A DNA stretch of 64,000 bases from Symbiodinium sp. CCMP2592. Lineage: Eukaryota > Sar > Dinophyceae > Suessiales > Symbiodiniaceae. Under the pieces are notes generated by a model. It worked only from the letters and a program-made list of their open reading frames with translations, did not search any database and was not told the DNA's origin. Both the position numbers and the translations under genes were made by a program. Location: positions 477,501 through 541,500 of the forward strand of contig CAJNDT010003113.1 in the NCBI GenBank assembly GCA_905221615.1, given 5' to 3'. Positions within the stretch are counted from its first letter, which is position 1. Every line of letters begins with the position of its first letter. Positions 1 to 64,000 of the stretch are shown here, piece by piece.

Positions 1-129
1 GGCAAGCAGTCTGTGTGGCATCGAAGACTGTCAAGGCTTCATGCTGGAGTTTATACCCGAGTATCGGTTGTATATCAGATACCTATAAGCTACTGGGTTC
101 AAGCTAAGCTAGCGGGAACCACACAGCAA

Positions 130-1660
130 ATTTTCTCCAATACTCTAGTGTCTTTCCAGCGGTTTGTTCCCTGTGTCACAAATACTGCAGTACCTTTAGG
201 CCGGTTTGCTCTTTCATTCTCAAACACTCTAGTCCCTTTCCAGCGGTTTGCTCACGGCTTCTCAAATGATTACACGTAGTCCTTTTCTAAGCAGTTTGCT
301 TATCGTTGTTTCTCAAACACTCTAGTCCCTTTTGGGCCGTTTGTTCCCTGTTTCTCCAAAACTCAAGTCATTTGTCATTAGCGAGCACTCTCCTTCCTTT
401 CGCGCGGTTTGCACCTTGTTTCTCAAACACTCGAGTCATTTCGCGCCGTTTGTTCGCTGTGTCTCAATTACTGCAGTCCCTTTCGGTCGGTTTGTTCCGC
501 GTTCCCCTTCGAGCGGTGTGCTCCCTGTTTCTCAAACACTGTGGTTTGCTTCCTTTCGTGTGGTGTTCGCCTCGTCTCTCAAACACTGTAATCTGTTTTG
601 AGCGGTTCGCCTGCTTCACAAATACCCTTGTACTTTTCGAACGGTTTGCTCCAGGATTTCAATCAGTTGACTCAAACACACCCATCGCTTTGGAGCGGTT
701 TGCTCCTTGTCTTTGCAAAGCTTAGTCACTTTAGTCCCTTTCGAGCAGGCTCCTGGTTGTTTCACAAATACTCTAATCCCTTTCGCGCAGATTGCTCCGC
801 GTTTCTCAAACAAACACTTTGGTTTGTTTCGAGCGGTTTGCTCCTTGCTTCTCAACTATTCTATATAAACCCTTTCGAGCAGCTTGCACCCAGTTTCTCA
901 AACACTCTAGTTGCTGTTGAGCGGCTTGCTCCCTGCTTCTCAACTACTCGAATCCTGTCGAGCGGTTAGCTCGTTGTTTCTCAAATACTCTAATCCCCTC
1001 GAGCTGACCCCTTTTTCGAGCCTTGTGATCCCTGTTTCTGAAACATTTCGAGCTGTTCGCTGTTTGTTCCTCCAATAGTCTAGTCCCTTGGAGCGGTTTT
1101 TGAACGCTCCACTTTTTTCAAAAACTGAAACCTTTGTTGTGCAGTTTGCTTCCTGTTTCTCCAATACTATAGTTCCTTTTGAGCGGTTTGCTCCCTGTCT
1201 GCATGTGAAATACTGCAGTATTTTTCGAGCGGTTTGCCTGTTGTTTTTGTAAATACTCAGGTTCATCTCGAGCGGTTTTCTCACTGCTGCTCAAACACTC
1301 TGGTCCCTTTCGAGCTGTTTGCTCCATGTTTCTCAAACACTCTGGCGGTTTGCTCGCTGCTTCCCAAACACCGTAGTTCTGTCGCGCGGTTTGCTCCTCG
1401 TTTCTCATGTACGCTAGTCCTTTTCGAGCGGTGTGCTCCCTGTGTCTCAAATACTGCCGTCCCTCTTGGGCGAATCGCTTTCCACTCTCGTCCTTTTCGA
1501 GCGGCTTGCTCCCTGTTTCTCAATAAGCAGTCTATTGTCTTTGGAGCGGTTTGCTGCCTGTGCCTCAAATCCACTAGTCACTTTCGAGCGGTTTGCTCAC
1601 TGTTTCTCGCATACTTTAACCTGTTTTGAGCGGTTTGCGTCCTGTTGCTTGAATACTTTA
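130..1660. repeat. Degenerate 42-46 bp minisatellite
   Basis: About 35 imperfect head-to-tail copies of a 42-46 bp unit. The recurring core is a pyrimidine-rich stretch, then GAGCGGTTTGCTCCCTG, then TTTCTCAAACACTCTAGTCCC. The cores near 161, 203, 245, 446 and 489 show a 42-bp spacing; some neighbouring units are longer. ORFs exist on both strands but are translations of the repeat, so none is annotated as a gene. Confidence 0.9.
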
Positions 1661-2547
1661 TAGAGTCTGGAGTCTGAATCTAAGTGTATGGCATGCAGTG
1701 CCTAGTCCTTTCAAACTTATACTGCAAGGGCGTGAAGATCTTGGTATTTCGTAACTACTAGATACAACACCCGAAAACCAAAAGCAGCTCGAAAACAAAA
1801 AGCAGAAGGGACCTGAAAAGGCTGCCATGGCTGCGCCTCTCTCGTACCCCGCGCGCCTTCACCTAGCGCCGTTCTCGCGACCTCGCGCAATCACCTCACG
1901 AAATCGCGCGGCGCCTTACCTCGCGGCCTCGCGCCCTGACCTTGCGGGCCTATGATAAAGCACAAGAAAATGCTGTCTTAAACTATACCTTTGACCGAGA
2001 ACCCTATAGGCCTGAATGCCAAAAGAAACCTGACCGAAGGTGAAGCTGCAGCGCTGGGACGATGCACGAGCGGACTGCGAGCAATCACTGCGGCTGGCAC
2101 CAGGCAGTGCCAAGGCCTTCATCGGATTTCTGAAGATCTAGAGCTTTGGGATGCAATTGTCGTAGCAACAGGGCTTCTGGGTCGGTTCAGATGGGGGTGC
2201 ATGAGTTAAAGGATTTACGAGTTGTTCAAGGTTGGGTGGAGCTTGATACATGGGTTCAGGACATTTGGTTTTGTAGAGTGTAAAGTTTTAGCGAGAGGAA
2301 TCTATTGAGATTCCTTCCTGCAGCTGTCTCACGAATTCTCGGCACAGGTTCCGACACTAATCAACGAAACAGTAAGACAAGAAAACCGGAGCTCTCACAG
2401 CTCTAAAATGCCCGGAACCCTAAACGACCAGGACTCTTTCCGCGGCCCTCGATGTCGGCCATGAACTTGGAATCTATAGGCCCGAATCACTTAACTTGAT
2501 CATCAAGCTAGCATTCTGAGGTCAGCCCGAAGCCCGGACTTCAAGAC
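1661..2547. other. Spacer without recognised gene
   Basis: No convincing coding region. Around 1845-1950 the GC-rich word CCTCGCG recurs several times, a small local repeat. It ends at the target-site duplication of the first retrotransposon. Confidence 0.6.
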
Positions 2548-2552
2548 TATTC
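2548..2552. repeat. Target-site duplication TATTC (left copy)
   Basis: TATTC immediately precedes the left LTR and recurs at 12336-12340 immediately after the right LTR. A perfect 5-bp duplication outside paired TG...CA termini is the expected footprint of copia integrase and fixes both element ends. Confidence 0.93.
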
Positions 2553-2846
2553 TGTCAACGTAGAAAAGGCCTGAAAGGCTGCTCAGCTTGGTTCGCGTGA
2601 TCTTCTCGGTATCGTTCCAAGTTTATCGGAGGGCCATGAACCGCGGAGGCTTACCGCACTTTTCGCCTAGCACACAAAGTTCGGAGACTTCTGAACGGCT
2701 TCTGTCTACCGATTATGGCAAACTGAAGCTTGCTTCTGCTGATCATGGCACCCCAAGGTGCTGGCTATGCCGATCATGACATGCGCTTTGAACAGCATCA
2801 GCATCTCGTACACAAGGTTTCCATGCTAAACATGAGGGCTTTCACA
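2553..2846 (-). repeat. 3' LTR of first copia element
   Basis: 294 bp, on the minus strand starting TGTGAAAG and ending GACA. It matches 12042-12335 except for about five substitutions. Two of these are in the four terminal bases at the element-internal end of the 5' copy (TTCA against GACA). It contains a 63-codon open frame also present in the other LTR, taken as a by-product. Confidence 0.93.
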
Positions 2847-2855
2847 CTCCTCCTT
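2847..2855 (-). promoter_or_regulatory. Polypurine tract, first element
   Basis: On the minus strand AAGGAGGAG abuts the 3' LTR. A purine run directly upstream of the 3' LTR is the usual plus-strand primer site. Confidence 0.75.
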
Positions 2856-2997
2856 GATTTCCATTGTTCAATTGAAGTCACATAGCAGAGAATCGTATGA
2901 ACCATTGGTTCTGGTGTTGCAAAACTGCTCCACAGTTTGCTGCATGCAAACAGGTATCTAAAGCGACAGCCGTTCAAAAGAGACAAATTCTAGCCAT

Positions 2998-3678
2998 TCA
3001 CCTCGTGTTCTCAAAACGGAGAGTTCGTCTGGCAGATCCGTCATGAGCTCCCTTCTGGTAAAGGGGATGTTGCCTGCTGCAGAAATTGCATAAGCGATGC
3101 TGTGTAATCTGATGCGACGCCAACCTAAATCCCTGACAGTTTGGATTCACATGCACAGTATCACCATACTCTGAGCGAAAGAAGGGACCATCAAAGTGCA
3201 CGTACCAATCGTCGTCTTGGATCGTCGATCTCACTTGGCGCGGAAGCGTCACCACCACAGGTGCTGACACTCTTATCCAGTCCTCAGTCTGTGTCGCAAT
3301 TGATCGTTGCCGCACTTCCAGGGAGGAAGGAAACCATGCAGTGCTTGACATAGCACCCAATGTAGATTGCCTCGCTACCGCCTTAGGTTCAGGACTCAGG
3401 GCCTTGTCGACTTCAGCCTCTGCTGCAGCCCTTGCAAGGTCCCTGAGCTTCTTAGCCTTCCGACCACGTACTGGACGACAGAAGCAAATCCACAACTGCT
3501 TGCCCACCGCCTTCACAATCTCCCATGCCAAAATAGCAGCCGCACATGCCAGAATCGTTACGAACACCAACTCATCAACACCAGCAATTTTCACAGAATC
3601 CTTAGCGTCTTCGGTATCCGTAGCCGTTGCCTTCGGCAACGTTTCCAGCAATCGAAACAGGCACATGATCGCAGTCAT
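2998..3678 (-). CDS. Third ORF of first copia element: membrane segment plus Cys/His motif
   Basis: 226 residues from the ATG at 3678. A longer open frame to 3717 would need a GTG start. A hydrophobic stretch near residues 37-65 (Val/Leu/Ile/Ala-rich, ending Trp-Ile-Cys-Phe-Cys) looks like one membrane segment. It is followed by a basic Arg/Lys patch and an Ala/Glu-rich helix. The C-terminal part has a His-x4-Cys ... Cys-x2-Cys pattern (VHVNPNC ... CNFC) that could bind zinc. The ATG overlaps the stop of the pol frame as ATGA (3678-3675), an arrangement compatible with termination-reinitiation. I do not recognise a family. It could be an accessory or envelope-like protein, but nothing shows that directly. 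Confidence 0.55.
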   Translation of the reverse strand: MTAIMCLFRLLETLPKATATDTEDAKDSVKIAGVDELVFVTILACAAAILAWEIVKAVGKQLWICFCRPVRGRKAKKLRDLARAAAEAEVDKALSPEPKAVARQSTLGAMSSTAWFPSSLEVRQRSIATQTEDWIRVSAPVVVTLPRQVRSTIQDDDWYVHFDGPFFRSEYGDTVHVNPNCQGFRLASHQITQHRLCNFCSRQHPLYQKGAHDGSARRTLRFENTR

Positions 3679-4085
3679 AAAGCCTCTGCTTCTTGTGGGA
3701 ATTGCTCGAACCTCCACAGCTTCAGCAAAGCATACAACCTGGCCTTCGAATGAACCTTAGTCGACAGGTCCGCTCGTTGCTTCACCCCATCCACATGTTC
3801 CACATGGAGCTTCTTTTCTTGCACCCTCTGGATCAAGTAGGCTGAACGGACCTTTAAGTGCCTTGTGCGCCAACTCCCCGGTCCTCCAAGAATCATTGCT
3901 GTAGCCGCAGAATTGTCAACACACAGCGTTCGAGGCACCACAAACTGCGCTAGCTCGTCCAAAAGCACACCCACATTTTCCAGAAGAACAGCGGCCTCCG
4001 TGGCTTGATAGAGCTCCGACTCCATGATCGAAAGCATAACGAATGTTTGTTTTCCGCAGCGCCAGCTAACGGGCGAATCTTCCAC
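3675..4085 (-). pseudogene. C-terminal half of RNase H, frameshifted off pol
   Basis: This frame holds the rest of the copia RNase H: MESELYQATEA (second acidic residue), CVDNSAATAMI, RHLKVRSAYL and VKQRADLSTK. The first part (GFSDASYAPFGDKSFGASL) lies in the upstream gag-pol frame, so one protein has been split by a small indel near 4086-4092. The first codon of this open frame is GTG, which is normal for a continuation and not a start. After the shift the gag-pol frame runs into about 35 out-of-frame residues before its stop at 3950. The intact order of motifs supports a single recent lesion or an assembly error. Confidence 0.85.
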
Positions 4086-7000
4086 TGTAATGAAATGAGG
4101 GATGCTCCAAACGACTTATCGCCAAACGGTGCATAGCTAGCGTCAGAAAAACCCACTAGTTTAAGACCACTAAAACCGGTGGGCTTGGTTGTTGCTTCTG
4201 TGCCCTGCTGGGTGCTGCTGCTGGCTGCTGGAGCTTGCTTCATTGGCTGTCCAAGGACCATTCTCATGCCCGCCGTCTTGTGCAAGTAGGCCAACATCCT
4301 GTAGGCAATCTTGGTCACTCGCCTTGGATGCCTTGCAACCCAACTGGCCATGTAGCTTACCGTGAAGTGAACATCTGGACGGCAACGCATTGCTAGCCAT
4401 AGTTGCTCACCAACTAACCGTTGGGCCAACCGTAGGTCTGCTTCACTGAACTCCTCGGCCTCCGTGTCCACATTGTCTGTAATCCACTCCTTCGGGCAAG
4501 GAAGAGTCTGAGGAGCCTCCAACATGTCGTGCCCTCGAATCAAATCCATGATATAACCGTTCTGGGTCACCTCATACTCTCCCGTCTCCCTCTGGAAAAT
4601 CTCCATTCCAAGGTACCGAACTCCAGGAGAAACAGAAGCCCATTGTAGTTCAGAGCACGGCCATTGATCATGCACCCACTCGTGGAGAATCTTCACAATC
4701 TTCTCAGGGCCCATGTAGAACAGGTCGTCCACGTAGGTGATGATAAGCGCAAGTAGAGAACCACGCACTTGCAAGTCTCCACCTTGATCTACTGCATACC
4801 ACAACTCAGAGTCTGTTTTTGACTGCTGTAGCGTGATGAAACCATCAACATACGGAATCTTCAAAGTCCTCAACCGTTCATTGCGATAGTTGGCCCATAT
4901 GGATGGTGACTCTCGCAGTCCGTAAAGTGGACGGCATACCAGCCAAGCCTCTCCATCTTCTGCGTACTCCAATTCTTGTAGTAGTAGACGAGGTGGCACC
5001 ACCGCATACATTGGAAGTCCTTCTGGCCATTCTGCTTGAATGAAAGCGGAAACGATGTCTGTTGTTGCACCCAGCCAGCCCAAGCTTGTCGTAGCAGCCA
5101 ACAAAGTTCGAAGGCTCTCTGCTCCAACTCCCCCGGCATAGAGGGAACCTTGGGACTCACTGGGATCCACAAAGTTCCCGCAGAGAACAAGTCTGTATTT
5201 TCTCTTGAAACCGTGCCCTTTCTCGGCTGGAGGCTTGATTGTGCGAACTCCTTTGCCGGGGACAAGTCGTAGTCGCCCTTCTGCTTCCATTCTTCGCGCT
5301 TGTGACATCTTGACCCTTTTGAGGGTCCCAGTGTTGAAGAGGTTGGAGATTTCCTTTTGGATTGCTGCCCCCCATTTTTCAGCAACTGGCTTCACTTGAC
5401 ACAAAGGCACCGTGTGAGTCACTTGAAGATCTTCTTGAAGGCCTTCCAACAACTTCTCATAGTCCTGGTCCACTGATTCAGGCGAGATTGCAGGAAGGTA
5501 GTAACTCTCAGTCTCATCACGTCGTTGAGTCTCCTTCTTGATCTTCACCGCCAAATTGTCAAGGACTTGCATGATCTGACCATGTGCTTGCCGAGCAGTT
5601 TCCAAGCATCCCACCTGGGTAGACCTGAGGTCATCTAATCGTTCCTCCTCCTCCTCCTCAAGTAGGTCTTGAAGCAGTGCTGATCGGTCCAACATCTCCT
5701 CAAGCATCTGTTGTTGGTACTCATTTGTTCGAAGTAGAGCACCATCTAACACATCTTCTTCGCTCACTTCAGGATCAAGTTGGGAGCATGACACCAAAGC
5801 TTCGCCGGCCTCAACAACCAACTGCTGCTTGCACCATGCAACATCCACCTTCGACGAAACATGAAGACCAGGATCTCGTTCCGGGACATTGAACCCAAGC
5901 TCTCGTAGTCTCTGCTTGTCTTCCATGTTCAACTTAGTGGTCCTCGGGGTATACGTCATCATCACAACACGGTCACCCTCAAAGTCCTGAGTCTCATGCC
6001 ATTTCCTCGGGTTGAAAAACACTGGGGATCCGAGCTCCAGATCTTGAACACCACCTTGAACGACTCTTCCAGGAAGGACTTCTCGACACTCAACTCCACG
6101 ACCTTCGATCCATATACCTCCACGGTTGAAATCTGTCAGGGCAATGACCGCATTCTCAGAACCCGCTTCATTGTGAGAACCCCGATGAGCTCTAAGCTTG
6201 GCTCCATGCGTGATGGCAACAACCGCAAACTTGTCACTACCAGTCAACTCCTTCGCCGCCTTCACCAAGAAAGCCGTAGTCGATGGAAGCCTCGTAGTCG
6301 TTGTTCTCAGGCCTGAAACGCCACCATGGGTGAACATTCCGGTCGTCCATGATGTTGAACTCGTAGTCGATTTTCTTATGACCGCCTTAGACCCTTGAAG
6401 CCGCGTGCGCTCCAACATCTCATAGATCCGAAGAACAGCCTCTTCATCATACTGCTCATCAACATCATAGTTCACTGCCATCTGCTCAATCTCTTGTTCC
6501 AACAGAGTCAACGGACGCATAGCCATCAGTCGTGACTTTTCTCTGATACGACGACCTGGTACCCTGCTCACATCATATGCTCCAGATCCTTCTCGCTCTA
6601 ACGGTTCGGGTGCTACGACTTCCCCTTCAGGACCCAGTGGTGGACCTCCAGACTTGGAATCTCTCGTTGGTAGTGGCATATCTCCCACCTTGGGTACTAC
6701 GACTTCCCCTTCAGGACCCAGTGGTGGACCTCCAGACTCGGAATCTCTTGTTGGTAGTGGCATATCTCCATCATCTCCTTGAGCGATCGTAGATTTTGTT
6801 TTCACTCGCGAGAGTGGAGCTGGGAGGATCGCCTCAGCACCTTCAGGCTTGATGTACTTGTCGACATCAACAAGATTGGTCTTCATGTGCATGGTAGTAA
6901 GGTACCGTCCATTGCAATCCCTCACCACAAAGCCACCCTTGAGCTCAGTCGCCGGTCCAACAAACTGTCCATTATCCCACTTGCTATTCAAGTCGAACTT

Positions 7001-10000
7001 GCCCCCGACGCCAAAGACCTTAGCCTTGATAGCCACAGGAGCCCCGAACGGCACAATTTGTGCCCCACGTCCCAAGGCGGTTTCTCTCTGCGCCCATGCA
7101 GCATGTCCCATAGCAAGCGGCCAACACGACCGTGGCAACGAGGAGGTCTGCAAAAGCGTCTTAGCCCTTCGCTTCAAAGCCTTCACAACCTGCTCCGCCT
7201 TGCCGTTGCTCTGGGGTACCTGCGCCTCTCCTGTTGTAGGGTACACTTCCCTTTCGAGCAACCATTGTCGAATCCCATGACCTCTAAGCTCACGCGCACG
7301 ATCACTATGCACTCGTTGAACTGACAAGCCCTCCGACCTGATCTGAACGTAGAGCAACCTGATCGCCGCTTCAACCTTCGGGGCCTTGCGAGACTTAAGG
7401 GGGATCATGTAGTGAAGGTTCTGGTACTCAAGAGTGTCCCCAATCTCCCGGAACAACTTCGCGAAGTCCGCATTGGCCTTGTCCATTTCCTCTCGGTCCT
7501 CTCGAGAAACATCAGGCTGCACTTCGTCGCCTTCAACAAGAAAATCAGGCTCCTCCTCAACTGGTATCTCACCAACACCACATCCATCATCCCCTTCTCC
7601 TTCTTCATCTTCGGGGATCTTGTAGTCGCGAAAGCCCTGGAGCTTCGGCATCGTGTAGACACCCACCAGAGCGTAGCGGTATCCCTTCGCATCCGCCGTC
7701 TCGCCGTGCACCCGAAAAGGTCCACACAGGTCCAATCCCAACGTGTAGCAGTTGGGTGCAATCACTCGACGATGACTCCGGCCCGTGGCGGCCGTCTCTA
7801 TACATGTCCTGCACCTCTTGTTGTAAGGAAGGTGACCGTTGGCAACATGTCGCCTCCATTTCCGCAATTCTTCAGGACCCCAAGGTGAATCCGGAACAGC
7901 TCCGCTGCACAGGACAAGTGGCTCGGGTCTCTTACGCCAACGCTCAACTCCAGAGGCAATCATCCGCACAAAACTCCTTGACCATGTCCTTGACGAGCTG
8001 CTGGTGGGATCAACCTGAGGTCCCCAACCTGGATCATCTCCTCCTGAAAGTATTAGATTGGTTGCCAGACAGTAGGCTTCATTCGCACCCTCAGGGGAGA
8101 CATAAGAGGCTGGGAGTTGGTACTCCCGTTGAAAACCTTGCCACACAGTCGTAGTCCACATCCTTGATGTGGGACTGGAGGTAGTAACGAGGTACGGACT
8201 GACGCGATGATTCACTCGAGCGCCCTCCTTGGCCAGCATCCAAATCAGCAGCTGGCGCGAGAACAGTTCCAAGCAGGAATTGCTAGGTGGTGAACCACAA
8301 ACTCCTTCAATCTGACCCCTGCACGCTGCCCAAACCAACGCCTTGTACGCTGCACTGTCACCCTTGAGGTTAAACATCTTGCTGCGGTTCAGATTGAAGT
8401 TCACCAAAACCTCAGAGTTGGTCTCCATTCTCTTCAAATCTTCTGAAGTTTCGTTGTCGCGTTCAAACAATCGAACCATCCATCTCTTTGTCAGCAAGCA
8501 TTTCCTCTGTGAGCTGCGGATTGGAAGGGCCTTGAGGTATCTCGCTCCCGCCTCATCACTCAGATCAACACCCACTGCAAGCATCGACCTCATCGACTCG
8601 TCAAGTCCTTGGAGAGGGCATCCGGGAGACTCCAGCGCCTGCAGCAGATGGGCCCTGTTTCCGCTCTGCACGTAGGCGGCAAACATCTCGTCCCAATCCT
8701 TCACCTCCGAAAGGCTCAAAGTTCCCAGGAAGGTCTCCGCCGTGGCCTCTCTCAGTTCCTGCAACTTCTTCTGCTCGAGCTGGTGGATCAAGTCCAATGC
8801 CTGGGTCTCGCCAAGCAACGGGCAATTGCCCCTCACCACCGTTTTCAAAGTCCCAAACTGTGGGTGAACTATTCTCAGGCCATTCTTCTTCGACCAAGAC
8901 AACTCGCACCCCAACGTCTGGACCAAGGCTCCCATCGGAAGGATCGTTGACAGGTCCTGAGCATTCTCAGCATCCGTTGTTGGCAACAGCGTTCCAGCCT
9001 TATTTTGCTTGAGAGTCACCGACTGACCTCCTGCAAGTTCCACGCGCACTGGTACTCCATCAGTTTCATGAAGAGCCCGCTCTCGAAAGGGGTGTGAGGC
9101 ATCACTGTCAAGCAGCGCCATCCGCTCCTCCTCAGCAAAGCCCAAGCCAGCCATCTGAGCCGCAAGCTCCTTCAAAGTCCTGTCTGAAGACACCTGCAAA
9201 GCCTGCAGTCTGGTCAGTCTGTTTAGCATAGCATTGGCTTGTTGTAGAAGAGCTCCAATCTCCTGAGTTCTTTCATCGTTGCCCGGGTGATCCAACGTAG
9301 ACGCCGTAGACATATCAGATGAAGTCACCGGGATCGCCGGAGTGCTGGGAGTTGCCGTAGAAGTCTCCGTAGGCACCGCCGTCAAAGTTCCCGGTGTCGC
9401 ACTTGTCGTTGACGTGGCCGCAGCTCCCATGACAGCCTGAATTGACTCCATGATGGCTTGTTGTTGTTGCGCTGTCACCTGATTCAAGGTTGGGTTGGTA
9501 GTAGAGGAGGTCGTAGATGTAGTGGTTGGCCTTCCCCTGGTTGGAGACACTGGTTTGCCAGACTTCACGGGGCATTCCTTCTGAACATGCTTGGTGGAGC
9601 CGCAAAACCAACAGCGGCTTTTCTTGGCCTCCTTGTTGGGCAAGGTGTGGTCGAACTTGCAAGCCTGCCCCTTCGTGCATCCATTGTCTGATGCAAAGAA
9701 ACGAGACGGCACCTTTCCAGTTGCCGGTGAAGTATCCCCAGCTCTCCGTGATGGAGAGCCCGACTCTCCAGTTCCAGCACCATTGGTTGTAGCATTCATG
9801 CCCTTCAACTTCGTCCCATCTGGATTCACATTGGTACCCTGGGAGCCCTGCGATCTTGCCGGAGCCGCCTGTTGAAGTTCAGCGAGCACGTGGTTGTAGT
9901 ACTTCAAGACATTCTCCAACGTCGGCCTGTACTGCAACTGAAGTGGGGACTTGGAGAGGGAGAGTCTGAATTTGATCTCCGAGTGAGTCTCAAGCGACTT

Positions 10001-10558
10001 AGCTGCCATTGTTTCTACAGCTCGTAGTAACACCGAAGGGTCAGGGATGGCTTCATGCATCTCGTCTGCTCGTTGAAGGTGTCTACGCCACCTCCTGAGC
10101 GCAGCCACTGTCTCAGAAACATTTCCTGTTCCACTGCTTCCTTCGAGGTGCCTCATGATAGAGGCTCGTTCCGCGCTGCCTCCAGGAGCATAAAGAACAT
10201 GTAGTCTGAAAAGGAGGCCGCTGACATTCGAGATGCGGTGGGTAACAGCGTCATCCTTGGCTTGCCGCTGCAGCGTTGCAAGAAGCAACGTGAGAACACG
10301 CCGCTCCAGGCGAGACCATCGTTCATCCTGGAGCTCGGGAGGTCTCATTGGCTCAAGAGTCAAGCGAGCCCAGGGATCGCTCATCTGGTAGACTTCGTAG
10401 TTTTCCCTCGCACACTTCAGACACATGGAGAACCAGCTCGCCGCGCGATCGCTCAGCCCTCCCACTGCCTGCTCCGTCTCATACAGCCAGTCCGAGAAGC
10501 TAACCGCACTGTCAGCTGTCACTTCTGGCATCGGTGGCAGCTCCACGCTGCCCTTCAT
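3950..10558 (-). CDS. Gag-Pol polyprotein of first copia element (RNase H frameshifted)
   Basis: 2202 residues. Residues 1-230 are a helical Gag core. A degenerate CCCH finger lacking its first Cys (GCTKGQACKFDH) is followed by a CCHC knuckle CWFCGSTKHVQKEC near 315-329. The aspartic protease triad near 484-486 reads Asp-Ser-Asp, not Asp-Ser-Gly (LLDSDASH). Integrase has His-His-Cys-Cys (ANGHLPYNKRCRTC) and D943, D1086, E1122, with exactly 35 residues between the last two. A 28-residue tandem repeat and an oxygenase-like block (about 1430-1540) separate integrase from RT. RT has D1834 (TTDIVSAF) and YVDD at 1942-1945. RNase H starts with GFSDASYAPFG and is then lost to a frameshift. The ATG at 10558 lies 24 nt after an in-frame TAA that ends the upstream gag frame. 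Confidence 0.93.
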   Translation of the reverse strand: MKGSVELPPMPEVTADSAVSFSDWLYETEQAVGGLSDRAASWFSMCLKCARENYEVYQMSDPWARLTLEPMRPPELQDERWSRLERRVLTLLLATLQRQAKDDAVTHRISNVSGLLFRLHVLYAPGGSAERASIMRHLEGSSGTGNVSETVAALRRWRRHLQRADEMHEAIPDPSVLLRAVETMAAKSLETHSEIKFRLSLSKSPLQLQYRPTLENVLKYYNHVLAELQQAAPARSQGSQGTNVNPDGTKLKGMNATTNGAGTGESGSPSRRAGDTSPATGKVPSRFFASDNGCTKGQACKFDHTLPNKEAKKSRCWFCGSTKHVQKECPVKSGKPVSPTRGRPTTTSTTSSTTNPTLNQVTAQQQQAIMESIQAVMGAAATSTTSATPGTLTAVPTETSTATPSTPAIPVTSSDMSTASTLDHPGNDERTQEIGALLQQANAMLNRLTRLQALQVSSDRTLKELAAQMAGLGFAEEERMALLDSDASHPFRERALHETDGVPVRVELAGGQSVTLKQNKAGTLLPTTDAENAQDLSTILPMGALVQTLGCELSWSKKNGLRIVHPQFGTLKTVVRGNCPLLGETQALDLIHQLEQKKLQELREATAETFLGTLSLSEVKDWDEMFAAYVQSGNRAHLLQALESPGCPLQGLDESMRSMLAVGVDLSDEAGARYLKALPIRSSQRKCLLTKRWMVRLFERDNETSEDLKRMETNSEVLVNFNLNRSKMFNLKGDSAAYKALVWAACRGQIEGVCGSPPSNSCLELFSRQLLIWMLAKEGARVNHRVSPYLVTTSSPTSRMWTTTVWQGFQREYQLPASYVSPEGANEAYCLATNLILSGGDDPGWGPQVDPTSSSSRTWSRSFVRMIASGVERWRKRPEPLVLCSGAVPDSPWGPEELRKWRRHVANGHLPYNKRCRTCIETAATGRSHRRVIAPNCYTLGLDLCGPFRVHGETADAKGYRYALVGVYTMPKLQGFRDYKIPEDEEGEGDDGCGVGEIPVEEEPDFLVEGDEVQPDVSREDREEMDKANADFAKLFREIGDTLEYQNLHYMIPLKSRKAPKVEAAIRLLYVQIRSEGLSVQRVHSDRARELRGHGIRQWLLEREVYPTTGEAQVPQSNGKAEQVVKALKRRAKTLLQTSSLPRSCWPLAMGHAAWAQRETALGRGAQIVPFGAPVAIKAKVFGVGGKFDLNSKWDNGQFVGPATELKGGFVVRDCNGRYLTTMHMKTNLVDVDKYIKPEGAEAILPAPLSRVKTKSTIAQGDDGDMPLPTRDSESGGPPLGPEGEVVVPKVGDMPLPTRDSKSGGPPLGPEGEVVAPEPLEREGSGAYDVSRVPGRRIREKSRLMAMRPLTLLEQEIEQMAVNYDVDEQYDEEAVLRIYEMLERTRLQGSKAVIRKSTTSSTSWTTGMFTHGGVSGLRTTTTRLPSTTAFLVKAAKELTGSDKFAVVAITHGAKLRAHRGSHNEAGSENAVIALTDFNRGGIWIEGRGVECREVLPGRVVQGGVQDLELGSPVFFNPRKWHETQDFEGDRVVMMTYTPRTTKLNMEDKQRLRELGFNVPERDPGLHVSSKVDVAWCKQQLVVEAGEALVSCSQLDPEVSEEDVLDGALLRTNEYQQQMLEEMLDRSALLQDLLEEEEEERLDDLRSTQVGCLETARQAHGQIMQVLDNLAVKIKKETQRRDETESYYLPAISPESVDQDYEKLLEGLQEDLQVTHTVPLCQVKPVAEKWGAAIQKEISNLFNTGTLKRVKMSQARRMEAEGRLRLVPGKGVRTIKPPAEKGHGFKRKYRLVLCGNFVDPSESQGSLYAGGVGAESLRTLLAATTSLGWLGATTDIVSAFIQAEWPEGLPMYAVVPPRLLLQELEYAEDGEAWLVCRPLYGLRESPSIWANYRNERLRTLKIPYVDGFITLQQSKTDSELWYAVDQGGDLQVRGSLLALIITYVDDLFYMGPEKIVKILHEWVHDQWPCSELQWASVSPGVRYLGMEIFQRETGEYEVTQNGYIMDLIRGHDMLEAPQTLPCPKEWITDNVDTEAEEFSEADLRLAQRLVGEQLWLAMRCRPDVHFTVSYMASWVARHPRRVTKIAYRMLAYLHKTAGMRMVLGQPMKQAPAASSSTQQGTEATTKPTGFSGLKLVGFSDASYAPFGDKSFGASLISLQWKIRPLAGAAENKHSLCFRSWSRSSIKPRRPLFFWKMWVCFWTS
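5938..6270 (-). other. Oxygenase-like block within pol
   Basis: Residues about 1430-1540 of Gag-Pol, between integrase and RT, are not part of standard copia pol. The block has AHRGSHNEAGS, then TDFNRGGIWIEG, then FFNPRKWHETQDFEGDR. That is a His-rich strand, a glycine turn and a late His followed by Arg about nine residues on, which resembles the double-stranded beta-helix of Fe(II)/2-oxoglutarate dioxygenases. The expected HxD is HRGSH here, so the iron-binding Asp may be lost. I recall similar segments in other dinoflagellate copia proteins, but this is not verified. Confidence 0.35.
6608..6770 (-). repeat. 84-bp tandem duplication in pol
   Basis: Two adjacent near-identical copies (6608-6691 and 6692 to about 6770) keep frame. 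Each encodes a 28-residue linker containing GDMPLPTRDS and SGGPPLGPEGEVV. It lies in the Pro/Gly-rich region after integrase. Confidence 0.9.
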
Positions 10559-10562
10559 CTCA

Positions 10563-10576
10563 GAGTCTCGCGACTC
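10563..10576 (-). promoter_or_regulatory. GNRA-loop hairpin just after the gag stop
   Basis: On the minus strand GAGTC-GCGA-GACTC forms a perfect 5-bp stem closed by a GCGA tetraloop, 3 nt after the in-frame TAA that separates gag from gag-pol. It might promote readthrough or frameshifting, or be chance. Confidence 0.35.
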
Positions 10577-10579
10577 CCC

Positions 10580-12037
10580 TTACCCATATAAACTTGTTGA
10601 AGTTGCCTCATGCCCTGCACAAGCAGCTGAAGAGGCCCCTGATCGCTTCCACGTCCCTCCGCCCGGTACTGAAGCACGCAACAAACTAGGTGCTGGATCA
10701 CCAAGATGCCCGCTAAAACCTCCACCGACACCAAGAGGATCTCCTCCAAGGCTTCCTTGTGGTTCCTCTGGCCTCCCGGCTGAGGCGCTCTGCATCTCAC
10801 CTTCACGGGAAGATCTCATCGTCCTGTTTGCCTCCACCAATGCTCGTTCTAGCTCCACATTCCGTTGCTTAAGCGAAGCCACCTCCTGATCACGGCCCTG
10901 CATTGCCATAGCCACTTGCCTCTTGACTTCATCCATAATCATCTCCTGGTTCAAACTACTAGATGAAGCCTCTTCTTCTTGCCGGCGGTGCTGTGGACTT
11001 ATCAACGAAGGTCGAGTTCGATGGGCCTCCATAGCCCGTTGAACCTCCGAAGAGAAGAGAGGACCTGTCAAAGATCCAGCGGGTCCCTGGCCATTTGTTG
11101 AGCTGGTAAGACTTCTGCCCGCGCTAACCACCGCAGCAACCACACGTCTCTGAAACATCTCCCCAAAGTTCATCCACACACTTCTAGCGTTGCCCTCATG
11201 AACTTCCTGACTCTGTGCCGACACAAAGCTCTGTGCCGAAGTCATAGCTCCCGGAGAAAGAAACTGATCATTCTCAGGTCCTGTTTGTTCATCACCCTGG
11301 GGTAGCACTGCTTCATGCCCTCGAGCTTCAAGCTGTTGTTCAATCTCCTGGAGAGCCATCGGACGTCGTGGAGCAGAGAGGCGCAAGGGAGGAAATCGGG
11401 AATCCCGTGGTTGCTGAGGTTGTTCCATAGGTCCCGAAGTTCTCATAGGGTCACTTCCTGCATCCCCCTGACGCCCAAACTGAGGTACACGATCCGCCAT
11501 AAACGCTGACCGAGGAATCTGTGAAGGTTCCGTTTGCATAGAAGCTGGGATACTCGTATTCTGGAGAGGCTCTAGTGTAGCTGCAGGTTGTTGCGGAGCT
11601 GGTGTGGTCACTGGCTGCTGCGAAGATGGTGCTGCTGCGGGTTGTTGCGAAGGTTGCCCAGCTGTTGGCCCCTGCGAAGCTCGTGCTGCATGTTGGTGCG
11701 GCGCTTGTGCTGCGGCAGGTTGCTGTGAAGCTGGTGCTGCTGCTGTCTGCTGTTGAGCTTGTGCAGCTTCCAGCGGTTGTGATGCACCTGTTACCCCACC
11801 TGCATTTCTAACACCAGCTATGAAATCACTTTGCGATCCCACAGAACTTGCCATAGAACCATACGCGCCGGATCCGGTTGCAGCTTCTGCATTCACATGC
11901 CCTGGCCCGCCAACCCTCGTAGAAGTCCCATTTAGCAACCCTTGTTCACCTTGCACCTGTCCCTGAGGCCGTGCATAATCAGGGCCTGCCACCTCTCCGT
12001 CCAGAGCCGCCGGCTGATCCGTAGATTGGGCGCTCAT
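10580..12037 (-). CDS. N-terminal Gag ORF of first copia element
   Basis: 485 residues from the ATG at 12037, which lies inside the primer-binding site only 5 nt from the LTR. The frame stays open upstream into the LTR to 12109, but those codons are LTR sequence. Residues 80-200 are Ala/Gln/Pro-rich and low complexity. A charged coiled-coil-like stretch (QEVASLKQRNVELERALVEANR) lies near the C-terminus. It ends at TAA 10582-10580, in the same frame as the gag-pol ORF 24 nt further on. The last 40 or so residues look out of frame, because an alternative frame there reads GPLQLLVQGMRQLQQVYMGK, a helix typical of this Gag linker. It was probably one protein with gag-pol originally. Confidence 0.75.
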   Translation of the reverse strand: MSAQSTDQPAALDGEVAGPDYARPQGQVQGEQGLLNGTSTRVGGPGHVNAEAATGSGAYGSMASSVGSQSDFIAGVRNAGGVTGASQPLEAAQAQQQTAAAPASQQPAAAQAPHQHAARASQGPTAGQPSQQPAAAPSSQQPVTTPAPQQPAATLEPLQNTSIPASMQTEPSQIPRSAFMADRVPQFGRQGDAGSDPMRTSGPMEQPQQPRDSRFPPLRLSAPRRPMALQEIEQQLEARGHEAVLPQGDEQTGPENDQFLSPGAMTSAQSFVSAQSQEVHEGNARSVWMNFGEMFQRRVVAAVVSAGRSLTSSTNGQGPAGSLTGPLFSSEVQRAMEAHRTRPSLISPQHRRQEEEASSSSLNQEMIMDEVKRQVAMAMQGRDQEVASLKQRNVELERALVEANRTMRSSREGEMQSASAGRPEEPQGSLGGDPLGVGGGFSGHLGDPAPSLLRASVPGGGTWKRSGASSAACAGHEATSTSLYG

Positions 12038-12041
12038 AACC
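12032..12041 (-). promoter_or_regulatory. Primer-binding site, first element (initiator tRNA-Met anticodon arm)
   Basis: Directly after the 5' LTR the minus strand reads GGTTATGAGC. This is the exact complement of GCUCAUAACC, the conserved eukaryotic initiator tRNA-Met anticodon loop and the 3' side of its stem. Drosophila copia uses the same geometry (GGTTAT directly after the LTR, half-tRNA primer). The gag start codon lies inside this site. Confidence 0.7.
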
Positions 12042-12335
12042 TGAAAACGTAGAAAAGGCCTGAAAGGCTGCTCAGCTTGGTTCGCGTGATCTTTTCGGTA
12101 TCGTTCCAAGTTTATCGGAGGGCCATGAACCGCGGAGGCTTACCGCACTTTTCGCCTAGCACACAAAGTTCGGAGACTTCTGAACGGCTTCTGTCTACCG
12201 ATTATGGCAAACTGAAGCTGGCTTCTGCTGATCATGGCACCCCAAGGTGCTGGCTATGCCGATCATGACATGCGCTTTGAACAGCATCAGCATCTCGTAC
12301 ACAAGGTTTCCGTGCTAAACATGAGGGCTTTCACA
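12042..12335 (-). repeat. 5' LTR of first copia element
   Basis: 294 bp, TG...CA ends, about 98% identical to 2553-2846, followed on the plus strand by the TSD copy TATTC at 12336-12340. Confidence 0.93.
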
Positions 12336-12340
12336 TATTC
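12336..12340. repeat. Target-site duplication TATTC (right copy)
   Basis: Matches 2548-2552 exactly. Confidence 0.93.
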
Positions 12341-13671
12341 CTATGTTGAAAGGCTCTGCCCTATCCAGACCCAAGACGACTAAAAGCAAGTCACCGTTTC
12401 AAGGCTCTTTGAAGTCCCTGAACTAAACACCCTAAACCCCAATAATTCTCAGCCAGGTTGAACCTCGATTTCAAGACTTTTGAAAGCGAGCCCGGAAAAA
12501 TCCAAACCCCTACACCCTAAACCCTCAAGACTAATTAAACCGTATACCGTAAACGGCAGGTGCACTTCCGCCTTGGCTTGGCATGGCAAAACCTCGGAGA
12601 CCCCTTCGCCGCGGCCGCGAACTTCCGGGCGGCTTTGGACAAAGAGCCGCTGGCCCTACGTTCAAACATTTAAAAGGTTTATAGGTTTTGGAAGGCAAAC
12701 GGTTCAGGGTGTGGCGGTTGGGTTTAGAGCTTAGGGTTTCAGAGGAATTTAGAGCTTGGTTTGGTTTTGGCTTGAGTTGTTCGAAGGTTTTCGGGATTGG
12801 GGTCAGGGTGTAGATGTGGCATGTGCAGGATCTGGGGGTGCAGAGTAATGGCCGCAGAGAGCCCCCATAGCCTTAGCCTGGGCCCTATGACACCATCTGT
12901 TGAGTGCGTTGCTCGCGAGTTTCCGGCACGGAGGGTGTGTGTTGCTCGTCATTGGGCAGGTATCACTTTCCTGTTTGTCATGCCACTCTTTGACATTAGT
13001 TCCCTGATGCACCGGCTCGTATGCGTACAAATTGGTGTGCTGATGCACCGTCTCGAATGCGTGTTTAAGCTCTTAATCCGAATTAAATCCTAAACCTCAA
13101 TCAAGTTATATATATATATATATATCTATACATGTATACACCCCTGAGGCCAGATGACTGCGTAGCGAAGCAAGCACTGGTCTCTGCCACCGCCGCAGCG
13201 ACAAAGCCTAAATCCAGCGAGGAACCTCCAGAGTGAGGGTTTCCTTTAAAGGTTCCTTCGCATTGCAGGGTTAGGGGCTTTAGGGTTCAGGTAGGGCCCC
13301 GTAGAGAGACCGAGGATTTAAGTTATCCTGTCGCAGCTTCAATCATGCGGTTTGTGTGAAGGGCATGGCTCGGGGGAAGTGGAGGGTTGTGGTTCAGGGC
13401 CTTGTGGCTTAGGCTGCAAGGTTTTAGGGTCTGTGGCACATGGTTTTGGCTGCTCCTGTCACCCCTGCATTCGATATTAAACTCCTGGTCGCCCAAAACT
13501 TCAACCGATACATGCCCGCGGCCCGGGCAAATTAGATCCAATATTCCTTGGAACTTCAACGGTAAAGGCTCCTATCCCTGAAACTGATGGTTTAGCCTTC
13601 TACTTGAGCCCGGAAATCCAATCCGACTACGACTACGACGACATACTACCGACTATGCACTAGGCACTGCG
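12341..13671. other. Spacer with telomere-type motifs and small repeats
   Basis: No convincing gene. Contains scattered CCCTAAAC and TTTAGGG words (12430, 12520, 13280), a 36-bp imperfect direct repeat starting at 13004 and 13040 (CTGATGCACCG...), and a (TA)n tract at 13107-13125. Confidence 0.6.
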
Positions 13672-14541
<870 letters not shown>

Positions 14542-14586
14542 CTACAGTGTGTTGGGAAACGAATCGCGCAATTTGGGAGCAAGATT

Positions 14587-14625
14587 TTGCTAATCTTGCT
14601 ATTCTTGCACCGCCAAGATTAGCAA
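14587..14625. repeat. 12-bp perfect inverted repeat
   Basis: TTGCTAATCTTG (14587-14598) and its exact complement CAAGATTAGCAA (14614-14625) are separated by 15 nt, just past the trinucleotide array. Function unknown. Confidence 0.8.
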
Positions 14626-17539
14626 GATTGCCCCCCGCCCCCACCCGAAGTGGTGCACGTGGTGCAAGTGGTCTACTAGGTTACTACTGTGGTTGTCAGT
14701 CTTCGGCTGCAGGATGGCTTGCCGACCTCCAAGGACGTGCCCAAGGGCCTTAGATGGCGCCTGGCGCGCTGCCAGGAGGGCTACGTGCCTGGTTCGCAAA
14801 AGAAGGGTTGATAGCGTTTCGTAAGGAATTATCGGGCTTTTAGATAAGAGCTTCAAAGGGTGTTAAACTATACATGTTTAATTACTACTATGAAGATTAT
14901 GAATGAAAGCATGTTATGCACTGAAATGGCAGCCTCACGGCACCTGCGTAGCAAGAGCCCAGGAGCTGCCACGGCTGCAGCAGAGTCCCGGCTGCGGAAG
15001 AGCACAAGTGACCCCAAGAAACATCAGGGATAGCAGCTTCAGCAGCTTCAGCTTGAGGATTCCGGGGTTTAAGGTTTCGCAGCTTAGCAGGATTTGAGGG
15101 CTTTGAGCGCTCCAGGGTTTAGGGTCCCAGTCCCACATTGGTGCGTGTGGCTTGCTTTGCCCACAGGGGAGGGGGGACGCAGCCGCCAAAATAGCTTGGG
15201 AATGGACCCGGCGCGAATGTTTTCTGCGGTGGTCCTGCATTGGTCGAGACCTGCTCATGCCTTGCTTTAGGCCTGAGGCGCTAGAGCCCATGGTCATGGA
15301 CACATGTCTTTTCTTTTTGGAGTCCGGCGGTCCATGATTGCTGCGACTCATCGCTGGCGTCGCGCGGTCAGCCAATCCTATAGTGGGGTGGAATAATCGG
15401 AACGGTCCCGTTGTAAAGTTTTGAGCCTGGCCCTTCTTCTGCTAGCAACGTGTGCCTCTTCGAAGTTCACCATAGATCACCGATGGTCCCCCAGATTCCT
15501 CGCGGTGTTTGTCTGATGTTTCCCTCACAGTACGCATCATCGTCCTTTACAAGCCACAGCAGCAGCAGTGTGCGGCTTGCTTTGCAAAGCTTGTACTTTG
15601 ATAGCCACTTCGACGGCTTATAACAGAAGCTGTGTTATCGAAGTTTGCACCGGTTTCTGACACCAGACCTAGGCCCATTCAGCCAGAAGTTAGAACTGGA
15701 ACACAGAGTCAGGATTTGGCGAGACCTGGGCACGGACACTGCCAGCCCCTCCGGGATATCTGCAGGGCGCGCAGCCACGGCAGGGCTGCGCCATGCATGG
15801 CGGCAGGAGACTCAGTGGGATTTGGTGTAGGGTTTCACAGACCTGGTATTTAGATGGCCCATCATCCCCCTTTGAACGCGACAAGAGGAACTTTTTGAGT
15901 TGTCAGATAATGGTGCACTGTGAAAGCTTTTGATAAGGAATCGTCCGTCTGAAGCGAGGGTCAGGAAATTAGTTAATCGGGCATCTCGGACTAAGACATC
16001 TTGGTTTAGTCTCAACTCTCAAAGAGACATTTTTTATTGCGACATGGGTAGTTTGTGCTGGGCTGGTTCTGGGCCTTGGGGCTGCACTGGACAAGGCAAA
16101 GCGCTCCTACCACACTGTGGTGGGCGGGTTTTGGGCTTGGGGCTGGGTTGGACAAGGGAAAAGCTCTTCCCACAGCGTGGGCTGGTTTGGGGCTTGGGGC
16201 TGGACAAGGCCCAGGCACAACGCTCCCTTTGCCTTGTCCAACCCAGCCCCTAATTAAACCCAGCCCGAAGGCCAAAACCGCCTAGCACAATGTCGTAGGA
16301 AAGTCTTGCCTTGCACAAGCGCTGTAAATGCAAAACCCAGCCGGAAGGCCAAAACCGGGTGTGTGTGTGTGTGTGTGTTCTCATTGCCACGTCTGTCCCA
16401 GGCTGCAACCCTAAACCGTATAATCCCTAATCCCAAGCAATTAGAACGATGAATTGTCTGGAACCCAAAGTCTGGATTTCTAAATCTATTCTAGCTTCAG
16501 ACTCGATTTTCTTACTTGATAAAATTTCTTATCACAGCACTGCACCGTACTTCTATCCAGCCAGGCTGAGGACCAATATGTGGTGCCACAACTGTCTAAC
16601 ACCGTCAGCCCTGAACATGTTGTGAGTGCTGCAGAGTTTAGAGGTGCAGAGTCTTTCGCAAAAGCAGCATCATCGTTGTAAGATGCAGGCCCTTAGAAAC
16701 CCAATGCCCAAAGAGGCTTAAAAGCTCGACTGTTCTGGGTGTCGATCCGAGGCTCAAAACAGGACCCATGAACGTTAAAGAGTGCAGGATTTGGGGCCTG
16801 TCAGTTTGTAGAGTTCAGTCAAAACGGAGCCCTAAGCTACAGGTTGCAGCGGCCACTGGTGGACTTCTACCGCTGCAGCCTTGAAGCCTTTGGGTGCTCG
16901 CAGAAGCCTTGCATTCATGTCACCCGGCCCTGCCTTAGACTAAGGAGTTTACCCTGGACCATGGAGTCTATAAAGTTCTGTGAAGGCGGAGTACTATTCG
17001 AACGGTTTGTTATGGCCCGCTTGATGTCATTTCGGGCCGGTGGGTTGAAGTTCGGGGAGCTTGAGACTACCGGAGTCTAGTGGAGGGGATTTAGGTCGAG
17101 GGCTTAAGGCTGGAGTTGAGACTTTAACAAATTTTGGGGAGGGTTGAGCTTGGGGGCTTTAGGGGTATAGAGTTAAATTTTAAGAGACTGTTTGCCTGGG
17201 GATTCTAGGGCCTGGGGGTTTGGAGCTAACTTCAGGATTGGGTTGCGGGGCTTCAGGGCCTTTGTTGCTGGTTTGGGAAGAATACGGCCTGGAGGGTTTC
17301 GGCTTCAAGTGGCTTCAAGGCAGCCCCAAGGTCAGGGCGAAATTCAGCAATCAACGAGTGAAGACGCCCTCCACAAGGAAAGTGAGAGAACGCAAGATTT
17401 GCCAATATTTCCCTAGCATACTGACGAGCTGAGCCGGCTCAGCTCAACCCGAGAGGGCCATAGCGTGGTTCAACACATCTCCAATCCCGGAACTCTTTGA
17501 ATTTTCAGTGTTCGCCCAATGGTGTATTTCAAGCGTCGC
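14626..17539. other. Spacer, no gene recognised
   Basis: No coding stretch with a recognisable family. Contains TTTAGGG words (15114-15123), a GGGCTTGGGGCTGG-type imperfect repeat with a long inverted repeat at 16139-16250, and a short (GT)n at 16358-16378. Confidence 0.55.
16139..16250. repeat. 19-bp perfect inverted repeat
   Basis: GGGGCTGGGTTGGACAAGG (16139-16157) is exactly complementary to CCTTGTCCAACCCAGCCCC (16232-16250), spacer 74 nt. The spacer carries diverged direct copies of the same GGCTTGGGGCTGG motif. Confidence 0.85.
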
Positions 17540-17745
17540 ACCGTACCGAGGGCGTTGTAGTTGTAGTGGTAGCAATAGCAGCAGAATCAGCATTGCAGCA
17601 GCAGGCACAGTGGCAGTGGAGGAGTAGCAGCAGGAGTAGGAGTAAGAGTAGGAGCAGGAGCATGAGTAGGAGTCGGAGTGGGAGTAGGAGTAGGCGTAGG
17701 CGTCGGAGTCGGAGTCGGAGTAGTAGTAGGAGTAGTAGTAGTAGC

Positions 17746-17786
<41 letters not shown>

Positions 17787-18085
17787 CACTGGTAGCAGTT
17801 GTAGTGGCAGTGGTAGTAGCAGTAGTAGTAGCAAGTAGCAGTTGCAGCAGCAGCAGCAGCAGTAGCAGCAGTAGCAGCAGTAGCAGTGGCAGAACCAGAA
17901 GCAGTCGGAGTAGGACTCGGGGTAGGGGTAGGAGTAGGAGATAGCAGTAGGAGTAGGAGCAGGATGAGTAGCAGCAGTAGTAGTAGTAGTAGTGGTGGTA
18001 GTAGTAGCAGCAGTAGTAGTGGGAGTAGTACAGCAGGAGTTGCATCAGCAGCAATAGCACAGCAGCTGCGGCAGAAGCAGTAGAA
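17540..18085. repeat. (AGT/AGC)n trinucleotide array
   Basis: Purine-rich triplet array, AGTAGT and AGCAGT with GGAGTA variants. It is the reverse-complement type of the (CTA)n array at 13672-14541, so the two are inverted relative to each other about 3 kb apart. Confidence 0.95.
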
Positions 18086-18907
18086 GTCGCAGTCGTACCA
18101 GGAGCAATGCTAGTAGTGGAAGTGACGGGAGCAGTGACTCTTGTTGTGGTAGGCAACGATAGAGCGAGGACAGGTGAATCGCAGCATAGGTTGGAGACAA
18201 GAACAATCATGCGAACTCTTCACAGTGATGCATAATGGTAGAGCCTTCTTCCCAGAGCCGATGGTGTCCAGAAGCTGTCTCCTGTGTGTGCTGTTGGCAT
18301 GTGCGGGCATCGTGCTCCGTGGTGCAATGCAGCTCTTGGTTTTTTGCCGGTTGCGGCTTGAGGGGATGAGGGTTGTGCATTCGACATCGGACCTCGTTTT
18401 TGTCTTGAGCATTACGGATGTTAGTTTGCCGATAGCTGCTGCCCTGCGACTGCAGGTTATATGTTTGGATGTTCGATTCTGTCTCTGGCTTTCTCAAGCT
18501 TCTGGTGCTGTCGCAGCACGCTGCGTCGAGGAGTCGATGATGCCAGCAACCTGCTAAGTCCATCAGTAGACAAGTTTCGCTTGGACTCATTCTCAACCCT
18601 CATGTCCATACCCGAACAATCGCTCTTCCTACACCCTACAGTCTGCATGGAGTCGGGTTTTGTGTCACATTCTGTTTTACATGTTTGCGAAAATCCAGTG
18701 AATACCAGGTTACACCCGAAACCCGATTCCCAGTATTTAGGCCCCTATAGTACCACCGGCCTCAACGACACCAAGCCCACAGCTGTTCGACATCGAGTGC
18801 CCGTCGGCACAGCGCCTGGGCTTCAGAGTTTAGGGTGAAGAGGTGGCAAGGGTATCGAATAGTTGGCAAGAGTATAACCCCTATGTGCCTAAATATCTGG
18901 CCTTTGT
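18086..18907. other. Spacer before methyltransferase pseudogene
   Basis: Open frames overlap on both strands but none shows a recognisable motif. Introns or upstream exons of the following pseudogene may lie here but cannot be placed. Confidence 0.4.
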
Positions 18908-19387
18908 TTGGCGTGCGATCTGGATGTCAGGTTCTATGGGGGCTACAGAAATGGACAGGGCGGGAGACTTCGTGATGGAGAGGGCGGGTACACGATCTGT
19001 GATTCCTTTGGCTTGAGAGACGCTGCAGAGAGCCCAGCTGGTTGCTTGGTGTACTCTGTGGGCAGCGGTGGGGAGTTCTCTTTCGAGAGGGCTGTCCACA
19101 AGTAGATTTCTGAAAAGTGTGAAATCCATGTCTTCGATGCATACCCGATCGAGAAGTATCTGTCAAAAACGCACGTTCCTGGCTATCCTCATGATCCGGT
19201 TCCAGATTTTTTGACATACCATGCAATGCCACTAGATGCAAACCACAGCATCGGAGTCCTGATGGAGAACCTGGGGCACACCGGCAGGACGATCAAGCTA
19301 CTTAAGGTCAGTTGCAACGGATGCGAAATTGCGACACATCAGACTTGGTTGGTCGGGGACACCAAGATTGAGCCTCGGCTGCGCTAA
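18908..19387 (+). pseudogene. METTL24-like methyltransferase fragment with in-frame stop
   Basis: One frame reads through a SAM-methyltransferase-type domain: GEGGYTICDSFGL, then CLVYSVGSGGEFSFE (nucleotide-binding glycine loop), then CEIHVFDAYP (acidic residue after the second strand), then ENLGHTGRTIKLLKVSCNGCE. This order and spacing match the Methyltransf_22/METTL24 family as I know it. A TAG at 19103-19105 interrupts the frame between the first two conserved blocks, where a single substitution would explain it. The frame ends at TAA 19385-19387. The start is arbitrary, because the first codon of the open frame is TTG and upstream exons are not identified. Reading the TAG as Glu-like would restore continuity, so decay is recent or it is a sequencing error. 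Confidence 0.6.
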
Positions 19388-19505
19388 GTCGTCGCTGCAG
19401 ATAGAGGAGAATGAGCACTCATCTGGGAGCATAGGCAGGAGTTGCAAATCATATACAATCCCGAGAACTCAATCCCCCGTGTTTGGTGTTTTGCCCTCCA
19501 ACACA

Positions 19506-19700
19506 ATTTTTTACTAGGAAAAGGTTTGGTTTTCACACCAAAACCATTTTTTCCTAGGAAAATGTTGGTTTTTCCACCAAAAACCATTTTTCTAGGGAAA
19601 ACCTAAAAAGACATTTTTTTGAAGTCTGGCCACATAGTTTGCCAAAAGATGGTTTTGTTGTTTTTTTTGTTTTCCCTAAGAAAAAGTTGGTTTTTGTGAG
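19506..19700. repeat. Tandem 40-45 bp units with small palindromes
   Basis: Two to four diverging copies of a T-run, CTAGGAAAA, then GGTTTT...CCAAAACC. Includes the perfect palindrome TTTTCCTAGGAAAA (19549-19562) and hairpin-forming GGTTTTTCCACCAAAAACC. Possibly the remnant of a foldback element. Confidence 0.65.
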
Positions 19701-19701
19701 G

Positions 19702-19830
19702 AAGAATACGGTGTTGCCGTGATGTGTGTGCTCACGTCGATCCTGAACCAGTTGCTTAGCGGCTGGTTTGTGATTGGAAGAGTACAGTGTTACCGTTGAG
19801 TGCTTGCTCACGTCGAACCTGAAAGAGCAG
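19702..19830. repeat. About 72-bp imperfect direct duplication
   Basis: GAAGAATACGGTGTTGCCGT (near 19702) recurs as GAAGAGTACAGTGTTACCGT (near 19774). Both are followed by GCTCACGTCGA.CCTGAA. Confidence 0.8.
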
Positions 19831-19956
19831 TCTAGCACGTTCTGTTGAAATGTGAGCTTCGTTTAGGTTACCCTTGCGAGGATACGGAATCTGGATCTGC
19901 CGGAAAAGCCGTTTCAACACGGTATTTACGAAACAAAACGAGGGTCGGCAGTTCTT

Positions 19957-20026
19957 GGGGGGTTACCATATATATATATATATATATAGATATATATATA
20001 TATATATATATATGCTACCCCCCCCC
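19957..20026. repeat. G-run/(TA)n/C-run near-palindrome
   Basis: GGGGGGTTACC, then about 45 nt of alternating AT, then GCTACCCCCCCC. The flanks are near-complementary so the whole can fold back. A related arrangement occurs in the opposite orientation at 42895-42953. Confidence 0.85.
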
Positions 20027-20099
20027 TCAAGGATCCACCTTTTTCGTGTGTTTGAGAGCCGGATGCGAAATAGTTGATATCCTATAACGTATTCCCTTC

Positions 20100-20617
20100 T
20101 CTTTACAAGTGCTTCACTAAATACGCTTCGACTGCATCAAAGATTTCGCAAATCCTACATTCTGCCTTTCCTTCATATACACCCTGAGTTTTTCCAAGCC
20201 ACATACATTCGCGTACGGCTTCTTCTCGTTGCAAAAGAACGCAAGCTTGCATGCATGTTGTGTGTGTATAGGTTTTTGCATGCAGCAGTATGGGCTCTGA
20301 AGGTAAAAAGCAACAGGAGAGCAAAGATATATCATCCCATATAACATAGTATCACGACAAGTACAGATATGAACAGAGGGCCCTATTACTACACCTCCCA
20401 TATATAAGACGCATCGAGATTATAGATAATGTCCGTGAACACGAGATCTAGCGAACCTTTCAGGGTTCAATACCTTGTATTTCACCAATAAATCACCCTT
20501 TAGATTACATTTGGGAATACTTTGCAAAATTCCACTCTCATAACCTTCATATTTTGTAGAAATCCATTTGAATATCCTGTCGCATACCGTATACAAAACC
20601 ACCTATATATGATACAC
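20100..20617. other. AT-rich spacer leading into satellite
   Basis: No gene seen. GAATACC/CCTATAG words become frequent towards the right and merge into the duplicated satellite. Confidence 0.6.
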
Positions 20618-21443
20618 CCCGCACGCATTATATTACACATACCCTATAGGACACTCTATACAAGACATTATATAGAATATCTTACAGCATGTCCTGTAGA
20701 ATACTTTCCCCATGTATCTTGAAACCTTTCATATGGAATGCACTTATAAAGAATACCCTCATGCCTTATTGAATACCCTAGAGCCTCTAGACTACCTTAC
20801 CATATACTTTCAGTCACAGCCCGTATTTCTTTTGAATATCTAGAGTACCTAACAGAATACGACATAGAATACCCTACAGAATACCTTATGGAACACATAG
20901 TACCCTCTATATATATCGTACGCCTCATGGAAGACCGTCTGGAATACTCTGTAGAAGACCTTACGGAATGCCCCTATGGCCCTATATATGACAGTCCATG
21001 TATACAGTATATATACCTTGAACACATATAACACCGCACGCATTATATTACACATACCCTATAGGGCACTCTATACAAGACACTATATAGAATATCTTAT
21101 AGGATGTCCTGTAGAATACTTTCTCTATGTATCTTGAAACCTTTCATACGGAATGCACTGATATAGAATACCCTCATGCCTTATTGAATACCCTAGAGCC
21201 TCTAGAATACCTTATCATATACTTTCAGTCATAGTCCGTATATCTTTTAAATATCCAAAGTACGTTGCAGAAAACGACATAGAGTACCTTACAGAATACT
21301 TTATGGAACACATAGTACCCTCTGTATGTCGTGCGCCTCATGGAAGACCGTCTGGAATACTCTATAGAATACCTTACAGAATGCCCATATGGGCCTATAC
21401 ATGACAGTCCTTGTATACAGTATATATACCCTGAACCCATCTA
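20618..21443. repeat. 415-bp tandem duplication of AT-rich satellite
   Basis: GCACGCATTATATTACACAT begins at 20621 and again at 21036, and the two 415-bp blocks stay aligned to the end, with about 10% differences by eye. Each block is itself built of GAATACCCTATAGAATACC-like short words. Confidence 0.92.
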
Positions 21444-21627
21444 ACACTTAGTGGCTCAAAACCAAACTTTTCAACTCTTGGCCCCTAATAAGGTAATCTT
21501 ACTGCGAAAACTTAAACTTTTTACACCCCCATAGATACAACGTCACCCACGTGTTACCTGCCATGCAGTCGCCAGACTCGCCATGCGGGAGCCAAAAATA
21601 GGTATTTGGGAAGTAAGAATACCTATA

Positions 21628-21632
21628 GATAA
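21628..21632. repeat. Target-site duplication GATAA (left copy)
   Basis: GATAA directly precedes the 5' LTR and recurs at 41329-41333 directly after the 3' LTR. Confidence 0.95.
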
Positions 21633-21713
21633 TGCGAACGGACTGCGATGCCTTGTCAAGTTCTAAGGTGTCACTATAAGAGCTGTGAGCAAGACCGTGT
21701 AAAGTGCAAGAGA

Positions 21714-21765
21714 AGGGGGCACGCTACGCGTCCCTCGACTCTAAGGGGGCATGCTACGCATCCCT
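21714..21765 (+). promoter_or_regulatory. Two tandem LTR hairpins with covarying stem
   Basis: A 30-bp unit is duplicated. Copy 1 has ACGC-TAC-GCGT (21721-21731), copy 2 ATGC-TAC-GCAT (21751-21761). The C-to-T change on one side is matched by G-to-A on the other, so pairing is kept. Outer AGGG/CCCT can pair in both. Present again in the 3' LTR at 40984-41024. Confidence 0.6.
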
Positions 21766-21800
21766 CATCTTTACCTTTCTATGTGACCGCCAACGCAACG

Positions 21801-21811
21801 TTTGGCTCAAG
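21801..21811 (+). promoter_or_regulatory. Possible relic of dinoflagellate spliced leader
   Basis: TTTGGCTCAAG equals the last 11 nt of the conserved 22-nt dinoflagellate spliced leader, in sense orientation. Same word at 41064-41074. Bases upstream do not match the leader. Confidence 0.4.
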
Positions 21812-22065
21812 TCAATGCCCATAGCTAAGTGCTATATGTGTCTTCTATCCTGAGCAATCAGAGCTATCCCGTTGCACAGACGAACCGCCGCCGGCAGTGA
21901 GTGCAAAAGGAACGGCCGCCGGTTCTGCCTGCATAGGATTGCACGTGTGGAAGTAAGAGGGAGAGACAGGGTCCAGTCTGTGGAGAGTGCAAGCCAGCCA
22001 CACCTACATTCATTACAGCTCTGGTGGGGAGAGCAGCAACCAAGTCGAGATCAATCCCCCACGCA

Positions 22066-22076
22066 GGTTATCAGCC
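22066..22076 (+). promoter_or_regulatory. Primer-binding site, giant element
   Basis: GGTTATCAGCC directly follows the LTR. It differs at one base from the complement of the initiator tRNA-Met anticodon arm (GGTTATGAGCC). The mismatch falls opposite anticodon position 34. The first element has the same site without the mismatch. Confidence 0.6.
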
Positions 22077-22086
22077 GTACGCGGCT
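22073..22086 (+). promoter_or_regulatory. Leader hairpin AGCCG-TACG-CGGCT
   Basis: Perfect 5-bp stem with TACG loop, overlapping the end of the primer-binding site, 44 nt before the ORF1 start. Confidence 0.4.
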
Positions 22087-22129
22087 CTGCCTTTCTACAG
22101 CAACGACTACTTGATCTACTACGACCACA

Positions 22130-25100
22130 ATGAACTCAGGATCAAGCCAAGATACGACAATGACTTTCGGTGCCGATGTGGCAGCGCCAGCCGTTGGTGA
22201 GTCAACAGCTGATGACACAGTGGTGCAATCCGTTGATAGCTCCACGGAAGATGACAAAGGTCAATCTTCTGCGCTTGCCATTGCAAAGGCAGTTCCCAAG
22301 GGGAAAGCAAAGAGTCTACCAAGAGCATCTACGCCTTCGCGTCCGACATCCACAGGTTCGAGGACGGGCAAGGCTTCAGAACGACGGGCCGAAGCGTCTG
22401 GTTTTCAGGCACCTCGGACTACGTCCAGGGCCAAGGACAAAGGAGTGAAGACCTTGGAAAAGAAGTCAAGGCCATCATCTTCGAGAAGCTCTTCAGCACG
22501 ATCGAGGACCTCAGCCACTCGTGGGCGTGACAAGTCCATGACTTGGAATCGGATGGTTACCAATCAACCACGTGATGCTGACGATCTGGATATGACTCTG
22601 GACACTATCCCAGCACGTGGTGATGCGTCATCGGTGACCACGCCAGCCATAGCCGATGGTCCGAATGCCTATCAGGAACTGACGATTTCGCAACAGCTCG
22701 AAGCATCTAACCTTGCGCAGCAGATGTACTATCGCAGTCAGATGCAAGAATACGAAGGAGTTGTTCAGACCCTGATGGACAAGATCAAGGAGATGCAACA
22801 AGAAGATGAAGGATCTGGAATTCGCATTGAAGAATTGGAACGACAACGTGACCATGCATGCTTAGCCATGAGGCACATCAACAATGTCAATCAGGAGATG
22901 AAGCGAGACTATGAAACAGCTTTGTTTCGCATGGATGAACAGAACTCTGCTCAACAACGTCAAGCACATGCCGTTGCCGAGGAGTTAGCTCAACAGCTAC
23001 ACGTGTTCCGCACGGAGGCAGCCACTAACTTTGTGCAGTTGGAGGCAAGAGCGCAAGGCGATGGTGAGCTTATGGCACGTGAGTATGAGCGTCTGACTCA
23101 TGAACTTCATGAACATGCCAGAGAGAACTTGGTCCTCCGGTCAAACACAGCAAGTTCGGAACAAGCCTTACAAGCAATGCAGGAACGATTCCACTTGGTC
23201 AAGAACCAGGAGTTGCGGGCCGTGAACGAGATTCAAGGGCTAGCTGGAAACAGCGCAGCCATTGATCAAGAACGATTTCGGCTTCGCGAACGTCTTGGTG
23301 AAGAGGAAGAGTACCGCAAAATGGCTGTGAAGAGGATGCAAGAAGCAGAGGACCGACTTCATCAGAATGAAGATCATGCAAGGCGATCATTGCCTACCTT
23401 GCACGACGAGCTGAGTGAACTCAGGAAAACGCTCAAAGCACAAGAAGATCTTCAAGCGAGGACACGCAGCGAATTGGAGGCAGCGCGAAACTCCAATTAC
23501 GGAGGAGCGACACGGCCTTCAAGCATGCCCATGTCTTCGAGGACTACTGAGTCTGGCTGGGAGCACGTAGGAAAGGAAGTAGTGCCTGCATTTTCCGTAG
23601 GAGGTGAGGTACGATCCCCTGAAATACGGTCCCCAAGTCAAGTTAGTCCAGTCGCCAAAGAGAAGTTCGCATTCTCGGAATCGGACAAGGACAAGAACCT
23701 TGTGATGGATGGAATTCCATTCACCGGTGGAAACTTCTTCACTGGCCGCAGTTCAATGCCAATCGTGGCGGATGCAATGCCCGAGCACTACGTGCCAGGT
23801 ATTAGCAGCCCAGCACTTGCGCGTTCCACGCCTAGTGCAGCCACTTTGTTCGGCATACCAAGCGGATTTCATGGGAAAAGTGATGCGGCAGCCGTGCGTG
23901 ATCGACAGCTACGCGAACTCTTGGAGGATCGCGGGATGTTGGGATCGAAGTCCACAGCATCTGCCAGCTCCTCAAGACCTGTTGGTGTCGACGGTATCAC
24001 CGCATCTACGAAGGGCAACGACCTCATCGGTCCCCCTATTGCCTATGACGATTCCATTCATGAAGCAAGGAGACGTCAGATCGAGAAAGAGGTCGCGGAA
24101 CGGTACGAGGAGAAGATTGCCGATCTGCGAAGCGAAGTACTCAAGGCCCAGAAAGCCGAACAACGTCTCAGAGCTGATCGTGATGAGTGGAAGTTATTCG
24201 CTGAAACGATTCAGGAGGATAATGGAGACGATGACGGTGACGAGGCTGGCGACGAGAACGAAGATGGAGAGCACGATGAAGGAACCGGCACGGGGTATGA
24301 CCCTCCTGACCCGCCTGACGATGATGATGATAAGAAGAAAAGCGGTGGAGGCAAACCTGAATCGGATCCTGGCTCGCATGCGCGTGATCCTGATGGAGAC
24401 GCGGATCCTGAAGTCACAGAGGTGAGAATTTCCAGGAGGGAAGCCGACAAAGTGACCGTTCCTCCATGGCCTACTCTCACTCATCTCAACAACTGGCGAT
24501 CCGTGTGCACGGCCAATGTCTTAGGAGCATCAGCCGACCCACATCATGAGGACTGGATGTTATGGCTGGCACCAGCGTTCAACCCATTCCCTGATGTCGA
24601 AGCATTGAATGATTCAGGACACAAGAAGTTCAAGAGCATAGACGTCAAATTGGGGATCGCCATGGTCGCAATGCTACGTGCCGGTGGTGACAAATCAGCT
24701 GACCTGTACCTTGAGGTGAACCGGAAGGCTAACGATTACATCAGCAGGCCCGACGGGAAGATCATCAAAGGACGACAAATCATTGCGATGATGTATGAAA
24801 GTTTTCGAACGCACGATCGTCTCGACATGATCATCACTCTTGAGTATTTGGTGAAGCTCCAGTACCAAGGCGACAACAAGCTTCATACGTTCAAGCAGAC
24901 GTGGTTGGAAGTTCTGGGACGGATGAGACCAGAGGACATTCCATCCAAAACAGCTCTCCGTGATTGCTTGTACAGCAAGATCAAGGACTCGCCCGCAATG
25001 AAGATGGAGTTGGGCATGCATTACGAACACTTGCCCTACAATCATGAAGACCGATCGTACGACAACCTGATGAAGATCATTGACCGTACTATCATGCGGA

Positions 25101-28100
25101 GACGAGAACAGTCAAATCTCACTCAGACCCAAATTGGCTTGCGCCAGATGCTTGAGGGCAAGGATTTGCTTGCTGCACCGGCCAAGGTACCCGAGAAACC
25201 AACGCCTAACGCAGCTCCATCCGCAAAGGTCAAGGCTTCGCCGACCAAGCCGGATAAAGCAACACCTGTACTACCTCAAAGCAAAGCGAAGAGTCATGCG
25301 AAGACCAAGCCAAAGCCCAAGAAGAAGACGAGGAGTGAGTCAGCGGACAACAGAGGTGACAAAAGCAAGAAGCAAATCCGCTGCAAGTTCCATTTCACAG
25401 ATGCAGGGTGTCGAAATGGTGATAAGTGTCCATTCAGTCACTCGAAGAAGACTCCAGAGCGACCCTTCACGCCGAGGACGAGAACTCCAAGTCCATCTGG
25501 AGGAGGAGGAAACAGGATATGCTACTCGTTCAAGAACACAGGCTCGTGCTCAAGAGAGAATTGTCCTTTCAAGCATGAGGCAGCAGCTACCCCAGCTCCG
25601 GAACCAAAGGCAAAAGCTAAAGCTAAATCCGAAGCGAAGGCAGCTCCAGCGAAGCCGAATGCCAAGGCCAAGGCACTCCCTGCGGCACCCGCCATCAGAT
25701 TGTGTCGAAGGTGGAATCCATCAGCTCCGGCTATATGGAAGCGATCTTCAAGACAAGATGAGGAGGAGTCAGATTGTCCATCCGTTGACAGCGACGCTGA
25801 TTCGGATTGTTCAACAGATGACGAATCCTCGGGAACGACTACGTCGACCCGAAAAGAGATAAAGCGTAATGTGACGTTCGCCGATGACGTGAAGTTCATT
25901 TCTTCGTGTCCTAGAAGATCGAAGAAAGACAAAGAGCGGAAGGTGAAGTACGTCGACATGGAAGCGTTTATCAATGATGAGGACCGCGCCGTGAGCTTGG
26001 AATTCGCCAAGCACAAAGCGAGATTGAGGGCACAGATCATGAGAGACATGGTTGACGACGATGATGATCAATGCGGAGATCGAGTTTCATTCGTACGAAT
26101 CCCAGGAACGCCTCGAGTGGAAGAAGTTTCTTTCTACGACGGTGAGGATTCCATCGTTGAGCGCGAACTCGATGCTGCACACAGCAAACGGATCATCAAT
26201 CAAGGCGTATTCAAATGCATGGTTCAACCAGTCATCCTCAAGAAGAAGATCAAGTTTCTCATGGACACTGGGTGTGGTCACGACCTCATATCTCAGAAGA
26301 AGATCGAGAAGCACAGTCTCGAAACACTCGTGACTCCAGAGCCCATATCATTTCAGACAGCCAATGGAATCACCGATACCGATCTCGTGTCGAATTTCCA
26401 GACTGAGTCGTTCGAGGAACCGATCAACGCTTATGTGTTGGATGACACACCGTCGGTGCTTTCCATAGGCAAGAGATGTATGAACTTCAACTACGGGTTT
26501 GTGTGGCCACCCGGAAGGGAACCATTCATGATCAACCCGCAGGGCAAGAGAATATCTCTGTTCGTGAACGGTGACATCCCGTACGTTCGTGCCGGGAGTT
26601 CTAAGTCATTGGTTCATGATGATCCGGAGGCCAAAGCGATCACCGAAATCTTCAAGGGTGCGCTAACAGCGGGCAATGTTGACGTCAGCGTCGCAGCTGC
26701 CGCTGAAGCTGCACCGAGCGAGATTGAAGCAGAAGAAGAAGGTGACGATCATGAACGACCTCCTGATCCTGAACCCCAAGAACCTCCTATAGAAGAAGTA
26801 CCAGAGTCCGAGGCCGGACGACCTCCGGACGACGACGAAGGAAAAGGAGTGGGTGAAATTCCATTGGATGGTGATGATGAGGTGATCATTGATGTGGAAG
26901 GCGACGGTGCGCCGAGCCGCAAGGCCAGAGTCGGAACACTGAAAGCCGAAGCTAAGACGTTGGCACATCTGTGTACTCATCGCTACCGCAACCCATATTG
27001 CGAATCGTGCATACGCGCGAAGATGAAGCACTTGCGAACACAACGAGGTGCGTTTCAACGTGTGATCAAACACTGGGGAGATCTTGTGACGTTCGACTTC
27101 CTTGACATGCGCAAGGCCGCCGAAGCAGGCATCGGACTCGATGACGGAGCACGTGAAGTTCTAGTCATCAGAGATATCGCCACCAAAATGATCGCAGCGA
27201 TTCCCACGGCTTCAAGGAGCACTGACGAGGTCGTCATGGCCATCAGACGTCTAATGGGAAGACGCAAGATTCATATGGCGTACAGTGATGAAGCACCAGA
27301 GTTCGATTCAGCTATGGCGCAGTTGAAGATCGTGATAGATCATTCCCTTCCAGGGAAACCCAGTAACAATTCACTCGCTGAACGATCAAATCAAGAAGTG
27401 ATCAACACAGTCGCAGCATCCATGCTACACGCCGGATTGCCCGCTCAATACTGGTCCTTTGCGCTTAATTGCGTGATGCAGAACCTCAACGTTGAAGACG
27501 TGGAGGGCGATGGTGATTCAGCATGGAAGCGAATGACTGGAAAGGACTTCGAGGGAAAAGCCATACCCTTTGGGGCCAAAGTCTTCTTCAAGCCGACGGA
27601 CACAAGGCCGAAGACATATGGCAACAAATTCGATCCAAAGGGGATCCCAGGCATTTTTGCCGGATACATCATCACTGCTGGTCAAGGATGGTCCAAGAAG
27701 TATCGCGTTTGGGATATGAAGGAATTTGCCAATGCGAACTTGTCGATGGACGCATCTGTTCCCAGGAAGTTGATGAGACCGTACGAGACAGAAGTTATCT
27801 ACTTCCCAGAGGAGATAACGTTTCCCCTGAAAGCCGAGTACGAAAGGATGAATTCAACCATTGAGGGACTCAGGGACAACGTTGACCTCGCTGGCAAGGA
27901 GATAAAAGACGTCGATGACGGTGATGACGGTCCGCCCAGAGGAAATGGTGGCGACGGGGATGATGATGATCAAAATGGACTTCTTCCTCCACCGGATCCC
28001 GGAGAAGATCCTGACTTACGGGACATAGACCCATCTGACATAGAGACGGAGCCGTCCGGCGAAGTCTTCAAGTCAGCAGAACATGCAGCTATTGATGCCA

Positions 28101-31100
28101 TAGGAGACAAAAGACTCGAAGAACTAGACGAAGAGCTGGGTCTACGTGCGGCACCGCCTCCTTCTGAACCAAAGGTCACTGGGAAAGATCGACGATCGCC
28201 CCGCGAAGTCGGTCCAACCGGTAGACTCATCCCCGAAGGAGACATCGAAGAACCTGGAGAGATTATCAAGATCTTGAAAGAAAAGAAGTTGGCTCCCGAG
28301 GAGATTGAACATTGGAGTACGGGGAAGAAAGGGGACGGCATTGTATATCTCACCGATGACGGTGAAGCCTGCAAGATCGACAAAAGGGGAGTTCCGTATA
28401 AGATCCGAAGTGACGGTCGACGAACTCTTCCTACACGGCGACCTATCCATTCTTATTCTCCGGAAGCATGGAAGAAGATGAGCGAAACGGAGAAGAAGGC
28501 AGCATACAAGAAAGAAAAGCGAGACAAAGCTCGAGTTGCCAAGAAAGACCGGAAGAAGGCTGTGATAGGAAAGAAGATAGTTACCAAGATTTTGGACAAC
28601 ATGATCTTTCCCAAGATTGTCCCATGTGAAGAAATTGATCTGCAACTCAACGTGTCCATTGATGACGACGATGGTTGGTCATGGGCACAGTCCTATGTGG
28701 ATCAATATACACAGGAACAATTCTTGGCAGATGTTGTGCCGGCCGTTCCGGCGCATATGGTCATGGATGATAACTGGATTCCTTCTATGCCGTGTACGAC
28801 TTCTCACAGAAACGTACATCGGGAAAAGAATCATGCAGGAGGATCGTGCTTCAATGCCATGGTCACTCGACCCGTCACACGCAAGGAGATGATCAACAAT
28901 CCCAAGGCCATGGAAGCTTTCATGAAAGAATGGAAGGGATTGTGGGACCAAGAGGTGTTTGACTTCTCAACTACGCGTGAATATGACGACGTCGTCGCTG
29001 AGGCAAAGAAGAAAGGTGAGAAAGTACACATGGCGCGAGTACATGGACTGATATACGAGAAGAACTATCAGCTCAAAGAGGACGATCCTGCCAGGAAGTT
29101 CAAAGGGCGAGGTGTACTACTCGGTGATCAGGTCAAAGACCAGAACATGGAAGCCGCATTGTTCCAGGATTTGGGAAATTCCCCGGCTACGTTTGACGCC
29201 TCACGGTGGGCAGATTATTACGGATGCCTTCCTGGCAACGATGTCCAGATGGCGGATGCTATCCAAGCATACATTCAGGCAAGACTGTCGGGTACTCCAT
29301 GTTGGGTTGAACTGCCTGATGAAGCCTGGCATCCATCTGCGAAACGGCATAAATTCCGTAGGCCTGTATGTCGCCTGATCAAAGCTCTATATGGACATCC
29401 TGACGCAGGAACCATGTGGGAACAACATTGCCATACCGCGGTACAGAAAGTAGGATTCAAGCCAATTGGCGATGAATGGCCATCATTGTATTTCCACCCG
29501 CAAATGAAGCTCTTGCTTGTCATCTACGTGGATGATCTCAAGATGGCAGGACCCAAAGAGAATCTACCCAAGGGTTGGGACATGCTGCGCCAAGAACTTC
29601 GATTGGAAGAGGAAACGCCACTGGGCTTGTATCTGGGTTGTCGCATCTCCAAGGGCGAGGCAACGTTGCATGACAAAACGAAGGTGCAGACCGTTACCTA
29701 CGACATGGAGACGTACCTGGACATGACAGTCAAGAAGTACTGCGACGTGACTGGGTTCGATCCGACAAAATTCAAGACGGTACCATCGCCGAGTCCGGCT
29801 GAGGAGACTAAGAATCACCCAGCTCGCGCTCCGGCACAGTCAGGTAAAAGCCATCGATGCACGTGGTGTGGACACACCATGCCTGTTGATAAGGATGGTC
29901 GGCTCGTTCCGCCTCCACCTATTCCCAAGGCGCCCGAGGAAGAGGAAATCAACGAGGCTAATCGCGGTGCACTTGCTCCGCAGGCAGCCAGCATTCTCAT
30001 GAAATTGCTTTATGCCGCGCGCATTTGCCGCTTTGATCTTCTGCGCAGTATCAACAATCTCGCACGCAAGATCACGAAATGGACCAAGAAGGAGGATGCT
30101 CTTCTTCATCATCTCATGGCCTATGTGCACCAGTCCAAACATCACATGATGATTGGATGGGTCGGGAACTCCTTGGAGGACTCGTCCATCGGGCTGTTTG
30201 CAGATGCGGACTATGCAGGTTGTGGAGAAAGTTTGAAATCTACCTCCGGTGCTCACTTGCACATTCAAGGTTCTCATACACGGTTTCCCTTGGCGGGACT
30301 TAGCAAAAGGCAGGGATGCTTGAGTCATTCCACACCTGAGGCCGAGATTGTCGCGGCCGACTTTGCCATGTCACGTCTTGGATTGCCTGCTATCACGTTG
30401 TGGCAGCAGCTTGGGGGGCAAGACCCCAACTTCGTCTTCTACGACGACAACCAGACCATGATCGGGGTGATTCGCACGGGCAAGAATCCGACTATGCGTC
30501 ATTTGGAGCGTACCCATGGCATCTGTATTGGATGGATGCATTCTATATTTCAGGAAGGTTACGTTTCTCTTGCCTATGAGGTCACTGCCAAGATGTCAGC
30601 GGACATACACACCAAGTCGTTCAAGGATTCCGTGTCCTGGACACATGCGTGTCAGCTCATCAACATCTTTCCGCCGGATCTCATCGGCTCCCAAGAGATT
30701 ATGGATCTGATGCGCCCTACTCATACCCAAAGCACAGATGAGAAGGGTCAGCAGCACTACTCGTTCAAGAGCGAGGTGCCTTGTTTTCCTTACACGCAGA
30801 CGCCGATCCTCCCTCAGGTGTTGTATCGCGCTGGATTGTCGAGTAAGGAAGGCTTGCAAGAACATGACAGTGTGGACCCCATCCTGGTTGTCAAGTTCCC
30901 GCGCATGTTGCGGGGGCCGCCTTCCGCGTTGCCGCCTGGTCGTTACCTTCGGTCGACTTGGATTCTTCGTGAAGGGCAGTGGCACCAGATGGAGGATCGT
31001 GCTGCTATCCTTGATCAACCGGGCAAGTTCGACCGCTATGTGGAGCGTGCTGTGTTTCAGTACCACCCGGTCCGGGGACATTTGCGCCCCGCAGCTATCG

Positions 31101-33028
31101 CGGACGTCCTTGCGCCGCCGTTTTTGCCTCCTCCTGAACCGCCTCTAGGCCAGTCTTATGTGCGCGCCCTGCCCGCCAAATGGCGAGCGGTGGTTGTCAC
31201 ACTGGCGCGTGCCATCCATGGGGGGTACCAGGGCTTTACATTGCACCAGGGCTTTTGTTTCAACGGCCAGTCCAAAAGTCAAGCCTCTCAATTTGGTTAT
31301 GACCAATGGTCGTCGGTGTACGAGGATGTATGGCATGATGCGGCGGAACAGAAAAGGGAATATCAAGGATATGATGGAGCAATTGTGCCTCACGTGGTCA
31401 ATTTCGCCGAAAACAAACCCAAGGAGGGCCTGGTGATCCAATTCCTCGACCACGATGGAAGGTTGGTCCATACTTACAAGAATCCTTACAGCCGGTGGAA
31501 GTACCGTATCACTATCAAAGATGCTCCAAAGGCAGTGACGGTGTGGACATTGATAGGAGTCGATGAGGAGAACTGGTGGAATGAGTATGCTCCAGGCAAG
31601 GATTGCATCGCCCAGCATGCTCCCGATTCTCACTACGACCCTGGGCTGCAAGTAAATGTTCTGAGTATGGGGCGAGAAGTTGACGACGCCATGTGCGCCT
31701 ACCTCTTTGATGTGGTGGAAGCAAGGAAAGACAACCCTAACTCCGTAATCTTCATTGGTGCAGGGGTGTTGGGCAAGAATTCGTGGCTGAGTCGGAAAAT
31801 CGCTGACAACCCTGAAAGGGCCAAATTGCGGACAGACTACCCATGGGGGGAGGTCGTCCAAAGAATTGCGCGCAGAGCGGCATCATGGGGGTTCCAAATC
31901 ATCATCGAAGTACCTCCTCGAGTACCAGTCCAGGAAACCAAGCAGTATAAGGGGCTTCAGGAAGATGCCATGTGGAAGAGCATCAAGATCCAAGGATGCA
32001 CTCACGGGCAGCGTTATACCTTTCGGGATCCTGTATCTCCCGGAACCGCCGTTGAGCTCGGCTACTGCAAGGATGAATGGGAGTACATTGCCGCAAACGT
32101 CGCGTTGCATCCTAAGTCGTCTGATGTGTGCTCGTCCAAACATTTGCACATGACTGATTCGGACGCTAAGGATCGATCTGATAAATGCGAGTTGACTAGC
32201 CAAATCTCCAGGAGATTGCTTAAAGCCTTGAAATTTCAGGCAACGGGCGATGGGAGATTGGTAGCCATGCCGTCGAAGGCTGGTGGACGAAAGCCAGACC
32301 GCATGATTGTTGACCTCTGTGGCTTGGGTAATGGCTACGCCGTGCCTAAGTCCACTAAGGGTTGCTCTCGCATAACTTGCAAGGAGCTGATCGGCTCCAA
32401 AGCCGATGAGGACAACCTTATCGGTACGATGAAGGATGCGTGCCGGAACGACCTGCGCACACCTGTGCTATTCGTGGCATCGCTTTTGCGATCAGGTGCT
32501 GGTCCTGGAAGTAGTGAAGGGGCTTGCGTGGAGGGTGAGAAACGTTCCGGTGGGAAGTACAAGGTTTTCAGGAGTGTCTTGAAATCTCTCAAACGCCTGC
32601 TGAGGAAGTGTGCGGAATTTTCCGACGTCTATTTTTCGCTTGACATGCCTTCTTCATGTTCATGTTGGTCTTGGCCAGAGTTGCATGCTCTTGTTTCAAG
32701 TGGCAAGGTGACGAAGGTTAAGGTTGATGATCATGTTGGTGCTGGTGGCGATGGTGGTGGACGCAGGATCATGTTCTCTAACATGCCTGAAGCGGATCGT
32801 TTGATGGTGAGACCGGATGATTGCTTGGACCATGATTCGAAGAGCAGTTTGTCGCAGCGCATTGATGTCTCATGGCGGTCAATTGCGAGGAATGTTCGCA
32901 GCCTTGTTCGAGCTCATGTCAGTGTCAGTCATGTTGCACATGAATCTGAGGACATTGCATGGCAGCAACATCAGTGTGTAGACGCTGATGAAGGGGCTAT
33001 TAGACAGCCCCAACTAAGGAACAACTAA
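22130..33028 (+). CDS. Gag-Pol polyprotein of giant copia element, with C-terminal extension
   Basis: 3632 residues. 1-200 is Ser/Thr/Arg-rich and disordered; 205-455 is a long coiled coil; 700-760 is acidic. 774-1007 is a helical Gag core. Two CCCH zinc fingers (C-x8-C-x5-C-x3-H at 1085 and C-x8-C-x4-C-x3-H at 1131) replace the CCHC knuckle. The protease triad is DTG 1379-1381 (FLMDTGCGHDLIS). Integrase has H-H-C-C (LAHLCTHRYRNPYCESC) and D1656, D1720, E1751, spacing 30 where 35 is usual. RT runs about 2255-2530 with NDVQMADAIQAYIQA and YVDD at 2466-2469. RNase H, about 2685-2832, has FADADYAG, STPEAEIVAAD, YDDNQ and AKMSADIHTK. Residues 2833-3632 are an extension not found in standard copia pol. 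All expected catalytic residues are present. The ATG at 22130 is 64 nt after the LTR. Confidence 0.96.
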   Translation: MNSGSSQDTTMTFGADVAAPAVGESTADDTVVQSVDSSTEDDKGQSSALAIAKAVPKGKAKSLPRASTPSRPTSTGSRTGKASERRAEASGFQAPRTTSRAKDKGVKTLEKKSRPSSSRSSSARSRTSATRGRDKSMTWNRMVTNQPRDADDLDMTLDTIPARGDASSVTTPAIADGPNAYQELTISQQLEASNLAQQMYYRSQMQEYEGVVQTLMDKIKEMQQEDEGSGIRIEELERQRDHACLAMRHINNVNQEMKRDYETALFRMDEQNSAQQRQAHAVAEELAQQLHVFRTEAATNFVQLEARAQGDGELMAREYERLTHELHEHARENLVLRSNTASSEQALQAMQERFHLVKNQELRAVNEIQGLAGNSAAIDQERFRLRERLGEEEEYRKMAVKRMQEAEDRLHQNEDHARRSLPTLHDELSELRKTLKAQEDLQARTRSELEAARNSNYGGATRPSSMPMSSRTTESGWEHVGKEVVPAFSVGGEVRSPEIRSPSQVSPVAKEKFAFSESDKDKNLVMDGIPFTGGNFFTGRSSMPIVADAMPEHYVPGISSPALARSTPSAATLFGIPSGFHGKSDAAAVRDRQLRELLEDRGMLGSKSTASASSSRPVGVDGITASTKGNDLIGPPIAYDDSIHEARRRQIEKEVAERYEEKIADLRSEVLKAQKAEQRLRADRDEWKLFAETIQEDNGDDDGDEAGDENEDGEHDEGTGTGYDPPDPPDDDDDKKKSGGGKPESDPGSHARDPDGDADPEVTEVRISRREADKVTVPPWPTLTHLNNWRSVCTANVLGASADPHHEDWMLWLAPAFNPFPDVEALNDSGHKKFKSIDVKLGIAMVAMLRAGGDKSADLYLEVNRKANDYISRPDGKIIKGRQIIAMMYESFRTHDRLDMIITLEYLVKLQYQGDNKLHTFKQTWLEVLGRMRPEDIPSKTALRDCLYSKIKDSPAMKMELGMHYEHLPYNHEDRSYDNLMKIIDRTIMRRREQSNLTQTQIGLRQMLEGKDLLAAPAKVPEKPTPNAAPSAKVKASPTKPDKATPVLPQSKAKSHAKTKPKPKKKTRSESADNRGDKSKKQIRCKFHFTDAGCRNGDKCPFSHSKKTPERPFTPRTRTPSPSGGGGNRICYSFKNTGSCSRENCPFKHEAAATPAPEPKAKAKAKSEAKAAPAKPNAKAKALPAAPAIRLCRRWNPSAPAIWKRSSRQDEEESDCPSVDSDADSDCSTDDESSGTTTSTRKEIKRNVTFADDVKFISSCPRRSKKDKERKVKYVDMEAFINDEDRAVSLEFAKHKARLRAQIMRDMVDDDDDQCGDRVSFVRIPGTPRVEEVSFYDGEDSIVERELDAAHSKRIINQGVFKCMVQPVILKKKIKFLMDTGCGHDLISQKKIEKHSLETLVTPEPISFQTANGITDTDLVSNFQTESFEEPINAYVLDDTPSVLSIGKRCMNFNYGFVWPPGREPFMINPQGKRISLFVNGDIPYVRAGSSKSLVHDDPEAKAITEIFKGALTAGNVDVSVAAAAEAAPSEIEAEEEGDDHERPPDPEPQEPPIEEVPESEAGRPPDDDEGKGVGEIPLDGDDEVIIDVEGDGAPSRKARVGTLKAEAKTLAHLCTHRYRNPYCESCIRAKMKHLRTQRGAFQRVIKHWGDLVTFDFLDMRKAAEAGIGLDDGAREVLVIRDIATKMIAAIPTASRSTDEVVMAIRRLMGRRKIHMAYSDEAPEFDSAMAQLKIVIDHSLPGKPSNNSLAERSNQEVINTVAASMLHAGLPAQYWSFALNCVMQNLNVEDVEGDGDSAWKRMTGKDFEGKAIPFGAKVFFKPTDTRPKTYGNKFDPKGIPGIFAGYIITAGQGWSKKYRVWDMKEFANANLSMDASVPRKLMRPYETEVIYFPEEITFPLKAEYERMNSTIEGLRDNVDLAGKEIKDVDDGDDGPPRGNGGDGDDDDQNGLLPPPDPGEDPDLRDIDPSDIETEPSGEVFKSAEHAAIDAIGDKRLEELDEELGLRAAPPPSEPKVTGKDRRSPREVGPTGRLIPEGDIEEPGEIIKILKEKKLAPEEIEHWSTGKKGDGIVYLTDDGEACKIDKRGVPYKIRSDGRRTLPTRRPIHSYSPEAWKKMSETEKKAAYKKEKRDKARVAKKDRKKAVIGKKIVTKILDNMIFPKIVPCEEIDLQLNVSIDDDDGWSWAQSYVDQYTQEQFLADVVPAVPAHMVMDDNWIPSMPCTTSHRNVHREKNHAGGSCFNAMVTRPVTRKEMINNPKAMEAFMKEWKGLWDQEVFDFSTTREYDDVVAEAKKKGEKVHMARVHGLIYEKNYQLKEDDPARKFKGRGVLLGDQVKDQNMEAALFQDLGNSPATFDASRWADYYGCLPGNDVQMADAIQAYIQARLSGTPCWVELPDEAWHPSAKRHKFRRPVCRLIKALYGHPDAGTMWEQHCHTAVQKVGFKPIGDEWPSLYFHPQMKLLLVIYVDDLKMAGPKENLPKGWDMLRQELRLEEETPLGLYLGCRISKGEATLHDKTKVQTVTYDMETYLDMTVKKYCDVTGFDPTKFKTVPSPSPAEETKNHPARAPAQSGKSHRCTWCGHTMPVDKDGRLVPPPPIPKAPEEEEINEANRGALAPQAASILMKLLYAARICRFDLLRSINNLARKITKWTKKEDALLHHLMAYVHQSKHHMMIGWVGNSLEDSSIGLFADADYAGCGESLKSTSGAHLHIQGSHTRFPLAGLSKRQGCLSHSTPEAEIVAADFAMSRLGLPAITLWQQLGGQDPNFVFYDDNQTMIGVIRTGKNPTMRHLERTHGICIGWMHSIFQEGYVSLAYEVTAKMSADIHTKSFKDSVSWTHACQLINIFPPDLIGSQEIMDLMRPTHTQSTDEKGQQHYSFKSEVPCFPYTQTPILPQVLYRAGLSSKEGLQEHDSVDPILVVKFPRMLRGPPSALPPGRYLRSTWILREGQWHQMEDRAAILDQPGKFDRYVERAVFQYHPVRGHLRPAAIADVLAPPFLPPPEPPLGQSYVRALPAKWRAVVVTLARAIHGGYQGFTLHQGFCFNGQSKSQASQFGYDQWSSVYEDVWHDAAEQKREYQGYDGAIVPHVVNFAENKPKEGLVIQFLDHDGRLVHTYKNPYSRWKYRITIKDAPKAVTVWTLIGVDEENWWNEYAPGKDCIAQHAPDSHYDPGLQVNVLSMGREVDDAMCAYLFDVVEARKDNPNSVIFIGAGVLGKNSWLSRKIADNPERAKLRTDYPWGEVVQRIARRAASWGFQIIIEVPPRVPVQETKQYKGLQEDAMWKSIKIQGCTHGQRYTFRDPVSPGTAVELGYCKDEWEYIAANVALHPKSSDVCSSKHLHMTDSDAKDRSDKCELTSQISRRLLKALKFQATGDGRLVAMPSKAGGRKPDRMIVDLCGLGNGYAVPKSTKGCSRITCKELIGSKADEDNLIGTMKDACRNDLRTPVLFVASLLRSGAGPGSSEGACVEGEKRSGGKYKVFRSVLKSLKRLLRKCAEFSDVYFSLDMPSSCSCWSWPELHALVSSGKVTKVKVDDHVGAGGDGGGRRIMFSNMPEADRLMVRPDDCLDHDSKSSLSQRIDVSWRSIARNVRSLVRAHVSVSHVAHESEDIAWQQHQCVDADEGAIRQPQLRNN
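30626..33028 (+). other. 800-residue extension after RNase H (part of ORF1)
   Basis: Residues 2833-3632. The middle part (about 3000-3230) contains QFLDHDGRLVHTYKNPY, SVIFIGAGVLGKNSW and GFQIIIEVPPRVP. The last part (about 3324-3571) has DLCGLGNGYAVP, PVLFVASLLRSGAG and VYFSLDMPSSCSCWSWPEL. The order of a glycine-rich strand, a strand ending in Ser, a basic helix and a strand then CxxW recalls a methyltransferase-like domain I associate with the C-termini of dinoflagellate copia proteins. No catalytic motif is clear, so it may be degenerate or another fold. Confidence 0.35.
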
Positions 33029-33140
33029 GGTCTGACCAGACGGATCGGGGAAGGGTGCCTCTTACGGAGAACCCGGAACCGTGAAGTCGAGTAGGGTGTA
33101 GGGACTTCCCTCCTACGGAGGAAGGACCGAAACCCGAGCC
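33029..33140 (+). promoter_or_regulatory. Intercistronic region with two TAC-loop hairpins
   Basis: 112 nt between the ORF1 stop (33026-33028) and the ORF2 ATG. CTCT-TAC-GGAG (33059-33069, one U-G pair) and CTTCC(C)TCC-TAC-GGAGGAAG (33105-33124, 8 bp with one bulge) share the core CTCY-TAC-GGAG. The word CAACTAAGG is repeated across the stop codon (33011-33019, 33022-33030). ORF2 is in another frame from ORF1, so simple readthrough cannot express it. Candidate roles are reinitiation, internal entry or a trans-splice leader. Confidence 0.5.
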
Positions 33141-36100
33141 ATGGCTGAAAGCTACAATGCCTACGAGCTGGCCTTCGAAGGAGTGGACCACGAAGAAGTT
33201 TTCCCGTCTGGTGGGATGATGCGAACGTTTCTGAAGTTCCACAAGTTCCTGGAGATGTATTCTGGGGATTCGTCGCAGAGCGTTTCGCTCCCGCCGAAGA
33301 TTACGAAAGACAAAGTGGTCGACAATGATCTCATTCGCACATGGGCAGCGTTCAAAGCACCTCCGTTGGTCTTGCTGTTCACGTGTGCAAATCTGTCGCC
33401 AGGAGGGGATCTTTCCATTCGAGTCCGAGAAATCCTCAAAGCTTGCTTATTTGCTGCCCCTGAGGAGTACATGGACAAACCCTATGGGGAGATACTCGCC
33501 ATGGTCATCAAGTTTGGTGGAGGTCTCAAACACATTGTTGCTGACTACGAGGGGAAGTTCAATGCCATCACCAGGTTTATGGTGGATGAGGAAGTGATCC
33601 GCGATGATGCAAAATTGGCTGTAGTTGAACTGGAACAAGAACGAAAACAAGTTCGGTTCGACTTGAACACTGCAACAAGGAACATCGTCAGTGCGGACGT
33701 GTACTACAACCTCGCCGTTCTCATCAACTCCGTGGAGACGCCCTACCAGGCCGTGACAGACACGAGAATTCAACAATGGTATACGGTGAATCAGGACTAC
33801 TACCACAAGTTGCCTATGTCAGGTAGAGCACCTGACCAATCAGACCTGTTGGCGGAGCCTACGTTATGTAGGGTGTGCAAGCTGATGTACATGTTCGCAA
33901 AACACACTGGGTATGGACTACGGACCTACAACCAGGAATGTGCAGCGAGCAACGATGGCGCTACGCCACTCAACGTTCACCAGCTGGCTTTGATGATGCG
34001 CACAATGCCTCAAGGCATGGGACATCCGCTCGCCTTTGCGATGAACTCGCTCCAGGCGTTCAGTGTCTGTCTCCACGTGCTTCATTCCTACGTATCATGG
34101 GTTGATCCAGAAACTGGACACCCGCATTACAGATGGTCCAACGATGTGCTCCCTGATTCCGACTACACCACGTATGCTTTCCTCAAGCACCATGTGGATG
34201 CTGTATGTGCAGATCAGGACAGGAACGGCTTCCAATTGCCGGATGCGTTCCGTGGCTACACCTGGAATCAGTGCGGAGTTGAATCTGGGTACGTGGTCGA
34301 CTGCTCTACCAAACGCGCCACGTTGGGCATATGGGAAGCAGAATTCCAACAGATGGGGGCACCAAGTCCGCTTATGCAAGATGATGGCCTATTTCCGCCC
34401 AATCTTCAACGGCATCCTAGCTGGGTATACTCAACGGGGAGAGTTGCGATGCCTACGGCAAGCAACCTCGAACCGGAAGGAATCGTGCACCCTGAGCATG
34501 GAAGAACGCCGGGACAATCGCAAGGATCCGCTGCCGAGCCTCGAGCCACCCCTAGCCACGGACCAAAGAGGGCAAGGACGGACGAGGCAACGGCATCGGC
34601 GTCGTCATCTTCCGCGGCACCTCCTCCACAACCATCGACTTCGCAACCGGAAGAGGAACCATCGCAACCGACATGGGAGGAAGCTCCAATCCCCGCTGGC
34701 GCTCAGGAAAGTTGGTACCATTATGTCAACATCGATGAAAAGGGCTGTCGCTCGAGCTTGCTGGCGACGACCCGTGATCAAGACGAGTACCCACCTACCA
34801 TTGATGAGACGCCAAAGTTTGTGGCCAACCACGACGTGGGGACCACACCGATTCAGCATTACGTCAGAAGACTGGTGACCTATTTGGCAAGGATCCGTTC
34901 CGTCTCTCAAAGTGATGACAAGGGTCTCAACCTGAAGGTCTACGTGAAGCTGAGTACGAAGGTGTGGTTACGGATGTATTCACGGCTGTACCATGCATTG
35001 GCATTGGTGTCATGCGTGCATCTTCCTTCTCCTCCGATGCTTACCTCGGCAGTGATGATCGAGGCAGACAACGATCTTGTCGACAACGATGAAATTCCGG
35101 AAGAAGCAAGGATCAACACCATGAACACGCTGAACGGATTTCGCAATAGTTTGGGTATGGGTGGCAAGCCTGATGCCGCGACTATGCGCTCTCAATGCAC
35201 AATCCTCGTCCAAGACTTTGACATGGTCGCAAGGACCAGGGGATCAACGCATACAGTGAGAGAGAACCTCGGCATGCATGGATGGAGTGAGATCTACATT
35301 GTGAGCCCGTCGATCACCACAGGTGCCAACTACAACTTCCAAGTCACAAAAGGATCGTTGGAATCTGTGAATGCGACATTGGATGGCTTGACTGAAGAGC
35401 AGCTTGCAACCGTCACATTGCATTACCATCTGTCTCTCCAGGCGATCCTCATCGAGAACATATCATTTCCGATGAGTGAGGTCGGAGACGGAGCAGCAAT
35501 TCGTTCTGACTTGCAGCGACAGCTCAAGGTCACGTACGTTGACCCTATCATTGCGGCAGGGAAGCGTACCACGCGCCCTCCAATTGTCAACATCAATCAC
35601 GACTTACGGTTCGTAGGAGCAGCCAGCAATTACCTTCGACAGAAAGCTTCTCTGTTCAACGGCTTCCACGCGCTGGGAATGTATATTGAACTGGAGTTGC
35701 GAGCCCGAGCATGCGTGGTGATTCATGGATCTTCGTTTTGGTCAAGAATGTACAGCCAGATGAAACATGCGTCATCAGGCGTGCATACACTGTCAGCCGA
35801 AAAGGTGCCAGCACCGGACAATCGGGTCAGGTTCAAATTGGGCTTCGCTATCTACGAGAAGCAGCTGTTCTGCGAGAAGATGGTATCCACGTGCTTTGTT
35901 GAGGCATCGAAAGTTCGCTCATGGGACGAAACTGTCCGAACCGACTCAGTCGCTCACCCGTCGCTTGTCGAGATTTGGGAGGACAAGAGTGAAGTCAAGA
36001 CGTCCACCAAGATTTCGCAGACATGGTTTACGGGAGAACAGCAGCAACAGATCAGGTCGGGTGCCCAGGGTGACACGGTCGCTGAATCGTCCACAGTCAC

Positions 36101-39100
36101 CTGGCAGGATTTTGACATCGCCATGACCGTTCCCGAAGCCTACTACGACAACAGGCACTACTGGTTCAGGATCGACACCTATGCGACCCCGAACACTGGT
36201 TATGTCAAAGGGAGAACGTTCTATTGCCCTGGATGTGAAGCAATGAAGTTGGCTGAGTGCTACGCACAAGCCTTCTTCAAGCCGACCGGAAACGGGTATC
36301 CTGGACACTGCATTGGGTGCGCGCATACTTCAGCCTTGAAGATGCAGCATCAAATCGGCTCCTTCAATGACTTGATCACGTCCCAGAAGTACACCTTGGC
36401 TTGCGCAAAGCACCTTTATGACCTGAGGCTCCAATTCGTGGATCCTCGCGTGGACATCAAGGAGTTCCTCAAAGTTTGTGCGGAGATGGTCTATGAAGAC
36501 ATCGGCAAGACGGTTTCTCACTACGGTGGTCTCCGAATCACAGCCAGTCAGGCCATCGAGTACGCGGCATGGGGAAAGGCCAAACAGTTGGCATGGGACA
36601 GAGGGTACGACTCCGAAGGCAAGACATGCTACATCTGCTACTACGATGCCGGGAACTGCGCTTATGCTGGTTTCATGAGAATGCTTTTGACTCCGGAAGA
36701 GCGCCAAGAATGCTACAGAGGGTCAGTCTTGCCCAAGGAAGAGCTCCTGGGTGACACGGTGGAGCTGGCGCTCGGGCTTCTTACAATTGCAATGAGACAC
36801 CCAAGTCATTTTCCGAATTGGGGTGGCCTTGAGGGAGCAAATGCGTGCGCGAGGGGAATCGAAAGATCATTCTTCCGCTACGCGTCGGCCGAAGCTATCG
36901 AGCTGATCACGGTTGACTCCCCGCGCAAAAGGACACCGCCCAAGAAGAATGAAGCAGTCGCTGAGATCGTCAACAACATGTCCGCTGACCTCGTGATTGA
37001 TTTCACAGTGATCGTCGATGGTGATATCTACCCTGTAGAGATTGCGAGAACCGACGAGACACAGGCCGCTGACAACGTCACGGACGATCCAGGGTTCTCA
37101 GTTGCTCCACCAATACCTGCACAGGATGTAGATGTGGATGCGCAACCCGAAGAAGAACAAGGTGCAGAAGGCCCTGATCCCAGGCATGCAATTCGTGAAG
37201 GATTTGTCACGCAGCTTCAGGACTATGTGGGAGTACTCGCTCAGGGCGAAATGTCGGTCGGAAGCGACCGCCTTACGTTCTGTGTCGCTTGTGGCAGTGA
37301 TCTACACACTCTGTCCAATTGCACAGAAAATGCTGCGACCCGGGATCTGGTACTTCGAGGCGTCCAGATTATCAAGGAAAGCCTTCTTCGATATCCACGT
37401 CGAGTACCTCCACAAGAGGCTGAGCCAATGGACGTTGACACCACAGACCATGTGAGTGTTGCATCCTCGGACCGACGACCCAAGGCCAAAGCCCGACCGC
37501 GACGCGGAGGCGAAGCCGTACGGGGTGATGTGGTCTTGATCCGTTATGAGAACAAACACAATCTCTGCACGGATGTGGAGAACCGTCGGGGCCTACATGA
37601 TGCTTGTGGCGTACCACTGCAGGAATCGGGACCAGAGAATAGCCAGCGAGTGGTGGACCTCATTGAGCAGCTTTCGGACCATCGCGACCGACGCCTACCT
37701 CAACGAGGAGACCGTCCTAGCTTTGCTTACGATGATACCACTCATAGCTACACCAATGCAGGCTACGAATCCATCGGCGGCGGAAGGCCAATCCGGTGCG
37801 GGATTCTCGACCTGATCCCAACCAAGGGTGCAAGCTTCATCAACAATCGATGGGACCTCGTGAACGAAGTTGTCCTTCGCGACATCACCCGTCAGCGCAG
37901 ACTGAACGCGGATTGGGCGCTATCATGCATCCAATCTGACCTGCGCCACAGAATCGCCAGGCGCCCAGGCTCGGAATGGCTTGACAACAGGTGCCAGGTG
38001 GCATTCAACAGTGTCATCAAATGTGATGAAGGAGGGTGGGTGATGATCGAAGATTTGGTGAGGCATGAGCCACTATGGACCCATGAAAGCAGACGCATCA
38101 CCGAAGCGGTCTCAAGGACCGATGAGCAACAGAAGAAGAGAGTGTACAATGAAAGACTTCAGCTATTGTTCCAAGGGAACATGATTGCAGCCACGAAACG
38201 CCACAAGGCCAAGATTCGGTTGCAGTTCCTGGGTGTGAGAGTGAAGGACCCCGGCACGGAAACTCTTGGATCAGCAGGTTCGAACAGGTTGGTATCGGTT
38301 CAGGACCAGATCACGGAGATCCAGAACAATGATCATTGCCGGCACGGCCAGAGGTACCTGAACATGTGCAACGGCTGGGTGAAGCCATGGGCAGTTCGGG
38401 CTACGAGTGGTCACTCTGCGCACTCAGATCCCCAGAACAACTTGCTTCAGTTGGACAAGAACAGGTTCGCAATATCTCCATCTATGACCCTCTTGCAACG
38501 TCTTGGAGGTGCGTTCCACGCTACGGCATGCCGCAACTTGGATTCCATTGTCACGCAAGGCATCATGCCTGGTTCGGAGGACCCCGACGGGGACTTCGAC
38601 CATAGGCGCCAATTCCGAGGCAACCAAGGTGGCAGACTCCACAGCTATTGGGGGGTGTTTGCGCCGTTCGATCACCGGAACGCAACGACCAAGATGCGAG
38701 TACATGGACGAGACGCCAAGCACATGCCACTGGCGGTCCTTCATGTCCCATCGCAGGACCTTGCACGAGAAGATGGACGTATCACAGACAGCGGCATCAT
38801 GATCGTTGGCCGAACGATACCTTTCCATTTCGTCAAGGAGGTATGGTTTTGCGTCCCGGATCCTCGAGATACACACTCTTTCGCTCTGGTGGAAAAGATC
38901 TACGATGAACGGTTGGAGAAAGAGCTGGTGTTGGACTACAATGCATCACCGTTGCTTCCTGAGTTCGAGAGATACCGAACGCCAAGCAAGATCATGGAAT
39001 TGCTTTGCGAGATGCCTCCTGGACCCCACGACACAAGCAAGGAGCAGATCATTCGAGACCTCACGACTGTCCTGGAGTCCCACAGGGAGAACACGGTTCG

Positions 39101-40631
39101 GCATCACTACATGGACAAAGGAATCAAGTTTGTCATCAAGAATTGGCGACCCGAAGACCTACGCAGAGACGAGGATGGACGGAGAATGAGGGTATGCCCG
39201 GCATGCTACAACATCGTTCCAGCATGTTTCTCCCGATGCACGTCTTGCTGGTCACAGTTCGTTTCGAGCGGATATTACCAAGGTTCTCCACAACGGGAGA
39301 CTCCTACGGAGATCCCCAGTGACTTCATTGCTCAGACAATGGAAGCCGCAGCAGCCGCAGTGCCTGAGGCGCCCGAAGAGGAGCAGGAAGCCATGGAGGT
39401 AGAGACCGTTGCGGAACCTGAGGAAATCCCAGAACCATCTGTCATCGCGGAGGACGATCCAGAACAGGAACCTGATGAAGAAATGGACATAGAGCCAGGA
39501 GAGGACTTTGATGACGCAGTACCAGAAGCAATTGCACAGGAACGTCGTCCCGTCTTCGTTACCGGCCAGTCTTTGAACATCGATCCTGAGCTACAACTTG
39601 CACGTACCGCCATGCAGCCATCCTACTATTCTGGAAAGCGAAATGCCCATTGCATTGACGCGAACATGACCGCTCTTTCGTACATGGCATACGTGGTATG
39701 CAGATCCATCTACAAGGCTTGGTCAGGATTCGCAAAGTGGGCGACTATGCCGTTGTTCCAGATGAGGGAAAGTTTCGCACTTGGCCAACGCTATGATGTG
39801 CTCGGAAAGTGGGGATCTTTGGCGGCAGTGGATAGGGAAACGGGTGTGAGCAAGGATGTGACTGATGAGGAGATCATTCGCTTTGCCAAGGAACCTGAGA
39901 ACCTCAAGCAGTATGATCCCAACGGGACTTACACCTTGAAGCGCTTCCGGACGAACCAGATGCTTTCGTTGCTTACACGGGGAGCCAACATGATGGGAAG
40001 TGGCAGGGACAACTTCAACCCTACTACTTACCTGAAGAGCGAAAGGGATGAAGATGTGAAGGCTATGCACTTTTGTTGCCTGAACGTCCTGTGCGAGGTG
40101 ATTCCAATGGTGACGGGACACCAACAATTCTCAGTGCTACGACCAACGCCAACTGGACCGGTGGACTTCTTGTACATCGACCCCGTCGGTATCCTGCTGA
40201 CTCATTCTGATCAGTCAGTCCAGACCATCGGCTTGCTGGTGGACCACAATGTGCAAATGCCTGCGCATTTCATGGACAGATTGAACAGATCCAAGGCTGA
40301 GAGACAGCAAAACCCGACGACCAAGCGTACTGAAGCCCTACACCACATTTCGGCCGCTGACTATCTCCCTCCAGGTGGTACTTCCATCCTGGACACGCCT
40401 GTCACTACGGAGGAACGTGAAAGCGCTTCTTCGGCCAAGGGACCTTCAAAAGGGCGTGGGAGAACCGGAGGTGAGCAGCATGGAGGCTGGAACTCCAACT
40501 CCTACTACGACTACACCGCCGGCAAAGGCCGAAACAAAGGCAAGGACAAGGGAAAGCATCGGGAACAGTATCCAGAGGAAAACCTCCGGCCCTGGGACCG
40601 CGATCCTGCGACCACGCGAAGATGGAGATGA
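33141..40631 (+). CDS. Second ORF of giant copia element, with Tpt1/KptA-like RNA 2'-phosphotransferase domain
   Basis: 2496 residues, ATG in good context (GAGCCATGG). Residues 1-440 are globular and of unknown family; 455-520 are Pro/Ser/Glu-rich. The middle (about 550-1400) has possible zinc sites, C1029-x2-C1032 ... C1057-x2-C1060, and a CYICYYDAGNC motif. Residues 1584-1910 resemble Tpt1/KptA. An N-terminal winged-helix lobe has LRH (R1602, H1603), then DEGGWVMIEDL and a Lys/Arg-rich helix. The catalytic lobe has VRATSGHS (R1753), FHAT (H1793), GRLHSYW (R1832) and a late AREDGRITDSGIMIV strand pair. A zinc ribbon follows (C2019, C2022, C2029, C2033, C2036). Then comes an acidic Glu/Pro linker, a conserved-looking region 2120-2400, and a Gly/Lys/Arg-rich tail suited to RNA binding. 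No envelope, signal peptide or membrane segment was seen. Tpt1 enzymes remove an RNA 2'-phosphate using NAD+; the activity here is inferred. Confidence 0.93.
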   Translation: MAESYNAYELAFEGVDHEEVFPSGGMMRTFLKFHKFLEMYSGDSSQSVSLPPKITKDKVVDNDLIRTWAAFKAPPLVLLFTCANLSPGGDLSIRVREILKACLFAAPEEYMDKPYGEILAMVIKFGGGLKHIVADYEGKFNAITRFMVDEEVIRDDAKLAVVELEQERKQVRFDLNTATRNIVSADVYYNLAVLINSVETPYQAVTDTRIQQWYTVNQDYYHKLPMSGRAPDQSDLLAEPTLCRVCKLMYMFAKHTGYGLRTYNQECAASNDGATPLNVHQLALMMRTMPQGMGHPLAFAMNSLQAFSVCLHVLHSYVSWVDPETGHPHYRWSNDVLPDSDYTTYAFLKHHVDAVCADQDRNGFQLPDAFRGYTWNQCGVESGYVVDCSTKRATLGIWEAEFQQMGAPSPLMQDDGLFPPNLQRHPSWVYSTGRVAMPTASNLEPEGIVHPEHGRTPGQSQGSAAEPRATPSHGPKRARTDEATASASSSSAAPPPQPSTSQPEEEPSQPTWEEAPIPAGAQESWYHYVNIDEKGCRSSLLATTRDQDEYPPTIDETPKFVANHDVGTTPIQHYVRRLVTYLARIRSVSQSDDKGLNLKVYVKLSTKVWLRMYSRLYHALALVSCVHLPSPPMLTSAVMIEADNDLVDNDEIPEEARINTMNTLNGFRNSLGMGGKPDAATMRSQCTILVQDFDMVARTRGSTHTVRENLGMHGWSEIYIVSPSITTGANYNFQVTKGSLESVNATLDGLTEEQLATVTLHYHLSLQAILIENISFPMSEVGDGAAIRSDLQRQLKVTYVDPIIAAGKRTTRPPIVNINHDLRFVGAASNYLRQKASLFNGFHALGMYIELELRARACVVIHGSSFWSRMYSQMKHASSGVHTLSAEKVPAPDNRVRFKLGFAIYEKQLFCEKMVSTCFVEASKVRSWDETVRTDSVAHPSLVEIWEDKSEVKTSTKISQTWFTGEQQQQIRSGAQGDTVAESSTVTWQDFDIAMTVPEAYYDNRHYWFRIDTYATPNTGYVKGRTFYCPGCEAMKLAECYAQAFFKPTGNGYPGHCIGCAHTSALKMQHQIGSFNDLITSQKYTLACAKHLYDLRLQFVDPRVDIKEFLKVCAEMVYEDIGKTVSHYGGLRITASQAIEYAAWGKAKQLAWDRGYDSEGKTCYICYYDAGNCAYAGFMRMLLTPEERQECYRGSVLPKEELLGDTVELALGLLTIAMRHPSHFPNWGGLEGANACARGIERSFFRYASAEAIELITVDSPRKRTPPKKNEAVAEIVNNMSADLVIDFTVIVDGDIYPVEIARTDETQAADNVTDDPGFSVAPPIPAQDVDVDAQPEEEQGAEGPDPRHAIREGFVTQLQDYVGVLAQGEMSVGSDRLTFCVACGSDLHTLSNCTENAATRDLVLRGVQIIKESLLRYPRRVPPQEAEPMDVDTTDHVSVASSDRRPKAKARPRRGGEAVRGDVVLIRYENKHNLCTDVENRRGLHDACGVPLQESGPENSQRVVDLIEQLSDHRDRRLPQRGDRPSFAYDDTTHSYTNAGYESIGGGRPIRCGILDLIPTKGASFINNRWDLVNEVVLRDITRQRRLNADWALSCIQSDLRHRIARRPGSEWLDNRCQVAFNSVIKCDEGGWVMIEDLVRHEPLWTHESRRITEAVSRTDEQQKKRVYNERLQLLFQGNMIAATKRHKAKIRLQFLGVRVKDPGTETLGSAGSNRLVSVQDQITEIQNNDHCRHGQRYLNMCNGWVKPWAVRATSGHSAHSDPQNNLLQLDKNRFAISPSMTLLQRLGGAFHATACRNLDSIVTQGIMPGSEDPDGDFDHRRQFRGNQGGRLHSYWGVFAPFDHRNATTKMRVHGRDAKHMPLAVLHVPSQDLAREDGRITDSGIMIVGRTIPFHFVKEVWFCVPDPRDTHSFALVEKIYDERLEKELVLDYNASPLLPEFERYRTPSKIMELLCEMPPGPHDTSKEQIIRDLTTVLESHRENTVRHHYMDKGIKFVIKNWRPEDLRRDEDGRRMRVCPACYNIVPACFSRCTSCWSQFVSSGYYQGSPQRETPTEIPSDFIAQTMEAAAAAVPEAPEEEQEAMEVETVAEPEEIPEPSVIAEDDPEQEPDEEMDIEPGEDFDDAVPEAIAQERRPVFVTGQSLNIDPELQLARTAMQPSYYSGKRNAHCIDANMTALSYMAYVVCRSIYKAWSGFAKWATMPLFQMRESFALGQRYDVLGKWGSLAAVDRETGVSKDVTDEEIIRFAKEPENLKQYDPNGTYTLKRFRTNQMLSLLTRGANMMGSGRDNFNPTTYLKSERDEDVKAMHFCCLNVLCEVIPMVTGHQQFSVLRPTPTGPVDFLYIDPVGILLTHSDQSVQTIGLLVDHNVQMPAHFMDRLNRSKAERQQNPTTKRTEALHHISAADYLPPGGTSILDTPVTTEERESASSAKGPSKGRGRTGGEQHGGWNSNSYYDYTAGKGRNKGKDKGKHREQYPEENLRPWDRDPATTRRWR
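37890..38870 (+). other. Tpt1/KptA-like domain within ORF2
   Basis: Codons 1584-1910. Both lobes appear in the right order: LRH plus DG in the winged-helix lobe; R-A-x-x-GHS, H-A-T and R-x-H-x-Y/W in the ADP-ribosyltransferase-fold lobe. The four residues corresponding to the known Arg-His-Arg-Arg active site are R1602, H1603, R1753 and R1832. An insertion of roughly 80-110 residues separates the lobes compared with compact bacterial KptA. HAT replaces the usual HGT. Confidence 0.72.
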
Positions 40632-40889
40632 ATCAACGCTTGGTCTTCCTCGCCTATCAGTTCGTGACCTCTGAGCTTCGCCCATGGAATGCCATCGCGA
40701 ATGCTTCTTTCTTCGGTGACGCCTGATTCGTTTGTCATTTCAGGGGATCGTTACTGACGTAGATGAGTGTCACAACGTTTCTAATTGGGATGCAAAGCTC
40801 TGATTTTCAATGTCAACGTTGCGGCGGAACATTTTCTGTTGTCCTATCGTGCCATCTTCCGGGTGAGCAGCGTCGGAGACGCAACTCAT
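40632..40889 (+). other. 3' untranslated region of giant element
   Basis: No ORF of note between the ORF2 stop and the polypurine tract. TTTGTCATTTCAG at about 40732-40744 resembles a splice acceptor. Confidence 0.5.
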
Positions 40890-40895
40890 GGGGGG
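40890..40895 (+). promoter_or_regulatory. Short polypurine tract GGGGGG
   Basis: Six G directly before the 3' LTR, the expected plus-strand primer position. Short for a polypurine tract. Confidence 0.65.
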
Positions 40896-41328
40896 TGCGA
40901 ACGGACTGCGATGCCTTGTCAAGTTCTAAGGTGTCACTATAAGAGCTGTGAGCAAGACCGTGTAAAGTGCAAGAGAAGGGGGCACGCTACGCGTCCCTCG
41001 ACTCTAAGGGGGCATGCTACGCATCCCTCATCTTTACCTTTCTATGTGACCGCCAACGCAACGTTTGGCTCAAGTCAATGCCCATAGCTAAGTGCTATAT
41101 GTGTCTTCTATCCTGAGCAATCAGAGCTATCCCGTTGCACAGACGAACCGCCGCCGGCAGTGAGTGCAAAAGGAACGGCCGCCGGTTCTGCCTGCATAGG
41201 ATTGCACGTGTGGAAGTAAGAGGGAGAGACAGGGTCCAGTCTGTGGAGAGTGCAAGCCAGCCACACCTACATTCATTACAGCTCTGGTGGGGAGAGCAGC
41301 AACCAAGTCGAGATCAATCCCCCACGCA
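40896..41328 (+). repeat. 3' LTR of giant copia element
   Basis: 433 bp, same as 21633-22065 by eye, TG...CA ends, followed by the TSD copy GATAA. Confidence 0.96.
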
Positions 41329-41333
41329 GATAA
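41329..41333. repeat. Target-site duplication GATAA (right copy)
   Basis: Matches 21628-21632 exactly. Confidence 0.95.
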
Positions 41334-42569
41334 CCTTTCAACGAGCCCAAGATCTGAGAACCCATCATAAAGAAGCAGCCTATTGGGTAGGGCCTTTCTA
41401 GGAGTGATCCAGGAGTCGAAGAGAATAACCGGAAGAATACCACAAACCTCGAAAGAATTTCGTGCAGGTGACCCTAGGTAATACGTTATAGAATACCCCC
41501 TATATACCTCATATATACCTTCTTGAGTACCCTATAGCCGTATAGCCTATACATTAGGTTAAAGAATACGTTCTATAAGATAATCTTTACGTTCATGTTG
41601 ATGCCTTGCACAACCCCTTATACAATGCGTTATGGAGTACCCGATAGAGAGCCCAAAACAACGTTACATACTTGGCCTTTTATAGGCCTTGTAGAATATC
41701 ATCTGCAATCCCCTACAGACTAGCTTACAGAATATACACAATGTCTATGATACCCTCTGAGTACCCCATAGGAAGTCCTGAAGATAACCCTATGGAATAT
41801 TCTATAACATACCCGTAAAATGCACCATAGAATGCCTTGTAGAATACTTTATAGATAACGGGTTAATGGGAGGAAAATCAGGAGCACAAAGCTCTGCGCT
41901 ATACCTGCAATGTGCCCAATGAAGAAATCAAAAACAAGAGCATATAGAACACCTTACACGATAATCCTTCCTTACATCTTAAAGAATTTCATATAGATAC
42001 CCATAGATTATAGAAACTTTTTATGCCTTTACGAATCTTGTTGAATACCCGCTGGTGATTTCGCCAATATTTACAGACCAAAGAATGAACGCTCAGCTTG
42101 ACTAAGATGTTCTCCACCACTTGCCATCATTTTGAAAACCGTTCACCAACACGAAGCACTCGAGATCCTGGTAAACATGTTCGGCACATAAAGCACAAGC
42201 TTCATGAACAAGTGACATAAGGAAAAAACATTACAAAAAAGCTTAAAAATGCGAACACGTGCCATCGGGTAGGTAGGCGACAAACAGTTCGTTTCTGTAG
42301 GATCTGTAGGCACGGCTTGGTTTTGAGGTTCTTCACGAGAGAATATGTGTTCAGTTTAGGAAGCATTATGAGCATCAGCATCGTGTAAATAAGTTGAACT
42401 CAGACACGACGTGTAAAGTCTTAAATCTCTGCGATCATCTCGTCGGGAAGCGACGACGCGCGCTCAAACACCGCATCCATATGTCCCGATCGAGAATACA
42501 GAACGCAGAATGTGTAAACTGAGCACTTGGTTTCAAACAGCTTCAGACAGTGTGCCCGGAGCCGAACGG
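41334..42569. repeat. AT-rich GAATACC satellite remnant and spacer
   Basis: From about 41480 to 42060 the same GAATACCCTATAG-type words as on the left of the element recur, showing that the element split this satellite. The rest has no recognised gene. Confidence 0.65.
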
Positions 42570-42800
42570 AAAAACCTAACTGAAAAAGCCTAACTGAAAA
42601 AACCTAACTGAAAAAACCTAAAAAACTTAAAAAACCTAAACTCGGGAAGTCCTGCAAAGAGATATCCATGACAAGACTCTCGAGATTTAGGTTTTTTAGG
42701 TTTTTTAGGTTTTTCCAGTTAGGTTTTTTCAGTTAGGTTTTTTTCAGTTAGGTTTTTTCAGGTAGGTTTTTTCAGTTAGGTTTTGTCAGTTAGGTTTTTC
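42570..42800. repeat. Foldback of AACCTAACTGAAAAA units
   Basis: The left arm (42570-42640) is CCTAACTGAAAAA and CCTAAAAAA units; the right arm (42686-42800) is their reverse complement (TTTTTTAGG, TTTTTTCAGTTAGG). Loop about 45 nt. The right arm is longer, with about eight units. Confidence 0.9.
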
Positions 42801-42894
42801 AACTAGGCTCCCTAAACCCCCAAACCCTTGCCCTGGGCCCTTGAAGAACAACTGTGTAACGACGTTGTCGACGGCGCGTACATGAAGCCAACAA

Positions 42895-42920
42895 ACGGTG
42901 GATCCATGGGGGGGGGGGCA

Positions 42921-42953
<33 letters not shown>
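42895..42953. repeat. GGTGGATCC/G-run/(TA)n repeat
   Basis: GGTGGATCCATGGGGGGGGG followed by CACC and (AT)n. The reverse complement of 19990-20041 has GGTGGATCC, a G-run, TAGC and (AT)n, so the two look like inverted copies of one repeat family. Confidence 0.7.
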
Positions 42954-42958
<5 letters not shown>

Positions 42959-44290
42959 GTATTAAGATATATTCAGTTTTTTCTTAGTATATTTTGGACA
43001 AAATAACGGCCCACCATCCGTCATTCGGGGCGTTGTGGGCTTTTGGGTAGGCATTTGGACTATGCCTGCTTATATCGGGTTGACAAAAGGTTGCGCGTCC
43101 ACTGGGCAAATTTTGCCCAAACAGTATGTTACTGCATCAGTAGGAACTCTTAAATGTAGAGTACATGGATGGAATGTTCAAGGCACGTTCACAACCGTTC
43201 TGCAGCTCCCGTTGTGGTGCGACGCACACACTGCCATGGTTCCATGCCGGCGCCGTCTGCCAGGAACTTCGAATGCTGTATAAGTCAAACACTTCAGCAC
43301 CATGTTGGCCTTGAGTAACCTTCATGTGTCGTAATTAGACTTTACCGGACCGTTGGGTTCTTCCGCTTGGTCTCACAATCAGAGTCGCTGGAGCCGGCCT
43401 TCAAAGTGCTCGGAGTGTTGTGTCTTGGCAGCGCCACACTATTCGGCCTGTCCGGGGCTCTTTGCTGTGGCGCTGCCAAGTTATGCTTGGTCTTGGAGGT
43501 GGCCGGGCCTAGTGCTCTTCTCTGCTTATGTATTGGCATCTGTGCTGGCATCATGAGAAGCACCCCAAACAAGCCTTTCACTAGAGCTTGCAACAGTGTC
43601 AATGATTTTGCAAGAGGCCGATAGGGAAAGCGGCTGCAATGTTAGAGAATTTTGCAAAGACCCGAAGACAGCTGTAGAGCCCCCGCCAAATGCCGAGGCT
43701 GGCACCTGGCGGAATAGGGAATATCGGAATATCCGAAAATCCCAGCTTTGGACTGGACGGCAGGGTTTTAGCACATTGACTGTCGCTCCGGCGCCTTTTT
43801 GTTTGTGGACTCCTGCGGTTGCGCAGTGCTGTGGGCCAAGGCAAGAGCGAGCGGGTGAGGGAGTGAGGGGCACACACACACACACACACACGCACATCTC
43901 ACGTACTTACCCGTGGTCATTCTTGACCAAGCAACACCGTCGAAGTCTTGAAACCCCAGAGATCGAAGTTCTCAAGCCCCAGATGGGCCGACTGAGGCTT
44001 TTCCACCTTCCTTGAAACTGCGGGGGTGGCTTGTTGAGAACACAACATGTCACATGTCTCTTGACATCCCAGGACCAAATTGTAGTTCGGCAGATGAAGG
44101 CTCGATCCGAGACCGTGGCGCGATACTTGACTGCCAGGGGCTACGGCTGCTTTGAGGGTGGAGGCTGGAACATGTCCGTGTTTGCACATGCTCTTGACCC
44201 ACAACCTAATCATCACGTAGCTATGAGGGTGATTGGTTTGTAAGGTTTCGGGCTCAGGGCTGCCAACCTGAACGACGAAAACTGGGATTA
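42954..44290. other. Spacer upstream of candidate host gene
   Basis: Holds a 15-bp inverted repeat (43424-43480) and a short (CA)n (43871-43891). Upstream exons of the following gene may lie here but none could be placed. Confidence 0.5.
43424..43480. repeat. 15-bp perfect inverted repeat
   Basis: CTTGGCAGCGCCACA (43424-43438) and TGTGGCGCTGCCAAG (43466-43480) are exact complements around a 27-nt loop. Confidence 0.85.
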
Positions 44291-45740
44291 GTGGAATTAC
44301 GCAACAACCCAGCAGATGACTTCCATTTCGTGGTGGGCTGCATGAAGCTGCCGTTGCCAAAATCTGCTTTGGTTTCAAGCCAAGTCCAGCAGAAATCGGC
44401 TTTGAAACCACCACCTTCGATCAGCTCCGTCTGCATGCTTGTGCCAGTTTATCCGCCTCATTTCCGTGCCCTCGCAGCACGAATGGAGATGGTCAAGAGA
44501 ACAAACACTGGCCCGCCCGTTAAGTCGGTCGTTGTGTTTGGAGATGATGTGGAGTCTGACGACTTCTGCTCAAGGCACAGGGCCAGATGTTTCGACGAGG
44601 ATTTCCACCCTCTGCTGCTGGAGGACTTGCTGGGCTCCGCAGCACATGCGAAGCTAAAGAGAAGGCTGCGGTTGCAATATCTGCCAGCAAACTTTAAATA
44701 CAGCGGGGAGAGGCATGGTTGCTTGGCGAAGTCGGCTGGGCGCATTTACCAAGCCATAAAGAAGTTTTATGGCGTGGCTTACAGACCTTCTGAATGTCAG
44801 ACGTACTGGGTTTCTGATGCCGAGTCTGTGCCCTTCCGAAAGCACAATCTGACAGAGCATTTGGCTCTGAACTCGCGGTCCCCGAGAATCGTAGTGAGCA
44901 CTTGGCACGATGAGCCAGACTGTGCTAATGTGGCTGCTGACGATGGGACGGACCAAGCCTGTGCCATCATGATGACGAACCAAACGAGTCTCGGCTGTGC
45001 TTCGGACATAGTCGCAAAGTTGCGTATCTATGTTCAATTCTCAGAGACGTCTAAAGCTATGATCCTCATCAGTCAACGAAGGAATGGCATGCGCTTTAGG
45101 AACGATGATGCGCAGTCAGTATGGACACCTGGTCGATGGAAGAAAGTCTTTCACAACGTGGACCAGTGGTGGTATTACGACCGCACCGTGACAGCAGAGT
45201 GGCTAGACTTCTTAGCAACTTCAACAGGTATGCCTGCCTGGTCAGTCTTTGGGTTTTATGATGTATCTGACATGTCCGTGTATGGCATGATGATGCATTG
45301 GTCTGCATTCTATGCTCACCCAGGCCGCACTGAAGTCGTGAATATCAGAGCAGAAATCCGGAAGGTCGATCCTAGCGCCTTCAGCAAGTGCTGCAAGTGT
45401 TCGCAAGCAGCGACGGGTCCGGGTCTACCTGGCCCAGGCCCCCCCCCGATGCTCAACGGCCGTTAAGCTGTTTCAGGGCTGCCTGACAGTAATCCCTCTC
45501 GAGCGACGCTTGGAGATCGTCATCGAGCGGCTGGGCTTTTTTGGCTTCTCAAATTACAATCGTTTCCAAGATATCCCGGATTTCGCATACAACACGCTGA
45601 CAGATGCAAAGCACGGTTTGCACTGGTGCTACATCAACTGTTTCAAGATCGATGCAATGCGTAAGATGCTGCGCTTGAAAGATGTCGATCTTCACGGAAT
45701 CTATCAGCAGAGGGAAGCTTTCACGCAGACCAACGTGTGA
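44291..45740 (+). CDS. Candidate host gene, two exons, glycosyltransferase-like
   Basis: Exon 1 to 45364, a 112-nt GT...AG intron 45365-45476 (phase 0), exon 2 45477-45740 ending TGA. Joining at these sites keeps frame and removes a Gly/Pro-rich tail that otherwise ends exon 1; the acceptor reads TTTCAG then GG. Conserved-looking blocks are LVPVYPPHFRAL, VVVFGDDVESDDF, KKFYGVAYRPSECQTYWVSDAES, then in exon 2 PLERRLEIVIERLGFFGF. The VPVYPPHF opening, VFGDD and D-A-E-S pattern recall nucleotide-sugar-dependent glycosyltransferase-like proteins (DUF6492 type), but I am not certain. The start at 44291 is provisional; residues before LVPVYPP look non-coding, and an acceptor near 44420 is possible. 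It is the only region outside the retrotransposons that looks like an unbroken gene. Confidence 0.5.
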
Positions 45741-46602
45741 AGGAAGCTACTCACGAAAAGGTCCGAGGGCATTTGCTCAAAGTCTGGACATACTTCAAGG
45801 TGCCTTTTTGGTTCCTTCTTTCCATGAGCTCGAGCTCCCTAAACTCGTTGGCCCGAGAAGACCAAAACACCCTGGACTCCCAAAATCGGGAAAAAATCGG
45901 GAAGGCCTCGAGTCCTCGAAGCCCAACCCAAATGTAGTAACCTCAAGAAGTAGCTCCTGCTTCACAACCCGCCAAAAAGCATGATGCATGTTGAGGGGGC
46001 CCGAAGGCGGACCCGGACCTCAAGTCGTTGAATCGAAGTTCGCCACACGCAATGCTGCGACCCACAACAGACGAACAAACAAAAGCCTAGACACTGGCAT
46101 GAACAGCCGCAAGGCTACAAGCCTTGAAGGCCTTTAGCCCGAAACCCTAATCCAGCCTTTCCCGACTTCGACCCCAAACCTGAAAGCCACCCTGGCCCGC
46201 GACTGAAGGAAAGCTCAAAGGTTTGGAGGGCTGAGGTTCGAGGCTTTGGGTTTCACTTTGTCGGACTTGCATTTTAGGCTTTCGGGTCTGGGGAATTATA
46301 AGGCCTACATTAGGGTTCACAAATTGGATTTGGGGTTTAAGGCAAAGCTCGAAATCTGCGAAGCAGGACAAGGGCAGCAGAGCCGAGGTGTGACGTCTCG
46401 GAGCTTGTCTGATGGGTTAGTGTAGGGCTTAGGGTTTTTGATAGCTTCAGCATATAAACTCTGGACATCATCCTGCATCTTCGCCGCAGATTTCCTTTCA
46501 ACACCGACAAACCCCCAAATCGAAAATCCTAAGCCCTAAGCCCAAAGCACCCCCAAAACGTGTTCGTCTCAGAACCTTATCGAAATTCTCGAAGCTTCCC
46601 AG
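45741..46602. other. Spacer, no gene recognised
   Basis: Contains several TTTAGGG/CCCTAA words (46144-46440). No coding region seen. Confidence 0.5.
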
Positions 46603-46680
46603 CTCAAGGTCGTGATCCTCGGTGCCGGATCTCTCGCAGCTTCCCGGGCTCTCCGCGAAGCCGAGGCTGGCTTCAATCCT
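46603..46680 (+). pseudogene. Possible exon fragment with Rossmann-type glycine motif
   Basis: After CTTCCCAG (acceptor-like) the frame reads LKVVILGAGSLAASRALREA, a strand, GxGxxA, helix pattern as in FAD/NAD-binding oxidoreductases. It extends only about 25 residues before losing resemblance. Could be chance. Confidence 0.25.
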
Positions 46681-46689
46681 CGACATCTG

Positions 46690-49600
46690 GCCCCCGGATC
46701 GTCGGCTCAAGGGCTTTTAGGGCCGCCCCAGGGTTTTGGAGGTTAGGCCCTTGGGAGTTTCGCTTGAATCATTGAAGAGACTTAGGACTTGAGGTCTTTA
46801 GGGCTTTGGGTTCAGGGCGTCGGACTCAAGGCTTTGAGTCTTAAAGCTTGGAGTTTTTAGTGGCCTTGCGTGTTCCAGGCAACCTCCATGCTTAAACTGC
46901 CCTGATTACGTGAAGATTGTTTATTCAAGGTATCGAGGCTCTCGAAATTTTGCGTGCCGCCAAAGCCCTGGCTCCTGAGACTTTCCTCTGCCCTCTGTCT
47001 ACCCTCGCTGCCCAGCCCTCGCCCACCCCTAAACGCCACAGGCGCGACAAGAGCCGCAGTCATAGACCCCAGTACGGTAAACTCCTGCTCTGAAACCGCA
47101 GGAGCTCTTTGTGGACCTTTCTGAGGCCTGTGAATCCTTAGTCCCCCAAATGCAGGTCGCCACCTCCTTGGCATTGGTTGAGCCCTCACCTTGCTTGGCT
47201 GCCGCCGCAGACTCGCTGCTGGACACCACGGGGTGGGGGTGCAGGCCAAGTGCGTCTTCGGGCTTGGAGTTGGAACCGTCGCAGAGACTTTGCAGGAGCT
47301 TCCGAAGACTTTCAGCTTTTAACCTACAAGCACGAGTCTGCTTCGTAGATGTTTCGCACACCTTGGTTACCGCATTGAACAGAACTCGATCATCCGAGGG
47401 AAAAATGGGTTTAGCATCGAAAGCTCAGAGTTGCTTTATGCCGTCATTGGCATTGTTTCGAGTTCAGTGTGAACCAGGGCTAAAGACTACACGGTGGACA
47501 CCTTGATCCCAGATTGAGCAGGACCACAAAGCGGCCGCGGTTCAGTCGTCGGGTCAGCTGGATACAGGCTACATGTGAGATCAGTTTGGGGGGGTTTAGC
47601 GATCATTCGGAATCATTTGGAGGTGCAGCGAGAGTTCAGGTTTTGGGGTTCCGTCACTTTGTTGATTGAGCGTGTCGACCTTCTGCGGCATCGTGTGTAG
47701 TTTGATCGCGGTCGCTATCTCAAGCTCCCATGTTCCCCGTGGGCAATACTCCGGGCTCATTGTGTCCGTGCTTGGGTTTACAGGTTGATGTGCTGGACAA
47801 GGTCAGGTGCCCAACCTTCTTCCGACCTTTGAAGTTCAGCCATGCCACAACTTTGCTTAGAGTCATGTTTGAACATCCTGGACCATGGTCCTAAGCTTAT
47901 GCTTCACCGCCAAATGAAGCTGTGAATCTGAAGAGACATGCATGTACGGACATATGTACTTGCATGTGCATGTAGCTTATTATCTACGGCTAGATCCTTC
48001 AATCGTTTGCGTCCACGCTTCAGCGCATCTGCGGTCCACGTCGCAGCGGACACTCTTTGCTTTAGAACGGCATGGGATGGCCGTCATGTCTTCGGAAACA
48101 CCTCAGCACAAAACAACTATGGCCAGGTTTCGCGATTCCTGCTGCCGCCTTTGCTCATCCGCATCCCCAAGAAACGGCAACTTGCCTACTGGTGTGCCTC
48201 AGAGAGCAAATAGCCACATCCAAAAGCCCAGGAAAACACATGAAGCTAAGACGCCGCGTGCGCTTGTCGCCTTTCTACGGACAGCGGGGGCCGCTTCCGG
48301 AGTAGCTGAATTGGCCATTCTTGAGGAAGAAAGTGGGACGGAAGGCAGAGCATACAATGCCTGATCTTCGCGGCACGATGCTGATGCATGCCCACACTGA
48401 AGCTGCTCCTGCATCCCAATGAAGCTTGAACAGAGCACTTGACGCACCGATGGCAGAAAACTCGATAGGGCGTTGGAAGGGCTTCAAGGTTGAGGTGTGA
48501 GACGCTGCAGCTGATATGGCGGGGTCGGATACAAGGAAGCAGCTTCTTACTCTGGGCTCCGGTACAGAAAGGCAGATGGCCTTGACTGCTCTGCGAATCC
48601 TTCAATATACCTGAAACTAAGCGTAAGCCCTTCAAAGCAGATCTCACAGCTCAATGCTCTGAACATGGACATGACTGATTCAAGCCATGTAATCAAGGGA
48701 CCTTCGATTCGCTTTCGTCAGAGGTGTGATCGGCTGTCGGACGACTTACTTGGCGAGCGTCTTGTGGCCACCATGAAGGTGTCTCGGAAGCAGTTTAGGG
48801 TTTAGGGTACGCATGGCCAATGCATGGGTGGTAGCCAGAACTTTGGACGCTAGTACCCGCACCGCAAAACGCCCACCCCGAACAACACACATGCCTGCTC
48901 GTACCTGTATTGCTGTGACGACCGCTACCCGTTACCTCTCAGCGTTAGTGGAGGAGTTGTCTTACTATGTAGAATGAGACACAGGTCTTGTTCTTGTTAT
49001 TGCAGGTTAATCAATGTCTATTTCAGCTTGTGCTGTTCATGTGCTTACATGGGTGGTTTCCACAGCTTACATAGCGCGCCAAGAGATTGTGATAGTGGCC
49101 ACCAGAACAAACCCCAAAAAAGGCCTTGCTGATTCGGAGAACCCCGCTGCGTGACGTGTTCGCTCCCTCTGAGACCATAAGTGACTCTTTAGTTTGTCTT
49201 GTTGGGTTTAGTCGGCAATGCTCGAATGCCTCCCGAGGCCCCTGCGGGCATAGGCCTTCGGATTTATGTTGCAGGTTTCAGGTTCCAGGGGGTTGAATGA
49301 TGTAGGTCATTTACAAGAACCTTCCCAAAGAACAGGCCGGCATGGATGTGGCCAAGCGGACATTTGAGAAGGTGCTGTGCTTGCCAGGCATGGTGGGTAG
49401 GGTCGAACTGCTAAGCCCGAAACGCTTCTTTCTGGGCTGTATCTAGGCCTTTATGTACGGTTTCAGATATTGAAACTCTGAAACATGAGGGCGTTCTCCA
49501 CAGTTCAGGTTTGGGGGATAGAGAGCATCCGTTCTTTTCGATGCGGGCTTCCGGCTGGAAGGGCTTTTGGGTTTCTGGGCTCGGGCGTCAGGAGGCAGGC

Positions 49601-51999
49601 TACACCGTCCAGGGTTATGCGGATCAAATTGTATCTGCTGCTACGCGGCAGTGGACATGCAGGGCCTGAAATTGTGAAAGTTAGAAGTTGCTTTGGATTT
49701 GGATTTTCAGGGATTGAAGGCAGGGTTGGGAGCTAAGCCCTTTCCCGGAAGTGTCCGCAAAGAGCTGACCACAGCTGCACTTCGCCCGGGCTTCTCTGCC
49801 AAGCTCAAACCAGCCGAAGCGTGGTCATCCTTTGCATCGCTCTGCTTTGGCTTTCCGTGGCTGAAAACTTCGCAAGGTACCTATGCCTGAGCTTCCCTCA
49901 CGCTAAGCTGTGCGCGCCAGGGATTCCCTCTGCATGCCTTGAGCTGTACTTGTCGTCTTCTGCTGAACGGAAGTCTGTGAGGTATCTCAGTCGCGAGCTA
50001 CAGCCTGCAGCGCTGCTTAGAGCAGTAGTTATCCATATCACTGCACCTTGCAGCCCGGCGCACTTTGATTTGGGGGATCTGGATCTCCAGCCCCGCCACC
50101 AAGTTGCTCGATAATCTTAATCTCATGCTCCGAATTTGCACAAAGCCCAAAACCTTTTGGAGGTTCTGGGTTCCAAGTCTGACGAGGGCTGAGATCCTAC
50201 ATAAGGCTCCCTCGTCCCTAAAACCCAGGCCCTAATCCCACAGACCTTGAATCCGTTAGCCTCAAACCCGAGCCCCAACCCCTAGCTCAATATACCCAAA
50301 AACCATCTAAAACCCTACTTGACCCACCGATAAAGCTGAAAGCCTTCTCTTTCTGGGTCTTACTCCTCAAACCCGTACCGCTGCAGCCGAAACTAAGCGC
50401 TTAAACCTGTAAGCCCGTTAATGCTTCCTCTGAGCCGCAGAAACTCCAAATCCGGTCCTCGAGGCCGTGCAGAACTTGTTTGCGCGCCCCTGGAGCTGCG
50501 CCTGGACCAAGGGGTTTGGGACGAGGGCTTAGGGGCGGAAGGTCTAGGATTGAGTCTGGAGGTGATGTTTAGGAGCGAGGGCCTAGGAGTTTAAGGTTTA
50601 CTGTCTTGAATGACTTCGGAGTGTCGTGGGGTTGGGGGTTTAGGTTTCTCTAGGCCCTAGGATCCGCAAGCTTTACTCTTGCCGCCCGAGCAGGTGACAA
50701 AGCCGTGGGACACGACCCCAAAAGCTTACGGTAAGGTTCTTGCCCTTCTTGAGTCTTGAATTCCAGGAAAGTGTTTGTGTAACCCGACGGCCCTAGGCCC
50801 TAGGATTCAAGGTATCTGCTGCAAAAGGAGAAAACAAGACATGATCCGACAGACCGGACCATCCGTCGGAGCAGAGCACGAAACTGACCCTGCATGTCGG
50901 CAACAAGGCGTTCACTCAGTAGCTGAAGCTGTGTTAGTGAGGCTCACGGGCCAGGGTGGCGGCTGCAGGGAGAGGGGTTTAGGGTTCTGCAATGGAAGGG
51001 CGTCAGACTTGCGCTGTTGGGGGCACTCAGGCTTGTGTTGTCCTCCCAACTTGTACCTGCTTATGCATCCGGATTTCCAGGTTCGTAGTCTTGTGGAAAC
51101 TGTTTTCGGGTTGGCATTGATAACTATTCTGACGCTGCATCGAATGTTTCTCTGTGTTTGGAAAGTTTGGGGAGGAGGGTTTGAAGTCACTCAGCCCTGC
51201 TGTAAACCCTAAACCCATACATCGCAACCATTCCAAATCCGAAACCGCCTCAGCTGCTTTCGACCTGGTGTCGCTAGCCGAGGCGAAGTGGGGACTGTCT
51301 GGGCATTGACGTTTCGAAGGCCTGCATTTCCAGTACTCATGGAGCCGAAGTGCACTTCAAAGAATCCAGTTAGATTTTCGGCGTTATCGGGTTCTGAAAC
51401 GGTTTAGGCTGTTAGGTTTTTGGGGGTCCAGGTCCTTAACCCCGAAACAAGAAGTACCACAACAACTTGAGATCCAAGGCCCTTAGGCACGTAGAGTCGA
51501 AGCATAGTGCAGACTCCAGGGAATGCCAGGGCAAGCTCGAGCTCGTCGACCCTGACGATTCCCTCATAGTCCCTGTCAGTTAGTTCAACTGGTGTGGGAT
51601 TAGGGTTTAGTGCTTGCCTTTACGTAAATTTTCAACCAAGCCCTATTCTAATCATGCAGGCCCTTCTATTAATACCAAAGCGTAAACACACATCCAAACA
51701 CGCACTACAACTAACCAGGAAGGGCCAGAAAGCTGGAAGCTAAGATTCCTTGAAAGTCTGACCAGTCTGACCCCATAGTTGGTCAAGTGCCTTCGAATGA
51801 AGGTGCCTTGGGGCGTCCTCGTAGACCCAAGGGGCAGTCGTTCGGTTTGGGTCTTGCTGCGCACTTCTTGATACCATATACATACAGACACATGGACCTT
51901 TACACATATATTACACTAGACACAACATAACAGCAGAGCATGGCACAGCAAAACATGGCATAGCATCACAAGTCTCATATGTGTATGTGTGTGTACGTA
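46690..51999. other. Long spacer with telomere-type words and exon-like pieces
   Basis: No full gene. TTTAGGGTTTAGGG at 48794-48807 is two tandem telomere-type units; CCCTAAACCC at 51208 is another. 49306-49392 is exon-like (29 codons, AG before, GT after, VIYKNLPKEQAGMDVAKRTF) without a recognised family. Confidence 0.5.
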
Positions 52000-52002
52000 T
52001 GC

Positions 52003-52113
<111 letters not shown>

Positions 52114-55100
52114 TATGTGTATGTATGTATTTGGTGTCAGATCCGTGCCCGGTGCCCGATAGCAGGTGAACGCTCTCCGTTTCAGCGGCCAGGCCGTTGA
52201 GGCCCCGGCGCCAGGGGCGCGGCCTTGGCAATGCACTTCGCAGCTCGGAGAACTTTAGGATTTTTAGGCTTTTTGGGTTTTGGGTTTTGGGTTTTAGGGC
52301 TCTGTTTCGGGTGTATTCCCCTAGGGTGTCGGGTCTAGGCTATTGAAGGCGATGCCCGCTCGAGCCGAGGTGTTCCTGGCGCAATGTTCCGCAGATCAAG
52401 AACTGTGAGCTGTGCCGAGCACAGCGGCAGAAGCGTTCGGTCGAGGCCAGCCGACAATTTCAATGCAGGGTTCAGTCCTGAAGCTTGGGTGTAGTTCAGG
52501 TTCAACCGTGCAAAATCCTATCGATAGAAAGACCTATACCCTTGACTCCCGAAACCCTGTAGCTCCTAGGTCCTAGATTCCACTCGGCCGGAGCCCATGC
52601 AGGTTAAGCCAGCGGCTCGGTGCGAGTCGCACCTCGGCCTCGGACATTAGGTCGATCGAGGGGCATCCTTTGTGCGGTATACGGGCTTGCTGCCAGTCAG
52701 GGCTCCGTTTACGGCTACGACAAGAACATACAGCAGCTCTTGCAACCGGGAGACGCAAAAGTAAGCTCACATCGCGCGAGTTCTTTCACCAGTGCGACAA
52801 ACTCACAGCAAAGCCCAAGTGACAACATCTCCAACATCCGAGACCCTCGCAGGTCTAAGTGCCCCTTAAACTAATTCCTGTCGCTGCATTTCCGTGTGCT
52901 CAAACTCGTAGCTTCATCACCTTACCTTCGCAAGCCGCAGCGTTCGCACATCCCAGCACCACCTACAAAAGCTTGGCTCCAATCCTAAATCTCGTGGATA
53001 GAACCCAAAAGCTTCACTCGGCGATTCCGACCCGTGTTCCATCAATGTCTTGCGAAGCCCCTCGACACCCTCTCGCCAGTCGCGAAATGCAAACCTCAAA
53101 CGTTACAGCCAAGTTTGGACCGGGTCTCGCCCGAACTGTACATCCTCTCGATCCATATGTAGTTCGGTTCAGTTTAATCTAGGGACCCAAATATTTACCA
53201 ATACTATTGTGGGGATCCTGATTAAAATTATACTGTAATTGGCCCCGAACTCCTATTCTAATTTTTATGGCCCGTATATTCGGCTTGGGACGGCTCCTTT
53301 CGTGGAGGGCTCGGAGAGTTTAGATTCTCGCCGGTACCGGCCAACAGCCAGCCTTCCCCCAGAAGCGTTCGAAAGAGTGCTTCCATGGACTGCCCGGCTA
53401 ACTTAGTGTATTCTGGTGGTTCGACTATGGTATCCTCCAAACCCGGTTCTAATTATTAATATGAGGGCTGATCCAGGGCCCGATATAAGACTTCAGTCTT
53501 GGAAACTCTGAGTCTTTGGACGCAGTGAAATTAAAGTAGAAAGATAACAATACATGTGCCAAAACCCTAGTCTATTTATTCAGGCCCCTGTGTCAAAAAA
53601 CAACGGAAGTCGAGGTTGGGATGGTGGCCCATCAACTTGGACCGTGAACTGCTGCTTGACAAGCGCCAGTCTTGCTGGCCGAAATAGTTCTTAAGATCAT
53701 TCGTTTTTTTGTTTGGGTAGGTGCGGGTGGTTGCATTTGTTTGTGCACGCTTATGAGGCCGCAGCATGGCATTGATTTTCATTCTTGTCATTCGGCAGTC
53801 TTGAGATATTGCTGGGAGTTGTGAGTTTCACGACCCTGATTCCGAACCTGAAGCTTGTCTCAAAAGCTTTTTGGGGGGTTGGAGCTGGAAGGTTCGTGGT
53901 TGTGTAGTGTATAACACGAGCAAAGACTTCCCGGTCGGGTAGCTCTTTAGCGATCTTCAGCGAACAGAATCGGTCGTGCTAGGCCCGTAATGCGACCCAC
54001 AGGGAGGGTTCTCTAGACTTCTCGGGTAGCAGGGATGTCCGAAGGTTTTCAAGGCTAAGCCTGGTAAGTCGGTGAAGGGTCTAAGGTTCTCCTTGCGACC
54101 CTTACTCGAGTGCTTTGACCTGCTTCAGGCAGCATGAACAGCGCTCTTCGGGCGGCGTTTGCCGGCTTTGTGGTGAGGAGAAGGCATGGGCAGAGAAACA
54201 TTCGTCTTCGCAGGGTTTGGTGTTAAGGATTTGGCCGATGTCGGTGTTCCAGACCATCTCTGGTTATGCTGGAGCCCTAAAGCTTCTAACCGGGATTGCT
54301 ATTTCTGAATTCGTGGCTCCCGTAAAGGCCTGACCAAAAGTTGGATGATCACAGCCCCAGACTTTCCATCACAGTCGTTTCTTTCTCGCAGTTGTCTGTT
54401 GTGCATTTTGGGTTCGTGTTTGCCCCCGCTCGTACACTTTGCTCCGTTTTCCTCTCACACGGCTTCCTTCCCTCTCAACTAGCTTGCTTTTTCCTGTCCT
54501 CGGAACTCGTCATCTCTGGAACGAGACAGGGTTCCACACGGTGCTTGTTTCATCTTCGGCGCACGGTTGGCTTGTCCGTCGGCTTCGCACCTGTATCTAG
54601 CGCCACAGGCGCTCATCAGGCGTCGCAAGACTTTCAAGACAGAATGTCTGGGTGGAATTTGGAATATCTTCCTGGTTGCAATTTGGGCCTCTTGAGAGCC
54701 TTGGCTGTTCTGTGCCAGGTGGTTTGCACCTTCGACTTCAGCGATGCTGCGGCTTTCGAGGAGCTATGCATGAACTCCGTTGCTCGCTTTCTCTCGGCCA
54801 CCAATTTCAATGCTGAGACAGCTTCGCCTCCCGCTGCTTGTATTTTCGAAACTGCTGCTGCTCCCACTCCTTACATTTTTGCAACGAGGCTTGGGCTTGG
54901 TACATGCGTTTTTGCTTCCCTTTCTGTGGCCCCTTATTCACTCACTCATGCCCGAAATGCCAAGTGCTAGGCAAATTTGGATTGATTTGCTAGACACAAT
55001 GCGCTCAAAGCTGGTCCCGTAGCCTTGCTTCGTTTGCATACAGGGATGTCGCATGGCCAGGATCAAGACTTCGGCTTGTGCGACTTAATTAGTCTGCAGG

Positions 55101-57939
55101 TGTACATTCAGCCAGTGAGGTTGTAGGGATTACGAACCAATCGTTGGAGTCACCTGCTTTGTAGCGAACCCGAATTTCCTTGCCGGCGTCTGAGAAAGAC
55201 TTTCAGGAGCAGCAGCGAGTGGTGGAGCGCACTTTCGAGACAACCATCACATGCCACCCGGATTCAAAGCAAAACCCTGCACTCGCTGAACCCGACCAGC
55301 TCGAGTACAAGCTCGAGCACTTGCAACTCCAAGGGCTGCAGCGCAGCCCACCCCCTCCCCGAGCACGTCGAAGGTTCAGTCTCAAATCTGCGGGTTTGCC
55401 AAACCCCACACCCAAAGCCTCAGGCAGTGTCCCGAACCCGCAATGGGCAAGAAGAAGTCCGGACTAGGCGACTGCCGCATGAACGCCCTGGCAGTTTGGT
55501 GGCGATTGTCCGGCACTTCTGCTGCACAACTCTTTCAGGGCTTCTTACGGCGGTAGGGGTTTGGGTTTAAGGTTTGTTTGTTGATGGTTTCTGTGCGTGG
55601 TTTCTGCCGTTCGGCTGGGTTCCTGATACATAACACCCTCATGTGTGCCCTGAACAAAGGTTTCTTTCTGAGCAGGGTGGGGCAAATAACCCCAAGCCAA
55701 CGTTCTGGCACATCACTTAGACTTAGACGCAACTCTGCAGTTCTTCATGCCCGCAGATCGACTTCCTGGACCCGGGGTACCGAGGTACCACTCCGATGGT
55801 GAAACCTTGACTCTCTACACATTGACAAGCCTTGACCTGTAAGACTTGAACCCTGAACTCCACAACCCCAAACCCCCAAAACCCAACACAAACCCAGAAC
55901 CTTATGTGAAATCTTAACTACACCTGAAACCCCTGCAACGCCTTAAGTCCACCCCGTAAACACGAAAACAAGCTCAGACCCCCAAAGCGATCTAAGCCCT
56001 CATCCTAAATCGAAGCACAGGTCCTGACGGCCTTGCAGTCGACACCCGGCCCTTTGCGCCAACTGCCAGCCAAACTGCCTGGGGAGGCCTTCAGTATGAA
56101 GCTTTCAGCTGTGAAGCCCTTCCGATGCTGCGCAGACCGCAGTTGACATCCCGAACATAGCTTGCTCTGGACCCTGGATTCCCGACTCTCTTCGGAGGCC
56201 TGGTTTTGGTTAATTAGAGCAGAACCTGGGCCTAGGCCCTCAACCTGCATGCCGTACCTGAATTCGGCTCTTAAGTGCCCTCCGCTGTCCAGGCTCGAAG
56301 CACCAAGCAGTCTTCTTCTTGGGGTATGAGCCGCTTTGTTCTGAGCTGAAGCTCGTGGTTTAGGCATGTTCAGGGAGCTGGGCTCGCGGTCCTGCGTTTA
56401 CCGCTACAACCTTGGCTTACGAAGCGGACGGATGTGTGGACTACTGCCTGCATCGGTGTTCTACATCTCTACATCAGCAGAGGGGAGGAATACTTGTAGC
56501 AGGAAGAGAACCTTGCCTAAGTATGTTAGGTGTTAAAACAAATCCCACGGTTCACATTGTTCTCCTCATTTCTGTTGAAAGTAAACCTGGGCCTGTGTTC
56601 CTGACCAGTAGACCGAAACAGTTCTGCATGGCCTTGGGGCTAAAGTGCGGTCGTCCTCACATTCCAAACCTCAAAGACTCGTCAAGATGGTGCATCCTCT
56701 GAGTTGAGAAACGACCCACATGCGAGTTTCCGAAAGTTCGGGGTACCTTATTTTGGGGTCCTTATAACAATACAAGGACCCTATATACTTTTTCGGGTAC
56801 AGTATAAGCGGCCCCAGGGTCTCAAATGGCTCCGAGCAAAGCGCGGCAAAAACGAAATGTCGACATGGCCCCAATGTGCAGACGTACTTGGAGCCTTGAG
56901 CAACGAAAACCCGAGAGGAGAGACTCAAGGCTTTTTTCAGGATCTGGTAGGTGTCTGACCCTTCTCCGAAAAACATGTCAGCTAGGGTCATATGTGGGGT
57001 CATCATGAAGAAGCCGTCAATAAGGCTCTGTTTTACCCGTGACCGTGAGGTTCCCGGTTATGTTCGAACCTCTCCAGCACAAGAAATCGTGACCCGTCCG
57101 ACTCAAAAACAAGCTAGAAAAACCCAAACCCGTAACCCGCTAGCCAAAAACCTTGGCATCGGAAGACCAACAGTTTCACTGCGTCCTCGGTCGTTCTCGT
57201 GCCTGCGGGATCCCCCAAACCATATATGGGATGCTTCACCCCAAGACCAAACATGTGTCCTAGGCCGGTCCACAGACATATAGGGTATCTCTGCGCATGA
57301 ACAGAAAATTCCGTCGCTGAGGATTGGCCTGGCGGCTGGCGAGGCAGATGCGGCAACCCAAAGTTTTGAGCACATCGGGTCGCTGGTTGAATTCTGGAAC
57401 CCCCCCTGGCCTCCCTGAAGCCGTTCGCGAGCCGATGACCCCCAGCAAATAACACCTACCCAAGCGCAAACCTCTCACTAAAGAATGACCTGCAACTGTC
57501 TGGTGTGTCGTACGATTTATGCATATGTGTATCTCTGTGTGCGTGTGTGCCTCTGTGTCTGTGTGTGTGTGTGTGTTGGAGACAGGAGGATCTTAAAGTT
57601 TTGGATTTATGAAGACTATATCGAGGGGAGGCTCGAAGTCTTGGCTTTGGACGAAGTATGGGTTTTTGGTGAGGTATAAAGGGGGGGATGTTTTTATTCA
57701 TTTTCGCGGCTTACCAAAGCAGGGAGTTTGCAGTCTAAGAAAGGCGGTGGGGTTCTCCCGCAACACTACAAGCCCCCACCCCCTCATAGTCCTCCTAAAT
57801 CCAGGAGGACTACAGCCCTCACACTCTTCCTAATCCCAGGACTACAACCCCCCCCCCCCCCTTCCCCCTCCCTTCCCCCCCCTTCCCCGTTCCCACCCCC
57901 CCTGAAACTGCTCGCCCGGGATCCTAGGTATGTAGTCAT
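52114..57939. other. Spacer, no gene recognised
   Basis: Open frames lack recognisable motifs. GGGTTTTGGG-type words near 52270, an 8-bp hairpin GGGTCCTT...AAGGACCC at 56756-56781, a short (GT)n near 57560, and a C-rich tract at 57847-57902. Confidence 0.5.
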
Positions 57940-58005
57940 GTAATTGCAATGTACTGCAATGCAATGCAATGGTATAGTATGGTATGAGTATCCAACTATG
58001 TGTGA

Positions 58006-58252
<247 letters not shown>

Positions 58253-59004
58253 CTGCTTATGATTATTTTTCGTATGTGCATGTGTATGTACACAACACAA
58301 GTGAACGGACATCACGGATGCACATGTGTGGCTATCCTTGATGCGCGACTGGACTTGTCTGTGTGGACCCATTATGGTAGCCCTGCATCGCAGGTGGTCA
58401 AGTTCCGATCGCGTTCGAGTGATCTTCACTCGAGGACCTTGGGGACTTGGGGTCAGAAGCTGCAGCAGCGCTTCCGGCTCGACTCAAGGTTCGCACACTC
58501 CCGGAAGCTCTGAGAGACATAGGTTTGAGGGTTGCAGAGTGTTTAACCGAAGAAGTCTAATCCCACAGGCGAAATAAAACTTAACTGCGTGTACCTAGCC
58601 AACCTTAATACAAGAAAAAGGCAATGCAGGGTCCATAGCGGCATCTTTATTGTCTTGGTTGCCTTCGGAAGGGGCTTTCCTTTGTTCGAATGCGTGGGTT
58701 GCAAATAGCACGCTCTTCAACCTGGAACTCCCGAGGTGAACTGTGCCATTGCCGTGTTGCCTGCATCCAATATGTCGACAACATGCCCGACTGAAGTCAT
58801 GAGGTCATGAGGTCCGACAGCGTTGCATGTGACCGAGTTTCGGCTCTCCAACGGTACTGTAGCAATACTACTTCTAACCCACTAAAAACCCTGGACCCCT
58901 GTGCCCTAAACCTCAATCGGCAAGCTTCAACATCCCCAAACCTGGAAAACCCTGACCCGAACCCTCATACTAACTACAATACTTCTAACCCACGCGCATA
59001 TATT

Positions 59005-59036
<32 letters not shown>

Positions 59037-62000
59037 CGCGGGCCTCGGTAACTGGAAATACTGTTCCTTAGACCTTAGATAGTATAGAAACACACCAAGT
59101 CCCAGCGAAAGCTCGGACTTAGTTGTTCCGTTTTTGGAAGCCTCCTTAAACGACTACACTGATATATAGTTCCTTATTAAGCCCTGAAATCCTCAACCCT
59201 AAATCCTACAACCCAAAGCCCCTGAACCCTACATCCTGAAACCCAGCTCGGCCCCCCTTAGCCTCCGAGAGTCCAGGATCCAGTTCGAGCAGCTCTCTCC
59301 AAATCTCACGGAGCGTATGGGGCTCGTGAAATTCGAGGTCCTTCGGGGCTCCTTTATGGTTTGTTTCAGATTTCTATACAAGGCTTATATGCGGTTCTAT
59401 GGCGGTTCATCAGCCTTTATGTGGTTCTCTCGGGTTTCATACGGGAGGTTATCTCGGGTTTCGGGTGCAATTGCGTCATATTCGCCATGGCGTGCACGGT
59501 TGCAGACTTTTTCGGATTGGGCGGAGTTGAGGCGAAATCATGAAATGATACATGTCACAACGAGACCCGAAACTCTAAACTTCATAATTACCCTGAAATC
59601 TAATCGTTGGTTTCTGTGTCACTGGTTCTTTGGTTAGCGTCTTCGTAGAGTTTCGAGCTAGGGATAAAATGTTTAGGTTCTAGGATCCGCAACACTTAAC
59701 GCATAAGGCCGGAATTCTGAATCAGAACTTCCCCCTATAACAGAGTCCCTATATACAGTCAATCCGAAAGCCTGTTCTACGTTGCACGGCGCGTATATTC
59801 AGGATGTTTGAGTTCGACTGCCCGGCTCAGGATGCGCAAAGCCTTCGCAAGCTTGATGCGCGCACACATAAACGAAAGCACTGTAAACCCTAGATGCAAC
59901 ATCTCTAAAACAGCTCGTATCTTGAAGTCCTCAGACCGGGATAGCCGGCCCTGTAATTCAATCCAGCCATATCGTTCCCAACAGTTCAAACACCGCAAAC
60001 ACTCAAGTGGAGGTGGACATCACCAACACACACATCCTGGCCGAGCTCAAGTCAAAGCTGGACCGGTGACGACTGCAGAGTTTTCTCCACCTGTTTCTGG
60101 GTTGGCTGCCAAGAGGGTTGTTTAACCATCTTCGAGTCGGGAGCATCGGATTTCTAGAACATTGTTTTGGGCCTGCGATAGCCTTTACGGCTCTGCTACG
60201 ACAGCATGCTTCCTTCCCAAAGCCCTCTTTGCACTTTCAACCCTGTCCGGCATTGGATTCAGCCTTGGGTGGGGCTTGTTGTCAGGACAGTGTGTATATG
60301 AAGATCCCATGCAAAAGTCGGTTCTAGTAGGCTTTGTGGCCAATACACCAGCAGACTCGGCGGAAGGCGAGCAGGCTTTAAAGATGGAGGGTTCCAGACC
60401 AGAGCTTAAGCATTTATGTGCGGGTTCAGGGCTTGAGGTTTCAAGGGTTGGTGGTGGCTCTAGCAATACGCATGGCAGCGCTTCTCGTGGTCCGCTTTTG
60501 TATTGCAGACATGGAGTGTTCAGAGCTTTGCAGGTCTTGTGTGTTCTCTGCTCAATCCTAAACCAAGTCTTTAAACCGCAGGAGCACCGTGGGTGCATTG
60601 AGATGCTTGGGTAGCCTGAGCTCCGGCCCCACATCCCCCACGCACACTCCGCACCCCAAATCCAGAAACACACTTTGGTGTAGTTGGGTTTAGGCGTTTA
60701 ACTGGGGTTTAGAGGGCTCAAGGGCTCGGAGTTCAGGGGTTTCGGGCCCTGCTTCTGAAGGGCCCAGCGGACCCACTCCAACTTGGCAGACAGGACCTGA
60801 GAACCAATCGCCTTCTGGGACCAGTTGCAGGCACCGCGATTTGGAGGTCAAGGTTTTATGGGTTTGGCGGGATTTAAGGTGTTGCGGGGCTTGATGTCAC
60901 GGGGTTTCCTGGATCTTATGGGTTTAGGTTTCGGGCCTTTTGTATGAGGGCTGCTTTTCTGGCTACAGGAGAGCTTCAGTTTGAGTCTTGTGTCTTGCAA
61001 CCTGTGATGCCGTGGCTGTTGAACCTGAGATGAAGCTGCAAAACAATGTTACACTTGTTAATTCGTAGTTGATTCGTTGAGATCAAGAGCAAATACCCAT
61101 CAATCCCAGAAGCCTGGAGAGGGCCCAAGTCGTGTCGCACATCGCACGGCATAAAGATTCATTAAGATCATTTCGGCCTGCACCTCATGCCCCCCCAACG
61201 CTAGGTACCCAGTCCTACCACAAATTGCTTTGACCAACTTTATTGCTCGAAAGGTTTACGCTTCAGGACTTCATAGTTATACTTTGCAAAACACCCTGCG
61301 ACATGCCTGTGCAACGCCTTCAACTAACGACTGCAGGCACGCCTCTCAAGCGGCGGGACAAGCTGCTGCGTTCCTTGTCGAGTTCGATCGAATAACGCAT
61401 CTGAGGAACTCTTCAAGGCCATGACGATCCTAGTCCCAACACCCTGAACACCCCTAAAACTCCTGCATAGAAATCTTCGAGAGTCCCATATAGAAACTTG
61501 ATCCCTTCAAACTCCCCAACCATCCGCAAACCCCATGAGACTTGAAGCATTCTGAAGGCTTTAGGTCTCCCAGCAGAACCCTTGATTTGGTGTTGGTGTC
61601 TCCTGTATTGCACTGAAAAACATGGAAACAGGGGCGTCTTTACTGTTAAGTCTGTCACGTGCTTACCGGAGAACTTAATTAGTTGCTTATCATCCTCAGC
61701 CCTGCTACCGTCAGACCAAGACACTCACTATCCAGTTAACGTCTTGACGCTGTTGGCTTTCGGGATTTACGGTTTTCGGGTTTAGTGTCAAAGCCGAAGC
61801 AATGCGCAGAGATGATAAAGTGCAGGAGACCGTTCACGACAAGGAACAGTCCGGAGTCAAGAACTCTGCAGCACTAAACGCCTCAGTCTGCTAGTGTTGA
61901 ACCCTGAGCTCCAAATGCGCCACCTCAGGCCCTGATACCTGTGGCCCCAGCCAAAAGCGCAAAGTTACCATGCTGTCTTCGCGAGCCACATACACAGACA

Positions 62001-64000
62001 GATCCAACCTAACCCAAAGGAAGCCCGAACCCGTAAACAAGTGCTTAGCAAAAACTGCAACCCTATAGATCCTAGAGCCTGGTTTTTGCCCAAGGCTTTG
62101 GGCCGTTTGATGTGGCTCCTGGCACCTTGTCGCCAGAATTGTGGCAGAAGGTCGAGGCAGGTTCGGAGCATTCCGAGGGTCCGGGCTGGAACTCGAAACT
62201 TAGCGCTTCTGGTGTAGGGCTTTGGGCCTAGAGCGTTTATGGTTTCAGGTTTTAGTGCGCAACCCCATCTTGAATCCCTATAACCCCCAACCAAACAGGA
62301 ACCATGAACGCAGGTTATACAACAAATATGTAGAATTATCCCCATCAAGGGACTGATAGTCCCAGGTACTGTAATTACGACCTACCTGATGAGTCCTATG
62401 CTACAGTGCCACTAAGGATCCCCTTTTGAGGAACCCGCACCTTATACTCGGTCTTATGCGCAGGAGCGCCTGGTACGTCACGCCGAGCGTCCGAAGCGGG
62501 GCGACGAGCCCGTCCGATGCGTTTTCCGGACACCTGGCCGGTGTCATCTTAGGGCTTTTTGGTTTCATGGGATCCTGCAAGGTGCTACTGCCACTTCTTT
62601 CTTGAGAGTTTGACGGGGTGCTACTTGTATGGGGTTGTGTGGGGTTCTGGGTTCTGTGGGTGTTGAACGGGTTTCGCATAGGAGGTCAGGGTTAATGGTT
62701 CAGGGTTGAGTGTAGGCCTGTTTCAGTGTTTAAGACTTCAAATCTCTGGTCGATCATTTCGGCAAATTTCAGGGTTTTGCATGGGGCTCTCAGCTTTGCA
62801 CAGGTTAATAGTTGCGCTTCTGCAGTACCTTTGGAAAGGGAAAGCAAGGCTGTCCTGCGCAGTACTACCAAGCTCCGATTCCAAACCTTTCTAGGTTTGC
62901 CTGTTGCTGCATCCGGATGACTCCCGGAGTTCCTTGCTTCGTAAACCTGCTCTGTCCACAACAAACCGCGTCTTCGGCCGAGGCATGGCATCTTCGAGGG
63001 CACCATTCGATGGCCTACGCCACCTTTGGGCGAAGGGGCGGTTCCTCATCGCGTCCTTCTGGTTTTCCGGGAGTTCTGCGATGGATCTTTCAAAACGAAG
63101 AGAGAGGCTTCAAGAGGTTTCTCCTTTGGACTTTCAGGTTGCAGCAGCCGCGGACCCTAAGCACCTCAGAAGCCAAAGAAGCCCTGAACCTAAACCTCAA
63201 GATCTCGTGCAGCACCAGCCCCATGACTTCGCTGATGCAGACGGTTTTTGCCAGCGCATAAACCCAGAGCACCAAGACCAAAGAAGACCTTCACCCTGAA
63301 ACACCCGAGAGACATCCTCAGACAGCTTTACCAGACTACTAAACTTTTGTGCTCCTTCGGCAGGCCCGTCTGCAGCCCAAAACCCTGCAGTTTTCTCAGG
63401 TGGTGCCACGGCTTCCCTCCTACTTCCATTCCTGCCGGGACCTGGCTGCGAGGCCCTACCAGGAAGCCATGGCGCCTCTCGCCGGAAGTACGGATCGCAG
63501 AAGCTCAGAGTTTAGGGCTCAGGCTTTGCGGTTTAGGCTTCATGCTTTGCGGTTGAGGCTTCAAACTTTGTTCCGGGTTGGGAGGTGGGCCCTGAAGATC
63601 AACCTTTGGGTTTGAGGGGTAGAGTTTCGGTTGTTTGGACCTACAGCTGCAGGGCTTGGTGTGAGAGTTGAGGTTTTCACACGCAACAGCCTTACGAAAG
63701 ATGATCACCATAGCTGTAACATCTAGCAGTCTCGAAATATTTGGGTGCAGTACTGCCAGCCTCAAACCTCTACAGAAAGCCTGAGCTCTGTAAAACCTAG
63801 AAAGACTCACATGCCCTAAACCCTAAACACGGGTTGCCGATCTTTCGCCGAGGCGCTTTCTGCCCCCTGCCGCAGGCGGCCGGCGGCCGCGAGTTCTGGA
63901 GCTGAACTGTGCCCTGGCTGAACCGGGTGTCGAACGGGGCTTTCATGATAGTCCTGGGTTTCTGGGTTTCATGGGAATAAATTGGTCAGGGACAGGGTGG
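58253..64000. other. Spacer to end of window
   Basis: No convincing gene. A (TA)n tract at 58998-59036; telomere-type CCCTAAACCCTAAA at 63814-63827; many CCCTAA/TTAGGG singles. Confidence 0.5.

Follow-up and report, generated by a model that had tools for sequence, protein, structure and literature searches.

The window, that is the whole stretch of 64,000 nucleotides analysed here, contains an intact and young Copia-type LTR retrotransposon, whose features are collected in Table 1. The earlier note had described an intact frame in a young Copia element, and this description holds, since the two LTRs are fully identical with TG...CA ends, the long frame of ORF2 is open, and a Copia-type reverse transcriptase (RVT_2) lies in ORF1. 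As to an integrase placed ahead of RVT_2, the Pfam search of ORF1 gave a weak, sub-threshold SH3_retrovirus match (E = 0.0096) and no integrase core at E ≤ 1. The putative primer-binding site, GTTATCAGCCGTACGC, would presumably pair with a tRNA-Ile 5' half that stops at position 39, inosine-34 facing C. Structure models cover residues 524-1007 and 1584-1910 of ORF2; in the first of these, an SGNH/GDSL-type fold was recovered by prediction for the middle domain, in which QDFD (residues 691-694, 35211-35222) lies, by eye, roughly at the GDS position, past the first modelled strand, and the serine motif appears degenerate.

Table 1. Features of the window and of three LINE-type or related loci elsewhere in the same assembly.
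Feature	Position	Strand	Remarks
Second Copia element	2552-12335	-	LTRs ~99% identical; 2202-aa frame with RVT_2
Target-site duplication ATAA	21629-21632 and 41330-41333		4-bp match, weak by itself
Whole LTR retrotransposon	21633-41329	+	19,697 bp; from exact repeats and flanks
5' LTR	21633-22066	+	434 bp, TG...CA, identical to 3' LTR
Putative primer-binding site GTTATCAGCCGTACGC	22067-22082	+	directly after 5' LTR
ORF1 gag-pol	22130-33028	+	3632 aa
CCCH zinc finger, ORF1	25370-25447	+	PF00642, E = 2.8e-5
Aspartyl-protease-like stretch, ORF1	26240-26443	+	PF13975/PF13650, below cut-off
Copia-type reverse transcriptase, ORF1	29357-29653	+	PF07727 RVT_2, E = 6.2e-8, above cut-off
ORF2	33141-40631	+	2496 aa; start 112 nt past ORF1 stop
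SGNH/GDSL-hydrolase-like fold, ORF2	35190-35891	+	~residues 684-917; predicted model
Zinc-ribbon-like CxxC...CxxC, ORF2	36219-36320	+	by eye
Zinc-knuckle-like CxxCx4Hx4C, ORF2	37278-37322	+	upstream of Tpt1 domain; by eye
Tpt1/KptA domain, ORF2	37890-38870	+	residues 1584-1910; Pfam, structure matches, profile comparison
R1602-H1603	37944-37949	+	equivalents of Tpt1 R18-H19
K1691-I-R1693	38211-38219	+	counterparts of Tpt1 K66 and of R68, the third of the tetrad
R1753 to H1758 (RATSGH)	38397-38414	+	equivalent of Tpt1 IRAxQGHS motif; R1753 at 38397-38399
HAT, residues 1793-1795	38517-38525	+	equivalent of HGT that holds NAD ribose
G1831-R1832	38631-38636	+	equivalent of Tpt1 G120-R121
Second zinc-ribbon-like cysteine set, ORF2	39192-39248	+	by eye
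Polypurine stretch ATGGGGGG	40888-40895	+	before 3' LTR; by eye
3' LTR	40896-41329	+	434 bp, 100% identical to 5' LTR
L015 LINE-type element	1-10000 = G000:C890:312500-322499		Tpt1 in separate 653-aa frame
L018	G000:C2857:766655-776654		1501-aa frame: Tpt1 E = 1.2e-44 and endonuclease domain E = 1.3e-10
L019	G000:C4579:284500-294499		1535-aa frame: Tpt1 E = 1.7e-44 and endonuclease domain E = 1.6e-8

The second Copia element of the window has no ORF comparable to ORF2, its long frames being of 2202 and 509 aa. A few bases past its LTR stands GGTTATGAGCGCCC, which would presumably fit half of an initiator tRNA in the same manner as GTTATCAGCCGTACGC with tRNA-Ile. Two direct repeats of ~415 bp (20616-21447), roughly 90% identical, lie immediately upstream of the 19.7-kb element; long trinucleotide-rich (CTA/TAG-like) tracts in opposite orientation are found at 14026-14520 and 17600-18150, ~3 kb apart; and a 418-aa open frame is present at 44210-45466, the 391-aa version of which, read from a GTG, has no Pfam match.

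Residues 1584-1910 of ORF2 form what is almost certainly a selected, Tpt1-derived domain. The earlier note had assigned a Tpt1/KptA likeness to this very position; the position is right, and the likeness is borne out by Pfam, by predicted structure and by profile comparison. The domain matched PF01885 (PTS_2-RNA) with E = 4.2e-8 and 33.9 bits, above the gathering score of 26, the whole ORF2 matched it with 26.7 bits, and the Pfam search of either returned no family other than PF01885 at E ≤ 1. Ten trimmed sequences, the window's own domain plus nine relatives, were compared in the same manner: nine matched PF01885 at E ≤ 1e-3, where no other Pfam family was found, and at E ≤ 10 all ten matched it, while five other families were each hit by one of the ten. 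The single-sequence phmmer search of the PDB with the domain gave no match, so the likeness is one visible with profiles and structures. The PHROGs search with the domain was also empty, and the KptA matches in NCBIfam were below threshold only (18.8 bits vs 239).

The predicted model of the domain appears to have the two-lobe Tpt1 fold, and its structure matches are headed by Tpt1, with an rmsd of ~8 Å when both lobes are superposed, a value at which the relative orientation of the lobes in the model is unreliable. In hhalign, E. coli KptA by itself gave a poor match (prob 39.8), which became clear once six KptA sequences were used, with a local match at prob 96.3 and E = 1.6e-9. The profile of the Copia family aligned across the NAD lobe with nine Tpt1 sequences (one of E. 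coli, five of phages and three of LINEs of the same genome) at prob 98.3 and E = 1.7e-14. Against PDB sequences, the single match of the family profile at E ≤ 0.01 was a Tpt1 (8tfz, 0.0023), and seven weaker rows, partly unrelated proteins, were seen besides it. When ten Tpt1 sequences were scored with the family profile, all lay above the top shuffle of 200 (1.7 bits); a LINE copy (class3_L012) stood highest with 15.3 bits, and two sequences, L006 (4.2) and a host-like exon (1.9), were near background. The donor of the Copia domain is left unnamed, because this exon is barely above the best shuffle.

The Tpt1 lobes occur in the order that the earlier note had read from the letters, with LRH, CDEGGW, KIRLQF, VRATSGHS, HAT and GGRLHS following one another as in Tpt1. 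The forced global profile alignment pairs LRH with LRH, CDEGGW with the DGW/DGY turn, KIRLQF with KQRFQL, VRATSGHS with IRAxQGHS, HAT with HGT and RLHSY with RxHVHF; in HAT, proposed as the HGT equivalent, H1793 and T1795 are present and the middle residue is Ala. The Tpt1 of Clostridium thermocellum has an essential tetrad, R18-H19-R68-R121, to which K66 is ancillary, and the Runella enzyme has its first and third Arg at 16 and 64 (PMC6333775). E. coli KptA has 48 residues from R21 to R69 (K67-K-R69-F), as in Runella Tpt1, and its IRAVQGHS begins only at residue 79. With R1602, H1603 and R1693 located by the forced global alignment and by motif spacing, the predicted Arg-His-Arg-Arg catalytic tetrad of the Copia domain is R1602, H1603, R1693 and R1832. 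Three members of the set claimed earlier (R1602, H1603 and R1832) stand; R1753, claimed as the third residue, is out, as the 48-residue spacing and the alignment put the Arg of K-x-R in that place. Since the third Arg belongs to K-x-R and not to IRAxQGHS, R1753 is a conserved neighbour rather than a tetrad member; the Arg of IRAxQGHS is replaced by Lys in one phage KptA (L006).

The correction to R1693 makes the active-site evidence stronger; what limits confidence in the functional reading below is the mechanism rather than what the domain is. Counted over the rows with a letter at the position, among 41 alignment rows, R1602 is kept in 32/32, H1603 in 32/32, R1693 in 36/37 and R1832 in 28/30, K1691 in 34/37 and R1753 in 32/36, and the mean over 309 columns of this alignment is 0.50. 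Judged by its sequence, the Copia-borne Tpt1 domain is nevertheless diverged, with HAT for HGT and ~50 additional residues separating RLQFLG from VRATSGHS.

A search of 5.8 billion proteins returned 5 long and 35 shorter relatives, in which the active site is kept at 30-77% identity. The relatives that are named come from Symbiodinium sp. KB8 and, for the middle domain of ORF2, Symbiodinium sp. CCMP2456, and most are presumably of dinoflagellate origin. One KB8 protein (P0006) has RVT_2 and a Tpt1-like region within a single predicted protein. No relative of the Copia domain was confirmed in IMG/VR contigs (13 pattern hits) or in prokaryote genomes (72 pattern hits). The window's own assembly (1.098 Gb, 5383 contigs) has 1164 candidate places for the domain, of which 122 were scored; all of these are at 98-100% identity, and none of the 122 has an internal stop in the domain. 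The variation set consisted of 51 rows, namely the window, 30 scored loci including L029 (the window's own copy) and 20 further regions, which amount to 41 distinct sequences with no stops. The codon variants in these rows are mostly synonymous, with 74 synonymous and 38 nonsynonymous changes over 220 and 761 sites, and the selection suspected in the earlier note is supported by the resulting pN/pS of 0.15, a value biased low because the copies were ranked by protein score. Across the 51 rows, R1602, H1603, K1691, R1693 and R1753 do not vary, and R1832 is changed to Ser in a single row.

The Copia element is not the sole carrier of Tpt1, since LINE-type elements of the same genome hold a better-preserved, canonical version of it. 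In the PF01885 search of the assembly, 150 of 1550 candidates were scored, and at least 152 matches came from these. Among the matches listed, most are at 130-140 bits, often within frames of ~665 aa, some stand in tandem ~10 kb apart (the kind with a 653-aa frame, as in L015), and at least 16 reach 147 bits or more; the LINE copies of Tpt1 score 136-175 bits. L015 has a frame of 1173 aa with RVT_1 (E = 3.6e-22) and ubiquitin hydrolase (E = 3e-8), one of 299 aa, and the 653-aa frame with Tpt1 (E = 1.3e-39). L015, L016 and L017 have 6.5-8.7 kb in common at 96-98% identity, and the Tpt1 of L015 differs from that of L017 by 1 nt and 0 aa over 618 nt (anchors were present in two of the three loci compared). 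In the 653-aa protein of L015 (2392-4350, minus strand), a sub-threshold PARP-like stretch (E = 0.00025) is seen ahead of the Tpt1 domain.

L018 and L019 are the two loci that were extended among the matches at 147 bits or more, and in both of them Tpt1 shares its frame with an endonuclease domain. This frame is followed in L018 by frames with RVT_1 and ubiquitin hydrolase, and no further family was found within the extended piece of L019. By DNA likeness, five more loci belong with L018 and L019, namely L009, L010, L011 and L013 (92-98% nucleotide identity to L012) and L007 (~80% to L012). Over these seven loci, the Tpt1 core has a dN/dS of 0.12 when L007 is set against the remaining six, and of 0.04-0.14 within the six. 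Purifying selection apparently acts on Tpt1 in more than one class of retrotransposon, and Tpt1 may have reached these classes by separate capture or by passing on. A host-like Tpt1 piece was also met, among the matches at 147 bits or more, in a 242-aa frame (L008, G000:C4512:154221-157691); it looks like a piece of a host gene because the frame is without the LRH part, which is consistent with an intron.

As a tentative reading, the domain of this high-copy element may be a predicted and probably active RNA 2'-phosphotransferase that clears 2'-phosphates off the RNA of the element so that reverse transcription can proceed. ORF2 would bind the element RNA through its zinc-knuckle-like motifs. 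A metal-independent host RNase would cut this RNA and leave a 2',3'-cyclic phosphate end, which a ligase of the fungal/plant type, or else a cyclic phosphodiesterase, could then turn into a 2'-phosphate, and this 2'-phosphate would halt the reverse transcriptase. The Tpt1 domain, in the particle of the element, would remove the 2'-phosphates with NAD+, and the template (or primer end) would stay copyable. The route from cyclic phosphate through 2'-phosphate to KptA is described in PMC9503650. The RNA template is a likelier target than the tRNA primer, because Tpt1 also occurs in LINEs of this genome, and the 2'-phosphate step is probably common to both ways of reverse transcription. More broadly, and just as tentatively, at least two retrotransposon classes (the Copia ORF2 and the LINE ORFs) may have taken up Tpt1 and keep it catalytic since the element RNA undergoes cleavage and religation, or acquires 2'-phosphates in another way, ahead of reverse transcription.

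Other readings of the domain were weighed against this one. It is possible, if unlikely, that the domain ADP-ribosylates element RNA or cDNA at 5'-phosphate ends, giving an NAD-derived cap that hides or protects them, instead of taking off 2'-phosphates. Phosphorylated RNA ends are ADP-ribosylated by TRPT1 and bacterial relatives (PMC6582358), and the local profile alignment recovers the NAD lobe of the domain. However, the Tpt1 equivalent of the nearly invariant R1693 is important chiefly for phosphate transfer, the second step (PMC6333775), and the conservation of R1693 favours the full two-step reaction over ADP-ribosylation of 5' ends. Next in probability, and likewise unlikely, is that the fold was kept as an NAD- or RNA-binding module or as a protein-modifying ADP-ribosyltransferase with a new target such as a host defence protein. 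Target switching is frequent among ARTs in conflicts (PMC9503650), and the strong divergence from Tpt1, with the empty single-sequence search of the PDB and the insertion of ~50 residues that separates R1693 from VRATSGHS, would suit such a change; the counterparts of the residues that hold the RNA phosphate (R1602, H1603, K1691 and R1693) are, however, kept at the high counts given above.

We regard it as quite improbable that a half-tRNA primer is the substrate and has its 3' end cleaned by the domain; in that case, opening of the cyclic phosphate would leave a 2'-phosphate on the cut 5' half of tRNA-Ile, and Tpt1 would remove it ahead of priming. The pairing assumed above for GTTATCAGCCGTACGC agrees with such a role, and Drosophila copia uses a half-tRNA primer (PMC5371799). 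The neighbouring Copia element, however, has a site resembling half an initiator tRNA, yet no PF01885 was found in its 2202- and 509-aa frames. LINEs, moreover, prime on target DNA and also carry Tpt1, and the primer reading is demoted on account of both the LINEs and the neighbouring element. A chance likeness, or a functionless passenger fragment of a host gene, is very improbable and already contradicted by the present evidence: there is no single-sequence match in the PDB, and two of the ten Tpt1 sequences score near background with the family profile, but the profile and structure tests agree on Tpt1, the active site is kept in distant relatives, and the scored copies are free of stops with mostly synonymous variants.

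With the RNA 2'-phosphotransferase reading preferred, the domain can be placed among known systems. It shares with Tpt1/KptA (PF01885) the motif order, the R-H-R-R tetrad, the GGW turn, K-x-R, GHS, the His and Thr of HGT, and the GR ahead of the LHS/VHL motif; it differs in being embedded in a 2496-aa retrotransposon protein and strongly diverged overall, with TSGHS for xQGHS in addition to the insertion and the HAT described above. The element resembles Ty1/Copia in its RVT_2, protease-like stretch, TG...CA LTRs and half-tRNA-like primer site, and departs from it in its length of 19.7 kb, its 3632-aa gag-pol and its separate ORF2 with SGNH-like and Tpt1 domains. The RVT_1 LINEs are alike in being retrotransposons with Tpt1, but they belong to another class and have a canonical, better-preserved Tpt1 plus a ubiquitin-hydrolase domain.

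The Symbiodinium retrotransposons SymbioLINE-Dnmt and SymbioDIRS-Dnmt3 carry DNA methyltransferases, and Copia is described as being without any DNMT domain (PMC5890265); the word "phosphotransferase" has 0 occurrences in that text. These elements are likewise Symbiodinium retrotransposons with a captured nucleic-acid-modifying enzyme, which is a DNA methyltransferase there and an RNA-repair enzyme here. RNA-end repair has been proposed as the role of the KptA carried by phages and by a few polyproteins of RNA viruses (PMC9503650, in the text of which the string "retrotranspos" has 0 occurrences); these are also genomic parasites with KptA, sometimes within a polyprotein, but the carriers there are viruses and here a retrotransposon. 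No description of Tpt1/KptA in a retrotransposon was found in the titles and abstract openings of the open-licence PMC papers listed. What appears new is Tpt1 as the captured enzyme, in more than one element class, and what is of a known kind is the uptake of nucleic-acid enzymes by retrotransposons.

These observations suggest that the retrotransposons of this genome took up an RNA-repair tool, the second enzyme class, after DNA methyltransferases, captured by dinoflagellate retrotransposons. Known for its part in tRNA splicing, Tpt1 poses an old puzzle in organisms that lack the matching ligase. Its presence in more than one retrotransposon class ties the enzyme to the fate of retrotransposon RNA, predicting a 2'-phosphate problem in the retrotransposon life cycle and offering a natural system in which to seek it. 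If true, an NAD+-dependent RNA-repair or anti-restriction step would be built into retrotransposons.
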